This document shows, one piece after another, positions 1 to 64,000 of a DNA stretch of 64,000 bases. Origin of the DNA: Trileptium ribeirensis (taxonomy: Eukaryota; Nematoda; Enoplea; Enoplida; Thoracostomopsidae); NCBI GenBank assembly GCA_030248225.1, contig JASANE010026487.1:35464-99463 (forward strand), in the 5' to 3' direction. The stretch's first letter is position 1, and every line of letters starts with the position of its first letter. The notes beneath the pieces were generated by a model, which was given only the letters and a program-made list of their open reading frames with translations, was not told where the DNA came from and did no database searches. The position numbers were made by a program, and so were the translations under genes.

Positions 1-416
1 GACGCATCGTCATTGCTCCATAAAATTTTTGATATCCGTCCATACAAAAATAATCTATGAATGACAGCAGCAGACAAAAAAATTTCACGATTTTCCCGTA
101 CGGCTATGAGTAAAAACTCCGCTCGCTCCGTTCCAAGAACCAAAGAACTCTTTATTTCTTCTTACAAGGCCAAAAAGAGCTTACAGAACTTTTGATATTT
201 ATAAATCACAAAGTTTAAGAAAACTTATAATATAGGAATGGTTTTACGTAAATGGGCTCCTAAGACTTGCATTATTTGTTCCGTATCACGCATTTGCTTT
301 TATCATATTTGGCAACCTCGACATCTTACAGGCACAATCGATAAAAATTTGACTATTTTTGGTGCCAAAATTTACCAAATTTAGCTTCGGCACTGTGCCA
401 CAGGATTAATAAGAAA
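1..416. other. No gene seen
   Basis: AT-rich sequence with no supported coding region. The end of this stretch grades into the decayed tandem repeat that starts near 417. Confidence 0.5.
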
Positions 417-1411
417 CTTGACCTTTTAACCGACATAGTATTTGTGACCCAAACACAAATTTACGCAGCCACAATTAAAGGCGTCAAATAGCAGCTCACA
501 GCAACATTTGGACATTTGTGTTGTAAATTAGTGCTTTGTAGTCTAAACGAGAAGAAATCACAGTAAAGCTCTTTAAAAATAAATTTGATTTTCCCGCCCT
601 AGTATCCGTCCCACAAACACCAATTTGTCTAGCCAAAACTAATTTGAAGGCTTCAAGCAAGAGCTGAAAGCGAATCTTAACCATTTGGGGGTGAATTTAA
701 CCATTTTGGCGGTTAAAAGCGCCAAAATCATACTTAGGCTGTCCAAAAAATAAACATAACCTTCCACGACCTAGTAACTGTCACCAAAACACCAATTTTG
801 CCAGACAAACTAAATTTAAAGGCTTCAAATTGGTGTTTACAGCGAAATTTGAGTATTTTAGGGATAAATTAGGTACTTTTTTGAGATATAAGAGCCAAAA
901 TTATTGTCAGACTGTCCAAAAAATTAACTGTCTGACCTGGTATCTTTAACAAAAATGCCAATTTTCCTAGCCAAAACAAATTCAAACAGGAGCTGAGAGG
1001 AAAATTTTACCACCTTGAAGGTAAATTAAGCTATTTTGGGGTTAGAAGATCCGAAGTCATGACTAGGCATTCTAAATAAACTTGACCGTTCCCCGCCTAG
1101 TAACTGTCACCAATTTTTTAAGCCAAAAGTGATTTAAGGGCTTCAAATAGCAGCTGACAAATAAGCTTGACCATCTCCGACAAGTATCTGTCATCTAAAG
1201 AACAACTGACTCAGCCAAAATTAATTTAAGGGATTCAAATACGAGCTCACAGCGAAACGTTGCTAGTTTGGAATTAAATTAGAACTAGATGAAATAAAAT
1301 CACAGTTAGGCTGTCCAAAAAATAAACTTGACCTTTCGCGACCTTGTTACCTAAACACCAATTTGCCCAGCCAAATAAATTTGAGGGCTTCAAACACGAG
1401 CTAAGATCAAA
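417..1411. repeat. Decayed tandem repeat, ~165-bp unit, about seven copies
   Basis: Successive units share a recognisable order of words: a start like cttgacctt, then cctagtaactgtca, then accaattttgccagcc, then ggcttcaaat and gagctgacagcga. Unit starts lie near 417, 585, 754, 926, 1081, 1165 and 1327, giving spacings of about 155-172 bp with one short unit of about 84 bp. Units differ at many positions and carry small indels, so the array is old. No coding capacity is apparent. It could be a satellite fragment or the subterminal array of a DNA transposon. Confidence 0.65.
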
Positions 1412-2157
1412 ACTTGGGCTAGTGGGACGCGACTAGATCCAAAATAGTGTGTTTAGCCCTTCAAAATGCTTCTCGTCAGTGAACATTTACGCTAGACATA
1501 TCAATTTAAACAAAAAATATCTAGCAAATATTTTTCGAAATTTTCATTTTATGTGACCCCAAACTTGAGTTATGGTGTCAAAACCGGCCACAAAAAACAC
1601 CGGTATGCATCTGATATAGCGGTACTACTGCATAATTTTTATAGACACAGCCAGCGAACCATATCACAATAATGACCAAAGTATGTACTAATGAAACGTA
1701 GAGTCCTAAAAAATTGCAAGCAACGCTCCTACACTTTATACATCATGTGTACAACATATGGTTTTAGGCCCAATTTTGTACAACGCACTAAAAGAACCAA
1801 CTCCGAACGGCGGAAGAATCTTGCTATTGAGTTCTCTTTTACCAGTGATCCTGCTGGCGTCTCCACTACAGGACAAAAGACTCGTTACCACTCTGCAGCA
1901 ACTGTCAACTAAGGGTTGCGAGGGTCAACGACTATCGGGTTACAGTTAGTAAGACGATTATGAACAAAAAGCTTCAAGTACTATATTTCCGCACCTAAAA
2001 ACTAGTAACTCTATTGAGATTGCAGAATGTAGTGAAGCATAGGTACACCTACGCCTACACCTTTTGCGTTCACATCAAATCAGCTCTCGACAGCATTCGT
2101 CGATATGCTATATGGTGGACATCACACAATACCAGCACAATTTACAAACAAAACTAA
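1412..2157. other. No gene seen
   Basis: Non-coding, mixed composition. The short open frames between 1691 and 1949 overlap one another in different frames and show no domain signal. Confidence 0.5.
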
Positions 2158-2815
2158 CACCGGCAATGAGTTTCCCATGCCCGAAAACCTCCAAGTGAAA
2201 CTTTTCAACCGGTCAGGACGTCAGAACAAATTTTCTAATTTTGGGACGAGGAACCATGAGGATGACATACCTCAAACCCCCTAACTCCAAAACCGGAGCC
2301 TTAATCGAAAACAAAAAAGAGGCATCGGCATTTATCATTGTACTATGAAATAAAACAACCAGAGAATAAATTCGAAAATTACGACAAAAATAACCTTGCT
2401 TCCGTGAAGAGTACTACAATGGTGCAAAAATCCTCATTTTGACCTCTGAGCCCGAACCAAGGGGTCACCATACCCTTGTACCCATGGGTCGCAGAGCTAA
2501 ACCGGCACCGCCAATGAGTTTTCCATGCCCCAAAACCCACAGGTAAAACTTATCAATCGCCTAAGACGTCTGAATAAATTTTCAAATTTTGGGTCGACGC
2601 ACCATTGGGGCGCCATACCCCCGTACCTAAAACCCCATAAATCCAGAACCTTAATCGAAAAACAAAAAAGAGGCATCGGCATTTATCATTTTACTATGAA
2701 ATAGAATCATCCAGAGCAAAAAATTCGATAGTTGAGATAAAAATAACCTTGCTTCCGTGAAGGGTACTAAAATGGGGCCAAAAACCCACATTTTGACCCC
2801 TGACCCCGGAATCAG
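2158..2815. repeat. Diverged tandem duplication, ~350-bp period
   Basis: Two consecutive copies, about 2158-2465 and 2500-2815, share long stretches such as aaagaggcatcggcatttat and taaccttgcttccgtgaag in the same order, the latter at 2391 and 2744 (offset 353). Both copies contain the block ending gagttttccatgcc or its variant. The copies differ by many substitutions. No function is visible; a duplicated element segment is the simplest reading. Confidence 0.65.
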
Positions 2816-3869
2816 ACCCCAAATCAAAATACGCTATGCCGGTTCGAATGAGCGCAAGGTCATGAAAATCGGTTAAGGCGTTCTGGAGTTATGATCGATC
2901 ACACACACACGGAATTTAAGATTTAACCCCTGCAACACACAATCTCCACTACGTTCTGACAAAATTAGGAATGGGGAATGCGCACCAAAACCCATCAACG
3001 CATAACCTGCATCACAATCAAGTGCAAAACAGTACAACAATCCAGTTCTATCTTAAATTATAAAATTCCCAGGAAGCAGAATTTCCTATTCATGTGCCAA
3101 TCAACGTCAATATTAAAACAGCAATTGTGATAAACGGTGTATACATGCACTATGCATAAACAGTTTATACATATAGTTTAACATGTATAAGATATCAGCA
3201 TGCATGTATGCATTTATATACAGGTATATATGCTTATAACATCGGCATCGGTATTATTCAATATACCTTCGTCTCCTTGGCCTAAGGAAAGTGTAGTATA
3301 AAAAACCTCATTTCTGCATTCTCGAATTTGTCATTCTTAACCCATAAAATTTTCCACCTGGCCAAGCACAGTTAGGATATCCGAATTATTTCGCCATTGT
3401 AAATAATATCCGGATCTTAAATCGTATCCGAATATCTTTTCCCACCACTAATACACAGCAAATAACATATCAAAACAGATTTGAGTTTTAAGAAATTTGA
3501 TTTTTATCATGAGAATACAATTCGCGGCGTTAGTGGAATCCCAACATTTTTCAGCCTGTTCAAATGCCAAGTAGGTATATACGTATATACACACAGACGA
3601 AGTTTCATCGCTAAAGTTAGTATAGTTCAGTTCTTGACGCATGGCTAATCCTTAGCTATTTGTCATTTTAAAATGAGTCATACTTAGGCAACAAAAACAT
3701 TGAAAACCTAACGATTACCGATAGACATCGAGTCAAGTGCAGGGACCCAGTAATACGTTAACAACGCAGTGATATTGGTTAGACAAATTTGCTGTTCTAA
3801 ATATTTAAATTAACAGCTCCTGTTGTGCTTATTCACTTATACATAGGCACACGCACATACATATATATA
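2816..3869. other. No gene seen; possible transposon end near 3370-3451
   Basis: Mostly AT-rich with CA/TA microsatellite-like patches near 3200 and 3850. Around 3374-3451 there are ggatatcc-like words and the end-like string tatcttttcccaccacta, which on the minus strand resembles the terminal style of some hAT elements. No partner end was found. Confidence 0.3.
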
Positions 3870-4448
3870 CAGGGTGTTTCAGAAGTAACTACCCACTGTT
3901 TGATGCTAACTATCGGTTGACTGGGCAGAGGTAGCTCGCCAGCTTTTTGTATAATTGTATAAGACGGGGCCGAAAGGGCTTCAAGTTAAGCTGCTTGTAA
4001 AGGCGCTAAACGGAAGTATGAGGAATACCCAGCTGGAGGGAAGCCCTTCGAGTTGACTTCTGGGGGCTCCTGGATACCGCAGCGCTTAATGCAGCTTTCT
4101 GGTCCCCACTTGTGGCAGACTTTTGACGACCCGGCCTCAGCCTTTCCGCTACACTGCCAGTGTCCTCGAATCGGGAAATAATATCACCCATCGTCTTGCG
4201 AGTAGGAGGTATTGAGTCGAAATGATTTTTCCACTGGCGTGAGACTTCGGCATAATTTTTGTATTTATAGTAAAGTTGTACAACACAGATTTTTTCAGGC
4301 AGAGGTCGTCGTGGGGAATCCATGGTATAAACAGTATATCTTTATAATAACCTGAAATATTAAAAACAGCGATAAACAACCATTGCGAAATATTACGCCA
4401 GAAGATATTGACTGACAAAGTGTGGGTAGTTACTTCTGAAACACCCTG
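3870..4448 (-). mobile_element. Tc1/mariner-type element, internally deleted
   Basis: A 579-bp element bounded by perfect 27-bp terminal inverted repeats that begin cagggtgtttcagaagtaac (3870-3896 and, inverted, 4422-4448). TA dinucleotides flank it on both sides (3868-3869 and 4449-4450), as expected for IS630/Tc1/mariner target duplication. Inside, on the minus strand, is a 105-codon open frame (4006-4323) resembling the N-terminal DNA-binding part of a transposase. There is no room for the DD(E/D) catalytic domain, so this copy is non-autonomous. The perfect repeats suggest it was mobilised by a full-length relative. Confidence 0.8.
4006..4323 (-). pseudogene. Transposase N-terminal helix-turn-helix fragment
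   Basis: Minus-strand frame of 105 aa starting at the ATG whose complement is at 4321-4323. Near residues 10-55 is a helix-turn-helix pattern with the words VVQLYYKYKNYAEVSRQW and TMGDIISRFEDTGSV, followed by a basic R/S-rich linker. This matches the DUF4817-type N-terminal domain found in insect mariner-like transposases, where it binds the terminal inverted repeats. The catalytic half is missing, so the product could at most bind ends, possibly competing with an intact transposase. Family assignment is by motif resemblance only. Confidence 0.65.
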
Positions 4449-5204
4449 TACTTAAATACATAGCATAAATATACGAATCTGTCGCAAACAGAACACTCAC
4501 CTTCACAAAATGCCTGAACTGTTGCTGTCACATCGTAATCATAGTATTCTAAAGCTAATAATATGTCGTTGTTAGACACATTCTTGACAACTTCTCGAAC
4601 TTCGTTTACCTAAAAATTATAGTAACACGTTTAATTCCGTATCAAGGTTACAACGGTAAAACCAAAACCGCTTCCAAATAGATCGCAGCGACTATTGTGT
4701 ACACAGACACACATATATACAATAAATTTCTAACTAAATTTCAATGCCTATTTACCCACGTTATTTTGCGCTAACACTCTGCTACTTCTATTTCGAAAAG
4801 CGGGTACTACAGATATGCTAATTTAACTGTGTCAGATCGAAAATCGTCGCTCAATTTGTTGTAATACGTACGTACCTCAATATTTCAAAATAGCTGTTAA
4901 TACAGGCATACAATAAAAGATATTATCACAAAGAATAAAATGGATTTTTATTTAATACTATCGGCCACTATTTTAATACCTTCCACTCGCCCAACTACCA
5001 AAATCTAGTTTTATCGAAATTAAGAATTGATATTTATTGATTGATGAATCGACAGCATTAGTAAGCTTCTTGAAAGCCTTGTCAAAGACATGTTGGTTGA
5101 ATATCTTTCGGCCAACAATTTTATTTACATGGTTCTCGTACTCGTCGTTTCATAACCGCCCAGCTGCTGGAATTTCCCCATCCGTTGCCATCGCTTTAGC
5201 CTAA
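4449..5204. other. No gene seen
   Basis: AT-rich sequence without supported features, between the TA-flanked element and the start of detectable reverse transcriptase remnants. Confidence 0.45.
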
Positions 5205-6420
5205 TGACTGGTTAGATGGGGTTTACGTAGACTTTCAAAAAGACTGACAGGGCCAATATTCATGCGCTGATTTACAAGTATAATAGTACAGGATAGACAA
5301 GTCCCTTTGCGCTGGTTTGGGAGCTACTATGTGGATCGTTGGCAGATGGTATCTGTAAAATGGGACCTTTTCATCATGGCCCCCAGTTATGAGCGGAGTT
5401 CCTCAGGGCCCTATTTTCCTTATGCTTGTAAATAATATCGACGACTACGTATCGTGTGCCGTTTTCAAGTTTACAGGCGACATGCATTTGTCTCGACGCA
5501 TGTTAAACTACTTTCCTGATCTTGACTGTGATTTCTTCCACCGTGACCTGGATGACATAACCAATTAGGGAAGTGGGGTGTTGCCATTAATGATTTGAAA
5601 AGCTATCTAAAGCACTGCAAAATCGGCAACCCGTGCGTGCCACATTCCTTGAACAACTGTTTTAAAATTACAGAGTCTAAAAAGAATCTAGGCGCCATTG
5701 TTACAAACAATTTTAGGTTCTTCACTCATTTTGCAGCAGTTACGGAGAAGTCCTGTAACGTCGTCTTCTTATTGAAACGGAACATCCCGTATCGGTCAAA
5801 ATTTGTATGGCTCCAACTGTATCGGAGCTTGATTCGGCCACATGTCGAGTATGCCGTGATAGTGTGGTATCCTCACTATGAACGTGATATATACTAATTG
5901 AGAAAGTGCTACTAAACTTTTTTCAGCGATTCGGTGGTTGTCATATGTGGATAGACTTGTGCATATGGGTAAACAGACATTAGCTGCTCGGCGTATACGC
6001 AGCGATCTCACACTAACTTACAAAATGACGCAGGGCAAGTTGCGATGGATATGTTTAGGTTCTTTACATAAGGTTTTGTCTTCTCACGGGGACACAACTT
6101 GAAACTGGAAAATATTGATATTCCTATTTGCTTTTAACTATCTTCGGCCTCACACCAATACAAGGCACGCTGCTCTCGCACATTGTTGGAAAAGCGATTC
6201 TGAAAGTGCTCTTGTTATGTGATCTATCTACTTCAAATTCAAACCATATGGATGAAAGAATGGTACGTGAATTAAAAAATTTATTGAATTGCAACTGATT
6301 CAAGGAATAATTACTTTCAATGTTGCGAAACTTTGGGACTATTTTCAAGTGGATTTTTCTTCGTAGCATCTATAACTCAATCGTATTGTATCGTATCGTG
6401 CGACAGCTCAAATAAATGCT
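5205..6420 (+). pseudogene. Decayed non-LTR retrotransposon reverse transcriptase (3' part)
   Basis: Conceptual translation across several frames gives the ordered landmarks of a Jockey/CR1-like reverse transcriptase. Near 5397 is a GVPQGP block, followed by an NNIDDY-like segment. Near 5475 is a degraded FTGDM in place of the FADD catalytic motif. The longest open piece, 5595-5897, carries the post-catalytic thumb words NLGAIV, LLKRN and YRSLIRPHVEYAVIVW. After a stop, a QRF-like segment continues to about 5935, and weak C-terminal similarity fades by about 6400. Stops, frameshifts and a changed catalytic motif make this an inactive relic. A second relic of the same type lies at 10560-11340. 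Confidence 0.65.
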
Positions 6421-7873
6421 GGAAATCTCTGCTTGTACCGTTTAGGTGTAATGGATTTCAACTCGTTTATCCTGTAAAAGTGGCCAAACATATCTAGGTC
6501 CAGTCAAAATGGAGTCCGACAAAACGATTTTTTTCCATATCTGGGTCATTGTGTAGAGAAATTAACTGGGCTCTAAATTCGCTGAAAATTTTGCCAGAGG
6601 GCATGAACCGAGTAGGGGTCCTGGTTCCGAACCGGAGGGCGCCCGATTTTGCCAGGGGGCATTTTGACAAGAGAAAAACTGATAAAAATTCGGCCAGAAA
6701 CACTGCCAAAACGCTACTGATGGCGTTTTGGATTGAAAAAGCGATTTGGAACCTTCAGAACTTAATTTTAGTACTTTGGACTGATTGGAAACAAAAAATT
6801 TTCTGAGAGCCAATGAACCGGGGTGAGCCCAAAATTTAGCCAGGGGGCTCAAACCGGGGAGCACCTGTTTTGAAGCAGGGGGAACCGAAAAATGCCGAGG
6901 GGCCCCCACCTCCCCCAAATTTTAGAGAGCACAGATTTATGCTCTATAAAACTCTAGCCTCTTCACAGAGGGATTCTGAGGTGCAGGTCCCCAGGTAAAT
7001 TTTAGTTTCCCCCGTGTATTTTAAGATATCAAAAATGATCGTGCTAAGTAGTGACGGGCATGGATATGGTTTTCCATATCAAGATAAAACTGCAGGATAT
7101 ATTTATGATAATGGGAATATGCGGATATGGACAACCATATCCTAAAATTTCAAACCATTATTTAAGCTTCAAAAGCTGAACAAAAGACCTTGCAATTTAC
7201 TGTGGCGTATTTTATGGTGTATTAAGGATTTGAGACATAAACAAACATTATTTTTTCGATAGTGTGTTTTTGCACCAATATTCGCTGTGTAAGTTTAGAC
7301 AAAGCCTTTTTTATTAAACATGATTTAATTTATAAAAACACCATGTCATTGTTAACACTAATTTATGCAAAGTTAAGTGCATATTTAGGACATTTTTTGG
7401 TATCTTGGAACTTGATGGTTTCCAGTGAATTGTTAGAACCTAACTCTAAACCAGAGAAGCGAAATTGGCAAAGCTTGTCAGATTGCAAGTTAAGTCCGAA
7501 TAACCTGACAGAAAGTGATTTTGCGGTTATTTGAATTTTAAAAAATCTTCAAGAAAATATATACGCTATGTAACAATAAGATACCATTTTATAAAATCTA
7601 TCAAATCACTGAGTTGTCTAGATACAGTGTAACACTTTTCCATTAAAACGACATATTGCTCAAAACATCTCGCGGCAAATTTTCAGACATTTATCTGGTA
7701 CGTAGGATATTTTAACACAAAGTTCAGAAATCTTTTAACCCTCTAATGCAAGTAGTTGCTCCTGTGCATCCTATACAATACAACTTAGTTCCTTACATTG
7801 CGTACGTTTGGCTGCGTATTGGTATTCACTAGAGGCATTAGAAGCATTAAGGATGTCAGAAAGAACGTAGTCG
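6421..7873. other. No gene seen; GC-richer patch and two ATATGG hairpins
   Basis: The patch 6480-6940 is richer in G and C and gives overlapping open frames on both strands, none with a domain signal. Two short hairpins lie at 7063-7080 and 7123-7142. The remainder is AT-rich and appears non-coding. Confidence 0.4.
7063..7142. repeat. Two ggatatgg inverted-repeat hairpins
   Basis: gatatgg-tttt-ccatatc at 7063-7080 and ggatatgg-acaa-ccatatcc at 7123-7142 use the same arm sequence with different 4-nt loops, 60 bp apart. They may be subterminal transposase-binding sites of an eroded hAT-like element, but no terminal repeats were paired. Confidence 0.5.
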
Positions 7874-7945
7874 TAGTTTAGTGGTTAGCATGCACAACTC
7901 TAACGCTAACAGTTCTTGTACGGCAACAGTTTGTTCAATGATAGT
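7874..7945 (+). repeat. tRNA-like / tRNA-derived SINE fragment
   Basis: tagtttagtggttagcatg at 7874 is a good match to an internal RNA polymerase III A box. A weak B-box-like word, gtttgttcaatg, follows about 54 bp later. The arms do not fold into a convincing tRNA and no anticodon can be assigned, so a decayed tRNA-derived repeat is more likely than a functional tRNA. Confidence 0.4.
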
Positions 7946-9689
7946 CCGAGTGGAAATTGATTCGCGAAGCAATATATTAAACCGATTAAATAGCACCAGG
8001 TCGTCAAAACAAGATAAATAACGATGAGATAAATGTCATGAGCACATTTCGCGCACTGCAGTTTTTTCTCATTTAAGCACTATTCTAAACTACAACCTGC
8101 AACACATAAAGTTTTCCAACAATATTGATAATCCAAAAAATCTGAAAATTGAAAGTGCAAAAAACCGAATCAACTGAAAATTGAATCTACGGCTCTCAAG
8201 AGACACAAATCCGAAAAATGCCATATTTTGAGTTTTTTCCGTTATAACTTGATTCAAGTCAAAAATTCGCATATTTTGCAAGTACTCATAGCTTTTCTGT
8301 CTGCAACCGTGCAACTGTCACTATGGCGCAAGCTGAGGTTGAATAAAACGATTCGCAGAAACGCTACAAATATTTCCTTAGACTAATGTGGTTAAATGAC
8401 TGCGGCAGATAGCTTAGCTTTTATGGTTGTGCGTGATCAAAAGCGGCATTGCTATAGCTACCTTAGTCTTCCCTAGCTTCCTGCTTCGCGAACTTCCTTA
8501 ATCGTTACGCTCACTAAACTTCGGTTGTTATGCTATGCTTCGTTATGTTTGATCAGTTTAGTCTTGCTTGTTTTAAAGACAAAACCATCACGATTGCTTC
8601 AAAGAAACACACTGGATATTAAGGACATCGCTAACAAATTTATCCATGCCTAACTATTTTCCCTATGCCCGAGGGACAACCACGTCCACCTTATTAAACT
8701 CGCCCAACTATTGTGGAAGGGTAACCCTAGCCCTCGTAGACTGTTACATCTATTAGCGGTTCCTTACTTTCGTTATTAAACTAACTCGCAACTTAACATC
8801 GAAATGGCATCTAGATTTATTCTCAACCCTAAGGTGGATTTTTACTGCCCAATACTCACTGGCTACCATGTGACGGGCAGCCATAAGGCCCAAGAACAGT
8901 TGAAAAACTCGCAAAGTATACAGTTTTGAAAATGAAATATTTTAGGTTTTCAACTGACCAGTAATCGGATGTGATAGAATTGTCTTCCTCGCCTTAGCCT
9001 AAGGCAAATATAGTACGCACTAAAATTGTCACCTAAAGCCAAAATGAATAGATATAACAAAAATTCTCCCCGGGCGATTCCGATACATAAAACGGTTGTA
9101 AATGCATAAAAACAAGAAAATTACAAATAAAGCATCCTGTTAACCTGGCAGGTACGGTTCCTTTAGTAAGCAGGGAAAAGTTCCTTCAGGATTCTCCAGT
9201 TCCACTAAGGTTGAAGTTAAATGCTCCACGTAAAACTTTCGCCCTGTGAAAAACACTGAAACTGTATATATCCGGAAACGGAACCAAAATTTACCGAAAC
9301 CGGCCATTTAACCGGATCAGGAACCTGGTCTTCGAAACTTAAATATAGTGAACCTGATGAAGGAAGAAATTAAAGTATATATAGTGGATTTAAAATGTAT
9401 TAAAAATAACTTTTACAGTAAACTTAATGTATTGCGACGGCATATTTGCCTTTCTGAAACTTTATGTCGTCCGAAACTAAGCTATATGTCGCTAACGGAA
9501 CTAACTCTGCTTCATGTACTTGCTCAGTTTAATCCATAGGGGACAGGAGATCAGTGACGTACAGCAAAGAAAGATATATGCATGGCAAACCTCTCATGGC
9601 ATTCAACCGTACAAAAAGTTGTGTAACGTATATGTACATGTATATGGGTATATAGATAGATTATATATATAAAGTATACCTATGTCTAG
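7946..9689. other. No gene seen
   Basis: AT-rich and apparently non-coding. Short open frames near 8090-8314 and 9348-9539 have biased composition and no recognisable domain. Confidence 0.45.
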
Positions 9690-9789
9690 TATTGCTTGGT
9701 TTACTTTTACTACTACATGAAATTGTGGTACCGGTACCGGTTGATGCTACATGGTACCTGTATCAGCAAAAATTAAGTACCGATGGTTC

Positions 9790-9925
9790 GCTACACTACG
9801 GCCCCGTGGATCAATTGTTACAGTTTCGGACGCTAGATCGTATGGTCGTATGGTCGTATATTCAAATCCGGGTCAGGGTAGCTCATCCTTCCATCCCTTA
9901 GGGGTCGCTAAATTGAGTAATATAC
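9790..9925 (+). repeat. tRNA-derived SINE-like element
   Basis: An A-box-like ggccccgtggatcaa near 9800 and a B-box-like ttcaaatccgggtc near 9861 are spaced about 60 bp apart, as in tRNA-derived SINEs. They are followed by a body containing cttaggggtcgctaaattga (9898-9917), a tail style I associate with insect tRNA-SINEs. A short duplication, tatggtcg repeated at 9841 and 9850, lies between the boxes. Target-site duplications could not be defined. Confidence 0.5.
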
Positions 9926-10559
9926 GTGCAAAAATGGCCGATTGCGAGGTTAACTACATATATAAAATCAGTTTAATTACTTACTTTTTGGTCCACGTAT
10001 TTCTTTTCATATCGCATTATAATACGTTACAAACCCTGAAATTTTTACAAGAAACTAATGTGTACTACACACTCGAGTAGCGAAAGCGGCGCATGTATAT
10101 ATTGTTAACCAATACTTAATGATTATTGTACTGTTCAAAATCTAGCTATCTGAGCCCTAAGTTCCAGCAATAACAATAACACAAGGCTTCAATGCTTTAA
10201 TATTGATATTAATGTACATGTGCGTGATATAATCTAGTTCTTACTCACGTAGCAGCTTACACCGCAGCTAATCCTTCTTTGGAACTCAAATCTAATAAAT
10301 ACAATCAGAAATATCCAAACTCGTTGAGAATAACTCTACAGCCTTATATATACTAAGCACGCAGTTCTTTGAGTGGAGTGGAGATCAATAAGAATAAACA
10401 AAAATCAAATAGAAAATATAAACGCCGAAAGAGCATTCTTTGCGTGAAGACGAAACAAGACTGACATTCTAACTAAAACAAAACTTAATATATATACCAT
10501 GTTAGCTAATAATAAGCATTAAGTGTTATATTTTAAAAGATTCTACGGGATAGAGGGAT
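9926..10559. other. No gene seen
   Basis: AT-rich with no supported feature; the open frame running through the SINE into this stretch is not protein-like. Confidence 0.45.
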
Positions 10560-11340
10560 CTAAGGGAACAATATTTTATACCGATGTTTCATGACCACAA
10601 ATTTAGATGTTTTGCTAAGGTCATATATTACGTACGTCCGACCGCTTCTTGCACATGCTTCTTAAGCATGGTCAGCTTGTTACTTAGGCGACATTGATAT
10701 ATTGGAGCGAGTTCAGCGATATTTTACTCGCGCGCTTTTTAGTAGGCTTAGATGGGAAGAAACGTCATATCATCAGCGACTTGAACAGTTAAAATTGGAA
10801 CCACTCGAATTAACGCACCTACACCACGACCTAGTAATTGTTTCTAAAATTATTTTCAGAAACATATTTGCATATGAAAACTGTTTCGCTTTTTCTGGCA
10901 TATTGCTCACTCGTGGAAATTCTAAGAAGCTCTTATAGAAAAAAATTAAAAACGAACATTATGAAACATTCTTTCAACGTCCGTGTTATCGATGCGTAGA
11001 ACTCACTGCCTGAGTTCATTGACAGCAAACCGCTGGTTAATGCCTCAAACTGCAAATAATTCAAATTTTTATTAAAACAAGTAAATTTTGACCACTTTTT
11101 GCGACATAATAAAAGCCTTTAACAGTGTATTTGCAATAACCCCTAAAGGACCTTGCCATACGTATCTGTGTTGTAATGTATATATTGTATTATATTTCTA
11201 TCTTCCCTTGATTTAGAAATCAGTTGTTAGTCGAGCAATCCCTTACTGATTTTTTTGTTTATTTTGTCGGGCATCGCTTGTATGTCGCCCAAATGACAGT
11301 GTCACTTTTCAGAAGATGGGTTAAAGGCATGCAAGTTGAT
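10560..11340 (+). pseudogene. Decayed non-LTR retrotransposon RT C-terminal remnant
   Basis: The open piece 10702-10938 reads like the region after the reverse transcriptase thumb in insect Jockey/CR1-type elements: MERVQRYFTRALF followed by LEQLKLEPLELTHLHHDL. Further words occur downstream across stops, including a NSLPE block near 11000, where such proteins end. The sequence then passes into a ttgttgtgttgttgttggg tail near 11366, reminiscent of the short 3' repeats of CR1-type elements. The catalytic part is absent and the frame is broken. Confidence 0.6.
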
Positions 11341-13541
11341 GCCCTTAATTTTGTTTAATAAATATTTTTGTTGTGTTGTTGTTGGGTAGGGGTTGGAAGG
11401 TATTTTTGTTATGACGGCTATCGGTTATTAAAATGGGAGGTCATTCTTCACCTGAAGATGTGGTGTTCGAGGTGTGACCAGTAGTATGCGGGCGGACATA
11501 ATGGTCGTTGATTTATTTGGCGCGTGCCGATTGCTTATCTGTGACTCTCTTTAATTAACATTGAAGCTTGCCTAAGTCGAGTTGCTCTGATTATAATTCC
11601 AATACAAAGTCATCAAAGGTAGTATTAGAATATTTATTCAAAGATAGCAATTTTAAACCAAATATTGATTTTTAAGCGCCACGCCACTTCTAGGCGCAAT
11701 AAGTATTGCTGTTCGCGCCGCCTATTCACCTCGGTTATTCAATGTTTTAGCCACTTGCTTCTTAGTCGCCCCGTAGAATTCTGTTACTTACCAAGCCTTG
11801 CTCTCCAACTTTTTTAACTTAAGTTTTGAGCGCGCTATTATTCTAATTACTTGTGTGTCTATATTATGATTTAGGTTAACGCCTGATTACCAATTGGCCT
11901 CTTGTGAGGTTCGTACGTAGCCTTCCGGACGACTAGACCCGTACATTTATTTAATTACCGCAGCCTAAGGTCTTAGACATACGATAATTATGTTCCTTAA
12001 CGCCAACAGTATCTGGACGGCTTACTGAAGAATATTGATACTCTATTACTTTTCGCTTGTGGATTTGTACGTAGCCTTCTGGACGGCTACACCCGTGCGT
12101 TTATTTAATTACCTTTATTCTAACATCTTAGAATTACACTAATTATATGCCGTTATATTAATGTTCTTGTGTTAGGACAGCTGACGAACCCGCTATAACT
12201 AGTTAGTAGCGGCACTACTATCTAATTCCCACAATTCTCTTCAGTCGGTTGGCCGTACCAACCTTCCCTGTCGAATCGTCCCCGATTAATTACTTTGGTA
12301 TCCCGCGTCACGAACTCACCCCGGGTAGAGTCACGTACTTTCTTCCCAATTAACTCCACAAGGATTTTCTCAAACTACGGGTTGTGCACTTTGGAACTCT
12401 AAGGGAGGACCGTTATAGTTTTACGTAGCGCTCGTGCTCAACTCAAATTTTATTACATAATATTACTATTGTAAAATTAGCTAAGTATTAAGTACCTCAT
12501 TGTACAACTTCTGGTAACTCAACGTTAATGCTGTAGCAAGGCGAAGTACTAAAACCAGTCAGCTGTTCCGTAAATCCTTGTTCCTGCTCGCATAAAAGTC
12601 ACCAAGGAACAAAAACTAGAACCAAGGGGTTTGATGATAGACACCAGAAACAAATTTGAAAATCACATGCCTTTAAACTTCGTGATAGGCGTTTAAAAAT
12701 ATAACTGCCGCGTCATGTGACTAGCTAGGTGATCCAACAAACACAATACCAAATAAAACAAACAACAAAATAAATCGTATAAACCGATAAAACTAATCAT
12801 ATTTCGTATCGTAGTAAAGTCCCTCCATACTAATTAAGCTGAACCCGCAAAATACGCGTTTCTGCCGCTGTACTGTTCAAGTTCAACCCATCTACTGCTG
12901 GAACTAAACTAATATTAAGCTAACATTATATTGGCTAATAAAAAACGAATGTTATTTATGCAAATTAGCATTGAACGAAACCAAAAAGCACGAAAACAAG
13001 GAAAAGGAAAACGCAAGGACCCAAAAGGGAGGGATATAATAAAGAAATTTGTGACCAACCCCGGGTTTTTAGGAATTTTAGGGGTTTGGGATGTTTTGGC
13101 CCGCGTTTCCCCCTGGTAGCCTAGTAGATGCCCAACATTAAGCGAAAATATGTAAATTAGCTAACAATAATAATAATTATTATAAAATTTAAGAAATTTC
13201 CGGGTTTGGAAGGTTGGTGGGATGCGGGTTATATAATAATTTGTGAAAAAGTTGGATTTATAGTTTTGGGATGCGGTTTTGGGTATTTTTGGGGTGGTTG
13301 GGTAGGCTTACGCCCGGGAAAATTATTTGTAGCCTGGGAAGCCCCCAACAATATTTGGTAAAAACGTTTTATTTCTTGATCGTTGGATACACAACAAGTA
13401 CTAAAATCAACTAAAATGAAACTAATAATAGGGTCAACTAATTAAATCCGGTTTGGATTTATGCAAATTAGGGTGATTTAGGATTATTTAGGACAAAATA
13501 AGGAATAAAACAACATAAAAAGGGGAGTGACGCTGACGGTG
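11341..13541. other. No gene seen; one ~155-bp-offset duplication
   Basis: Non-coding. A block around 11911 (cgtacgtagccttccggacg followed by a tttatttaattacc word) recurs at 12065 with a few changes. From about 12990 to 13330 the plus strand becomes G-rich with runs such as aggggtttggg. The open frame 12931-13119 has no domain signal. Confidence 0.45.
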
Positions 13542-13735
13542 TAATATGTTGGGGCTGGTGCCTTTTTCACCACAAAATTTTTCTTTTTCTTTTTCCATAA
13601 AGGCCGCCCCCACGCCGCCCTGGTATTCCCTGTCGCCCTCGGCATGGCATATGAGCGTAATATGTACGGAAACTTATATATATCCTACTATATATATACT
13701 ATATATATTATATATATAATATAAAACTAGCTATG

Positions 13736-14392
13736 TATTTACCTATAAATATATAAAATATATTATATTTAAAAAAATCCCAAAATTCTACCCAAAATCC
13801 CTTTTTCTTCTTTTTTCCTATTTTTCTACAAAAATTCAAGCCCCTCCCTCTCACCCAAACCTCCACCAATCTCCCTAAAATTTTCATATCTTTTTCCCAT
13901 CACTACCCCTAACCATATATTAAACCCCCTCCTTCCCTTTCTTCTTATTTCCTATAAATTTACCCTTTCCAAGAATATCCTTTTTCTTTCCTTTTTCTCC
14001 ATTTTTCAAACATTCCCCATTCCCTCAAAACTCCACCCCCATCCCCCAAATTTTAATATCCTTTTTCACTTACCACCCCTATTCATATATCTACTCCACC
14101 CCTTTCCCACCTTTCTATTTTCTATAAATTTCCACTTTCCAAAATTCTCATTTTTCTTCAACTTTTTACAATATACAAACATCTCCCATTTTCTAAATAC
14201 TTAACCTCCACTCCTCAAATTTCCAATTTCAACTCCCCTACCTACCCCCTTCATCATATTAAAATTTCACAATCCCCCTCTCTCTACTTTTCTCAAACCA
14301 CACCCCAACTTTCCACCCTTTTCTCATTTCAAATTTTTCTTTAAAATCCTTTCTAAATTATATAAATATATATCAAATATATTATTATATTC
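13736..14392 (+). repeat. 657-nt almost G-free block in 5' LTR
   Basis: Only two G residues occur on the plus strand in 657 nt (13840 and 13973); the rest is A, C and T, with many pyrimidine runs. It seems to consist of about three diverged units of roughly 170 bp, marked by ctataaattta near 13952 and ctataaatttcc near 14122. The matching block in the 3' LTR also has two Gs, at different positions, so the common ancestor may have had none. See the finding on this block. Confidence 0.9.
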
Positions 14393-15315
14393 GTGGCAAG
14401 CGCGTATATTTTAATACAGTACAGGGTACTGTCGGTTGCGCCTATGTAGCGATATTATTATCACTAATTATTTACTTGTTCTTGTGTTGAATTTTGAATT
14501 AAGATACAGTGATGATTATGTATAATAGTTATGATGGTTGTAGCTGTTTGGAGTTTAGTTAATGACTTAGCTATGTTTTAGGGATTTTGTCATAGTTTAG
14601 ACTACGTGTCGTTTGGCTTGTTCAAAATCGCTCGAGGATGTTTATTGTTTTTTTTTTGCGACATAGAGTTTTTGCACCTAGCGTGGACTACGCTGAGATT
14701 AAGAGAAAATTCGAAGATTACAAGTGTTGGCGAAATGCGTTAGCTACAGTATTAGGAGTTTCAACCACACGGCGTGTAATTTTAAACGGTCTTTCTTCAC
14801 AATTTCCATTGTTATAGAACTAATAGGCGTCGACTGACGAGGAAAGGCGTAGCGATTTTATACCGTTTTTTCCTTTTCTCTCTCAGCTTAAAGCAATCTG
14901 CGAGTTACTCGAGTATAGTGTGGACATATAACGAGTTAGTTGTGTTACACTCGAAATCAATATGGATTTACTTGGAGGCCGACTGCGTTTTAACCGAGAT
15001 GGTTCTTATCCGGTTGTTGCTATATGGTTATTGCGGTAGCACTGTTTATATTTTATTAGTTACCGACGATTACTAGCCAGTAGGCGCTAGTTAGCGAAGT
15101 CTTCGAAGCGAAGGCAACGAATTCTTTCGGATTGAATTGTTATCGATTTACATTACTAGAAGTCTAAAGCGTGTTTATCAGCGCCAATAGCGACTGTAAT
15201 TTTGGGATTTAAACTGCCTGTCAACATGATTCATCTAAGTAGCGGCTCAACTACGGTGCTGGTTCATTATGTAAAGAGTGGTTAATATGCTGAGGACTTT
15301 GCTATGGACACGTAA

Positions 15316-15852
15316 TGCGGCGTTTACGTTATAAGTTGCCCGCCATGTGGAAGTTTTGTCCACGTACAGCCTGCCTAACACCGTTAACGATATAGTGTAC
15401 AGAACACCAACACTGTATTCTAAGCAATTCTATATAGTGTTTCGGACACCATCAGCATTTATACATGGTGTCATAGACACCATTAACTTCTCGCTAACTT
15501 CGATGAAAGTCTTTTGAGAAGATGTCTTACGTTTTTTCCGTTGTATGGCGTTTGTACGGTTTAACTCCTGTCCGCACACTTCCTATGCAACGATTTCGAC
15601 GGTATGGTTTATGGGTTACAATCAATTAGCGCAAATCATTTGAAATTTCAGTTAGCTAGTTTTCCCGCCTTTTTAAATAAGTATTCAAACATAGGGTGTC
15701 GAAGACACCATAGTGTAATATACATGGTGTCAGCGACACCATAACTTGTGCTGCACTGTATGCTCGTCCGAGTACCATGCACCATAGTGTGGTCATGACC
15801 ACACGTGGACAAATCTTCCACATGGCGGGCGTTTTATAACGTAAACGCCGCA
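15316..15852. mobile_element. PIF/Harbinger-like MITE (537 bp) inside the 5' LTR
   Basis: The 3' LTR supplies the empty site. The insertion is flanked by taa (15313-15315 and 15853-15855), the TWA-type target duplication typical of PIF/Harbinger elements. Terminal inverted repeats of about 49 bp begin tgcggcgtttacgttata and contain cccgccatgtggaag and tgtccacg. No transposase is encoded. Four short palindromes of the form atggtgtc-NNN-gacaccat occur inside (about 15434, 15465, 15692 and 15724), two per half. It inserted after Element 1, since only one LTR has it. Confidence 0.85.
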
Positions 15853-16397
15853 TAATATTCCCTTATACTAATTACCATTCGTTTGCGTATTATTTACGGG
15901 TCGTGTAATACGGCATTGATAAGATCACGAACTCGGAGTGCCACGGTTGTTTGTCTGTAAACCGAATTCTAAATAAAGTTTGTGGTATCAAACTCGGGTT
16001 CAGGTTTAGGTGGTTTTCCTTTTTATTGGTGACCCTTAACGGATACGTCATTCTGGACTGTCGTAAAAGATTGGCACTTCGGGTTTCTGGTAAATAAATG
16101 TTTGCGACCCTTCGGCTGTTATTGACGTATTGAAAAGAGCGTAATAAAGCTACATTGGTAAGCACTGAGCTCTTAAAGTCGCAGAAGAATCCCCGAAATA
16201 GTAAAATAGTAGACATTAGGAGTTATTATCAGCACTTCTCTGGTACGTCAGACCAGGAGCTCGCGCACCCCAGCTACTCGTACGTTATTTATTGGTGGCC
16301 TAATTTATATCTTTCGTGTGTTATAGTAGTGTCTGGGGGTCGGAGCGTCGCGTAAGCACGAAGCTACACCGCCGCAGAAAAAGATTAAGCTCCGACA

Positions 16398-16595
16398 TGG
16401 TGGCCATGACGAGGCCAATGCCAGTGCCGATCCTGTGAAGATCCAAGTGGTACGTTCGCCGGATTGGATTTGGTTCGTGGTTAGTGGTGATATTTCTTGA
16501 CATTTTCATAGTGTTATTTTTGCGCGTTACAGCACGGATTGGTAAGTAGTCTGGCTGTGATCGGCGAAGTTTTGTAGGAAAAAAACTGTTATATC
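16398..16595 (+). other. Element 1 leader: primer-binding region and splice donor
   Basis: The sequence just after the LTR begins tggtggccatgacgagg. The TGG start is what a tRNA primer-binding site needs, but I could not match it to a particular tRNA. The words tccgacatggtggccatg (16391) and tgcgcgttacag (16521) recur between pol and the accessory gene (23006 and 23223). A strong splice-donor sequence lies at 16542, upstream of the gag ATG. Confidence 0.6.
16542..16547 (+). promoter_or_regulatory. Candidate 5' splice site (gtaagt)
   Basis: attg|gtaagt fits the consensus donor almost perfectly and lies 54 bp before the gag start. Errantiviruses make their downstream gene from a spliced RNA; joining this donor to the acceptor at 23328 would give a message whose first ATG after the junction is that of the exonuclease gene. 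Predicted, not observed. Confidence 0.5.
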
Positions 16596-17786
16596 ATGGA
16601 CGATACAGCGGCCTTAACGCCTGGAGACGATACCACGCAGTGGACGATAGGAATAGACAACACAAGTACGCCAGTACCAACAGCTACGGACAGTGGCACT
16701 ACCTCCATGAGTGGTACTACGTTAGAAGCGACCTTGCGTAGGGTAGAGGTAAACTTACTTGATACTAATCGTAGATATGAGGAGATGACTGACTTGGTAC
16801 GTGATAGCGTACGCGACTCTAGTCGTCAATATGATAAAATTATGGTAGATACAATGGAGCGCGAACGCAAATTTCAAAATTTTGTGGTACGACAAAATAA
16901 TGATTTACAAGAACAAATAAGGCGGCAGAACGACAATATACAGGTGCAAATGGATGAGATGCGGGGTAATCTTAATCAGTTGCGAGATCTTATAAGTATG
17001 GATCCGGTAGCGACTCCGGCTTCTGATGTCGGAATAGACGACTCAGTGTATATGGATGCTACTGTGGTAGAAGCACAAACTAGACCAAAAGCAAGATTTG
17101 AGGTTGAGCCTACGGTGCCGTCATTAGATACAATTAGGGCTGCGCCACCACAGGTGTCGGTACCATTACCTGCCGTGTCGAGTTCGAATGACGCTGCATT
17201 TGTCCCTAATAGGATTTCGTCGGCACCGGTAGTTGTATCTACGAGTGTACATGTGTCAGCTCCGATCATAACGGTTCCAGCTTCGGTAACTGTAGTTTCG
17301 GCTAGTGTTAAGACGGTACCAACTAGTACTACTTCGGCCGGGTGTACACATTGTTCGTGTACTCACGCTGTGGCGTCTGCACCTACATCAGCGTCTGTAA
17401 CGGCGACTGCTCCTGCCATGCCACCAATTGTAGTTAACGTGCCACCCCCGAAAGAACCAGTTAATATCGAAAGGTACGATGGTACGACGGACTTCGCCAC
17501 GTATTTGCGTAGGTTAGAAACTGAGTTTGAATTGGCAGGTGTGGAAAAGTCTAGTGATAAATTTCGTACACTGCGTAAGAAATTAACGGATGCTGTTCGC
17601 AGTTTTATTGAATTAGTAATGACGGGTCCCGAAGCGCCGGAGACATACGAAGACCTAGTGTATGAGCTGCATGAACGATTTGCAGAAAGTAGAGAATTCG
17701 TAGACGAAGTTCAGAGGTTCCAGCAAATGAGTCAAAAAAGCTCTGTAGCAGATTTCGCTGATGAATTAGAATTTACAGTGGCGTAA
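16596..17786 (+). CDS. gag: Element 1 Gag, N-terminal and capsid-like part
   Basis: Gag forms the particle and packages RNA. This frame starts at an ATG 198 bp after the LTR. Residues about 45-140 are rich in charged heptad-like sequence (VRQNNDLQEQIRRQNDNIQ) and probably form a coiled coil. Residues about 190-290 are a low-complexity S/T/V/P linker. From about residue 290 there is a capsid-like helical block containing RYDGTTDFATYLRRLETEFE and ending in a YELHERFAE segment, as in Gypsy-type Gag. The frame stops at 17784-17786, and the protein-like sequence continues at once in the +1 frame, so a single-base change, or less likely a recoding signal, splits Gag here. Confidence 0.85.
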   Translation: MDDTAALTPGDDTTQWTIGIDNTSTPVPTATDSGTTSMSGTTLEATLRRVEVNLLDTNRRYEEMTDLVRDSVRDSSRQYDKIMVDTMERERKFQNFVVRQNNDLQEQIRRQNDNIQVQMDEMRGNLNQLRDLISMDPVATPASDVGIDDSVYMDATVVEAQTRPKARFEVEPTVPSLDTIRAAPPQVSVPLPAVSSSNDAAFVPNRISSAPVVVSTSVHVSAPIITVPASVTVVSASVKTVPTSTTSAGCTHCSCTHAVASAPTSASVTATAPAMPPIVVNVPPPKEPVNIERYDGTTDFATYLRRLETEFELAGVEKSSDKFRTLRKKLTDAVRSFIELVMTGPEAPETYEDLVYELHERFAESREFVDEVQRFQQMSQKSSVADFADELEFTVA

Positions 17787-18339
17787 ACGAATTGTTCCGT
17801 TGGAACTCGGTGATAGACACGCCGCTAATCTATTGCGCAATACGTTTTTGCGAGGAATACGACGTGGATTACGTTCACGCCTGATCCATGGTGATCAATG
17901 GTCCTTCTATGAGCTGAAACGCCGAGCGGTACAAATTGAGCGTACAGAAAAATTATTAGCGGGACCCGAGGACGATGGGGTTTCGCCACGACTCACAAAT
18001 AGATCGGTTCCTCAACGGTCGTGGAGACCAAGTCCAAATGCTAATACTAATCATGCAGTAGCACCACGAAGGAACGATAGTCGGCAGGCTCCAATGCGCA
18101 TGAGTAGCGGAAACCAAAGCAATGACGTGAGAAACGCCCGCGTTGTGGAACGAACTTCTGCGTCCTCAGTTGTGTGTTATGACTGTGGTGCCACAGGGCA
18201 CGTCCGCGCGCGATGTCCATATCGAGACGCACGCCTTCGTCAACAAGAACATGGTGTAGTGAGAGAAGCTATTGCGCGATCGTCGCCTATGCAACGCTTG
18301 CCAAATAATACTGAGCCCACAACACCTAAAGAACTGTAG
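17785..18339 (+). CDS. gag: Element 1 Gag, C-terminal part with zinc knuckle 1
   Basis: Continuation of Gag in the next frame. It begins with the end of the capsid-like domain (RHAANLLRNTFLRGIRRGL) and then a basic, R/S-rich stretch. A canonical CCHC zinc knuckle, C-X2-C-X4-H-X4-C, is encoded at 18175-18216 (CYDCGATGHVRARC) and would bind genomic RNA. The frame meets a TAG at 18337. A second perfect CCHC knuckle follows it directly in the same frame (18343-18384), so the stop falls between two zinc knuckles that normally belong to one nucleocapsid. The stop could be a lesion or a retrovirus-style readthrough site; its position before the protease fits either. Confidence 0.85.
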   Translation, partial: KRIVPLELGDRHAANLLRNTFLRGIRRGLRSRLIHGDQWSFYELKRRAVQIERTEKLLAGPEDDGVSPRLTNRSVPQRSWRPSPNANTNHAVAPRRNDSRQAPMRMSSGNQSNDVRNARVVERTSASSVVCYDCGATGHVRARCPYRDARLRQQEHGVVREAIARSSPMQRLPNNTEPTTPKEL

Positions 18340-21300
18340 AAGTGTTACTTATGTGGTAAACCAGGTCACTTTGCTCGTGATTGTCGTCAGCGATCTGTGA
18401 ACGTAGAGAAACAATTAACTGGAGATAATAGGCGCCGGTCGGAATCTAGAGCCGTACAATCTGTAGCTTTAGAGGCTTTAGCTCGTCAGATGAATGATGT
18501 AGAGCGTCGCATGGCCGGACAAATGCGCGACATTCTTTCTCATCTGAAACCAGATAGAAAAGTGGATGGGTCTGAAATCTCGCATTCACCATCACGAGTA
18601 GTGTTGCCCAAGAATTCACGTCATCAAGTACTGGTAGAAAAGGTTCCTGAACGAGCCTTCGAAGAAAATTCGGAACCGCAAAATGATGGGCAAGTCTCGA
18701 TAGCACAGGTAGAGATGTTAGCGCGTCCTACCAAATCGTGTTTTTATGTTGACGTGCAAATTGATTCGTATAAGTTACGGGGACTGGTGGATACTGGAGC
18801 CCAAATGACGATCATGCTCCAAGAAGTTTATGAGGAAAATTTTAATCGGTATAAGTTGAACTCCGAAGTGATCCAGGTATTTGCTTTCGATGGTTCCCCA
18901 GCTAGTAAGACCCTGGGATGGTTCCAAGCATTGGTACATTTCGGAGAGCAGTCCCAGTATGTGCAAATTCACGTGATACCGGATATGCAAGTTGCGGTTG
19001 TCATCGGTGATGACATGATACGGAAATTCCAAACCATAATCGATTACCAGAAAATGCGAATCCTGGTCGGTGATAAATTAGTAAGGTCTTGGTCTTTGGT
19101 CCAACGTAAAGAAACAACGTCTGCGGAGACTGGTACAGGAAAAGTAATCAAGTCTGGAAAGCTAACTGAAGTTCCAGTGGGTGCTTTTCATGTTTGCAGG
19201 GTATCTGTGGATACCGAAATTCCACCGGAAAGCACGAAGTTGGTACCGTGTAACATTAGTACGACCAATTATAATGGGCAAAGTGTCATGGTAGAGTCCG
19301 ATATAGAGATGCGATTCCAGCGACCTATACTTTGTCCGAATGCGGTAGTTAAAGTACAAGAGGGTATGGCTTGGGTACCAGTTACCAATTTAGAACAGCG
19401 GTCGTATAAGGTAAAAGTTGATGACGTGATGTCACACGTTACAGAAATTGTGGATACTGTTGCTGTCACGTCGACGGAAAAACCAGCGATGACTGATGTC
19501 GATTATTCTAAGGCCGTTACCAATAAGATCCAGATTGGGGCGAAAGAAGCTAAACGTTTATATAGGGTGTTAGCAGCGGAAATAACGTTAGATAAAGAAG
19601 CGAAATTACCAGAGGTTGTGTTCCTACAGGAAGCGGTTGCTACCGAGACCGAAAAACGAATTTTAGCGCGGTTGTTAGAACGCAACAGCGATGTTTCCGG
19701 GAGTTCCACAACACCTTTGAGTCGAACGCATGTTTTGCGACATCCTATCGATACTGGAGATACCAAACCTATACAGCAACGAATGCGACGTGCACCTTAT
19801 GTGCATCGTGAAGAAATTTCTAAGCAAGTCCAGGCTATGCTGGACGATGATGCGATTCAACCATCGATGAGTCCTTGGGCGTCTCCTGTTGTTCTCGTTA
19901 AGAAAAAGACTGGTGATATGCGATTTTGTATCGGTTATCGTATGTTGAACGATGTACCGAAGAAGGACAGCTTTCCTCTTCCACGAATTGATGATACCTT
20001 AAATGCCCTTAAAGGTGCTAAGTATTTCACAACATTGGATTTGAAATCTGGTTATTGGCAAGTAGAAATGGAACCTGAGGATGTTGAGAAAACCGCTTTC
20101 ATTTGTCATGAAGGTCTATTCGAATTCAAGGTAATGCCTTTTGGATTGACTAATGCGCCTGCTACGTTTCAAAGGATGATGCAAATCGTCTTGTCAGGTT
20201 ACTTATTGGAATTTTGCCTGTGTTACATTGATGATGTTATCGTGTTCTCGCCAACGTTCGAAGAGCATCTGTGGGATATCCAATGCGTGTTTAATCGTCT
20301 TCGGGATGCAGGGTTATTGATCAAAGGAAAAAAATGTGATTTCGTAAGGCGCGAGGTACTGTTCTTAGGTCATGTAGTATCGGAAAATGGAATAGCGAAA
20401 GTCCAAAAGATTCTGGAGTGTGAAAGACCCCAAAACGTTACGGAAGTACGTTCATTCTTAGGGTTGACCGGTTATTACCGTCAATTCATCGAAGGTTATA
20501 GTCTCATCGCTGCTCCGTTGCATGGACTGACAAAAGGACCAAGTAAATTTAATTCGGTAGAGTCTCGTTGGACGGAACAGTGCCAAGTAGCCTCTGATAA
20601 ACTAAAGGTTGCACTGACTACAGCGCCTATATTAGCGTACCCGAATCCAGTGAAGCCATTTAGGTTATACACCGATGCTAGTAACGAAGGTGTTGGGTTT
20701 ATTTTGACACAATGTGGCGAAGATGGAAAGGAACGAGTGATTCATTATGGTGGTAGAAAATTCCATGATGCTGAAACAAGATATAGCGTGACAGAAAAAG
20801 AATGCTTGGCCGTAGTACGGGCTATGGTGCAATTTCGGCCATATTTGTTGGGTAGTTTTACCACGATTGTCACGGATCACGCTCCCTTAGTACAGATTCT
20901 AATGAAAACTCGTTCTATCGATTTGTTGACACCACGTCTGTTGCGTTTTGTAACGAGAATCCAAGAATTTGATTACGAAGTGGTGTACAAACCTGGAAGA
21001 CAGCATCTTAATGCTGATGCAATGTCGCGTCCACCGATTTTGAAATCTTTGCCGAATAGAGAACCAGTTGATAATTTGGAAGTAGATCAGGGGCCGGATA
21101 AAGAATATCCTAACGAAGCGTTAGTGAAACGAGAAGCTAATCTCTTAAAGATTGTGGGCTTAGTTACGCAAAGCCCTAACGCAGTGATTGACGAAAACGA
21201 TGAAGCGAATGATCCACAACCTGGTCCTAGTGGAATGCAGGTAGATGTTCCGGTAGTGGAACGTGATCTGAATGACTATTTTTCCCTAGATCCGCCATGG

Positions 21301-21903
21301 GAAGCGGATGAAATCCGACGTGCACAATCTTTGGATCCGTTTACCAGGGGAATGGTTCGTTTTCTTGAAGATCAAGAATTGGATCCCGAGTTAGCGGAGG
21401 ATTTGCAACGACAGATTTTGTTGCAGGAAGATAGGTTCCACGTCCGATATGGTGTTTTGTACTACGTAAGCCGAAAACGTAGACCTGTTCGCGCAGAAGC
21501 GTGTGAATTTCGTTTGGTGCTACCGGAAGAATTTCGAGTAGTTGTGATGGAACAGGCTCACACGACTAGATATGCAGGTCATGTCGGATACAATCGAGCG
21601 TTGGCTAAGCTCGAACGGAAGTTTTATTGGGTCACAATGAAAAAAGACCTCGAAGCGTTTATTAACGCATGTGTACCATGTGCTCTGTTTAAACCTGGTC
21701 CTAATCGTCGTGGACCGTTACAACCAATACCCGCGATGGCACCATTTCATATGGTAGGCGTAGACGTGATAGGTCCGTTACCTGTCACACGATCTGGAAA
21801 CAAATATATGGTGAACTTTATTGATTATTTCACGAAGTGGCCAGAAGCTTTTGCCACACCTGATCAAACTGCTAGGACCATTGTCGACTTATTATTGAAA
21901 TAG
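18340..21903 (+). CDS. pol: Element 1 Pol: zinc knuckle 2, protease, RT, RNase H, integrase N-half
   Basis: Open in the frame of the second Gag part, with no ATG needed. Domains in order: CCHC knuckle 2 (18343-18384); a retropepsin-type aspartic protease with DTGA at 18790; a reverse transcriptase with YRMLNDVPKKDSFPLPRID, LDLKSGYWQ, a VMPFGLTNAP block and catalytic YIDD at 20224; RNase H with TDAS near 20671 and TEKE further on; an integrase HHCC zinc domain (HTTRYAGHVG and CVPC); and the first catalytic aspartate of the core near 21763. A TAG at 21901 interrupts the core, and the frame then continues. The RT/RNaseH/IN order and motifs place it in Ty3/Gypsy (Metaviridae). Polyprotein in virus-like particles; copies RNA to DNA and integrates it. 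Confidence 0.93.
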   Translation, partial: KCYLCGKPGHFARDCRQRSVNVEKQLTGDNRRRSESRAVQSVALEALARQMNDVERRMAGQMRDILSHLKPDRKVDGSEISHSPSRVVLPKNSRHQVLVEKVPERAFEENSEPQNDGQVSIAQVEMLARPTKSCFYVDVQIDSYKLRGLVDTGAQMTIMLQEVYEENFNRYKLNSEVIQVFAFDGSPASKTLGWFQALVHFGEQSQYVQIHVIPDMQVAVVIGDDMIRKFQTIIDYQKMRILVGDKLVRSWSLVQRKETTSAETGTGKVIKSGKLTEVPVGAFHVCRVSVDTEIPPESTKLVPCNISTTNYNGQSVMVESDIEMRFQRPILCPNAVVKVQEGMAWVPVTNLEQRSYKVKVDDVMSHVTEIVDTVAVTSTEKPAMTDVDYSKAVTNKIQIGAKEAKRLYRVLAAEITLDKEAKLPEVVFLQEAVATETEKRILARLLERNSDVSGSSTTPLSRTHVLRHPIDTGDTKPIQQRMRRAPYVHREEISKQVQAMLDDDAIQPSMSPWASPVVLVKKKTGDMRFCIGYRMLNDVPKKDSFPLPRIDDTLNALKGAKYFTTLDLKSGYWQVEMEPEDVEKTAFICHEGLFEFKVMPFGLTNAPATFQRMMQIVLSGYLLEFCLCYIDDVIVFSPTFEEHLWDIQCVFNRLRDAGLLIKGKKCDFVRREVLFLGHVVSENGIAKVQKILECERPQNVTEVRSFLGLTGYYRQFIEGYSLIAAPLHGLTKGPSKFNSVESRWTEQCQVASDKLKVALTTAPILAYPNPVKPFRLYTDASNEGVGFILTQCGEDGKERVIHYGGRKFHDAETRYSVTEKECLAVVRAMVQFRPYLLGSFTTIVTDHAPLVQILMKTRSIDLLTPRLLRFVTRIQEFDYEVVYKPGRQHLNADAMSRPPILKSLPNREPVDNLEVDQGPDKEYPNEALVKREANLLKIVGLVTQSPNAVIDENDEANDPQPGPSGMQVDVPVVERDLNDYFSLDPPWEADEIRRAQSLDPFTRGMVRFLEDQELDPELAEDLQRQILLQEDRFHVRYGVLYYVSRKRRPVRAEACEFRLVLPEEFRVVVMEQAHTTRYAGHVGYNRALAKLERKFYWVTMKKDLEAFINACVPCALFKPGPNRRGPLQPIPAMAPFHMVGVDVIGPLPVTRSGNKYMVNFIDYFTKWPEAFATPDQTARTIVDLLLK

Positions 21904-22839
21904 ATAGTGCCCCGACACGGAGTACCGCGTGTCATTTTGTCTGACCAAGGACCAGCCTTCACGTCCGAATTATTCACGTCTGAAGCCGCCAAACTAGGAA
22001 GCCGAACAGTGTTTGCTACACCGTATCATCATCAGTGTAATGGTTTGGTGGAACGATGGAACCAAACGTTGATGGCCATGATTAAACCACTGACTGAATT
22101 GGAACCAAATAATTGGGATTCGTACGTCGATAGCGCACTTTTTGCGTACCGAACTACGGTACACATGTCAACGGGTCAAACCCCGTTTTTCCTGATGCAT
22201 GGTCGTGATCCGGACTTACCTGGAGAAAACCCGTTGTTGTCCGTAACGGAAGGCGGAAGTCCAGACCAACATGTACAAAAATTGTTGGATACGTTGACTA
22301 GCACTTGGAAAGAAGCTAGTAAGTCCGTACGCTTGGCTCAAGGCGCCTATAAGCGATATTTCGATCGAAGAGCGCGCATTCGTGACTTTTTGCCTGGAGA
22401 TGTAGTGTTAATGCGAAGGCCGGAGAAAATCGATTCTCGTAGGATCACCAACAAATTTCATCCGAATTTCGAGCGACTATATCGAGTAGTCAAGGTACAA
22501 GGTCCTAATCTGGAGGTAATACGATTAGGTGATGCGCGACGTAAAAGTAAGATGTATAATAAGAGTTTGTTTAAACATTTTGGTGGTGAGCCGCGCGATT
22601 ATTTGGAGTATGAGCAACGCTTACGCGCGATTGAAATCGATAGCGAAGAAATCGATTGGTTTTGCGGAGAATGTGGGCAGAGTTACGAAGAGGACCTCCG
22701 CGTAGGTGAAGATGACGTCAACTGGGTCGAATGTGACTCTTGCCTCGAATGGTACCATTTTCGATGTGTAAAATTGGAAAAAGAGCCTTAAACGACGTTG
22801 TGGTATTGTCCGGCCTGTGTACAGCGGTTATGTACATAA
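21904..22839 (+). CDS. pol: Element 1 integrase C-half with PHD-finger-like tail
   Basis: In-frame continuation of Pol after the TAG. It has the second catalytic aspartate (ILSDQGPAF, about 21937), the glutamate in NGLVERWNQ (about 22048), the YHHQCNG segment, and a GPY/F-like basic module near 22390-22520. The C terminus carries the first six zinc ligands of a C4HC3 PHD finger: CGEC, CDSC, then WYHFRC. A TAA at 22789 follows, and the last pair, WYCPAC, comes after it in the same frame (about 22804-22821), ending at 22839. PHD fingers read histone H3 tails, so this may guide integration-site choice the way chromodomains do in chromoviruses. The targeting role is inference; the ligand pattern is seen. 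Confidence 0.85.
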
Positions 22840-23474
22840 ACAGTAAATACTATATAATTGTGGATACTTCTTATTCTATCTTTCTATTTTCCGGTATTGA
22901 ATGAAGCATGCCAAAGTTAGAAGGCGCGTGTGGTATAGTCTTCGATGGCGATGAAGCAATGTTTTCGTTAGTTCGATGGTCGCCAATGCTGGCCCATTAG
23001 AAAGATCCGAGATGGTGGCCATGTGCACGTGAACAGGTAAATTAATTTGCCTTTACTTCTTGTTCTGTCGTTTCTACTGTCAAGCGGAGTGGACAATGAA
23101 TAACGCAATGCTGATTGTGGATCGATAGTGTTATAGTGACGAGTCAACGTCTGATAGAGATCTATAGCCGAGAACGCCCATGAGAACTTTGCGAATTCCT
23201 CGAAGGAATGGAGAATGGAAGGTGCGCGTTACAGAGGTGGAGTACTAGTTATTGTGAATCCGGCATGGTGGCTTTCGAATGGTGTGCTTTATAAACTGTT
23301 ATAAACAATTATTGCATTTTAGATTTCAGGCGATCGTTATATACCGACGGCTACTTAAACAGCGATACGGTGTGTAATCAATAACAATAATAACAATTGT
23401 CATCATATTTTGCGTTATTCATCGACCTATTCTACAACATTTTCGACAACTCCAACGTCACTACAATTACTGAA
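22840..23474 (+). promoter_or_regulatory. Element 1 inter-ORF region with candidate splice acceptor
   Basis: Non-coding gap between pol and the exonuclease gene. It repeats two leader words: tccgagatggtggccatg at 23006 and tgcgcgttacag at 23223, with a further tccggcatggtggc at 23259. A pyrimidine-leaning stretch ending tgcattttagatttcag gives a candidate 3' splice site at 23328-23329. I see no ATG between that site and 23475, so the exonuclease start would be the first ATG after the junction. Confidence 0.5.
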
Positions 23475-26357
23475 ATGACGGACTCGAATTGGGATAGAGG
23501 TAGTGAAACTGGGTCCTCAGAGGGTTCCGATTGGTTGTCCGACCTTGAGTCTGAGCAGGGAGTTAACCCTCTTGAGCGTTCACTTAACGGGATAGAACAA
23601 CAGTTAACTTGGTCAGAGGGGCAGCAAGGTCCACCATGGAAGGATCGTAACCACCCAGTATGGAATCTATATGCGTGGACCAGCGGGTTAGAAATGGTGG
23701 GTCGAGAGTGGATGCACCCCACTAGTGTAGTGGTGGTAGACGCCCGTGACCAAATTGAGTCAGCGATAGGCATTATCGAACGGTCAGCTACCAACTTAAT
23801 AGCGTGTGATATGGAAGGTGTAAACATCAGCTACCGACAACAACAGCAATTTCGAGAAGCATCGGAAAAATATTTAGACACGCCTGAGAAGGATCCGTTT
23901 GACGTCTGCTGGCGATGGTTGCCACGTAACGCACGACTCTGGGTCGATCCAAAATGGTTAGCCTATGCAGCAGGTTGGCAACGTACAGCAGCGGCTACAT
24001 TGCAAGTCGCCACGATTGAAGGAGTTGTCATCATTTTTGATTTAATGGCGCTTGGTCCGGATATGCCTGCAGCGTTATATGCGTGTATTGCGTCAGAAGC
24101 ACGACTCAAAATATGGTGGGCGATGAATAACGATGAAGGATTCTGGAACGTGCGATATTTGCAATACAATCAGCCGTTCCCACATGCTAATTCTATGGAT
24201 TTGCAAGCAGCAGTAGGTCGTCGATATAGTTTGCGACGATTTTTCTTCGTGTTTACCGGACGCATTCGACAAGATCCGACGCCGTATGGTACAACATTAT
24301 TAGGAGGAATTCGTGTACGGCAAGTCGGTCCTGGAAATTGGGTGCTAAACTTTGAAGAGTATCGACGATTCGTCCGATATAGTGCCAATGATGTCATGCT
24401 CATTGATGGAGCATTATTTATTGCACATCGACGTGGTACGCCTCCACCGATGGGACGTCACGACGTTAATCGCTTATGGCATTTGATTGAGCAATTTCCG
24501 CGCATATTTCGAGCGTTTACAACGGATGCGCGTGGCTTAACAGTACGAGTTAATCCCGACGCCGTATCAAATCGTCGTGGTTATCAAGAAAGTATTGCCG
24601 AAAAAGTGGCTCAATGTGCTGGTTATTGGCGGCGCAAGGGCCGATGGAATGTCGAAGAGCATAGCAGCCTGTATCAAGTTAACGATCAGGATAATGGCGA
24701 AGCTGCTTTCGTAATTGACCTTGGAGGAAACTTACATCGCGATACTGATCGATTATTTGCAGCAACGGCAGCGCAATTAAATCGACAATTGGGTCAAAAT
24801 ATGCGTTTGGATCCCATTGACTTGGATCATACGCCGGTTAGCGAAATTCCGGAATCCGAAATGCGCTATAATCGCGATTATCTTCCGGATGGTATGGATG
24901 AATTTAACGCATGGTATGAGGCGGAAAAACGACGACGAGCTAAGCGCAGTCGACGTCGTTCACGTATACAGCGACACCAAGATGTCGTCGCTGGTCCTGG
25001 AGATGAAACGGAGTTAGAGGAACGGCGTGAGGATATGTTCGACGAAGAAATGAACCAGCAAGCTATCCAATGGGAAACCGAGGGAGTGCCTGTGCGTGAA
25101 ATTCGCGACCGGATAATGATAGCTTATGATGAGCATTATGGCGGTGCATGTGTTGTCACCCGCCCAGCTGTATTGCAACGTTTGGATCGTCAGGTATTAC
25201 GGGAAGAAGACGCAGTTTCTAATGCTTCATCAGCTGCTACAACACCGCCTGCGGTTCGCACACCGGAACCTGCATCAGATGACTCGGTACGCATAATAGG
25301 ATCTGTAACGGTCACTGCTAGTCCCGTAGATCCTGTCCAATACCATTCTACTTGGGTCGAAAACGAGCAGATTGCTCATGAAAACCAGCGAAAGTGTCAG
25401 AAAATGGGAGGATTAGCAGCGCAGGAAAGCCTAGCAACCCTGATGGGGATTACTGTAGCTTCGGAATCCGTGACTGAGTCGGTTGGTAGAAGGAAAACCC
25501 CCTTACGGATTGTGAGTGTAGATTCGTCCGCAGTAACATTACCAGCTCAGGAAACAATGGATCAATCCACGTTAAGTAGGATACGGTCTGAATCAGAAAC
25601 GGCGGTAGTGTCCTCGAGTGGGTTAACTTTACCAGTGTCTTCCGCGTCTAGTTTAGTAACAGTAGCTCAAGCTGAGCCCGCGATGTCAGATATTGTGCCA
25701 ATGACGGTACGACCAGTTAGGGGACGAGGGAGAGCTAGTATTATGTTCCCATCTAGCCTTCCCCAGTCGGCGCGTATGCGTTTGTCGCACGCTATTCGAG
25801 CGCCGTTTCAACAGCCTATTTCAGTGGTGAATCCAGCACGACCGCGTGTCATGGATATGCTCACTAATCAACTAGTTACTGTCGCCTACGAGCACGTTCA
25901 ACAACAAGAACAAGTTGCGGCTGTTGCCGAACAACCGCCTACTACAATGGTTACGAGTGGTCAAGAAATTTCGCCTTCGTTGCACATTGAATTGCAGTTG
26001 AGAAATTTACGTGGTACGGAGTTAGCACAAGTGCGTGAACAATTACAACAAGCCGTACCTCCATCAGCAGTGCAATTAGATGGTATGCTGTTAATGCAAC
26101 AAATGCAATTGAATACACGAGTCGATACTGCGTTGCATTATTTGCGTCGAATGGACGAAAGCTACCGAGCTCAATTGGAAGCCCGGCAAATGGAACTCGA
26201 TCACGCACATCGTCAGAATGCTGAACTCAAACTGCGATTACGAGAGAGAGTCGCCGGAACGCAAAACGCGGGGAACGCAAACCAAAAAGAAAACGCAACG
26301 AACTGCAAGTCGTCAAGCGCGTGCAGAACGTCGGTACGACTACGAAAAAGTAACTAG
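23475..26357 (+). CDS. Element 1 accessory protein with DEDDy 3'-5' exonuclease domain (first frame)
   Basis: The ATG at 23475 (MTDSNWDRG) is chosen because the longer frame upstream lacks an ATG. Within the first 320 codons lie all five landmarks of an RNase D/EXD1-type DEDDy exonuclease. Exo I is ACDMEGV (Asp and Glu, codons 112 and 114). Exo II is KIWWAMNND (final Asp, codon 220), with NSMDLQAAV downstream, a usual family feature. Exo III is YSANDVML (Tyr 302 and Asp 306). Such enzymes use two metal ions to trim RNA or DNA from the 3' end. The remaining ~640 residues are a basic patch (KRRRAKRSRRRSRIQRH), a long S/T/P-rich region and a helical Q/R-rich end. The frame closes at 26357, but similar sequence continues in the +1 frame from about 26218. 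The gene occupies the position of env. Substrate unknown. Confidence 0.8.
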   Translation: MTDSNWDRGSETGSSEGSDWLSDLESEQGVNPLERSLNGIEQQLTWSEGQQGPPWKDRNHPVWNLYAWTSGLEMVGREWMHPTSVVVVDARDQIESAIGIIERSATNLIACDMEGVNISYRQQQQFREASEKYLDTPEKDPFDVCWRWLPRNARLWVDPKWLAYAAGWQRTAAATLQVATIEGVVIIFDLMALGPDMPAALYACIASEARLKIWWAMNNDEGFWNVRYLQYNQPFPHANSMDLQAAVGRRYSLRRFFFVFTGRIRQDPTPYGTTLLGGIRVRQVGPGNWVLNFEEYRRFVRYSANDVMLIDGALFIAHRRGTPPPMGRHDVNRLWHLIEQFPRIFRAFTTDARGLTVRVNPDAVSNRRGYQESIAEKVAQCAGYWRRKGRWNVEEHSSLYQVNDQDNGEAAFVIDLGGNLHRDTDRLFAATAAQLNRQLGQNMRLDPIDLDHTPVSEIPESEMRYNRDYLPDGMDEFNAWYEAEKRRRAKRSRRRSRIQRHQDVVAGPGDETELEERREDMFDEEMNQQAIQWETEGVPVREIRDRIMIAYDEHYGGACVVTRPAVLQRLDRQVLREEDAVSNASSAATTPPAVRTPEPASDDSVRIIGSVTVTASPVDPVQYHSTWVENEQIAHENQRKCQKMGGLAAQESLATLMGITVASESVTESVGRRKTPLRIVSVDSSAVTLPAQETMDQSTLSRIRSESETAVVSSSGLTLPVSSASSLVTVAQAEPAMSDIVPMTVRPVRGRGRASIMFPSSLPQSARMRLSHAIRAPFQQPISVVNPARPRVMDMLTNQLVTVAYEHVQQQEQVAAVAEQPPTTMVTSGQEISPSLHIELQLRNLRGTELAQVREQLQQAVPPSAVQLDGMLLMQQMQLNTRVDTALHYLRRMDESYRAQLEARQMELDHAHRQNAELKLRLRERVAGTQNAGNANQKENATNCKSSSACRTSVRLRKSN

Positions 26358-27552
26358 CGAGTCCAGCGATAGTGATCGTGAAGCGAGACGACGACAGCGA
26401 GGTAAACAACGTGCCTCATCAGTTATTGTACCACGACAGCGACAGGAAGTAGTTCATCATGTGGAGCAACAATCAACGTCGGCAGCAACTTTTGCGCCGT
26501 CTTTCACGTCAACGCCAGCCGTGTCAACGTTAACGGTGGCTACAGAGAAACAAAGAAAGGCTAGCGATGTGGAAATTTTTGAGGAGGCATCAGCTGTTAC
26601 GCCCACGAAAGTGGTTTCAACGGCATCGGAGGAACAAGGAGCGACTGCTATTGCAGCAGTGCCACCGGCTGTGCAACCAGCGTCATCACAACGCGATGCT
26701 GGTCAATTAGCGCTACCGAGCGAACGACGAAGTGGAACGGAGATGACTTCACTACATTTCAATGGTAATGACTTACGAACCGGTCGTATTACACCGTTTG
26801 GTAACCGGTTAATTTACCACTACTTCACGTTTTATCAACCTGGGTTCAATGAGCCAATGCCACAACGTATGAACATGTTGTATCAGTATCTGCGTGATGA
26901 ATTGAAACGCGAATTCAAGCAAATTGGTGAACGTGGACGGCATATTAGCGAACGTGATTTAATTGACATTTTCTTCAAATGGGAAGAACGCGTTCGAAAT
27001 ATTATTTTTCAAAAACAGTGGGACGTTATTATTACGCCAGAACTATACGATCTTTTCGTACGTCGATTAGCGAATATGATACGTGGCTTCGTTTACGAAA
27101 TGCTGCGACGGCGCAGCATTGCGATACAGTATTTCCCACAACTACTTTTTACTGGCTTTAGTCGACGAAAATGGGAAAGCGACGTCCAACGCGATATGCG
27201 ACGTTACGCTGATACGCGATCGGGAATCTCGAGTCAAGTAGCCCGAGTTCGTGACTATGTTTTTCTGAACACGGATTATCAGCGTCTACGCGACGAAGTT
27301 GACAGGTTGGAAAGTCAACTCAATGACCAACAAACGCAGGGAGACCCAGCGCACGAGCAACGGGAACAATTACAACAACTGATTGCTCGAGTTTCGAGAC
27401 AAACGCGACAACAATTTTCTGCTGCGTTCTTGAACGAACTGCAATTCGTTACACAATGGTATGATCGACGTCACGATTGTCCAGGGCAACCATTATCTAT
27501 GCCCCTGGAACACGATTGGCCGCTATATTTGCCGAAACCACGTCGGAACTAA
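26218..27552 (+). CDS. Element 1 accessory protein, C-terminal part (second frame)
   Basis: This overlaps the end of the exonuclease frame by 140 nt in the +1 frame. The helical charged sequence of the first frame continues better here (from about 26250), so a one-base frame change is the simplest explanation, with one original protein of roughly 1,350 residues. Contents: an arginine/lysine-rich segment, a T/A/P/S-rich linker, then from about 26750 a compact helical block with FTFYQPGFNEPMPQRMNM and RRLANMIRGFVYEMLRRR, and a final coiled-coil-like stretch (RLRDEVDRLESQLND). I recognise no family. The basic composition suggests nucleic-acid binding or particle association. Confidence 0.65.
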   Translation: MLNSNCDYERESPERKTRGTQTKKKTQRTASRQARAERRYDYEKVTSESSDSDREARRRQRGKQRASSVIVPRQRQEVVHHVEQQSTSAATFAPSFTSTPAVSTLTVATEKQRKASDVEIFEEASAVTPTKVVSTASEEQGATAIAAVPPAVQPASSQRDAGQLALPSERRSGTEMTSLHFNGNDLRTGRITPFGNRLIYHYFTFYQPGFNEPMPQRMNMLYQYLRDELKREFKQIGERGRHISERDLIDIFFKWEERVRNIIFQKQWDVIITPELYDLFVRRLANMIRGFVYEMLRRRSIAIQYFPQLLFTGFSRRKWESDVQRDMRRYADTRSGISSQVARVRDYVFLNTDYQRLRDEVDRLESQLNDQQTQGDPAHEQREQLQQLIARVSRQTRQQFSAAFLNELQFVTQWYDRRHDCPGQPLSMPLEHDWPLYLPKPRRN

Positions 27553-28637
27553 AACAATGGTTACTGTTGTTAATTTTCGTCAATCGGGCGCTGCAATAAA
27601 CAATAAAAGTTATAACTTTAAAAAGTATTAGTATAACCCTACTAATTGTGACGTCATAGGTTAACATTTTGAGTTATCGCGAACGTTTAATATCGATTTT
27701 TAATACGTCGCGAATTTGATTTCGAACAATTACGATAATGAACACTATGGAACTATTGTGGAGTCCTGAATGGCAGGAACTCTTTCATTTGGTATTTCGA
27801 TAATACAACGACAATTCCGGTTAACAATTTTATGTTACGCCGCATTATGAGTCCTGAGTTGCAGGAACTCTTATCGACATTTTGTATTTCGCCATGGTCG
27901 AGATGGACAATTTAATTTTGCCTCGTCATGATCGAATACAACAATGGCAACAACTATTAAGGATATTGACATTGTATGGAATAGACATTGTGAATTTAAT
28001 ACCGTTTGTCTGTATATTTTTCTTATATTTTTCTCGTATATACATTTTGTTATAGGAACTTGTAGCTACGATTAATTTTTCGCCTCGTCATGCCTCGTCG
28101 TGGATGGATAAATGATGTGTGCCTGCAGTAATTCCATTATTCGTCAACAATAACAATATGTACTGTGTTAATATATATGACGAATCGAGCTAGACTCGTT
28201 AAATTGGTAAATTGAGGGTAGCCCGTATTGATTTGTATTACTTATTTTCAGCATAACTTGTGCTATATTGTGCCTTTAGGAAAATTCCATATTATTTTTC
28301 ATTCACAAAATTTACAAAAACTTCATAAAAATTTAAATAATTATAAAATCCAAAAACAACAAAAACTTACAAAATTCCAAAAATTTTCTATTTTTCACTT
28401 ATTTTTATTTTGTCATAATTCTTGTCACCTTATTTTTGCTCATAATAAGTGTACGTGTATTGCCATAATAACGTTGGGTTTCCAAACAATTGGAGCTTTC
28501 ATTTATATATATTTGATGTTACTTGTCATATTATTTGTCATCACTTGTTATCAATATTTGCCATTACTTGTTATTCATATTTGTTATTACTTGTTTTCAG
28601 GTTATTTTTACCCATGCCGGGACGTCATGGGCTTACT
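27553..28637 (+). other. Element 1 3' non-coding region
   Basis: About 1.1 kb between the accessory gene and the polypurine tract. It holds two similar stem-loops (27761-27870), a 131-nt G-free stretch (28281-28411) and a short-period repeat of acttgttat/atttgtcat words near 28515-28600. Long open frames near 28228-28823 come from biased composition, not coding. Confidence 0.6.
27761..27870 (+). repeat. Pair of near-identical stem-loops
   Basis: gagtcctg-aatgg-caggaactc (27761-27782) and gagtcctg-agttg-caggaactc (27849-27870) have the same 8-bp stem with one bulged base and different loops, 88 bp apart. Stem kept and loop changed is what an RNA structure would show; packaging, export or 3'-end roles are possible but untested. 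Confidence 0.6.
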
Positions 28638-28645
28638 AAGGGGGG
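28638..28645 (+). promoter_or_regulatory. Element 1 polypurine tract
   Basis: aagggggg lies directly before the 3' LTR. It would survive RNase H digestion and prime plus-strand DNA synthesis. Confidence 0.85.
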
Positions 28646-30953
28646 TGTTGGGGCTGGTGCCTTTTTCACCACAAAATTTTTCTTTTTCTTTTTCCATAAA
28701 AGCCGCCCCCACGCCGCCCTGGTATTCCCTGTCGCCCTCGGCATGGCATATGAGCGTAATATGTACGGAAACTTATATATATCCTACTATATATATACTA
28801 TATATATTATATATATAATATAAAACTAGCTATGTATTTACCTATAAATATATAAAATATATTATATTTAATAAAATCCCAAAATTCTACCCAAAATCCC
28901 TTTTTCTTCTTTTTTCCTATTTTTCTACAAAAATTCAAACCCCTCCCTCTCACCCAAACCTCCACCAATCTCCCTAAAATTTTCATATCTTTTTCCCATC
29001 ACTACCCCTAACCATATATTAAACCCCCTCCTTCCCTTTCTTCTTATTTCCTATAAATTTACCCTTTCCAAAAATATCCTTTTTCTTTCCTTTTTCTCCA
29101 TTTTTCAAACATTCCCCATTCCCTCAAAACTCCACCCCCATCCCCCAAATTTTAATATCCTTTTTCACTTACCACCCATATTCATATATCTACTCCACCG
29201 CTTTCCCACCTTTCTATTTTCTATAAATTTCCACTTTCCAAAATTCTCATTTTTCTTCAACTTTTTACAATTTACAAACATCTCCCATTTTCTAAATACT
29301 TAACCCTCACTCCTCAAATTTCCAATTTCAACTCCCCTACCTACTCCCTTCATCATATTAAAATTTCGCAATCCCCCTCTCTCTACTTTTCTCAAACCAC
29401 ACCCCAACTTTCCACCCTTTTCTCATTTCAAATTTTTCTTTAAAATCCTTTCTAAATTATATAAATATATATCAAATATATTATTATATTCGTGGCAAGC
29501 GCGTATATTTTAATACAGCACAGGGTACTGTCGGTTGCGCCTATGTAGCGATATTATTATCACTAATTATTTACTTGTTCTTGTGTTGAATTTTGAATTA
29601 AGATACAGTGATGATTATGTATAATAGTTATGATGGTTGTAGTTGTTTGGAGTTTAGTTAATGACTTAGCTATGTTTTAGGGATTTTGTCATAGTTTAGA
29701 CTACGTGTCGTTTGGCTTGTTCAAATTCGCTCGAGGATGTTTATTGTTTTTTTGCGACATAGAGTTTTTGCACCTAGCGTGGACTACGCTGAGATTAAGA
29801 GAAAATTCGAAGATTACAAGTGTTGGCGAAATGCGTTAGCTACAGTATTAGGAGTTTCAACCACACGGCGTGTAATTTTAAACGGGCTTTCTTCACAATT
29901 TCCATTGTTATAGAACTAATAGGCGTCAACTGACGAGGAAAGGCGTAGCGATTTTATACCGTTTTTTCCTTTTCTCTCTCAGCTTAAAGCAATCTGCGAG
30001 TTACTCGAGTATAGTATGGACATATAACGAGTTAGTTGTGTTACACTCGAAATCAATATGGATTTACTTGGAGGCCGACTGCGTTTTATCCGAGATGGTT
30101 CTTATCCGGTTGTTGCTATATGGTTATTGCGGTAGCACTGTTTATATTTTATTAGTTACCGACGATTACTAGCCAGTAGGCGGTAGTTAGCGAAGTCTTC
30201 GAAGCGAAGGCAACGAATTCTTTCGGATTGAATTGTTATCGATTTACATTACTAGAAGTCTAAAGCGTGTTTATCAGCGCCAATAGCGACTGTAATTTTG
30301 GGATTTAAACTGCCTGTCAACATGATTCATCTAAGTAGCGGCTCAACTACGGTGCTGGTTCATTATGTAAAGAGTGGTTAATATGCTGAGGACTTTGCTA
30401 TGGACACGTAATATTCCCTTATACTAATTACCATTCGTTTGCGTATTATTTACGGGTCGTGTAATACGGCATTGATAAGATCACGAGCTCGGAGTGCCAC
30501 GGTTGTTTGTCTGTAAACCGAATTCTAAATAAAGTTTGTGGTATCAAACTCGGGTTCAGGTTTAGGTGGTTTTCCTTTTTATTGGTGACCCTTAACGGAT
30601 ACGTCATTCTGGACTGTCGTAAAAGATTGGCACTTCGGGTTTCTGGTAAATAAATGTTTGCGACCCTTCGGCTGTTATTGACGTATTGAAAAGAGCGTAA
30701 TAAAGCTACATTGGTAAGCACTGAGCTCTTAAAGTCGCAGAAGAATCCCCGAAATAGTAAAATAGTAGACATTAGGAGTTATTGTCACCACTTCTCTGGT
30801 ACGTCAGACCACGAGGTCACGCACCCCAGCTACTCGTACGTTATTTATTGGTGGCCTAATTTATATCTTTCGTGTGTTATAGTAGTGTCTGGGGGTCGGA
30901 GCGTCGCGTAAGCACGAAGCTACACCGCCGCAGAAAAAGATTAAGCTCCGACA
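28646..30953 (+). repeat. Element 1 3' LTR (2,308 bp)
   Basis: Same start and end as the 5' LTR, without the MITE, so it represents the original LTR length. Its almost G-free block is at 28835-29491. It is followed by the taata target duplication at 30954-30958. Confidence 0.93.
28835..29491 (+). repeat. 657-nt almost G-free block in 3' LTR
   Basis: Again exactly 657 nt between flanking Gs, with only two internal Gs (29200 and 29368). Neither is shared with the 5' copy, and the two Gs of the 5' copy are A here. Confidence 0.9.
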
Positions 30954-30958
30954 TAATA

Positions 30959-32472
30959 ATTCACAATTTGTAAATCCCAAATATTTTGGTCTCCCGAAGG
31001 TTAGAAACCGAAATGAGTTTTTCGATGGGTTTGGATCTAAAACTCCCGGAACAGCTTAGGAAACCCAGAAAGGTGCTATAAAGTTGACACAAACAGCAAA
31101 TAACATTCAATTGCAATATATATAGCTTAAGTAGCTATGTAATAAGAGTACTTGTCGAGATAGAAACATACTCCTATATAATCTTGTATTTAGCGCTGTC
31201 CTTAGGCTAAGCCAATGTGTCGATAAGGCTTACTAATGGAATTTGTGTTCGCGCACATTTTTCAATTTCGCACGTTTGTTCATGTTCATCAAAAGACATT
31301 CTGAATCAGAGAGAAATTTTCGAGGTCTACTTGTATATTATATCATAAGAGAAAAACGCAATTGGTAATAATGCTTCCTCTTGCGTTTCACAGCAAATAC
31401 GGTGCGAAATATCAAAACAAAAGAATGATCGGTAACAGCGCGTACATGCTGGTTCAACGCAAATCGTGTATGCATACTTAAATAAATTTAAGATCTTGAA
31501 TTGACTTGACAAAGAAAAACCCATGTTTACCCACTAAAAATTGACCCACATATTACTCTAAGGGCCAGATTTAGTCACCGCTGTAGATATGGCTAAGCCT
31601 AATCGTAGAATCACTATGACTATGCCTTAAAATCTTAGCCTTAGTGTACGCGTGAATAGCTAGAGGTTATTAGCTGCCAGTTTATCGGTGTAATCTACAC
31701 TGTGACTGAGCTATAGCTTATACTGAAGTTTTAATCTACACCGGCAGCTTTTAGGTAGAGCCAAAACCTGCAGACAAAGTCATAGATTAAGAAGGCTATT
31801 TCCAAATGTCCGTCTTTCAAAATACTCACTTTTCCTGATTACCGTTTTTCTCTTTTCTCAAATTCTATATGGATAGTTTGCGCCGCGCGCAATCCTCTGT
31901 TGATGGATGCAATAAATCTCTGTCTGCCTTTAGTTGCTTGCCGCTATAACTTAGAAAGAAGAACAGCTTAGATTGGGAGGGTTTGGGAGGCGGCATCCCC
32001 CTGACTTAGGCTTAAACTTAGTGCATGGCTTATATAAGGGCGTATATATTGCTAAGGCTAAAACCCAAGACTTATGCTCAGTATATCGAGAAAGGAATAC
32101 CATGCATTTCACTTCCGTCTCTCATTGGCCCAAGATTTCCTGGAAACGCAAGTTTGAGACTGTGGGTAAGCACAACAAAGTGCAACCCTGCGACCCTTAG
32201 CAGCGTGTAAAACAATATCTCTCTCCCACCCGAGTACCTAAATTTTCAACGATATGCGCAAAGTGCCATGTCGATTTTATGACCGTCTACAGTAAGCAAA
32301 ATTGTAATCTGTTTACTTTAATCTATCAAAGACACAAATCAACAAACAGTTGTAACGGTAGCGATGTCCGTAAGCTGTAGGAAAATTCTATTGATATTCA
32401 CCTAATCCGAAAATCTCGGACATGAGATCGTATAAAGAAACCTAAGATCAAGTCAGTGTCTAGCATCCTAAT
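30959..32472. other. No gene seen (1.5 kb)
   Basis: Sequence between Element 1 and LTR copy B. No coding region or known repeat was recognised. Short overlapping frames at 31973-32210 have no domain signal. Confidence 0.45.
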
Positions 32473-33641
32473 GTAACAGCCCAAAATTTTCTGGATTCGT
32501 AATGCGCACAAAATGTGTCAAGGTTCACAGGGAAGGAAAGGAATGGACGACCGGATACCGGTGGAGTGTGACCTCCATCTGAATTTACATAATTGTGCAG
32601 TATTACGTTGATTATGAAATAAACGATTGTATCTCATTTATATTGCGCTTGTAAGATCACACTCCACCACCCCCAGGTGCCCGGGATGATTTTGGCACCA
32701 AATACGAAAGAGAGGATCACGATTAGGGGTGTCCGGTCGGTGAAAATATTGATTTGATATTGATATTGATTGATATTATGACACATATCGCGTGTATAAT
32801 ATTTTACATAAAATGTATGTATCTTTTATGTACTGAACGGGTGTGCGCTTGGAGAAGCCGGGGATCAATGGATACGACCGGAATTTTGGGTGGTGCGAAA
32901 ATGGTTGCCCTGAGCCTGATCCCAGCGCACACCCCGAATGATCATTAGCGTTTTGCGGATATTTATATGGGGCGTACGATTTTTACGTGTATGGGTAGGG
33001 TTGGAGAAAATTTGGACGAGGCTTGGAATTTCTGTATGCAGCCCCAACCGGGCTTAATTAGCCAAATTTTCGGTCTGGAGAGGCTGAAAAACATAAGCAT
33101 CCCCGGGTATAAATTTTCTAGGACATCATTTTAGGGGTGCAACGGCAAAAGTCAAAATTTCGGGTTTTCTACTAAACTCAGTAGAATGGGGGTGGCTGAA
33201 CTATCTTAAGGACTTCCTAGGGGTGTCAAATTGCACCGGCGGGTCAGAAAATTTGGCCCCCCTAAATACTTACGGATCCCCAAACAGGCGCTTAAAAGTC
33301 GCCGATTTTGCACGCATAATAGGACACCCAAAATGGTTTCAATTCCCCAATTTTTGGAGCCCGGGACACTTATCGGGTCCCACTCTAACCGGTTGGTAAA
33401 AAACCGGGGCCGCCCACCCCCTCGGGTCCGCTCAGGATCCCCTAAACTCAAACAGTACATCAAAATTTGGAATATTTTCCTCCTAAAACGGCCTCTAACG
33501 GGCCTCTTGTAAGAGATACATTAAATTTTAAAGTTTCATCAGTAGCCGGCCTGCCAGGGCATGATTCGGTCCTACCTCCGGCCGCCTAATGTTTTTTGAT
33601 CCAGAGCTATCGGCAAAAATGTGCCGATATCCCTGTGAGCA

Positions 33642-33704
33642 AACGGCGCCCTGAGCGCCGTTATATTTTGTCCTCAAAATTTGGCCGCGCCGACCAGTGG
33701 GCGG
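33642..33704 (+). promoter_or_regulatory. Two conserved hairpins in LTR copy B
   Basis: aacggcgc-cctga-gcgccgtt (33642-33662) and an imperfect ccgcgc-cgacca-g stem (about 33685-33704) correspond to hairpins at 35740 and 35779 in Element 2. The stems differ while the ctga and cgacca loops are kept. Confidence 0.6.
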
Positions 33705-33955
33705 TTTTGTCCTCTTGGCGAGCCTCGGCCACATGTCGCTGTTTGGGTATATATGCACTGTGGTAAGAGCCGGCGGCGATGTTGTTGTTATATATATATT
33801 AGCGGCGATGTTGTTTATCAGAGGCGATGTTGTTTAAACTTTGTTTTAGCGGATTGCGCTGCTTCAATGTATACATGTACGTATATATATTTTTTTGTAT
33901 TTGAAGGGTTTGTTATAGGGGCTAGCCAAGGAAAAAGGGGGGCTAGGGCTTCAGG

Positions 33956-33963
33956 TATAAAAG
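33956..33963 (+). promoter_or_regulatory. TATA box of LTR copy B
   Basis: tataaaag, followed about 32 bp later by gtcgag, the same core arrangement as in Element 2's 5' LTR (36080) and copy C (62873). Confidence 0.6.
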
Positions 33964-34086
33964 GAAATAGCGCGACTGGAAACTGGAACCGTCGAGTCTG
34001 TCTTTGGTAAATTTGGGTCGGTTTTGGCGGTCGTCGCCAAGATTTAAATTTTCTTTTGCTTTCGTTTCGTTTCGGATTATCTTTTC

Positions 34087-34735
34087 GCCCGGGTGGGCTC
34101 TTCGGCATGCAGCCATGCGAAAGATGCCCGCCCGGGGCTTTTCGATGCTTCTCTCGCGCAGGCTTAGGATAAGGGACAGCCCTTGCGGGCGCAGGGGTGT
34201 CCGTCGGATACCTCGCGCTCTCGTAAGTGCTGTGCCCGCGCTTCGGGAATCGAAGGGGAGGGTTTGGACCAAATTGCAGTCAAAAATTAAAAAAAGGTGG
34301 ATAGGAAAGGGAATTTCCCGTGCTCGACTGGTTCCCCGCCCTCTGGGTGGCGTTCGTCATAGAGGCCCAGTGGGTGTCCGTATATTTTCGAGTTTGTTTT
34401 AGAAATTGCGTGCTAGTAAGAACGTGTAGGGTGAAGTGATTTTAGGAAATGTTACTGGCGGTTAAAAGTGTAGGCAATTTTACTGATGTTGACGTGAGCC
34501 TATAACACTCGGAGCAAATTTAAAACATTTAGAATTTTGGAGACTATGCTTCACTCGGGTGGACTCTTTGACAGCAGACGCGTGGAAGAGGCCTGCCCGA
34601 GGCGTCTCATAGAATTGTCAAATTTTCTCGCTTAGGCATAGGAATAGGGCCAGCCATTGCGGGCGCTGTGGCGTCCGTCCGGATACCTCGCGCTCCCGTA
34701 AGTGTTGCGCCCGCGCTTTCACAATTTGGGCAAGG
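34087..34735 (+). repeat. Duplicated structured leader block in LTR copy B
   Basis: About 34087-34260 and 34560-34735 are diverged copies sharing cgggtgg, a cttgcgggcgc or attgcgggcgc word, ggatacctcgcgctc and cgtaagtg. In each, gcgggcgc (34185, 34659) can pair with gtgcccgc (34232) or gcgcccgc (34707). Element 2's LTR has one related block near 36290. Confidence 0.6.
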
Positions 34736-35739
34736 CAATTAAAAGGGAAACGTAGGTTGGCATTAAGAACAACTGTAACAGCCCGAGTTTTTATGTTAAA
34801 TCTCAAGTACTCAAAATCGGGCCATAAAGGGCGTCAAAATCTGGTGGATAGAGGGCGATCGGATACCGGTGGAGCGTGATATAGGAATTCATTGATGGAT
34901 CATGTATCATTGTGTTGAATAAAAATAAATATTGTATTTGTATTAATGTGCTATCACGCTCCACCAGCCCGAGGTGCGCGGGGTGATTTCGCACCCAAAA
35001 TTGAATCAAAATCTCATGGTTCGAGTATCCGATCGATCCCAGGTGATCATGGTTTTATAAACAATAAAACATTTGTGTAATTTATTTGTATTGTAGTGCG
35101 GTACGGATGTGTAGTCGAGCCTGACACGCCGGGAAATTGGACAGTTATTTTATCACCATTTTATTTCGTGTATGTTCCAAAGGATAATTCGAAATTGATC
35201 TAGTAGGACCAAGAATTTTCATTTCTCAAAGGGACGTAAGAAAATTCAAATTTTGGGGGTTTTTATAGATCTCAAACAAAAAGGGGGATATTGAACTATC
35301 ATCAGGGACCTGTAAGGCTTCAAAATCACTCGTGCGGGTCAACCTCACCCCAACCCATAAATACTTATGGACCCTCAATCCAGCGCTTAAACTCTCAAAC
35401 TTTAGGGCCCTAAATCACTACATCTCAAACCAAAACTCCCCGATTTTTGGAGCCCTATACCTCACTTGGGTCCTATACCAATCATTTCACTGAAAACCGG
35501 GGCCACCCGCCCCAATGGAACTCCACGTGACCCGCATAACTCTGTTGGGACCCAAAATTTTATCATTCGGTACGGATAAAACGGCCTCTAAACAGGCCAC
35601 CTAAGGGAACTACATTAAAATTGGGGCTCTCTTAAGTAGGCGACCAGCCAGGGCATGGATATGATCCCGCTCCTGGCCGCCTACTCCTCTCCGTTCCTGA
35701 AATATATACAAAAAACTTACAAAATCCTATTCTACAAAG

Positions 35740-35796
35740 AGCGCCTGAAGCGCTGATATATATTACCATTTAGGAACATCGCGCCGACCAGCGCGA
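35740..35796 (+). promoter_or_regulatory. Two conserved hairpins in Element 2 5' LTR U3
   Basis: agcgc-ctgaa-gcgct (35740-35754) and tcgcgc-cgacca-gcgcga (35779-35796). In the 3' LTR the second is extended to a perfect 10-bp stem (58612-58637). Equivalents exist in copy B with different stems. Confidence 0.6.
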
Positions 35797-36079
35797 GATT
35801 TAGGTTGTTTACGCTGTTGCCTGCTATGTGTGCCAACAAGGCGGCACGGCCGTCAGTGACCAGGGGCTAAACAATGCGTATCACAACAGTGTCGTTGATG
35901 TGTCGGTTATGCTAGCGGTACGATATTTTATTCTCTTGCCAGGTCTGCGCTTTGTGATTGTCCCTTATGTGCATATGTATATGTTTGCTTTGCCAATAGT
36001 TTAAAATTTCAAATTTGTGGAGGGTTGCCAGTTAAGTGCCTAGACGACACGACAACAGAAAAGGGGGGTTTAAGCTAGG

Positions 36080-36087
36080 TATAAAAG
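36080..36087 (+). promoter_or_regulatory. TATA box of Element 2 5' LTR
   Basis: tataaaag, followed by a GC palindrome and then ccagtcgag about 33 bp downstream, the likely start of transcription. The 3' LTR has tacaaaag at the same place (58917). Confidence 0.65.
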
Positions 36088-36865
36088 AGCTGAGCCCGAT
36101 TCCCCGATCGGGACCAGTCGAGAATTTCGTTTTAAAGTTTGGCGGTTGTCGCCATTTAAAATTTTATTTACTAGGCTTTCTGTTTTCTTTCCTTCGTTTG
36201 GTTTTGACGTACCAGGGTGGTTTCTCACCGTGCCCCCACGGTGGAGAGCTGCCCCTGGCGATTAGGTTCTTTCCGCTTATACAGAGGGCCGCCCTTTGCG
36301 GACGTTGGAGTGTCGGGAGAATGCTCCGCACGCTCGTAAAGGTCGTGCCCCGTTGAAATTCGCGAGACACGCTGAAATGTTCAAAATTCATGCTCGCATA
36401 CGTATCGACTGGTTCCCCGCTCCTCGGACATTTTCTTTCTTTCACAGGTCCGAGGAGTGATCAAAATTTCTACTTCAAGGCAAATGTTAGTGTGCAAAAT
36501 TTCTAGGTTATGGCAAAACTACTTAGGTTTTTGTTCTACTCGATAAAAAATTTTTCTACTCCACGGCAAGTGATTCCGTTTACGAAGGGGCAATTAAGTG
36601 GTGTTTCGAAAGGATTAATCAAAATTTCAAAGGTGATAGGAGTGACACTGGGACGTGGCCGTTTGCATCCTCGGGTGACACGCGTTGTCCCCAATTATCT
36701 GAAATCGAGCAGCAGCGTCAAATCCTCATTCGGTCGCTGTTTCTTCTGCACCTGGTTAGATTCTGATGCAAACGACTGCGGGCCCGCACATGACATAGTT
36801 TTAAGAGACACTAGCCGAGCAGAGAACGAAACAGAGACTGGAGCTGGCGGCAACTAAAATTTTAA

Positions 36866-36871
36866 AATAAA
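36866..36871 (+). terminator. Candidate poly(A) signal in Element 2 5' LTR
   Basis: aataaa about 750 bp after the predicted start site, in the position where R would end. Inference from position only. Confidence 0.35.
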
Positions 36872-38263
36872 CCTGGGTGGAATGTGTGTTTTCTAACCGT
36901 GTAACTACGGGGAAAATTCAGGTGGCCACCCTCTCCCGGAGCTCTTTGGGAGCGAGTTCGAAATTAGTCGGGTCTTTCGCGGGCCGCTCCAGTCGCTGTC
37001 GAAATCATGCAAAGTTTTGGATGGTGGTCCGTTTTTATTCGAAGACTTCTAATCGCTCAATGAAATGCAATCATCGTCAGTTGGTGAGCAACCAATCTTA
37101 AGTTGACGGGACATCGCCATCGGAAAATTCTTGGCAAACTTATCGGTTTCGAATACATTTCGTTTGGTCTAGCTTAGTCAAAATTTTTAGGAGCCCGCGT
37201 TCTAGGAAGTTTAATTAAAGGCCTTTAGAGTATCGCGTCGGAAAGGTTTGCAAAATATACCGCAGGGTATCGTGCCAGGTACCTGAAGTTATCGTTTGTC
37301 ATTTTATACATGCTGTAAATATTTTAGCGTACACCCCAATTGGGTGATAACCATGAAGTATGTAGTGTGCAAAAAGGGGGAACCAATAGTAAATCGATTA
37401 AATGGTGTGATAATTTTGAAGCAGTTAGGAAGTTTGTTTAACTTTCCGATTCCCACGGAATAACAGGAACCTCTAAAGATATTTGAACCACAGTCAATTT
37501 TGAGCCACGACTGGCAAGTCCTCCAGCACCCCGCGCCCCGGCGAGTTGATCTGTTGACGCAAGCTCCCCCACATTTTCGTTTTAAGGCTCGAGCCGGCAA
37601 CCCACTCCGCACCTCGCATCTCGTTCGAGTCTTACGTGAACTACCTGGAACCCTCGTCGCGAATGCTCCCGCAGCAATTGTCGCTTTGCGGGACCCACAT
37701 CCCAATAGATAATATTAACAATTATAGGTAAAACGTTCAAGGGACTGGGGCCTCCGCCTCAGTGCCCCGATGCTATTATAGGTAGTTGTTATTGGTGATC
37801 AAATTTCGGGAAGATGCCCCGTCATGGCCGCCCCTAGGATTTACACGCGGACATCTTCTAGGCTACCGGACCAGTCGTGCAACGCTCTATGATTAGGAAT
37901 GGGTCAATAGTGCATAAGGACACGCTAACGACGAATCTTGCCGATGCAATACTAGGACCAGAAAACCCCGCTTAGGGGATTAAGTGGGTAATGAGGGAAA
38001 GGCGAGTCAGCCTTATTACCTGAGAGCAGGCTTAGGGGTTGACTCTCCCTCGGGGGACCTCATACCGCTCGACACGTGGGCCATTATAGGGGCCAGGCCG
38101 AACACCCTGGTTAACCCGCCGGCAGTCTGCTAAGCTAAGCGGTTCCCTTAGGTCATCGCATAGATCACCGGGGAGTCGTGGAAGCTGGGGTTGTCCGGGC
38201 ACTACACTTAGGAAAATGGTGGTGCAGCTGGGATCCCTTAGGGCCAGAACTGCTCCTAGTACA

Positions 38264-40302
38264 TAAATTAAGTGGGCCACGCCGTGAGGCGTCAATAAAT
38301 CTTCAGGATCGGATACCTATCATGCGTCTTCTCAAATGGGTTAGTTATCGGACCTTTCGCATGAGGTTAGGGCACTAGGTGGTGTAAACAGGACACGCCG
38401 TTTGCTTGCAAAAAATGTGACAAGGTTGTTCCTACTGAAGGTCAACACCCTATTTTGCAATTGTAACGCGTACTATCACTCTTGCTATTGTTTAAATGTT
38501 AATTTGGTGGTACAGAACGGCCCATACAAGATATATATGTGGGAGGCCAAGGCGTCCCAGGGACTCAACGCAATCGCTGGGCTTCACAAAAAGGAATATA
38601 GGTTCGACTAGGTGCTCCAGGAGAGGCACGCAGTAGGCACTAGGAATGAGCGTTTGTTCCTGGGCCGTGTTGGCACTTAGTGACACCTTATAGTAGTACG
38701 TACGAAGGATCGAATAGCTGGGGTCGAGTTGACTTAAATGTCTTGGTATGCTGGTAGCTTGTTAGTTGGTGCACATCTCCGTGGCCCGTGGCTGGAAGCC
38801 GTTGATCTAGGTGTTACGTATTCTACTCAGTGTATTGTAGTACTGTATTTCGATATTAGCAAATATTATTACGTTTACAGTATATACGTTATTGTCATAC
38901 GCGATTTGTTTTGGACTGCATCACGGACGATCATCGCCAATTGCTTACCAGATCTTGTACTGTCACCACATCGGCGGGATATTTATCGCCTGTCTGTCGA
39001 TCCGGCCTCGCTATTGTCGAGATTTTGCTGCGCTAGCATCAAGAAAGAGCTTCACATGTCCTTCCATTGTGGTTACGTGAACTGCTCAGGCTGGTATCAA
39101 CCTAGACAGTTGTCGTAATTTCGATATTCGAGCTATCGACGACGTGAACTCTCGACGTCAGCCGTAGCATTGATTACCGTGTTGCTTCTGGTAATTGTGG
39201 AACGCGGAATATTGACATTGTCAGTTTAGTAATTTACGCAAACGTGGGTTCCAACTCATCGTTCCTGCTACCGTTGGTTAATGACAATTGTGAGATTCTT
39301 CAAGCTACGAGTAACATACATTTCGCCGTGCCATTTCATCGGCAGGATTCACTGACAATCGGGTCGCGTATCGGACTTTTATAGCTACCGGAGGAGCTAG
39401 TATCGTCGCTAGCGACGCAACCGGTTGGCGATAATAAATTGTTACAGCGAGTAGCGACACATTTCGATTGGGATCGCTTACGGTGCAGTTACCGGGCCAC
39501 ACCATTTTGCCCAGACCAACGCTTTCAGTGACGGGACAATTCCAGCCGCGATCCCTGTGCTATCTGCGTGGAGTGAACAGTTGTGGACAATATTGGACAA
39601 TCGGGCAATCAGTTTATGGTCAGTACCGTACTGTAAATTTGTAATCGTTTTGTTTAATAAGTACTGGGTATTGTAATCGTTAGTTCGTAATGGTGTTGTG
39701 GCTAGCAAGATATTGTGGACCGTAATAGTGTCTTTTTATAAATATGTGTGTTGCGCGTACTTCCAACTAGGGAAAATCGTTTCTGGTAAGCATCCACCGC
39801 TTGGACCTCCTTGATATTATTTTATAATCCACTAATGTTGAATGGTGGGCACTAAAATTTTGCTGTGGTCTGCGTAAGGTAATTTTTCAGTGGATTCATA
39901 CTGGCCCAGTTGCTGATTGCGAACCAACGCTTAAGGGAAACAAAATTAATAGCATTTGAATCATCAGGCGAATCATCGTTCATTATCCTGCCTCTGTTGG
40001 TCTGGAATATTTCTTGTGGACTGGTTGGAAGTCAGAAAATAGTCACAATAAGTGTGTGATAAGACCTCGCTTAAATTAATTGGTTTGATATAAGCGAAGC
40101 GAAAAATTTACACCACCAGTCACATACCTTAAGGACTAGGCACACAGGTGCAGTGAAGTTTACCCGACAGTAGAAAATTCCGCTATTAAAGTAAACGCAT
40201 ATATCTGATCATACATTTAACATTTGTGTTCAGGTCAGGTTTGAACTACGGACGCCCTACAGCTCAAAACAATTAGGGATTATTAATAATTCGGAAATCA
40301 AA
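38264..40302 (+). other. Element 2 leader, 2 kb, with candidate splice donor
   Basis: Begins taaattaagtgggccacgcc after the LTR. A TGG-starting primer site could begin at 38273, nine bases in, but no tRNA match was made. There are many short upstream ATG frames, none protein-like. tctg|gtaagc at 39786 is a plausible splice donor 0.5 kb before gag and could serve subgenomic RNAs for the downstream genes. Confidence 0.5.
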
Positions 40303-42272
40303 ATGTCATTGCCAGCGAGCGCAAATAGAACGCCGATTAGCGGCACGTCAGCAACAACAAATGTAGGAGGTGGTACGACCACCACGGCTGGTAGTACAAA
40401 TGGACCCAGCCCTACTGTATCAGAAGACCCATTAGTAGCAATCCTACAGCAGCTTATGGAACGGACGACGACGACAGCGCCAATCATACAGGTCGGAGAC
40501 ATCCCACAGTTTTCAGGAGCTGACGGACAGGACTTTGAGGCATGGCTAGCCACCTAGCCATTGACGGACGCTAATGGATGGACGTTAGACCAGAAATTAA
40601 TTTTCTACCCGACTGTCTTAAAAGGCGAAGCGCTTAAGATATACGAAAGCTTCCTGGACTGCCAGAAGCAAACGTACGAAGCCCTTTGTTACAACATGGA
40701 TTTCATGTATTCCTCCTCGCAGGGCGACGAAGACGCACTAATTACGCTACGCATGCGCATACAGGGCGAACGAGAATCAGTCGTTATGTACGGACTGGAC
40801 CTTCAAAATTTAGTGGACAAAGCATTTCCGGAGGTTGAGGGCGAACAACGTGACGCACTACTGCAGAGATTCTTGCGACAAGGACTGAGGAAGGAGTTGA
40901 AATCTGGCGTAATAGGGAAAACTTATCCATCTTTCAAATATATGATGGATAAGCTCAAGTACAAGGAGGACGCCATTATAGCGTCCCAAAAGGATATTAT
41001 CGGAGTACCGGTTCGTAAAAGCAGCCGGTCTAAAACTGTTAATTATATGACCCAGGGAAATGAAAATAACCAACCAGTAGGCCAAATACGTGAGGCACTC
41101 GATGAGAACAAGCGCACCACAGCCGGCAGCGATGCTACTATCGCTCGGCTCATTGATCTACTAGACAAGCGCACCGAGCAACACCAGCTAAATGCTATGA
41201 TGCAAAATAACGGAGCACCGCAGATAGGCGCAAATGCGATCCCACCAGCAACGCCGGTAGGAAACCAATGCTTTCGATGCGGCTACCTAGGGCATTTCGC
41301 TAGGGAATGCCCGTATTTCCGAATGGACATATATGATCCACTGCAAAACGAGTATACACGCTTAGCCACGCGAGCAGCGCCTAACTACACGTACGGTGGA
41401 CCGCCACCGCCCTCCATCGAATATGCTAGGCCGCCACCGCAGTAAATAATAATCGTCCTCGCTATCGCGTAGTTGAACCTAGAGGTGGAGCACGCTACTC
41501 GCGACGTGACGATTGGAATAATACAGCTAGTCAGCGGTGATACCCTGGTTACGGGCAGCAATGATACTATCGCCCAGAGCCCGCAAATTACAACGCGTAT
41601 GGCAATAGTGGTCAGACCGAATATTATAATCGATCTCGCGGACGCAGCGCAAACGGGTATAACCAGCGAAACAACGGGTATAACCCAACATACGATCGAC
41701 GCTATGCTGCACCACCCCAACCACTGTCGGCCGAAGCCGCGCCGTTTCGACCGCGCACGCCTAGTAACGGTTGGAATAACGCAAATCAGTTAGGAGCAGT
41801 GCCTCGAAATAGACCCGCGCAGGCACCAATACATAATAACGAACGGGTTGATCGCCGTAACGCCGGCGTAATGTCAGTGACCAAAGCAGTAGATCCTGAG
41901 CTAGCACACCGCTTAGATGTCATGCGACATGAAATGTCCACGCTGGAAGAACGCGCAGAAGCTGGCTTAGGCACCCGTTCAGCACAAGTTAACATGATGG
42001 TCACTGAAGATGAAGTAGGGCATGAACAAAATGACCCAAACTTTGAAAATGAATACGAATACCCAGAGGAAATCGAAGCCGAATCAGGTGCATATCAGGT
42101 AAATTCATTGCAAACCAGCAAGGACACACCACGAGAATGGTCACAAGCGATCAGGTCGCGGAGTGGCAATACAGAAGACCAAATATATGAAGAAGAAACA
42201 CTTGCATATGGAGAATTCGGATACAGCAAAGCACAAAGTAACACAGAATCTAAACGGCGCTCGGCTTCATAG
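40303..42272 (+). CDS. gag: Element 2 Gag (interrupted)
   Basis: The ATG at 40303 opens a T/S/G-rich N terminus. A TAG at 40555 follows after 84 codons. The same frame continues to 41445 with a capsid-like helical domain (YESFLDCQKQTYEALCYNM, then RDALLQRFLRQGLRKELKSG). A CCHC zinc knuckle, CFRCGYLGHFAREC, is encoded near 41271-41312. A frame change near 41446 leads into an N/Y/R/G-rich region with further stops, and an open piece at 41799-42272 ends the gene. The basic, aromatic-rich C terminus suits RNA binding. Gag is followed by the unknown ORF and Env instead of protease. Confidence 0.8.
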
Positions 42273-42419
42273 TTTCCAACCCCTGGCGCGCAGGGTGTGG
42301 ACCCGAGACCTTGTGAATACTGGTTGGCCAACCAACTTATTTGTATATCCCGATTAGAAGTCAGCGCGAAGAGATGAAGAGTACCGAGATACCGAGCAAA
42401 GGAGTGAGAGGGGAGGAGG

Positions 42420-42920
42420 AACCGAGAACCTAATGGAACCAAAGGAACCTAATGATCCTGATGTGCCGAGTGAGAAATATGGGAGGTGGCCGTTCGGACT
42501 TCGGGGGCCGATTAATAGGGCATCCGTGTCAAGCAATGACCCAAACGCTGGCACGTGTAACCCATCTCAGGCGGCTGCACATCGGATGGAACCTAAGAAC
42601 CTAATGGATGGAGAACCTAATGGAATGGAACCTAGAGAGACGCCGTTCGGAATTCGGGGGCCGATTAATAGGGGTCGCGTGTTTGGCAATGGCTCTAGCG
42701 CCGGCACGGTACAACCTGGGGAAGCGACTTTCTATAGGCTTATTCAAAATTGTATATGTGAAGCGGAACCAGAAGAACCTGCGGAGGAACTTATGGACCT
42801 AATGGAACCGAATGGATTTGCGGATACCGAGAACCTAATGGAACCTAGCGGATGGAATGGAATACCGAGGAACCGAGAACCTAAGGAACTAAATGAACTT
42901 AACCTAGCGGATGCATCCAA
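42420..42920 (+). repeat. gaacctaatgga microrepeats and duplicated blocks
   Basis: Words like gaacctaatgga and accgagaacc recur many times. A block with cgggggccgattaatagg occurs at about 42505 and 42655, and ggaagaccgtaaaggacact occurs at about 42989 and 43110. Slippage and local duplication have shaped the start of the following ORF. Confidence 0.65.
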
Positions 42921-44139
42921 CTTAACTAAACTGACTTCCACCAATTTAGGGCGGCCGTGTGAGGCCCCTGTAGCATTTCAACCGACCGGGGAAGACCGTA
43001 AAGGACACTGGTCAGGTGCGATGGAGACCTTCGGAACACGGGTCAGTCCGATTGTCCTAACTTCGTTCAAAATTCGAGAGCGTATGTGTACCCTAGTATC
43101 TTTAGAGGCCGGGGAAGACCGTAAAGGACACTGGCCAGGAGAAGGGAAACGTCGGGCAATGAGCCGCTGCGATGGCCCGAGCTCCGCTCAAAATTATAGT
43201 TTATGTGTAGGATCAAATTCGAAAAGAGTTCGGTCCCTAAGTGTAGGAGCCGTAGGGCCCGACCGGGTCGGGAGCCGCGGTTATCGTTTGTCGTTGCATA
43301 GTAGCTCAAACCGGCAGGTGAATATGTGTGTGCTTGAGTCTGAGTCGGCTAGAACCGACACCACGGGAATGTGTGTAGAACCGGGGGTAGAGACTGTGCA
43401 GCATGTGAGTGAAACAGGTTCGGGGCTACACGGAGATAACGCCGAGCCGAGTGCCGAAAACATTACAAACCTGGAACATCACGATAATCGAGCTGGAATT
43501 AATGAAACTATGGAACCTAATGATAATATAACGGAACCCAATGATACTGACGGAGAACCTAGCAACCTAAAGAAGAACCATGCGGATAAGAAAGAACCAA
43601 TAGTAACCAGCAAAAGCTCGAAGATTGTGGTAATAACACCTATGGTAAATAACATGGCACAGAGAACAAACTCAACGGAAAACCAACGACTAGAGAGCGA
43701 AACAAAACTCGTAGCATGTCAACTGAGCACAGAAGAAGCCCACGCACTAGGGATCAGCTCGACCGGATCGCCGGTTGATTTGACCACGATAATTGAACGA
43801 GCTTTAAAATCACCTGAACCACTAGGGAAGGCAGACACTATTTGGAAAGTTGGCCTGGACACCGCGACTAACAACACCGATACAGATTTGATAGCATTTA
43901 AGTACAAGTTAGATCACAGGAATACTCGGATGCACCAACAACAGATATTAGACATCATACTGAGGAAATTGCACGCCTTAGATAGCACCAGTGAAATAGT
44001 GGAACCACTGATTTTGCAAGCATTACCCGAAAAGGACCGGATTCAGAATTTGTACCAGCAGTTAAACCTGAATGTCACGGAAAATTCCCCCATTACATTC
44101 TCGCACTACCTGTGCCACGTTCTGGGGAAGATCGGATGA
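42433..44139 (+). CDS. Element 2 unknown ORF between gag and env
   Basis: 568 codons from an ATG at 42433. The first ~390 codons are low-complexity with repeated MEPN-type words and two copies of GEDRKGHW, and resemble expanded repeat more than a folded domain. The last ~150 codons look like real protein, rich in predicted helix (HRNTRMHQQQILDIILRKLH, then VEPLILQALPEKDRIQNLY). Its stop overlaps the next start as ATGA at 44136-44139, which would allow termination-reinitiation. No family recognised. It may be a Gag-related or Env-leader protein. Confidence 0.5.
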   Translation: MEPKEPNDPDVPSEKYGRWPFGLRGPINRASVSSNDPNAGTCNPSQAAAHRMEPKNLMDGEPNGMEPRETPFGIRGPINRGRVFGNGSSAGTVQPGEATFYRLIQNCICEAEPEEPAEELMDLMEPNGFADTENLMEPSGWNGIPRNREPKELNELNLADASNLTKLTSTNLGRPCEAPVAFQPTGEDRKGHWSGAMETFGTRVSPIVLTSFKIRERMCTLVSLEAGEDRKGHWPGEGKRRAMSRCDGPSSAQNYSLCVGSNSKRVRSLSVGAVGPDRVGSRGYRLSLHSSSNRQVNMCVLESESARTDTTGMCVEPGVETVQHVSETGSGLHGDNAEPSAENITNLEHHDNRAGINETMEPNDNITEPNDTDGEPSNLKKNHADKKEPIVTSKSSKIVVITPMVNNMAQRTNSTENQRLESETKLVACQLSTEEAHALGISSTGSPVDLTTIIERALKSPEPLGKADTIWKVGLDTATNNTDTDLIAFKYKLDHRNTRMHQQQILDIILRKLHALDSTSEIVEPLILQALPEKDRIQNLYQQLNLNVTENSPITFSHYLCHVLGKIG

Positions 44140-46358
44140 TAGTGAAAACACTATTCTACCGTAGGGTCATAGCTGTGTTGGAGCGGATATGCCATGCCCA
44201 CCAGTTGCTCAGAGCTCGGGTGGCTGGAACGGCCCGAGTCGACCGACGGCGGGACGCTGCCGTTTTGTCAGGGCTGTTAGGGTTCGCATCTCCGTTCCTG
44301 CACACTATGCCTGGGATACACGTTAGCAGTAGCATGTTGAAACACCTGGAGGGACTTTTGGAGATCGTTGCCCGGGTCATTAACTCAATGAGCATTACAC
44401 AGGCAATCACGGAGGTATACCGATCTCAGATTCCTATTCTCCAGACATGCATCATGTGCGAGGAACGACACAATATAAACTTCATGCCTAGGGAAGAGTG
44501 TGCTTTTATCACCTACCACGGCGAATGGGACTATACTGGAAATTTGTCCGCAGATTATGGAACCATTAGAAGAGACGGGACAGTATCCATTCGACCAGGT
44601 AGCACACAGGGATTACACACGGCATACGAACTCATAGCGTATAGGGAAGCCAACTTAAAGTTCCTAGAAACTATAATGAGCGCACCGTACCTATTAGACC
44701 ACCTAGTTACGGAGTTTGACGAAACCGGGCCCAAGGTTCCGGCGCAGTCACTACATCACCTTGTGTACGCTATAATAGCTAACGCCCTTTTTATTGACAT
44801 GGATAGTAAACCGAAGCGCGAGGAACTATTATACTTACGACTACTATGGTTGCGTAAGCCCGCTCAAAATATTTGGCAAAATGACCCAATGGACGACTTA
44901 AACCAGGTTGCAAACATGGACCATGACGCGGACATAACATTCATCGACGAAGAGGAACTTGAAAGTGAGTTGAGTGCAGTACTCAGTGACGCCAGCGATG
45001 ACGAATTTGACATGCCAGCAATTGACTCATTTGACTCCGACGACCTCATTTCTGAGCTAAGTCTCTCCATAAACACCGAAATTGCCAGCAATGGACATGA
45101 CAATACAAACGACAGAAGGGACCGGGCATCACCGATCAGGTCGGTACGGTCCTCCCCAAACGTATTTGGACAGGGTATTGAAGCTGCAGTCGGATTGCTA
45201 AATAAGGGAATTAAAGTAATGGGCTTGCTACTTGCTCTGCTGATCCTTCATCAGTTAGGACGAACTCACGCAATTGCTACACCGTTTTCGGACCAAGTCG
45301 CACGCTTAGGAGCTATGGTAAATCAACAAGTGGGCACGCTAATTGAACCGCAAGGCCTAGTAATAACCGCTTCGCAATCTACCTTTTTACCAATAATTTT
45401 ACGGTTATCCTTAGATGGACTACAACCCAGCAGGCAAGCCACTGGTATGGCGTGGTGTGTATACACTCCTCGGGGTAAACCATGTTTGGGGAACTGCTGT
45501 CCCAACCCAAATTGTACTACCATGCCGGATTTACAACAGAAAGTACAGGAATTAGAAAGAGAATTAAGGAGCACCTATCAAGGTGTATTGGACACTAGCT
45601 ATTACATGGCACTGATGCGCGAATATTGCGAAGAGAATTCTCATCTTTGTGAGGAACTTAAGATTAGAAAGAAACGATTTCTCGCTGCATTAGCTGGAGC
45701 CGCAGGCGTAGTAACAGGATTTCTAGGTGTAGGTGTAGCGTTCACCAACGCTGTACACCTTAAGGACTTAAATAAGCAGGTGCTAGCGTTATCTAAGGAA
45801 ATGAGGAACACATATAATGTCGCCTATGGAAATTCGCGAGCGATCATGAAATTAACGCACGCTAATGAAGAACTGTACTCATTTCTACATCATGAGATGC
45901 AGGAAGTAGTCACTATGATCGACCAAGTAAGGTGCCAGGAGCAACGCTATGTAACTGAGGTTCACCGCGAGCTAGTTAACCATATGTTTCGCACCAGCCT
46001 TAGATCATCGGTTGATGCCGTCATAGAAGCCATGATGAGCGGTCAATTATCGCCTAAGGTGGTGGACGCATCTACGCTTAAGAACCTATTTCAGAAGAAT
46101 TCGCAGATAGCGCAGACCATTTTAATACGCGAGCCTGCATTGGCATACCAATTTGGGCAAATCTACCCAGTGCACATCGATCTAGGCTCATTCAAATTTG
46201 CATTTATACTGCGGGTGCCATTGGTCACGTCGGACGACGTCCGACCCTACTTCCGAATCTACAACGTAGGCTGGAATGTTCCGGAACGCAGCGCTCACAT
46301 CAAATTACCATTGCCTGATTACGCTACCCGAATCGAACGAGCGGGTACGAAGTATTAA
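44136..46358 (+). CDS. env: Element 2 Env-like fusion glycoprotein, N-terminal part
   Basis: The ATG at 44136 overlaps the preceding stop. Codons 1 to about 360 are a soluble, partly acidic region of unknown family. At 45219 an internal ATG begins a signal-peptide-like hydrophobic segment (GLLLALLILHQLG), so mature Env may start there. A cysteine cluster follows (CVYTPRGKPCLGNCC). RKKR, a furin-type site, is at about codon 511, followed by a 24-residue glycine/alanine-rich hydrophobic segment placed like a fusion peptide, then a heptad-repeat-like helix. The layout matches class I fusion proteins of errantiviruses and the baculovirus F family. The frame closes at 46358 before the membrane anchor; the rest lies in another frame. 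Confidence 0.75.
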   Translation: MIVKTLFYRRVIAVLERICHAHQLLRARVAGTARVDRRRDAAVLSGLLGFASPFLHTMPGIHVSSSMLKHLEGLLEIVARVINSMSITQAITEVYRSQIPILQTCIMCEERHNINFMPREECAFITYHGEWDYTGNLSADYGTIRRDGTVSIRPGSTQGLHTAYELIAYREANLKFLETIMSAPYLLDHLVTEFDETGPKVPAQSLHHLVYAIIANALFIDMDSKPKREELLYLRLLWLRKPAQNIWQNDPMDDLNQVANMDHDADITFIDEEELESELSAVLSDASDDEFDMPAIDSFDSDDLISELSLSINTEIASNGHDNTNDRRDRASPIRSVRSSPNVFGQGIEAAVGLLNKGIKVMGLLLALLILHQLGRTHAIATPFSDQVARLGAMVNQQVGTLIEPQGLVITASQSTFLPIILRLSLDGLQPSRQATGMAWCVYTPRGKPCLGNCCPNPNCTTMPDLQQKVQELERELRSTYQGVLDTSYYMALMREYCEENSHLCEELKIRKKRFLAALAGAAGVVTGFLGVGVAFTNAVHLKDLNKQVLALSKEMRNTYNVAYGNSRAIMKLTHANEELYSFLHHEMQEVVTMIDQVRCQEQRYVTEVHRELVNHMFRTSLRSSVDAVIEAMMSGQLSPKVVDASTLKNLFQKNSQIAQTILIREPALAYQFGQIYPVHIDLGSFKFAFILRVPLVTSDDVRPYFRIYNVGWNVPERSAHIKLPLPDYATRIERAGTKY

Positions 46359-46438
46359 AATTACACGCATGCAACACGCGACCAGGTATTGCATTCTGCG
46401 AAATACACGCATTAGCTACGAACCATACATCGCGCTGT

Positions 46439-47308
46439 TTGGACTGGATTATCATGGGCGAGGACGCTCCAGAGGAAGCTCGCCAACTTTGCAAGAATAG
46501 TGCATTGGTCGGGCCAATGGCACACCATACAGACGTCTACACCACGGCCCAAGGAGTGCTAATTCGAACTGCTGAAAGTAAGGCTGTCGTCTCCAAGAAG
46601 AAACATCTTAGCCACGTTACCCGAGGAGAGACGATTAACATCGCTGACAACGGAGTTTTGTGGTTATCACACAACAACTATGCCCAGCTCGTGGTCGGGC
46701 CACTTATGCTGGCTAGCACACTAGACGCGCAGGAAGTCACAAACCATATTGGACCCAACATCACGGTCCATGACTTTCCGGACATACCGCTCAAACCAAT
46801 TGCTTGCAGCTCGTTGGAACACGCTAAAGCGACGAACTTACAAGTCCAACAAATAGCGACGAACTTACAAGTCCAACAAATAGCAGACGAGCAGTTGAAG
46901 AAGGTAATTGACTTCCCATACATCACTACCACTGGCGTAGCTCCTTACTTATGGATGCTCATCGTGCTAGCAATTGCCGGAATAGGGGCAATAATCTACT
47001 TTAGGAAGAAAGCTGGATTCTGTCCTAAATGTATAAAGGGACGCCTACAGCGTTGGTGGCAACAACGACCATGTGCCCGGGAGGAACTAAGGCGACCCGA
47101 ATTGCACATCAAGACGGACAATGAGTATGGCACCGCAAACATGCCCCGACCAACGGTTTCAGCTCCAGCTGTTTCCACCGAACACCTCGAATTACGTACA
47201 ACGAGTCCTCGCCGTTCAGCACGGATAAACGCTACTAACGAAGACGAAAGCGTCGTTCTAGTAGAGCCCACTGAATTATTCGCAGTATCTGAGCGATCCC
47301 AACGCTGA
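46439..47308 (+). CDS. env: Element 2 Env-like protein, C-terminal part with membrane anchor
   Basis: No ATG is needed; this is a continuation of Env in a different frame, so a frame change lies between about 46330 and 46440. It carries the end of the ectodomain with cysteines, a 27-bp in-frame duplication at 46829, one clear transmembrane segment (LWMLIVLAIAGIGAIIYF, near 46945-46998), then a basic tail starting with FCPKC and about 90 residues of cytoplasmic sequence. It ends only 48 bp before the protease frame, directly upstream of pol. A typical Env would be downstream of pol. Confidence 0.7.
   Translation: MDWIIMGEDAPEEARQLCKNSALVGPMAHHTDVYTTAQGVLIRTAESKAVVSKKKHLSHVTRGETINIADNGVLWLSHNNYAQLVVGPLMLASTLDAQEVTNHIGPNITVHDFPDIPLKPIACSSLEHAKATNLQVQQIATNLQVQQIADEQLKKVIDFPYITTTGVAPYLWMLIVLAIAGIGAIIYFRKKAGFCPKCIKGRLQRWWQQRPCAREELRRPELHIKTDNEYGTANMPRPTVSAPAVSTEHLELRTTSPRRSARINATNEDESVVLVEPTELFAVSERSQR
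46829..46882 (+). repeat. 27-bp perfect tandem duplication inside env
   Basis: gcgacgaacttacaagtcca and seven more bases are repeated exactly (46829-46855 and 46856-46882), adding nine in-frame residues just outside the membrane anchor. The perfect identity indicates a recent event. Confidence 0.9.
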
Positions 47309-47356
47309 GGACATCGCACCGTAGCATACCACCGACAGGTCAACGCGATACATCAT

Positions 47357-47960
47357 ATGGACGCACCCTTGCTAATCAACGCATTTGTGTACCGCACGCC
47401 AGTACTTACACTAATAGATACAGGGGCAGATGTTTCCATCGTGTCCCAATACTTGGTAAATAAATTAGGCCTCCAGCCGCAACCTGACGATTCCACTAGG
47501 ATAGTATCTGCCACCAAACAGGAATTAGCCTTGGACGGCAGCATAAGTGTACCTTTGTCGATCGGGTCCATAAAGGTACAAACTGAATTCTTTGTCACTA
47601 AAACAGCACCTTATCACTGCATCATAGGAACAAATTTCATGTCCCAGTTGCCAAAGTGCATCATAAATTTTAAGGAACGTTGCTTAGAAATAGCAGTGGA
47701 TGAGGAAGAAGCTAGAACGGTACGACCCACCACTAATAGCAGTAATGTGTCGGAAGCTTACTACAATAGAACCAAACACCGAAACATTTATTAATGCGAT
47801 ACCCGAAATAGCTGAAACAGGAGTAGGACCGGCACTGTTCGTGCCTGCACCGGAAATGGTAGATATTGCAATGGCTCACGCATTAGTATTAAGAAGCCAA
47901 AGAACCATACCAATCGCAGTAATAAACTTTGGAAACACACCAGTCACTATTTACGCCTGA
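47357..47960 (+). CDS. pol: Element 2 Pol protease region (interrupted)
   Basis: The ATG at 47357 starts an aspartic protease with the active-site word DTGADVSIV (about 47420-47446) and the second hairpin motif HCIIGTNFM near 47616. The frame ends at 47794; homologous-looking sequence runs on in another frame to a TGA at 47958 and then through further stops. The protease would release Gag and Pol products. It lies 48 bp after Env and about 5 kb from Gag, whereas Gypsy protease normally follows Gag directly. Confidence 0.8.
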
Positions 47961-48196
47961 CAAACGATAGGTCACATTGAGGTAATGATGAACCCCAATG
48001 TGCAGTTCCTGACAGACACAAACAAGAATTTAATCCGGTATGAGGAGCACAAACCTGCCAAGCAATTAAATAATGCATATCAAACATTACTGCACATCCT
48101 GAAAGAATCATCCAACACATAGAGGCAGGGAAAAGGTCAATTGACCATGAAAGAGCTCAAACGGTCCTAAGTAAAATAGATTTTGACAAGACCCTA

Positions 48197-48706
48197 TTGT
48201 CACCGTTTGAGCTGAAACAGTTGAAAACCGCGATTGCTGAAAAGGCGGATGTCTTCAGCACGCACGATTTTGATTTAGGACGCTACACAGAACATAGGCA
48301 CCGCATAGAGACCGGAGATGCTAAGCCAATCAAGCAAGCACCGTATCGATTAGCACATTCCTTACGCGAACCGCTTAGAGAGGAACTCAATAGTATGCTA
48401 GATGCGGGACTAATATCACCATCGAGCTCAGCTTGGGGATCACCAATAGTGTATGTAACCAAGAGTGACGGCTCACTCCGACTCTGTGTGGACTTCCGGA
48501 AGGTAAACACGGTAGCAGAACAAGACGCATATCCACTACCTAGAATAGATGATATTCTGGGATGTCTCAGGAATACTAAGCTAATGTCCAGCTTAGATCT
48601 AAATAAGGGTTTCTGGCAACTAGAAATAGACCCAGAAACTAAGGACAAAACATCCTTCGTAACGGTTCATGGGCAATACGAATACAACGTCCTACCATTT
48701 GATTAA
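48197..48706 (+). CDS. pol: Element 2 reverse transcriptase, N-terminal half
   Basis: Same frame as the protease start. Typical Ty3/Gypsy fingers and palm entry: SAWGSPIVYVTKSDGSLRL, VDFRKVNTV, YPLPRIDD and SLDLNKGFWQLE. It stops at 48704 inside the block that normally reads on into the FGL-type motif, and continues in another frame. Confidence 0.88.
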   Translation: MSPFELKQLKTAIAEKADVFSTHDFDLGRYTEHRHRIETGDAKPIKQAPYRLAHSLREPLREELNSMLDAGLISPSSSAWGSPIVYVTKSDGSLRLCVDFRKVNTVAEQDAYPLPRIDDILGCLRNTKLMSSLDLNKGFWQLEIDPETKDKTSFVTVHGQYEYNVLPFD

Positions 48707-51700
48707 ACTCGTCCCCAGGAGCTTTCCAACGTTGCATGTCCATGATTTTAAAGGGGTTAGAGTGGGAAAAATGTTTAATCTATATCGACGACATATTAGT
48801 CTTTTCGCCAACATTCGAAGATCACTTAGCAGACCTAATTAGAGTTTTCGATCGTTTTCGCAGAGCAAATTTAAAATTAAAACCATCAAAATGCCACTTT
48901 GGCCGAGGCAGCTTAAAGTATTTAGGACACATAATCAGCACAGAAGGCGTAAAACCAGACCCATAAAAGGCAATCGCGATCGAGGAATTTAAACGTCCTG
49001 AGACACTGAAGCAGCTTCAAAGTTTCCTGGGACTAGTAGGTTACTATTACAAATTCATACCAAGCTACTCAGATATATGTGAACCACTAAACGAACTAAA
49101 GCGCAAGGATGCAGTATTTAAGTGGACTCCTAAGTGCGAGGACGCCTTTAAGAAGTTAAAACAGGCGCTACTGGATGAAGCCGTGCCGGTGCACCCCGAT
49201 TTTACACAGCCGTTCATTTTACAGACGGACGCATCAGGATATGCAATGGGCGCAGTGCTCTCGCAGAAAACTAAACAAGGCCTTAAACCCATTGCATATG
49301 CAAGCAGGGCTCTATTAGATTATCAACGCAGGTACCGCGCAATCAAAGCCGAAGCTCTTGCAATCAGATGGGCAGCGTTACACTTCAAGCATTATTTGGT
49401 AGGGCACAAATTTCATGTCGAAACCGATCATAAGCCGCTAAAAGCCCTGTTTGACAAGCCGCCTAGGAACTCACGCTTATCCCAATGGCGCAGTGAACTA
49501 CTACTTGAATTCGGAGGATTTGAAATATTATATAGACCAGGTAAAGAAAACGGCAATGCCGATGCGTTGTCGCGGGATCCTAGATACGATCCATCTATTG
49601 GCGAGGAACAAGGAGATACTTATGAAATATTGATGATGGGTCGAGGACGACCCACCGGACCTCGCCCACCAACAACCTGCGCAGCATGGGATCAATCGCA
49701 CCTGCCGTATCCCGTACGCACGGTGACACCGCTCGCAGTTGGGGCGCCAACAGCAGTAATAGGAAGTCCGATAGCTCCCCCAGGACAGCCAAACCCCGAG
49801 GCAATCCCATCGCAACTAGTTCCCGACACGCAGATAACTACAGTACCCCCAGCGACGCTAACACAGCAAGCAGCCACGCTCAGTGCTATCCCAGTTAGAA
49901 TGGATCCAGGAGGAACACCGGCAATGCCAGTACACACTACAACTATCTCGGGTTCTGGAGTCGGACCTCAGGCTCGAGGATCTAAAAGGCCACACCGGCC
50001 TGAATCAGAAACTGTAGGACTAAGAGCAACCACACCACCAACAGAGCAAGAGTTCGATAGGCTCATGAAACTAATGATGCACTATGAAACTGAAATTTTG
50101 CCAACAGTTAGGATCGAGGAAGCACAGGATACTCACGAAAACATATATCTACCATTCTTTTCAGACCTCCCAGATTTTGATCTAGTACGGCTCTTGCCGT
50201 ACATCCAAAGAAATGACCCAGAACTGGGTCCAATTTGGTGGTATCTATACAACAAAACACGGCCTAAGGCCGAGTTGGGCGCACTAAGAATAGAAATGCG
50301 AGCTCATTACTTCGAGCTAGCTCAGGACACCAAAATATTATACATGCATCCGTTACAGCCAGGTGACGTAAATTACAAACTGTGCGTCCCAATTACACTA
50401 GTACAACAGGTACTCAAACACGAACATAACACCTTATATGGAGGACATCCTGGCCGCGATCGACTACTAGCAAAATTAAAACAATTCTACTACTGGAAGG
50501 GTATGTCGGAACACGCACAGCAATGGATCAGGCGATGCACTCTATGCCAATCCGCAAAGGATCCAACCACTGGATTGGGTAGGGTTCCGTTGGCAAATCA
50601 ACCAATGTATCGTGTATTCGTAGACATACTCGATATTCAAGTTCGGTCGCAAGCGGGTAACCGCTATGTTATTGCGTTCATCGATCAATTCACAAAGTTC
50701 GCAATAGCAGTGGCAATAAGGCACCAGGATGCACACGCAGCCGCACACATATTCTTATATGAGGTAGTGAACAAGTATGGAGCTCCTCGGGAGCTATACT
50801 CTGACAGAGGAGGTGCTTTCACCGCCCATATGTTTGAAAACCTGTGTCAAGAAATGCACATATTTCGGCACATGAGTTTAGCTTATCACCCTCAGGCAAA
50901 TGGTGAAATTGAGAGATTTAATAGGACCCTACTATATTTGTTACGAGTCAGTGTACCACAAAATGATCACCACTCATGGGATGTATCATTACCGTATCGC
51001 ATCATGGCTTATAATTCATCAGTACACACAGCAACGAAATACCCACCGTTCTTGCTCATGCATGGATTCTATCCTACGCTCCCCGGAGAATACGACACGC
51101 ATAGTACAGCTACAGGATACACCGGAGCTCATTCCTACAGGGCCAACGCGCAGCGCTGGATGGCTTCTATTAGGGAACGCGCATACCAATCAATGAGAGC
51201 CGCCCAGGAAGTAAATCGGCTAAGGTACAATAGGCGAACTCGCGAACCGCGCTATCAAACAGGTGAATTAGTCTGGGTTTATAGGCACGACACCACACCA
51301 GGAACATCTAGGAAACTTACACCCCATTGGTGCGGGCCATACGAAATACTAGGGATCACGCCGCCACGCATGCGTGTAAGGATGCATTCTAATCCGGAAG
51401 GTATGGCACATGTCGTGCACATTAATAGGATAAAACCATGTTTTAGGGCATTAGATCCAGTACCAAACGTAGGAGACTGGCTAGGTCAAGTACACGCTTC
51501 CGTATTGGAAAGGGGTTTAAACGAACCAACCCAACGAATTATCGCTGATAGGGATTTTGTTACTGAAATAGAACTCGTGGACGAAGTAGCAGTGCGTACT
51601 GTAAGAACAGCTGTCAGTGATAGTTCAGACACCGAGAGTATAGAAATGGGTGACCCTAACGATCCTAACTTATATCGCCGGACTTATGCTGAGATTGAGG

Positions 51701-53241
51701 CAGAACAAGCAGCAATGGAGCACATTGAGTATCGGACGGACGATTACGAGCCGCAAAACCCAAGGACGGTCAGGAATCGGATTCCTCTGACTGATCCAGA
51801 TAGAGAAATAGAACCCTCTTGGCCACCAATATCACAGGAACAGGTTACTAGCCAAGAGGCTTTCTCATACATACCAGAACCTGGTAGCCGAGACACGCAG
51901 GTAGAATACGGACAACATACGGTACCAGTAACCACGATGGAAAGAATAGTGGCCACCAGCGAGGAAGTTCCATTCGGTGTACCGACTGTAGGAGTAGGCA
52001 TACTTGAAGGACAACACTTCTATCCCGCGGATATTACGCTGTCCACTACACCTCGAGGAGCTTCAGGTGGAATCGTCGTACCTGGTCCATACACTTCAGG
52101 AGACCTACGCTATGCAATTATGCTCGCTGCTCAGGACCATCCGTTGTTTCAATCACGACCAGCTGAACATATTATGGCCTCGCGGCTGCGGGTACCAATG
52201 GAAATGTCAACTCAAACTGTAGGGGACTATACAACAACACGTCCTTATAGCGCTCCACCAGCAGCTGCCGACAGACCTATGTCTCCCCATCAATATGTTT
52301 TCCGCGAGGTGGCTTTTACTCAACCACCAGGGTCACCGATGTCCAGCTATCTATCAGAGACATCCGGCGAGGACACTACCGCGGATGTGGGAGCAGTTGA
52401 AGCAGACGACGAGTTAACTGGCCAGACATCACAGGAGCCCTCTTCAGCTGAACGACGTGGTCGAACGGGACAAGAAACATCCAGCAGTAGTTCTCGAACA
52501 CCTACTACGCAACCAGGAACCTCCGACTCACTAAGTGAATTCGCGCTTGCGGAATCAAGTAGTGAACCACCCGCCCACCGAATGGGAATCGTTCATGCGG
52601 TAACCTTAGATACCTCTCCCCGCACACGAGCATCGACAGAAGAACGAGGGAAGGCACTTATTGGACGGGCCACTCTGCGGAAACGAATCACGCCAGCACG
52701 AGGAAGTTCAACCATCCAGTTTGGTACTACTGACCAGCCAGGACCATCCACGGTAACCATCACAGAGCAGGTACATCCAACTACTGCTGCTACTACCTCC
52801 TCAGTAATAATACGCCTTAGTACGACTTAGGCGACGGTCCCAACCAGACACTTACTACATCGCCAGGCCAGGGATCGGATCTTTAGACCATACGGCGCAG
52901 CATCAGACGAAGAGGTCGGAAACGCCCTGCGTAGATCCATACGTGTAACTTTCCAGGAACCAACGACCATCACTGAAGCAGCAGGAGCATCAACTAGGCT
53001 AGCCTCTACCATACGCACGCAATCCACCACTGTCACCACTTCAATGACAAGTGTACCAACACCAACGCCACGACAACCGTTAACCAATAGACGCTCGCCA
53101 GGTGGGACCCAGTCACCGACCTCATTTCCCCACTATCCTTCCAGCCAGAAATTACACCCTGCAGCTTGGCGACGACGAACACCCCGACCACCACCCTATG
53201 AAGAGTCCGACTCGGACGACCCTGACCTACGGGTGGACTAA
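48707..53241 (+). CDS. pol: Element 2 RT C-half, RNase H, integrase and long C-terminal tail
   Basis: Catalytic YIDD is at about 48783 (CLIYIDDILVFSPTFEDHL). A TAA at 48964 interrupts, and the frame then reopens. RNase H shows TDASGYAMGAVLSQ, KAEALAI and TDHKPL. The integrase has a zinc domain (HEHNTLYGGHPG, CTLC) and a core with the first Asp in VDILDI, then SDRGGAF and GEIERFNR. A GPY/F-like module contains VWVYRHDTTPGTSRKLTPHW and ends near 51440. About 460 more codons of P/S/T/E-rich sequence follow to a TAG at 52828, after which the same frame stays open and protein-like to 53241. Tail function unknown. Ty3/Gypsy, errantivirus-like. Confidence 0.88.
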
Positions 53242-53383
53242 ACCTAATCACACCCGCACGTACCTCAACACAAGTGAACACAACAGGCCAACCAAAAGGG
53301 GGGTAGAAGAGGGTCCAGGAATACATTCACAGGGAAATAAGACTATCTTTACCCTCAGACTTATTTCGGTATACACATTATAG
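53242..53383 (+). promoter_or_regulatory. Spacer with internal polypurine tract and splice-acceptor-like site
   Basis: aaaaggggggtagaagaggg at about 53293 is a better polypurine tract than the aagaga before the 3' LTR. The next gene's ATG at 53384 directly follows tatacacattatag, which could be a 3' splice site for a subgenomic RNA. Confidence 0.5.
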
Positions 53384-54622
53384 ATGCGACGAAGCTACAG
53401 TGCCAACGACATCCAGATGCCAATGCTACCAACAGGCGTGCGGCACGTACCGATGGTTTGCGGCGGCGGCATCTATCCGACGGTGCCTCTTTATCAAGCT
53501 CCACCAGGATCGCGCGGGGAGAATTTCGCCGCCAAAGGGGCCCGCCGGCCAATGCTCGCTAACAAGACAAAGACGCTCGACGAGTTGGAACATAACGGAA
53601 GACGTCTGTCCAGTGCGTCTGAGCATTTCCATCTCAGCGTACTGGAGTTAGTGGGCTTCAACAACGCCACAAAGGAGTTGGCCGAGGCGAATATCAGCCC
53701 AACCGAGCTACAACTCCGTAGCATCGCGCTACATCGCCGGCTACCGTTCAAAAGACGATGCATGCTGAAGTCCTACTACCCGCATATAATGCGGCCAATC
53801 CTATTGGCCAAATTCAGCATGCCTGAATATGCAGAGGAGTTGGAGGCCACGAACGACCGGCATCTGTACAACGCCTCGCTCGACGACTTCTGGGGAACTG
53901 GCGCCGTCGACATTGACTGTTGTTGCGGCTGCACGTTCCATAACGTGACAGGTCGCCTGCTCGAGGAAATCCGAGCATACCATCGGGATGGACTCGTGCG
54001 ATGGCCCCAGGTCATCATTGTGGGCGACGAGCAAGCACTGCCGCTGCTCAATTTCGCCGACCAGCACAACTGGCTGGTATTTGCTTGGCCGCGTATGGAG
54101 ATGGCCGAACTAGTACAATGGGCCAATGCCTTCGTCACGCCACAAACGGACTGCGTGATTATCGTCGGCGGCTATGGCCGACTATGGCAGGCGGACCGCA
54201 AAGTTTATTCGCCCAGTGCGTTCATCAAACGCATTAAGCGGAAATTGGAGGTACTTGAACGGCGCCTCCGAGAAAATGCGGCCGTCTATATCGCTCCGCC
54301 GCCACCGCAGTGGAACGCCACGAACTACACCAGCGAAGCCTGGACGACAGAGCTGCGTACACGGAAACTGCGCCTTACCGCGGACCACCAAGCGCTCCGA
54401 AACGTCGTCATGGCCCCATGGTCGGTACCACTAACGGCACCCGAAGCCTGGGATACGGTCGGACCGTTCAACCGGGGTGAGGATCGTCAACGGTGGACCG
54501 AGCCAGTAGTGGCGCCCGCCTACCATCAAGAGCTGGTCAACTGGGTGGGCCACTACGTTCGCTGCACACGACTTTTTCGCCTCGGCGAACAACGCAGAGG
54601 CGACAAAGAAGAAGAAGAATAG
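53384..54622 (+). CDS. Element 2 SGNH-hydrolase-like protein A (no catalytic serine)
   Basis: 412 codons from an ATG at 53384. The order of conserved blocks fits the SGNH/GDSL esterase fold. Block I is a strand followed by IIVGDEQALPLL (GDE where GDS is expected, codons 214-216). Block III is CVIIVGGYGRLW in place of a G-X-N-D motif (261-268). A PPPPQWN strand-loop follows (305-311), and a C-terminal helix begins near YHQELVNWVG, where the Asp/His pair would lie. The nucleophile serine is absent, so a hydrolase seems unlikely; a binding role is possible. The upstream half has HNVTGRLLEEIRAYH and MRPILLAKFSMPEYA, shared with protein B. The frame is intact, unlike gag, env and pol. Fold assignment is inference from motif order. 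Confidence 0.6.
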   Translation: MRRSYSANDIQMPMLPTGVRHVPMVCGGGIYPTVPLYQAPPGSRGENFAAKGARRPMLANKTKTLDELEHNGRRLSSASEHFHLSVLELVGFNNATKELAEANISPTELQLRSIALHRRLPFKRRCMLKSYYPHIMRPILLAKFSMPEYAEELEATNDRHLYNASLDDFWGTGAVDIDCCCGCTFHNVTGRLLEEIRAYHRDGLVRWPQVIIVGDEQALPLLNFADQHNWLVFAWPRMEMAELVQWANAFVTPQTDCVIIVGGYGRLWQADRKVYSPSAFIKRIKRKLEVLERRLRENAAVYIAPPPPQWNATNYTSEAWTTELRTRKLRLTADHQALRNVVMAPWSVPLTAPEAWDTVGPFNRGEDRQRWTEPVVAPAYHQELVNWVGHYVRCTRLFRLGEQRRGDKEEEE

Positions 54623-54819
54623 GACTTAGAAGGGAACTTATTTGCACGTAGGTACCTCCAGCCAAAAGAAGGTAGGTAACCAGTGAGAAGTCATAGAACA
54701 CCCTAGAACAGTAGAAAACGCAGCCTCTTAGGGCATAAAGAATTCCGTCTGCGGACGCGCGCGAGAAATCAGGAGCGGAGGTAGAAATCACGCAGCTATT
54801 GTATCTTGTCGCACTAAGT

Positions 54820-56217
54820 ATGCGAAGCGCAAACCGACTATTGCGAAAAGGGACGAAACCTATAAACAGTATATTATTGCAGATGGACAACAGCGTTCGG
54901 CAACGCGGTGAGAACAACATGGACGACTGCAGCGTTCGGCGACGCAGCGACAGTCACGTGGACAATGGCGTTAGGCGACGAAATGACAACGACGCCAGAC
55001 GGTCTGAAGGCGGGCCAGCCCGACGGTTATCAACAACTGGGCCATACGCTCCGCCCGAGGCAACTACCTACCGCCTGCCCAGCATCCCGACTTATCACGT
55101 CGACTTAACGCAGCCCTATGTCCCGTTCCTGTCGCACGGTACCGAGTGGCCGGAGCTGTCCAACATGCACGTGGCAGCGGCGCCCTTCCATCATGACGGC
55201 ACTACGGCCCCGACCGTCGAACAACACTACCAGGTAAGGGTGCTGCTTGTGCTTGGCCTGATGGAAGCAGCCAAAGAACTCATGGACATGATTGGGACGC
55301 CGCAGCAAATCAAAGCAAGAGCACGGGCGCTCAAGGACGAACTGGCCGATAACATTACAAGCGCCCGGCTCAAACCGTTGCTGGAACACATAATTCGGCC
55401 AATATTGATCCGTAAATTCAGCATTCCCAGCTACGCGCGGATCCTGCAGCTCACGGGCAACCAACCGCTCTTGGAGGTAACGACTGACACCTTCTGGGGC
55501 GTCGGGCGCACGATCCAACAGTTGCGGCAGGGCGAGCAACCCAGACACTGCCACAACGTCATGGGTCGACTTCTGGAGGAGGTGCGGGAATACCTCACCT
55601 CTGGATATGCTTGCTGGCCAAACGTCATCATTATGGGTGACGCGCTCCCACTACCGCTGCTGGAAATGGCCAATGACAATATATGGTTAGTCTGCGCATG
55701 GCCTGGAACTACGCTAATACGCATGATCCCACTTGCCAGCGCTGTCCTAACGCCGCTTACCAAATGCGTCATCTTACTTGGAGGCTACCAATACATCTAC
55801 CGGAAGGCGCAATCGGAGCAGCTCCATGCGACCAACCCAAACACAGCCTTCAAGAAGATCAAACGCCATCTGGGAATGCTATCTCGGCGAGTACCAGCGC
55901 GCACGCACGTGATTGTCGCACCGCCGATACCCCGATGGACCGCGACTAACCAAGACGCAATGTCTTGGACGGTCGAATTTAAGCGGATCGTCGCAAACCA
56001 TCGACAACAGCATGACGCGTTTCACAACGTCTATTTCCCGAACTGGCCGGTCGCTTTTAATGCCGCAGACGCCTGGGAGCGAGATGAGCCGCACATGGAA
56101 TGGCAAGAGCGCCCACAGTTCGAGGAACCCATGGTTTCCAGGTACTGCTTTCGCAACTTGCGAGAATGGGTCGGCCAATTGGTGCGCGATGCTGAACTTG
56201 GGCGCTTAACGCGGTAG
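54820..56217 (+). CDS. Element 2 SGNH-hydrolase-like protein B (paralogue of A)
   Basis: The first in-frame ATG is at 54820, giving 465 codons; the upstream extension has no ATG. The N terminus has imperfect repeats around SVRRR and D/N. From about codon 130 it parallels protein A: IRPILIRKFSIPSYA, TFWGVG, HNVMGRLLEEVREY, VIIMGDALPLPLL (GDA replacing GDS), CVILLGGYQYIY, VAPPIPRWTATN and a closing FRNLREWVGQLV helix. As in A, the serine of block I and the Asn-Asp of block III are missing. The two genes are about 200 bp apart and clearly arose by duplication within the element or an ancestor. The frame is intact. Function unknown. Confidence 0.6.
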   Translation: MRSANRLLRKGTKPINSILLQMDNSVRQRGENNMDDCSVRRRSDSHVDNGVRRRNDNDARRSEGGPARRLSTTGPYAPPEATTYRLPSIPTYHVDLTQPYVPFLSHGTEWPELSNMHVAAAPFHHDGTTAPTVEQHYQVRVLLVLGLMEAAKELMDMIGTPQQIKARARALKDELADNITSARLKPLLEHIIRPILIRKFSIPSYARILQLTGNQPLLEVTTDTFWGVGRTIQQLRQGEQPRHCHNVMGRLLEEVREYLTSGYACWPNVIIMGDALPLPLLEMANDNIWLVCAWPGTTLIRMIPLASAVLTPLTKCVILLGGYQYIYRKAQSEQLHATNPNTAFKKIKRHLGMLSRRVPARTHVIVAPPIPRWTATNQDAMSWTVEFKRIVANHRQQHDAFHNVYFPNWPVAFNAADAWERDEPHMEWQERPQFEEPMVSRYCFRNLREWVGQLVRDAELGRLTR

Positions 56218-57370
56218 GCAAGTATAATAAGAGACATAAAACGTGGACCATCAAGGAATTAGGAGTGAGCGTGCGAGAATTTAGAAAACATAGGCAGAGG
56301 ATAAAGATAATTAGAATAAGTAGGACGAGGAAGGACGAGCTGCGTCGAACACAAATGAAGCATAGCAAATAACCAGTAGGACAGCGCAGGGCGAGCGTAG
56401 TAGTGCACTAATGCAGATTACCAAACTGCGAATCGAGAACGGACCAAAACCACCTCTGAATGACCTAATAATAGGAAAGGTGTTACCTGAATTAGAGCAA
56501 ATAAGGTGTAACTTCAGTACAAACTAAAGTAGTCAAACTAATTATCGCGAGTACTATAAGCGGCACCTAGGTAACCTGATCAGGATAACTTATATTACCA
56601 AATTAGAGCGGACTAAGCGAAACCCAATCATGAATTATCCAACAAGATTACCGAAATTTCAAATAACGGGAACTTCTGGGATTTGGCAACCCGGCGGCCG
56701 GACCTTTTCCTAGGGGTTTCCTTGAATTTAGGGCATGGAACCAACCCTGTCCAGAACCTTGGAGCTACGTGCTGAAAGTGTAATAATTTGCAACTGTATA
56801 TATATATATAATATGTGGTGACATATATTATTATGTTACGTGCGGCAAGAGGCCACATATTCGGTCTCATGAGTAATAATTAATGGTATTTTTATGGAAA
56901 ATCAATTTTCAAAGACACAAAATTTCACAAAAAAACAGGCACAAAATATTATAGTCCATAAGGGAAAACTTACAAAATTACCGAAAATAAAGGGAGAAGG
57001 GACGCGTTTTTGGTGATAACCAAACAAGTTGATCGTCCTGGTCCCCGACTTCTAGCAAATTTTATCGAAATTTACCCTGGGATTTTTACGGCAAATTTTA
57101 ACTGTAATTTTATGCCCAAACGGGCTAAATTTTGGAAAATTTTCGAAATTTACGACAATTTTAAGCCCAAACGGGCGAAATTTTACAAATTTCACGCCCA
57201 AACGGGCCAATTTTTTCGAATTTCACACTAATTTTACTTAATTGATATCAAGGGCTGTACATCATATGACATTAATCACGCAAAATTTTCACTTTCTTCT
57301 CTTATCTCGACAAATTTAACTTACTAGTATATAAGTAAGGAGTCTATAAAATCCAAAAATATTTAAGAGA
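56218..57370 (+). other. Element 2 3' non-coding region
   Basis: No gene seen. It contains a purine run aaagggagaagggac near 56990, three gcccaaacgggc hairpins (57114-57207) and a TA microsatellite near 56800. The base run directly before the 3' LTR, atttaagaga, is a weak polypurine tract. Confidence 0.55.
57114..57207 (+). repeat. Three gccc-aaac-gggc hairpins
   Basis: The identical 12-nt hairpin gcccaaacgggc occurs at 57114, 57165 and 57196, separated by A/T-rich sequence with repeated aaatttt words. Four G-C pairs close an AAAC loop each time. A protein or RNA recognition site near the 3' end of the genomic RNA is possible. Confidence 0.7.
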
Positions 57371-60300
57371 TGTAACAGCCCGAGTTTTTATGTTAAATCT
57401 CAAGTACTCAAAATCGGGCCATAAAGGGCCTCAAAATCTGGTGGATAGAGGTCGATCGGATACCGGTGGAGCGTGATATAGGAATTCATTGATGGATCAT
57501 GTATCATTGTGTTGAATAAAAATAAATATTGTATTTGTATTAATGTGCTATCACGCTCCACCAGCCCGAGGTGCGCGGGATGATTTCGCACCCAAAATTG
57601 AATCAAAATCTCATGGTTCGAGTATCCGATCGATCCCAGGTGATCATGGTTTTATAAACAATAAAACATTTGTGTAATTTATTTGTATTGTAGTGCGGTA
57701 CGGATGTGCAGTCGAGTCGGCCGGGGACAAGGGGAAAGATTTCGCAATTTGATTTAACAAACTTTGTTGATTCGGTGCCCCAAGGTCGATTGCGGTGCGC
57801 ATCCGTGGGCCGTAACATATATATGTACTTGCTATTTGCTTTAATGTATACCGTGTACGCGTCCGGGTGTCAGGATGGGTCGGGGTGTTGTGCGAAACCA
57901 TCACGGCAAAATGCGTTTTTGGAGCTTTCTGATGTTTTGGGACCGGGGAAGATCTATCCTGACACGCCGGGAAATTGGACAGTTATTTTATCACCATTTT
58001 ATTTCGTGTATGTTCCAAAGGATAATTCGAAATTGATCTAGTAGGACCAAGAATTTTCATTTCTCAAAGGGGCGTAAGAAAATTCAAATTTTGGGGGTTT
58101 TTATCGATCTCAAACAAAAAGGGGGATATTGAACTATCATCAGGGACCTGTAAGGCTTCAAAATCACTCGTGCGGGTCAACCTCACCCCAACCCATAAAT
58201 CCTTATGGACCCTCAATCCAGCGCTTAAACTCTCAAACTTTAGGGCCCTAAATCACTACATCTCAAACCAAAACTCCCCGATTTTTGGAGCCCTATACCT
58301 CAATTGGATCCTATACCAATCGTTTCACTGAAAACCGGGGCCACCCGCCCCAACGGAACTCCACGGGACCCGCATAACTCTGTAGGGACCCAAAATGTTA
58401 CTCATTCGGTACGGATAAAACGGCCTCTAACAGGCCACCTAAGGGAACTACATTAAAATTGGGGCTCTCTTAAGTAGGCGACCAGCCAGGGCATGGATAT
58501 GATGCCGCCCCGGCCGCCTACTCCTCTCCGTTCCTGAAATATATACAAAAAACTTACAAAATCCTATTCTACAAAGAGCGCCTGAAGCGCTGATATATAT
58601 TACCATTTTGGAACCTCGCGCCGACCAGCGCGAGGTTTAGGTTGTTTACGCTGTTGCCTGCTATGTGTGCCAACAAGGCGGCACGGCCGTCAGTGACCAG
58701 GGGCTAAACAATGCGTATCACAACAGTGTCGTTGATGTATCGGTTATGCTGGCGGTACGATATTTTATTTTCTTGCCAGGTCTGCGCTTTGTGTTCGTCT
58801 CTTATGTGCATATGTATATGTTTGCTTTGCCAATAGTTTAAAATTTCATATTTGTGGAGAGTTGCCAGTTAAGGGCCTAGACGACACGACAACAGAAAAG
58901 GGGGGTTTAAGCTAGGTACAAAAGAGCTGAGCCCGATTCCCCGATCGGGACCAGTCGAGAATTTCGTTTTAAAGTTTGGCGGTTGTCGCCATTTAAAATT
59001 TTATTTACTAGGCTTTCTGTTTTCTTTCCTTCGTTTCGTTTTGACGTACCAGGGGTGGTTTCTCGCCGTGCCCCCACGGCGATTAGGTTCTTTCCGCTTA
59101 TACAGGGGGCCGCCCTTTGCGGACGTTGGAGTGTCGGAAGGATGCTCCGCACGCCCGTAAAGGTCGTGCCCCGTTGAAATTCGCGAGACACGCTGAAATG
59201 TTCAAAATTCATGCTCGCATACGTCTCGACTGGTTCCCCGCTCCTCGGACATTTTCTTTCTTTCACAGGTCCGAGGAGTGATCAAAATTTCTACTTCAAG
59301 GCAAATGTTAGTGTGCAAAATTTCTAGGTTATGGCAAAACTACTTAGGTTTTTGTTCTACTCGATAAAAAATTTTTCTACTCCACGGCAAGTGATTCCGT
59401 TTACGAAGGGGCAATTAAGTGGTGTTTCGAAAGGATTAATCAAAATTTCAAAGGTGATAGGAGTGACACTGGGACGTGGCCGTTTGCATCCTCGGGAGAC
59501 ACGCGTTGTCCCCAATTATCTGAAATCGAGCAGCAGCGTCGAATCCTCATTCGGTCGCTGTTTCTTCTGCACCTGGTTAGATTCTGATGCAAACGACTGC
59601 GGGCCCGCACATGATATAGTTTTAAGAGACACTAGCTGAGCAGCGAACGAAACAGAGACTGGAGCTGGCGGCAACTAAAATTTTAAAATAAACCTGGGTG
59701 GAACGTGTGTTTTCTAACCGTGCAACTACGGGGAAAATTCAGGTGGCCACCCTCTCCCGGAGCTCTCTGGGAGCGAGTTCGAAATTAGTCGGGTCTTTCG
59801 CGGGCCGCTCCAGTCGCTGTCGAAATCATGCAAAGTTTTGGATAGTGGTCCGTTTTTACTCGAAGACTTCTAATCGCTCAATGAAATGCAATCATCGTCA
59901 GTTGGCGGGCAACCAATCTTAAGTTGACGGGACATCGCCATCGGAAAATTCTTGGGAAACTTATCGGTTTCGGATACATTTCGTTTGGTCTAGCTTAGTC
60001 AAAATTTTTAGGAGCCCGCGTTCGAGGAAGTTTAATTAAAGGCCTTGAGAGTATCGCGTCGGAAAGGGTTGCAAAATATACCGCAGGGTATCGTGCCAGG
60101 TACCTGAAGTTATTGTTTGTCATTTTATACATGCTGTAAATATTTTAGCGTACACCCCAATTGGGTGATAACCATGAAGTATGTAGTGTGCAAAAAGGGG
60201 GAACCAATAGTAAATCGATTAAATGGTGTGATAATTTTGAAGCAGTTAGGAAGTTTGTTTAACTTTCCGATTCCCACGGAATAACAGGAACCTCTAAAGA

Positions 60301-61083
60301 TATTTGAACCACAGTCAATTTTGAGCCACGACTGGCAAGTCCTCCAGCACCCCGCGCCCCGGCGAGTTGATCTGTTGACGCAAGCTCCCCCACATTTTCG
60401 TTTTAAGGCTCGAGCCGGCACCCCACTCCGCACCTCGCATCTCGTTCGAGTCTTACGCGAACTACCTGGAACCCTCGTCGCGAATGCTCTCGCAGCAATT
60501 GTCGCTTTGCGTGACCCGCATCCCGATAGATAATATTAACAATTATAGGTAAAACGTTCAAGGGACTGGGGCCTCCGCCTCAGTGCCCCGATGCTATTAT
60601 AGGTAGTTGTTATTGGTGATCAAATTTCGGGAAGATGCCCCGTCAAGGCCGCCCCTAGGATTTACACGCGGACATCTTCTATGCTACCGGACCAGTCGTG
60701 CAACGCTCTAAGATTAGGAATGTGTCAATAGTGCATAAGGACACGCTAACGGGGAATCTTGCCGATGCAATACTAGGACCAGAAAACCCGCTTAGGGGAT
60801 TAAGTGGGTAATGAGGGAAAGGCGAGTCAGCCTTATTACCTGTGAGCAGGCTTAGGGGTTGACTCTCCCTCGGGGGACCTCATACCGCTCGACACGTGGT
60901 CCATTATAGGGGCCAGGCCGAACACTCTGGTTAACCCGCCGGCAGCCTGCTAAGCTAAGCGGTTCCCTTAGGTCATCGCATAGATCACCGGGGAGTAGTG
61001 GAAGCAGGGGTTGTCCGGGCACCACACTTAGGAAAATGGTGGTGCAGCTGGGATCCATTAGGGCCAGAACTGGTCCTAGTACA
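57371..61083 (+). repeat. Element 2 3' LTR (3,713 bp)
   Basis: Collinear with the 5' LTR and ending cctagtaca before the caac duplication. It holds a 241-bp segment (57717-57957) missing from the 5' LTR. The TATA word is changed to tacaaaag (58917), and the second U3 hairpin forms a perfect 10-bp stem (58612-58637). The extra 241 bp extends an open frame with a hydrophobic start near 57823; see findings. Confidence 0.9.
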
Positions 61084-62344
61084 CAACGACAGAGTTTTAC
61101 AGGCTAACCGTGCAGGTAATCCAAAAGTTCAGGGTTCCGATAGTAAATTTTGGGTTGAGGGTTCCGCGTTTCTAAAAGAGCCCAAATGGAGCTCACAGTA
61201 CACAGTTTCGTCATCCCAATCGGGAGCGGTAACTATTTAAAATTTCCGTCGCGAACCATCAAAGATTTGGGTCAAATCGTCTTTTGTCATTCCACGAGTT
61301 TAGGAGTAAATGACTGGTTCGCACTACGTTTAAACTTTGTACGGATAGAGGGCTCTGTGCGTGGTGCCCGAGACTAATACTACGTATCATAACATATGTA
61401 TGTACATATTTTATTTGCATTTGTGTGCCCTCGATTGGGTGATGCCTCGTTTTCATGATAGTGTTTTTGCTCTGTCACAAAAAAGGAAATCCAAAGAATA
61501 AAATTTTGGAGTGTGCTTTATTCTAGGCGAACTGGATTTAATCGAGTTGTGCGTGCCTCTAGGTGAATTGATCTCTACTAGGACTAAACATCGTTTCTTC
61601 CTAGTAAAAGTACGGATTTCCTCAACTTAGGTTTGGCGTTGTACGGCTTATATCTTAGTCTCCCCTCCGCACGTTTCCAACTGCTCCAAAGACGCTCGCT
61701 CCCGCCGTTTTGCGCTACCGTTGCCCCATCCCCGCTCTCCGGTCAAGACCCTATGTCGATTTTATGGTACATCCCGAATATGGCCATACTCCAGTGCAAC
61801 AAATTAATCCGGTTATGTTCCATTAGGCCCATTTCCAATGCCACACCCCATTGAATTCGCCCGCGCCCGCCGCTTTTCCCGCATTGCCCCCGTAATAAAT
61901 TTTGGTACATAGGTTTCAGAGATTCCTGGTACAAGGCTTCACCTCAATACCATTATAATTTTCGAATACTGTAGATAGGCAGAACCCAATTGGCTATGCA
62001 CCTAGCTAGCCTAGGTAAAACAATCGCAGTACTACCTACAAGGGACCCAAGACATTCGGGCAGTCCTTACTGTTTAGGGAGCTCCCATAAGGCCGTGGTT
62101 CAGCACCCGATGGCAGAAATCGAGGGAATGACGGGTCAGCCTTATTACCTGTGACTCAGGGGGACCTCCATGCCACTAGACACGTGGGCCAACATAGGGG
62201 CCAGGCAGAACACCCTGGTAAACCTGCCGGCAGCCTGCTAAGCTAAGCGGTTTCCATCGGTCAGACCGGGGTGCTCCGGGGAACCGTGTAAGCCGGGGTT
62301 GTCCGGGCACAAACAACAGAGCCGGTCTATTCAAACTGCTCACA
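61084..62344 (+). repeat. LTR copy B, 3' part
   Basis: Resumes the LTR interrupted at 34773, after the duplicated caac. Its end region has gtcagccttattacctgtga, cacgtgggcca, ataggggccaggc, cctgctaagctaagcggtt and ggggttgtccgggcac in the same order as the end of Element 2's LTRs, finishing ...ctcaca before taaatt. With the 5' part this gives about 3.56 kb, matching Element 2's LTR length. Confidence 0.75.
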
Positions 62345-62872
62345 TAAATTGGGCTCAACAGGCCAACTATTAGAGCAATTTCAGAATTTTCATTTTCGTG
62401 AGCAGCTTTCCTGCCTGAGGTAAGATCTGATCCCGCTTTTGAACGGCTACTCTTTTATTTTCTAAAAATAAAGAAAATTTAAAATTTTATAGTTTTATGC
62501 ACCCGATGGCACTGTTTTCTCTTTCTCGTTCCACACCTGCGCAGACCAGATAGACGTTTACTTGTTTTTTTCATCGTTTGTCTTTGTGAAGCTGGGTGCC
62601 AAAAGGTAAGCATCACTGAATCTCCGAAACACATTTGCCATTATTATTGTTACTGTTTTGAACAGCAGGCACTTGTCACTGCTATGGCTTTTTACAGAAA
62701 TACCTATTGTAAACATATTGTGCCGCTAACCGTTTACTGTTTTATAAAATATCATCTTTGTAATGTGCGATTTGCGCTACAACTATTGTATATTTGTTGT
62801 GGGTTTTGAAATTTCAAAATTTTGAAAAGTTTACTTTTTGGGATCAAAAGATTAGGGGTATTAAATGGAGGG

Positions 62873-62880
62873 TATAAAAG
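62873..62880 (+). promoter_or_regulatory. TATA box of LTR copy C
   Basis: tataaaag with gccagtcga about 33 bp downstream. The intervening GC palindrome differs from Element 2's while its position is kept. Confidence 0.6.
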
Positions 62881-63274
62881 AGTAAAGTCCGATGCAGCGT
62901 CGGAGCCAGTCGAATTTGTACGCTAATCAACACAGTGGTTTCTTGTACAATTAAGTTTTTATCGTTTTGTTTTGTCATTTTCTGCTCTTGGTTCACGGTT
63001 TTTGTAAGTTTCACCTAGGGGGTCTGCCCTCGTGCAGCATGCAAACACTAGCCGTATTGAGCACAAAGTTGTACTTGCGATCTTCGTGCTTTTTCTATAT
63101 AGAGCTGTCATTGCGGGCGATCAAGCGTCGGGTCGGTGATCTGTGTCCCAGCAAGTGCTTGAGCCAGTCAACGTTAAAATTCTTAGACGTGCTAGCTGAA
63201 ATTTCCGCAAACACTAGCCCTTTCCTGCTGTCGACTAGTTCCACTACTCGCGGGACCTTTACAAGGAGCATCGA

Positions 63275-64000
63275 GTGCACCCGTCCAGGAGCATTTATGT
63301 ATTTGAATCGCATATCAAAGTAGCTAATTGACAGTTATACACCAGGTGCTCATAATTATGTGTGTCAAAGAGGATTCGAAGTCTGGAGCCAGTGACGACC
63401 TATTTTAGGAAATATAGTGTAATACCCATAAATAATGATCAATGGAGTTTCCATAAAAGTCGAGACGATACCCTCGTACATTTTAGCATCAATTAGAAAC
63501 CAGCCATTTAATATTTCAACGTGCTGTGACATTAGCGTGCCTCGTCAACGTTTTTATTGGTAAAACAACTCTCGATAGCCGGGCAGTGTTTGGGATGCAT
63601 CCCATGTGATACCGTCATTGGCCTACTGCGTCGCACCATTAGCCCCCTGATAGGTTCTCCAACTAGCCTCCTGGTAATGCTGGATAAGGAGCGATGTTGC
63701 AGTCTCGAGTCTATCAGCTCTTGCACAAGCGACTCCAGGCACGTTACAGTTTGCCGAACGATCCAGTTCATAGCAAGCAAAGGGTTTAAAGTCTAAACGG
63801 TGCCATCGACGCAAGTGCACCCGTCCAGGAGCATTTATGTATTTGAATCGCATATCAAAGTAGCTAAGTGACAGTTATACACCAGGTGCTCAAAATTATG
63901 TGTGTCAAAGAGGATTCGAAGTCTGGAGCCAGTAACGACCTATTTTAGGAAATATAGTGTAATGCCCATAAATAATGATCAATGGAGTTTCCATAAAAGT
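63275..64000. repeat. 540-bp-period direct repeat at window edge
   Basis: gtgcacccgtccaggagcat at 63275 recurs at 63815, and the following ~185 bp are nearly identical up to the window end. The repeat unit is therefore about 540 bp and may continue outside. Confidence 0.85.

Follow-up and report, generated by a model that had tools for sequence, protein, structure and literature searches.

Analysis of the window, a 64,000-nucleotide stretch of Trileptium ribeirensis DNA, revealed that 13547–30953 is one copy of a multi-copy Ty3/Gypsy retrotransposon family. The features of this element given below with coordinates lie on the forward strand unless stated otherwise. The pol domains found by profile search follow the Ty3/Gypsy order (Asp_protease, RVT_1, RT_RNaseH, Integrase_H2C2 and rve), and the hallmarks of such elements, namely paired TG...CA LTRs, a target-site duplication and a primer-binding-site-like sequence, were also present. 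The target-site duplication TAATA is found just before the 5′ LTR (13547–16397) and again after the 3′ LTR (28646–30953), which is itself preceded by the polypurine-like AAGGGGGG. The LTRs of this element are 2.3 kb long; that at the 5′-end carries a 536-bp insertion (15317–15852, no strand assigned), which is not present in the 3′ LTR, has inverted ends of 51 bp (TGCGGCG...CGCCGCA) and is accompanied by a TAA/TAAT duplication. The repeat pieces of the 5′ LTR showed 98.8% and 98.9% identity to the 3′ LTR. The primer-binding-site-like sequence (16398–16415) adjoins the end of the 5′ LTR and begins with TGGTGGCC, a start shared by all five aligned leaders. It is followed by gag (16596–18339), with a DUF7041/Retrotrans_gag-like part and then a CCHC zinc knuckle (weak profile matches, below curated cut-offs), and by pol (18397–22791), placed by profile matches and frames and encoding protease, reverse transcriptase, RNase H and integrase. 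The end of pol contains a PHD-finger match (22708–22785; PF00628, E 1.2e-5) that is just above cut-off and covers part of the profile. A second, neighbouring element in the window has an env-like ORF with hydrophobic segments in its env-like frames.

A third gene, ORF3, begins at an ATG at 23475 and lies between pol and the 3′ LTR, the env position assigned to it by an earlier, sequence-only reading of this DNA. That reading treated 23475–27552 as one ORF, whereas the window copy has two overlapping frames, the first of 960 aa from the ATG (23475–26357; ATG kept in 17/17 aligned copies) and the second of 444 aa (26218–27552). With gag also split over two frames and one in-frame stop in the integrase (21901–21903), the window copy is damaged in gag, integrase and ORF3. 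ORF3 was one continuous frame in seven of the 20 other fetched copies, and the longest ORF3 protein, that of copy L005, has 1359 aa. The 960-aa protein gave 53 matches in the host genome, and the exonuclease-like region described below matched 149 stretches (144 of 464 candidates scored), a figure that counts stretches rather than copies as some copies contributed two. Upstream sequence was available for 18 of the other fetched copies, and in 17 of them the pol of the same element precedes ORF3, including one with an insertion between pol and ORF3 (L009); the exception, L013, is 5′-truncated and has no pol upstream, and L012 and L015, fetched without upstream sequence, fall outside this count. 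The search for other copies proposed in the sequence-only reading thus showed that ORF3 is not a one-off insertion and recurs downstream of pol.

A putative splice donor, G/GTAAGT (16541–16547), is located upstream of the gag ATG, and a donor of the form GTAAGT or GTGAGT was present in 5/5 aligned leaders (the window copy and four of seven fetched copies, the other three having no leader match and being left out). A putative acceptor, ATTGCATTTTAGATTTCAG (23311–23329), precedes the start codon of ORF3 by 146 nt. Its AG was kept in 17/17 aligned copies, and its 30-nt bin was the most conserved (0.94) of the spacer between pol and ORF3. The conserved acceptor, together with the leader donor, suggests that ORF3 is expressed from a spliced mRNA, which would be retrovirus-like in joining the leader to the acceptor.

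Comparison of the copies, as also proposed earlier, gave a dN/dS of 0.045 for the exonuclease-like domain (78 pairs among 13 stop-free copies), compared with 0.056 for the end of pol (seven copies). The ORF3 proteins were 96–98% identical between copies, with only 76–81% identity in their pol–ORF3 spacer. Judged from these substitutions, ORF3 is under strong purifying selection and is kept by selection. The position after pol, the recurrence, the several open copies and the purifying selection together indicate, at the level of sequence, that the third gene is functional in the retrotransposon family. A dN/dS of about 0.05 across many copies, combined with the splice signals, also points to a protein that the element needs.

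Motif and HMM comparisons placed a probable DEDDy-like domain at ORF3 residues 85–345 (23727–24509), with the motifs in the order DMEG, NND, SMDLQAAV and YSAND. DxE, D and Y-x3-D are therein arranged in the DEDDy order, a feature of PF01612 exonucleases. Motif I is D112-M-E114 (DMEG, 23808–23816), with the Asp in 32/33 and the Glu in 31/34 alignment rows that have a letter there. The candidate motif II Asp, D220 of KIWWAMNND (24132–24134), was present in 39/39 rows, in a context without PSSM support, and motif III is Y302-S-A-N-D306 (24378–24392; Tyr in 40/41 and Asp in 35/40 rows). The five candidate catalytic residues and SMDLQAAV named in the sequence-only reading are therefore present and in order; their spacing, described there as correct, is atypical. 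The first and second Asp are 108 residues apart, whereas this distance is 57 in RNase D of E. coli and 60 in Egalitarian; the second Asp and the Tyr are 82 residues apart, compared with 66 in RNase D. KIWWAMNND also lacks the His that is usual in motif II. Twelve of the 13 stop-free copies retained all five candidate residues, the remaining one (L013, stop-free across the domain) having Tyr in place of D112. Among 20 older decayed copies, E114 and D306 were kept no better than the average column (percentiles 0.21 and 0.16).

We take the domain to be active because the stop-free copies retain its metal-binding residues (D112 being absent from one of the 13), in which case it would be a 3′–5′ exonuclease. 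It is somewhat unlikely that a DEDDy fold serves here to bind RNA and not to cut it, transporting element RNA to the germ line or exporting it from the nucleus. Such a role might be expected from the atypical motif II and from the closest motif resemblance by eye, which is to Egalitarian (DCEGIN, KVIHDCRND, FDTQAA); CERV of Cer1, an unrelated accessory protein from a spliced mRNA, can act in RNA export according to the available part of PMC10309623. The retention of the five residues argues in the other direction, unlike the situation in Bombyx EXD1, where the alignment shows DxE to be replaced.

With five blocks, 1 of 10,000 shuffles and 1 of 456 decoy windows scored as high as ORF3 in the ordered-motif test; with six, the sixth having been added only after the hmmsearch comparison, 0 of 10,000 and 0 of 476 did so. 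The three classical motifs alone were weaker (7/3000 shuffles and 55/450 decoy windows scored as high) and motif II alone had no support, with 2214/3000 shuffles scoring equally high. In hmmsearch the ORF3 domain took rank 9 among 2607 reported sequences and rank 7 among 2451, with only shuffles above it (8 and 6 of 5000); all other decoys and element proteins reported came lower. The search aligned VVVVDARDQIESAIGIIERSATNLIACDMEGV with the start of the DEDDy profile, and the HMM picked up an N-terminal strand-helix-strand block that is absent from the sequence-only reading.

Nothing significant was obtained for ORF3 against Pfam, NCBIfam and PHROGs or, with single-sequence and profile queries, against PDB sequences, and PF01612 gave no ORF3 match up to E 10, so the HMM check suggested earlier gave no significant match. 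The N-terminal 400 residues and the domain alignment likewise had no significant match among 5.8 billion proteins, as was the case for the host EXD1-like protein, and none was found in the viral contigs searched. Alignments of the young copies and of 41 copies, compared by hhalign with small DEDDy alignments, gave non-significant P-values of 0.17–0.35, within which KIWWAMNND was placed, unaided, on KFLHAGSED of RNase D. Two single-sequence AlphaFold models (pLDDT 36 and 37) showed no usable fold. Of the earlier claim of a DEDDy exonuclease in a Gypsy element, the DEDDy-like appearance held and a significant profile match did not; the exonuclease identity of the domain is probable, with weak statistics.

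The lack of a significant match in any library or profile comparison, the spacing between the first two Asp residues and the score of 26.1 reached by the same element's pol protein in the six-block test (best of many windows, versus 32.1 for the ORF3 domain) would fit a conserved protein with an accessory or structural role and no relation to exonucleases, its motif pattern being coincidental. This is unlikely, however, given that 0–1 of 10,000 shuffles reached the chain score, that the HMM placed so few shuffles and no reported decoy or element protein higher, and that it located the N-terminal block independently of the earlier reading. A degenerate envelope gene, as the location after pol, the retrovirus-like splice signals and the env-like ORF of the neighbouring element might suggest, is extremely unlikely and was rejected by hydropathy, as segments with a mean hydropathy of 1.6 or more are absent outside the LQVATIEGVVIIFDL region but present in the env-like frames of the second element. 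The domain, moreover, is under high constraint rather than degenerate. The 1359-aa L005 protein had no transmembrane-like segment other than a marginal peak inside the domain.

The host genome has its own PF01612 exons, some of which resemble EXD2 and EXD1/Egl; others we take to be Rrp6-like and mut-7-like. The element's ORF3 was not among the PF01612 matches in the host genome, no sequence link was found between the host exons and the domain of the element, and no donor was identified. Recent capture of a host gene is therefore not supported, and the capture of a cellular exonuclease put forward earlier remains a hypothesis. A search for the exact 22-mer of the nematode SL1 leader had no match, and that for COX1 yielded just a diverged stretch interrupted by stops.

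The explanation we favour, and consider moderately probable, is a Gypsy family with a functional ORF3 that is translated from a spliced mRNA and provides an active DEDDy-type 3′–5′ exonuclease acting on RNA. Within the first ~345 residues of ORF3 there would be a DEDDy domain with an RNase H fold, of the same type as RNase D, EXD1 and Egalitarian but enlarged by an insert of ~48 residues, and the remainder would hold this domain on RNA. The domain may trim or degrade RNA 3′-ends in the life cycle of the element, the substrates being either transcripts of the element or small RNAs that target it. The fuller version, in which an RNase D/Egalitarian-like exonuclease was independently acquired outside rotifers, is catalytically active, is made from a spliced Gypsy mRNA, is selected as strongly as integrase and is needed for transposition, for example by trimming or destroying silencing small RNAs, is quite unlikely. 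If active, the domain would allow the dependence of a retrotransposon on an RNA-processing enzyme to be tested; if it merely binds RNA, it would parallel Egalitarian and CERV of Cer1.

Compared with EXD1, Egalitarian and RNase D (PF01612), ORF3 shares the order DxE, strand pair ending FD, K-x7-D, DxQ and Y-x3-D, and differs in having no significant score, a 48-residue insert, no motif II His and a long extra C-terminal part. CERV of Cer1, compared by description and not by sequence, is likewise an LTR-retrotransposon accessory protein from a spliced mRNA, splicing being putative in Trileptium, but acts in RNA nuclear export (available part of PMC10309623). Terminons/Athena Penelope-like elements are also retroelements with a DEDDy-type exonuclease ORF but belong to another class, with a Penelope-like RT, no integrase and a telomeric location (PMC6431247 and PMC5408684, from the portions available). 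In open-access PMC, covered partly by title and abstract start, searches for DEDDy together with LTR retrotransposons returned nothing beyond the bdelloid work and reviews that cite it. The accessible text of that work (Rodriguez, Kenefick and Arkhipova 2017, PMC5408684) describes DEDDy-type ORF3s in Juno and Vesta, which are LTR retrotransposons of bdelloid rotifers, contrary to the earlier statement that no LTR element with such a gene had been described, and already discusses 3′-end RNA processing, a mut-7 analogy and EXD1/Maelstrom parallels for them. By published description, and not by sequence, Juno and Vesta resemble the Trileptium element in having gag, pol and, downstream of pol, an ORF3 assigned to the RNase D-like DEDDy type, as is probable for Trileptium ORF3. 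They differ in their LTRs (159–551 bp), in a pol with dUTPase (no dUTPase match in 18397–21903 in Trileptium, E <= 1), in the change of DEDD to DEED, where Trileptium ORF3 keeps the second Asp, and in the length of ORF3, up to 1359 aa in Trileptium. The same text reports intragenomic evolution without significant departure from neutrality, and no evidence of selection or activity for the rotifer ORF3s, whereas the Trileptium gene has a dN/dS of about 0.05. The Trileptium element, its domain being probable, would thus be a further case, and not the first, of a DEDDy-type ORF3 in LTR retrotransposons.

Two long repeats delimit the Ty3/Gypsy element in the window (G000:C17406:35464-99463). Their pieces aligned between 13547-15316 and 28646-30412 (98.8% identity) and between 15853-16398 and 30409-30954 (98.9%), and reading by eye placed the 5′ LTR at 13547-16397 and the 3′ LTR at 28646-30953, each starting with TG and ending with CA, with TAATA on each side of the pair. 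Immediately 3′ of the 5′ LTR lies TGGTGGCC, which resembles the start of a primer binding site. The 5′ LTR alone contains a 536-bp insertion (15317-15852) with 51-bp inverted ends, flanked by a TAA or TAAT duplication and missing from the 3′ LTR; it is a MITE-like DNA transposon that arrived later than the retrotransposon. The window copy is damaged: gag and ORF3 are each split over two frames and the integrase contains one in-frame stop. A PHD-finger match (PF00628) was found at the end of pol (22708-22785). As its core, CGECGQS...YHFRC, was visible in 14 of 15 pol-end alignments including that of the window copy (the alignment of copy L002 stops short of it), this match is part of the element. 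Fusions of Gypsy integrases to chromatin readers are mentioned in PMC12477816.

ORF3 of the window copy comprises a first frame at 23475-26357 (960 aa from the ATG) and an overlapping second frame at 26218-27552 (444 aa). The stretch 23475..27552 named by the sequence-only reading is thus two frames in this copy, but in 7/20 other copies (L004-L007 and L016-L018) ORF3 is one uninterrupted frame, with 1384-1386 codons between its bounding stops and, in L005, 1359 aa from the ATG. A search of the 687 Mb genome (20,229 contigs) with the 960-aa protein gave 53 matches (48/752 candidates scored), and the domain of copy L009 gave 149 with 67-100% identity (144/464 candidates scored), these being stretches such that some copies count as two. 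Upstream sequence was at hand for 18 of the 20 other ORF3 copies, and in 16 of these the pol end and spacer preceded ORF3. L009 had gag and pol upstream of an insertion separating spacer from ORF3, and the 5′-truncated L013 showed none of this in 6.4 kb upstream. This recurrence, together with pol upstream in other copies, shows that ORF3 belongs to the element and is not a one-off insertion.

When the spacer between pol and ORF3 in the window was compared with that of 16 copies, identity was only 76-81%, but its most conserved 30-nt bin (0.94) contains ATTTTAG(A/C)TTTCAG. The putative acceptor AG (23328-23329) and the ORF3 ATG were each retained in 17/17 aligned copies, TTTCAG in 13/17, and the interval from acceptor to ORF3 ATG was free of other ATGs in 13/17. 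All five aligned leaders (the window and four of seven fetched, the other three having no leader match) have a putative donor, GTAAGT or GTGAGT, downstream of the primer binding site and ahead of the gag start codon, two of these alignments terminating at the donor. We infer from these signals that the ORF3 mRNA would be retrovirus-like and spliced.

Selection on ORF3 was estimated from 78 pairs of 13 stop-free copies (66 pairs for residues 1-94). The dN/dS was 0.045 for the domain (residues 95-345), 0.046 for residues 346-560, 0.104 for residues 561-925 and 0.122 for residues 1-94; the integrase end gave 0.056 (seven copies, one with a stop there). For the domain, the more diverged pair of L001 (the window copy) and L009 gave 0.087 and the pair L010/L011, with stops in both, 0.125. 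The candidate catalytic residues were retained in all 20 copies having the region, except for D112Y in L013. Over 41 rows, 20 of them older copies, retention was 32/33 for D112, 31/34 for E114, 39/39 for D220, 40/41 for Y302 and 35/40 for D306. When only the older, decayed copies were considered, E114 (0.79) and D306 (0.74) fell under the column median of 0.90; conservation therefore extends over the whole domain, without emphasis on the active site.

The motifs reported by the sequence-only reading were found in DEDDy order: DxE at residues 112 and 114, K212-x7-D220, SMDLQ and Y302-x3-D306. Between DxE and K212 there is also a strand pair that ends in IIFDL. Motif II by itself had no PSSM support against shuffles, and the score of motifs I-II-III alone was reached by 7/3000 shuffles and 55/450 decoy windows. 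A PSSM chain was built from other DEDDy proteins, with wide gap ranges chosen knowing the element; decoy windows of at least 60 bits were taken as RNase D itself and excluded (105 and 85 windows in two tests). The domain score of 26.6 was reached by 1/5000 shuffles and, in a larger test, by 1/10,000 shuffles and 1/456 decoy windows; the element's own pol (best of many windows) scored 23.2. Adding an N-terminal strand-helix block, which joined the chain only after hmmsearch had revealed it, raised the score to 32.1, reached by 0/10,000 shuffles and 0/476 decoy windows, with pol at 26.1. In the earlier test (5000 shuffles), 3/224 decoy windows from two bacterial loci beat the element at 75-139 bits; these are probably RNase D frames missed by the filter. 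With hmmsearch the domain came 9th among 2607 reported sequences in one run and 7th among 2451 in the other, below shuffles only, in a set of 5000 shuffles, 319 decoy frames and nine other proteins of the two elements (80 RNase-D-like decoys dropped); its E-values of 9.1 and 7.8 were not significant. Likewise, Pfam, NCBIfam, PHROGs, PDB and a protein collection gave no significant match to ORF3. Unaided, hhalign paired KIWWAMNND with KFLHAGSED of RNase D, at non-significant P-values against DEDDy alignments (0.33 and 0.25, later 0.35 and 0.17), and two AlphaFold models without alignment had no usable fold. Overall, the N-terminal domain of ORF3 probably has a DEDDy fold, but we do not count the protein among the established members.

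As its likeliest single function we favour that of an active 3′-5′ exonuclease on RNA 3′ ends, which would trim the element's own RNA or attack silencing RNAs; the whole explanation, with this activity included, we consider somewhat better than even. Its main rival is that the same domain binds RNA in an Egalitarian-like manner. An envelope gene, as the position of ORF3 between pol and the 3′ LTR could imply, is unlikely: apart from the LQVATIEGVVIIFDL strands, strongly hydrophobic segments are absent from the 1359-aa protein, but they are present in the env-like frames of the neighbouring element.

The host's own EXD1/Egalitarian-like gene was found as two exons on contig C2404 (L026:1429-1728 and L027:1489-2229). 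Its motif I is DTE, and by eye Y-x3-K replaces Y-x3-D, because of which the protein may be catalytically impaired.

The neighbouring Gypsy-type element (34774-61086) has LTR-like repeat pieces at 34774-35119/57371-57716 (98.8%) and 35120-38266/57958-61086 (97%). Its env-like region (43995-47308) has RKKR ahead of a hydrophobic stretch and, close to its end, a strong transmembrane-like segment. This region sits between the gag and protease/RT frames, an arrangement that PMC6431247 reports for Burro elements of planarians. Two frames lie 3′ of its integrase (54739-56217 and 53384-54622). One encodes a NADAR domain (PF08719, E 2.1e-11; weak YbiA match in PDB, E 0.043) and the other resembles, by eye, a related copy of it; both end in an SGNH/GDSL-like tail without the Ser (by eye). 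NADAR domains are reported in pol of Ectocarpus Gypsy elements in PMC12477816.

The sequence-only reading knew of no LTR element with such a gene, but Rodriguez et al. 2017 (PMC5408684) already describe DEDDy-type ORF3s in the LTR retrotransposons Juno and Vesta, acquired at least twice, and also in Athena elements. They suggest 3′-end RNA processing and mention mut-7, EXD1 and Maelstrom; a 2019 review (PMC6431247) and a 2017 review (PMC5718144) restate this account. Provided that the DEDDy assignment holds, the present element is a further LTR retrotransposon of this kind. As far as Juno and Vesta are described in that paper, it differs from them in LTR length and ORF3 length, in having no dUTPase match, in retaining the second Asp and in the evidence of selection on its ORF3.
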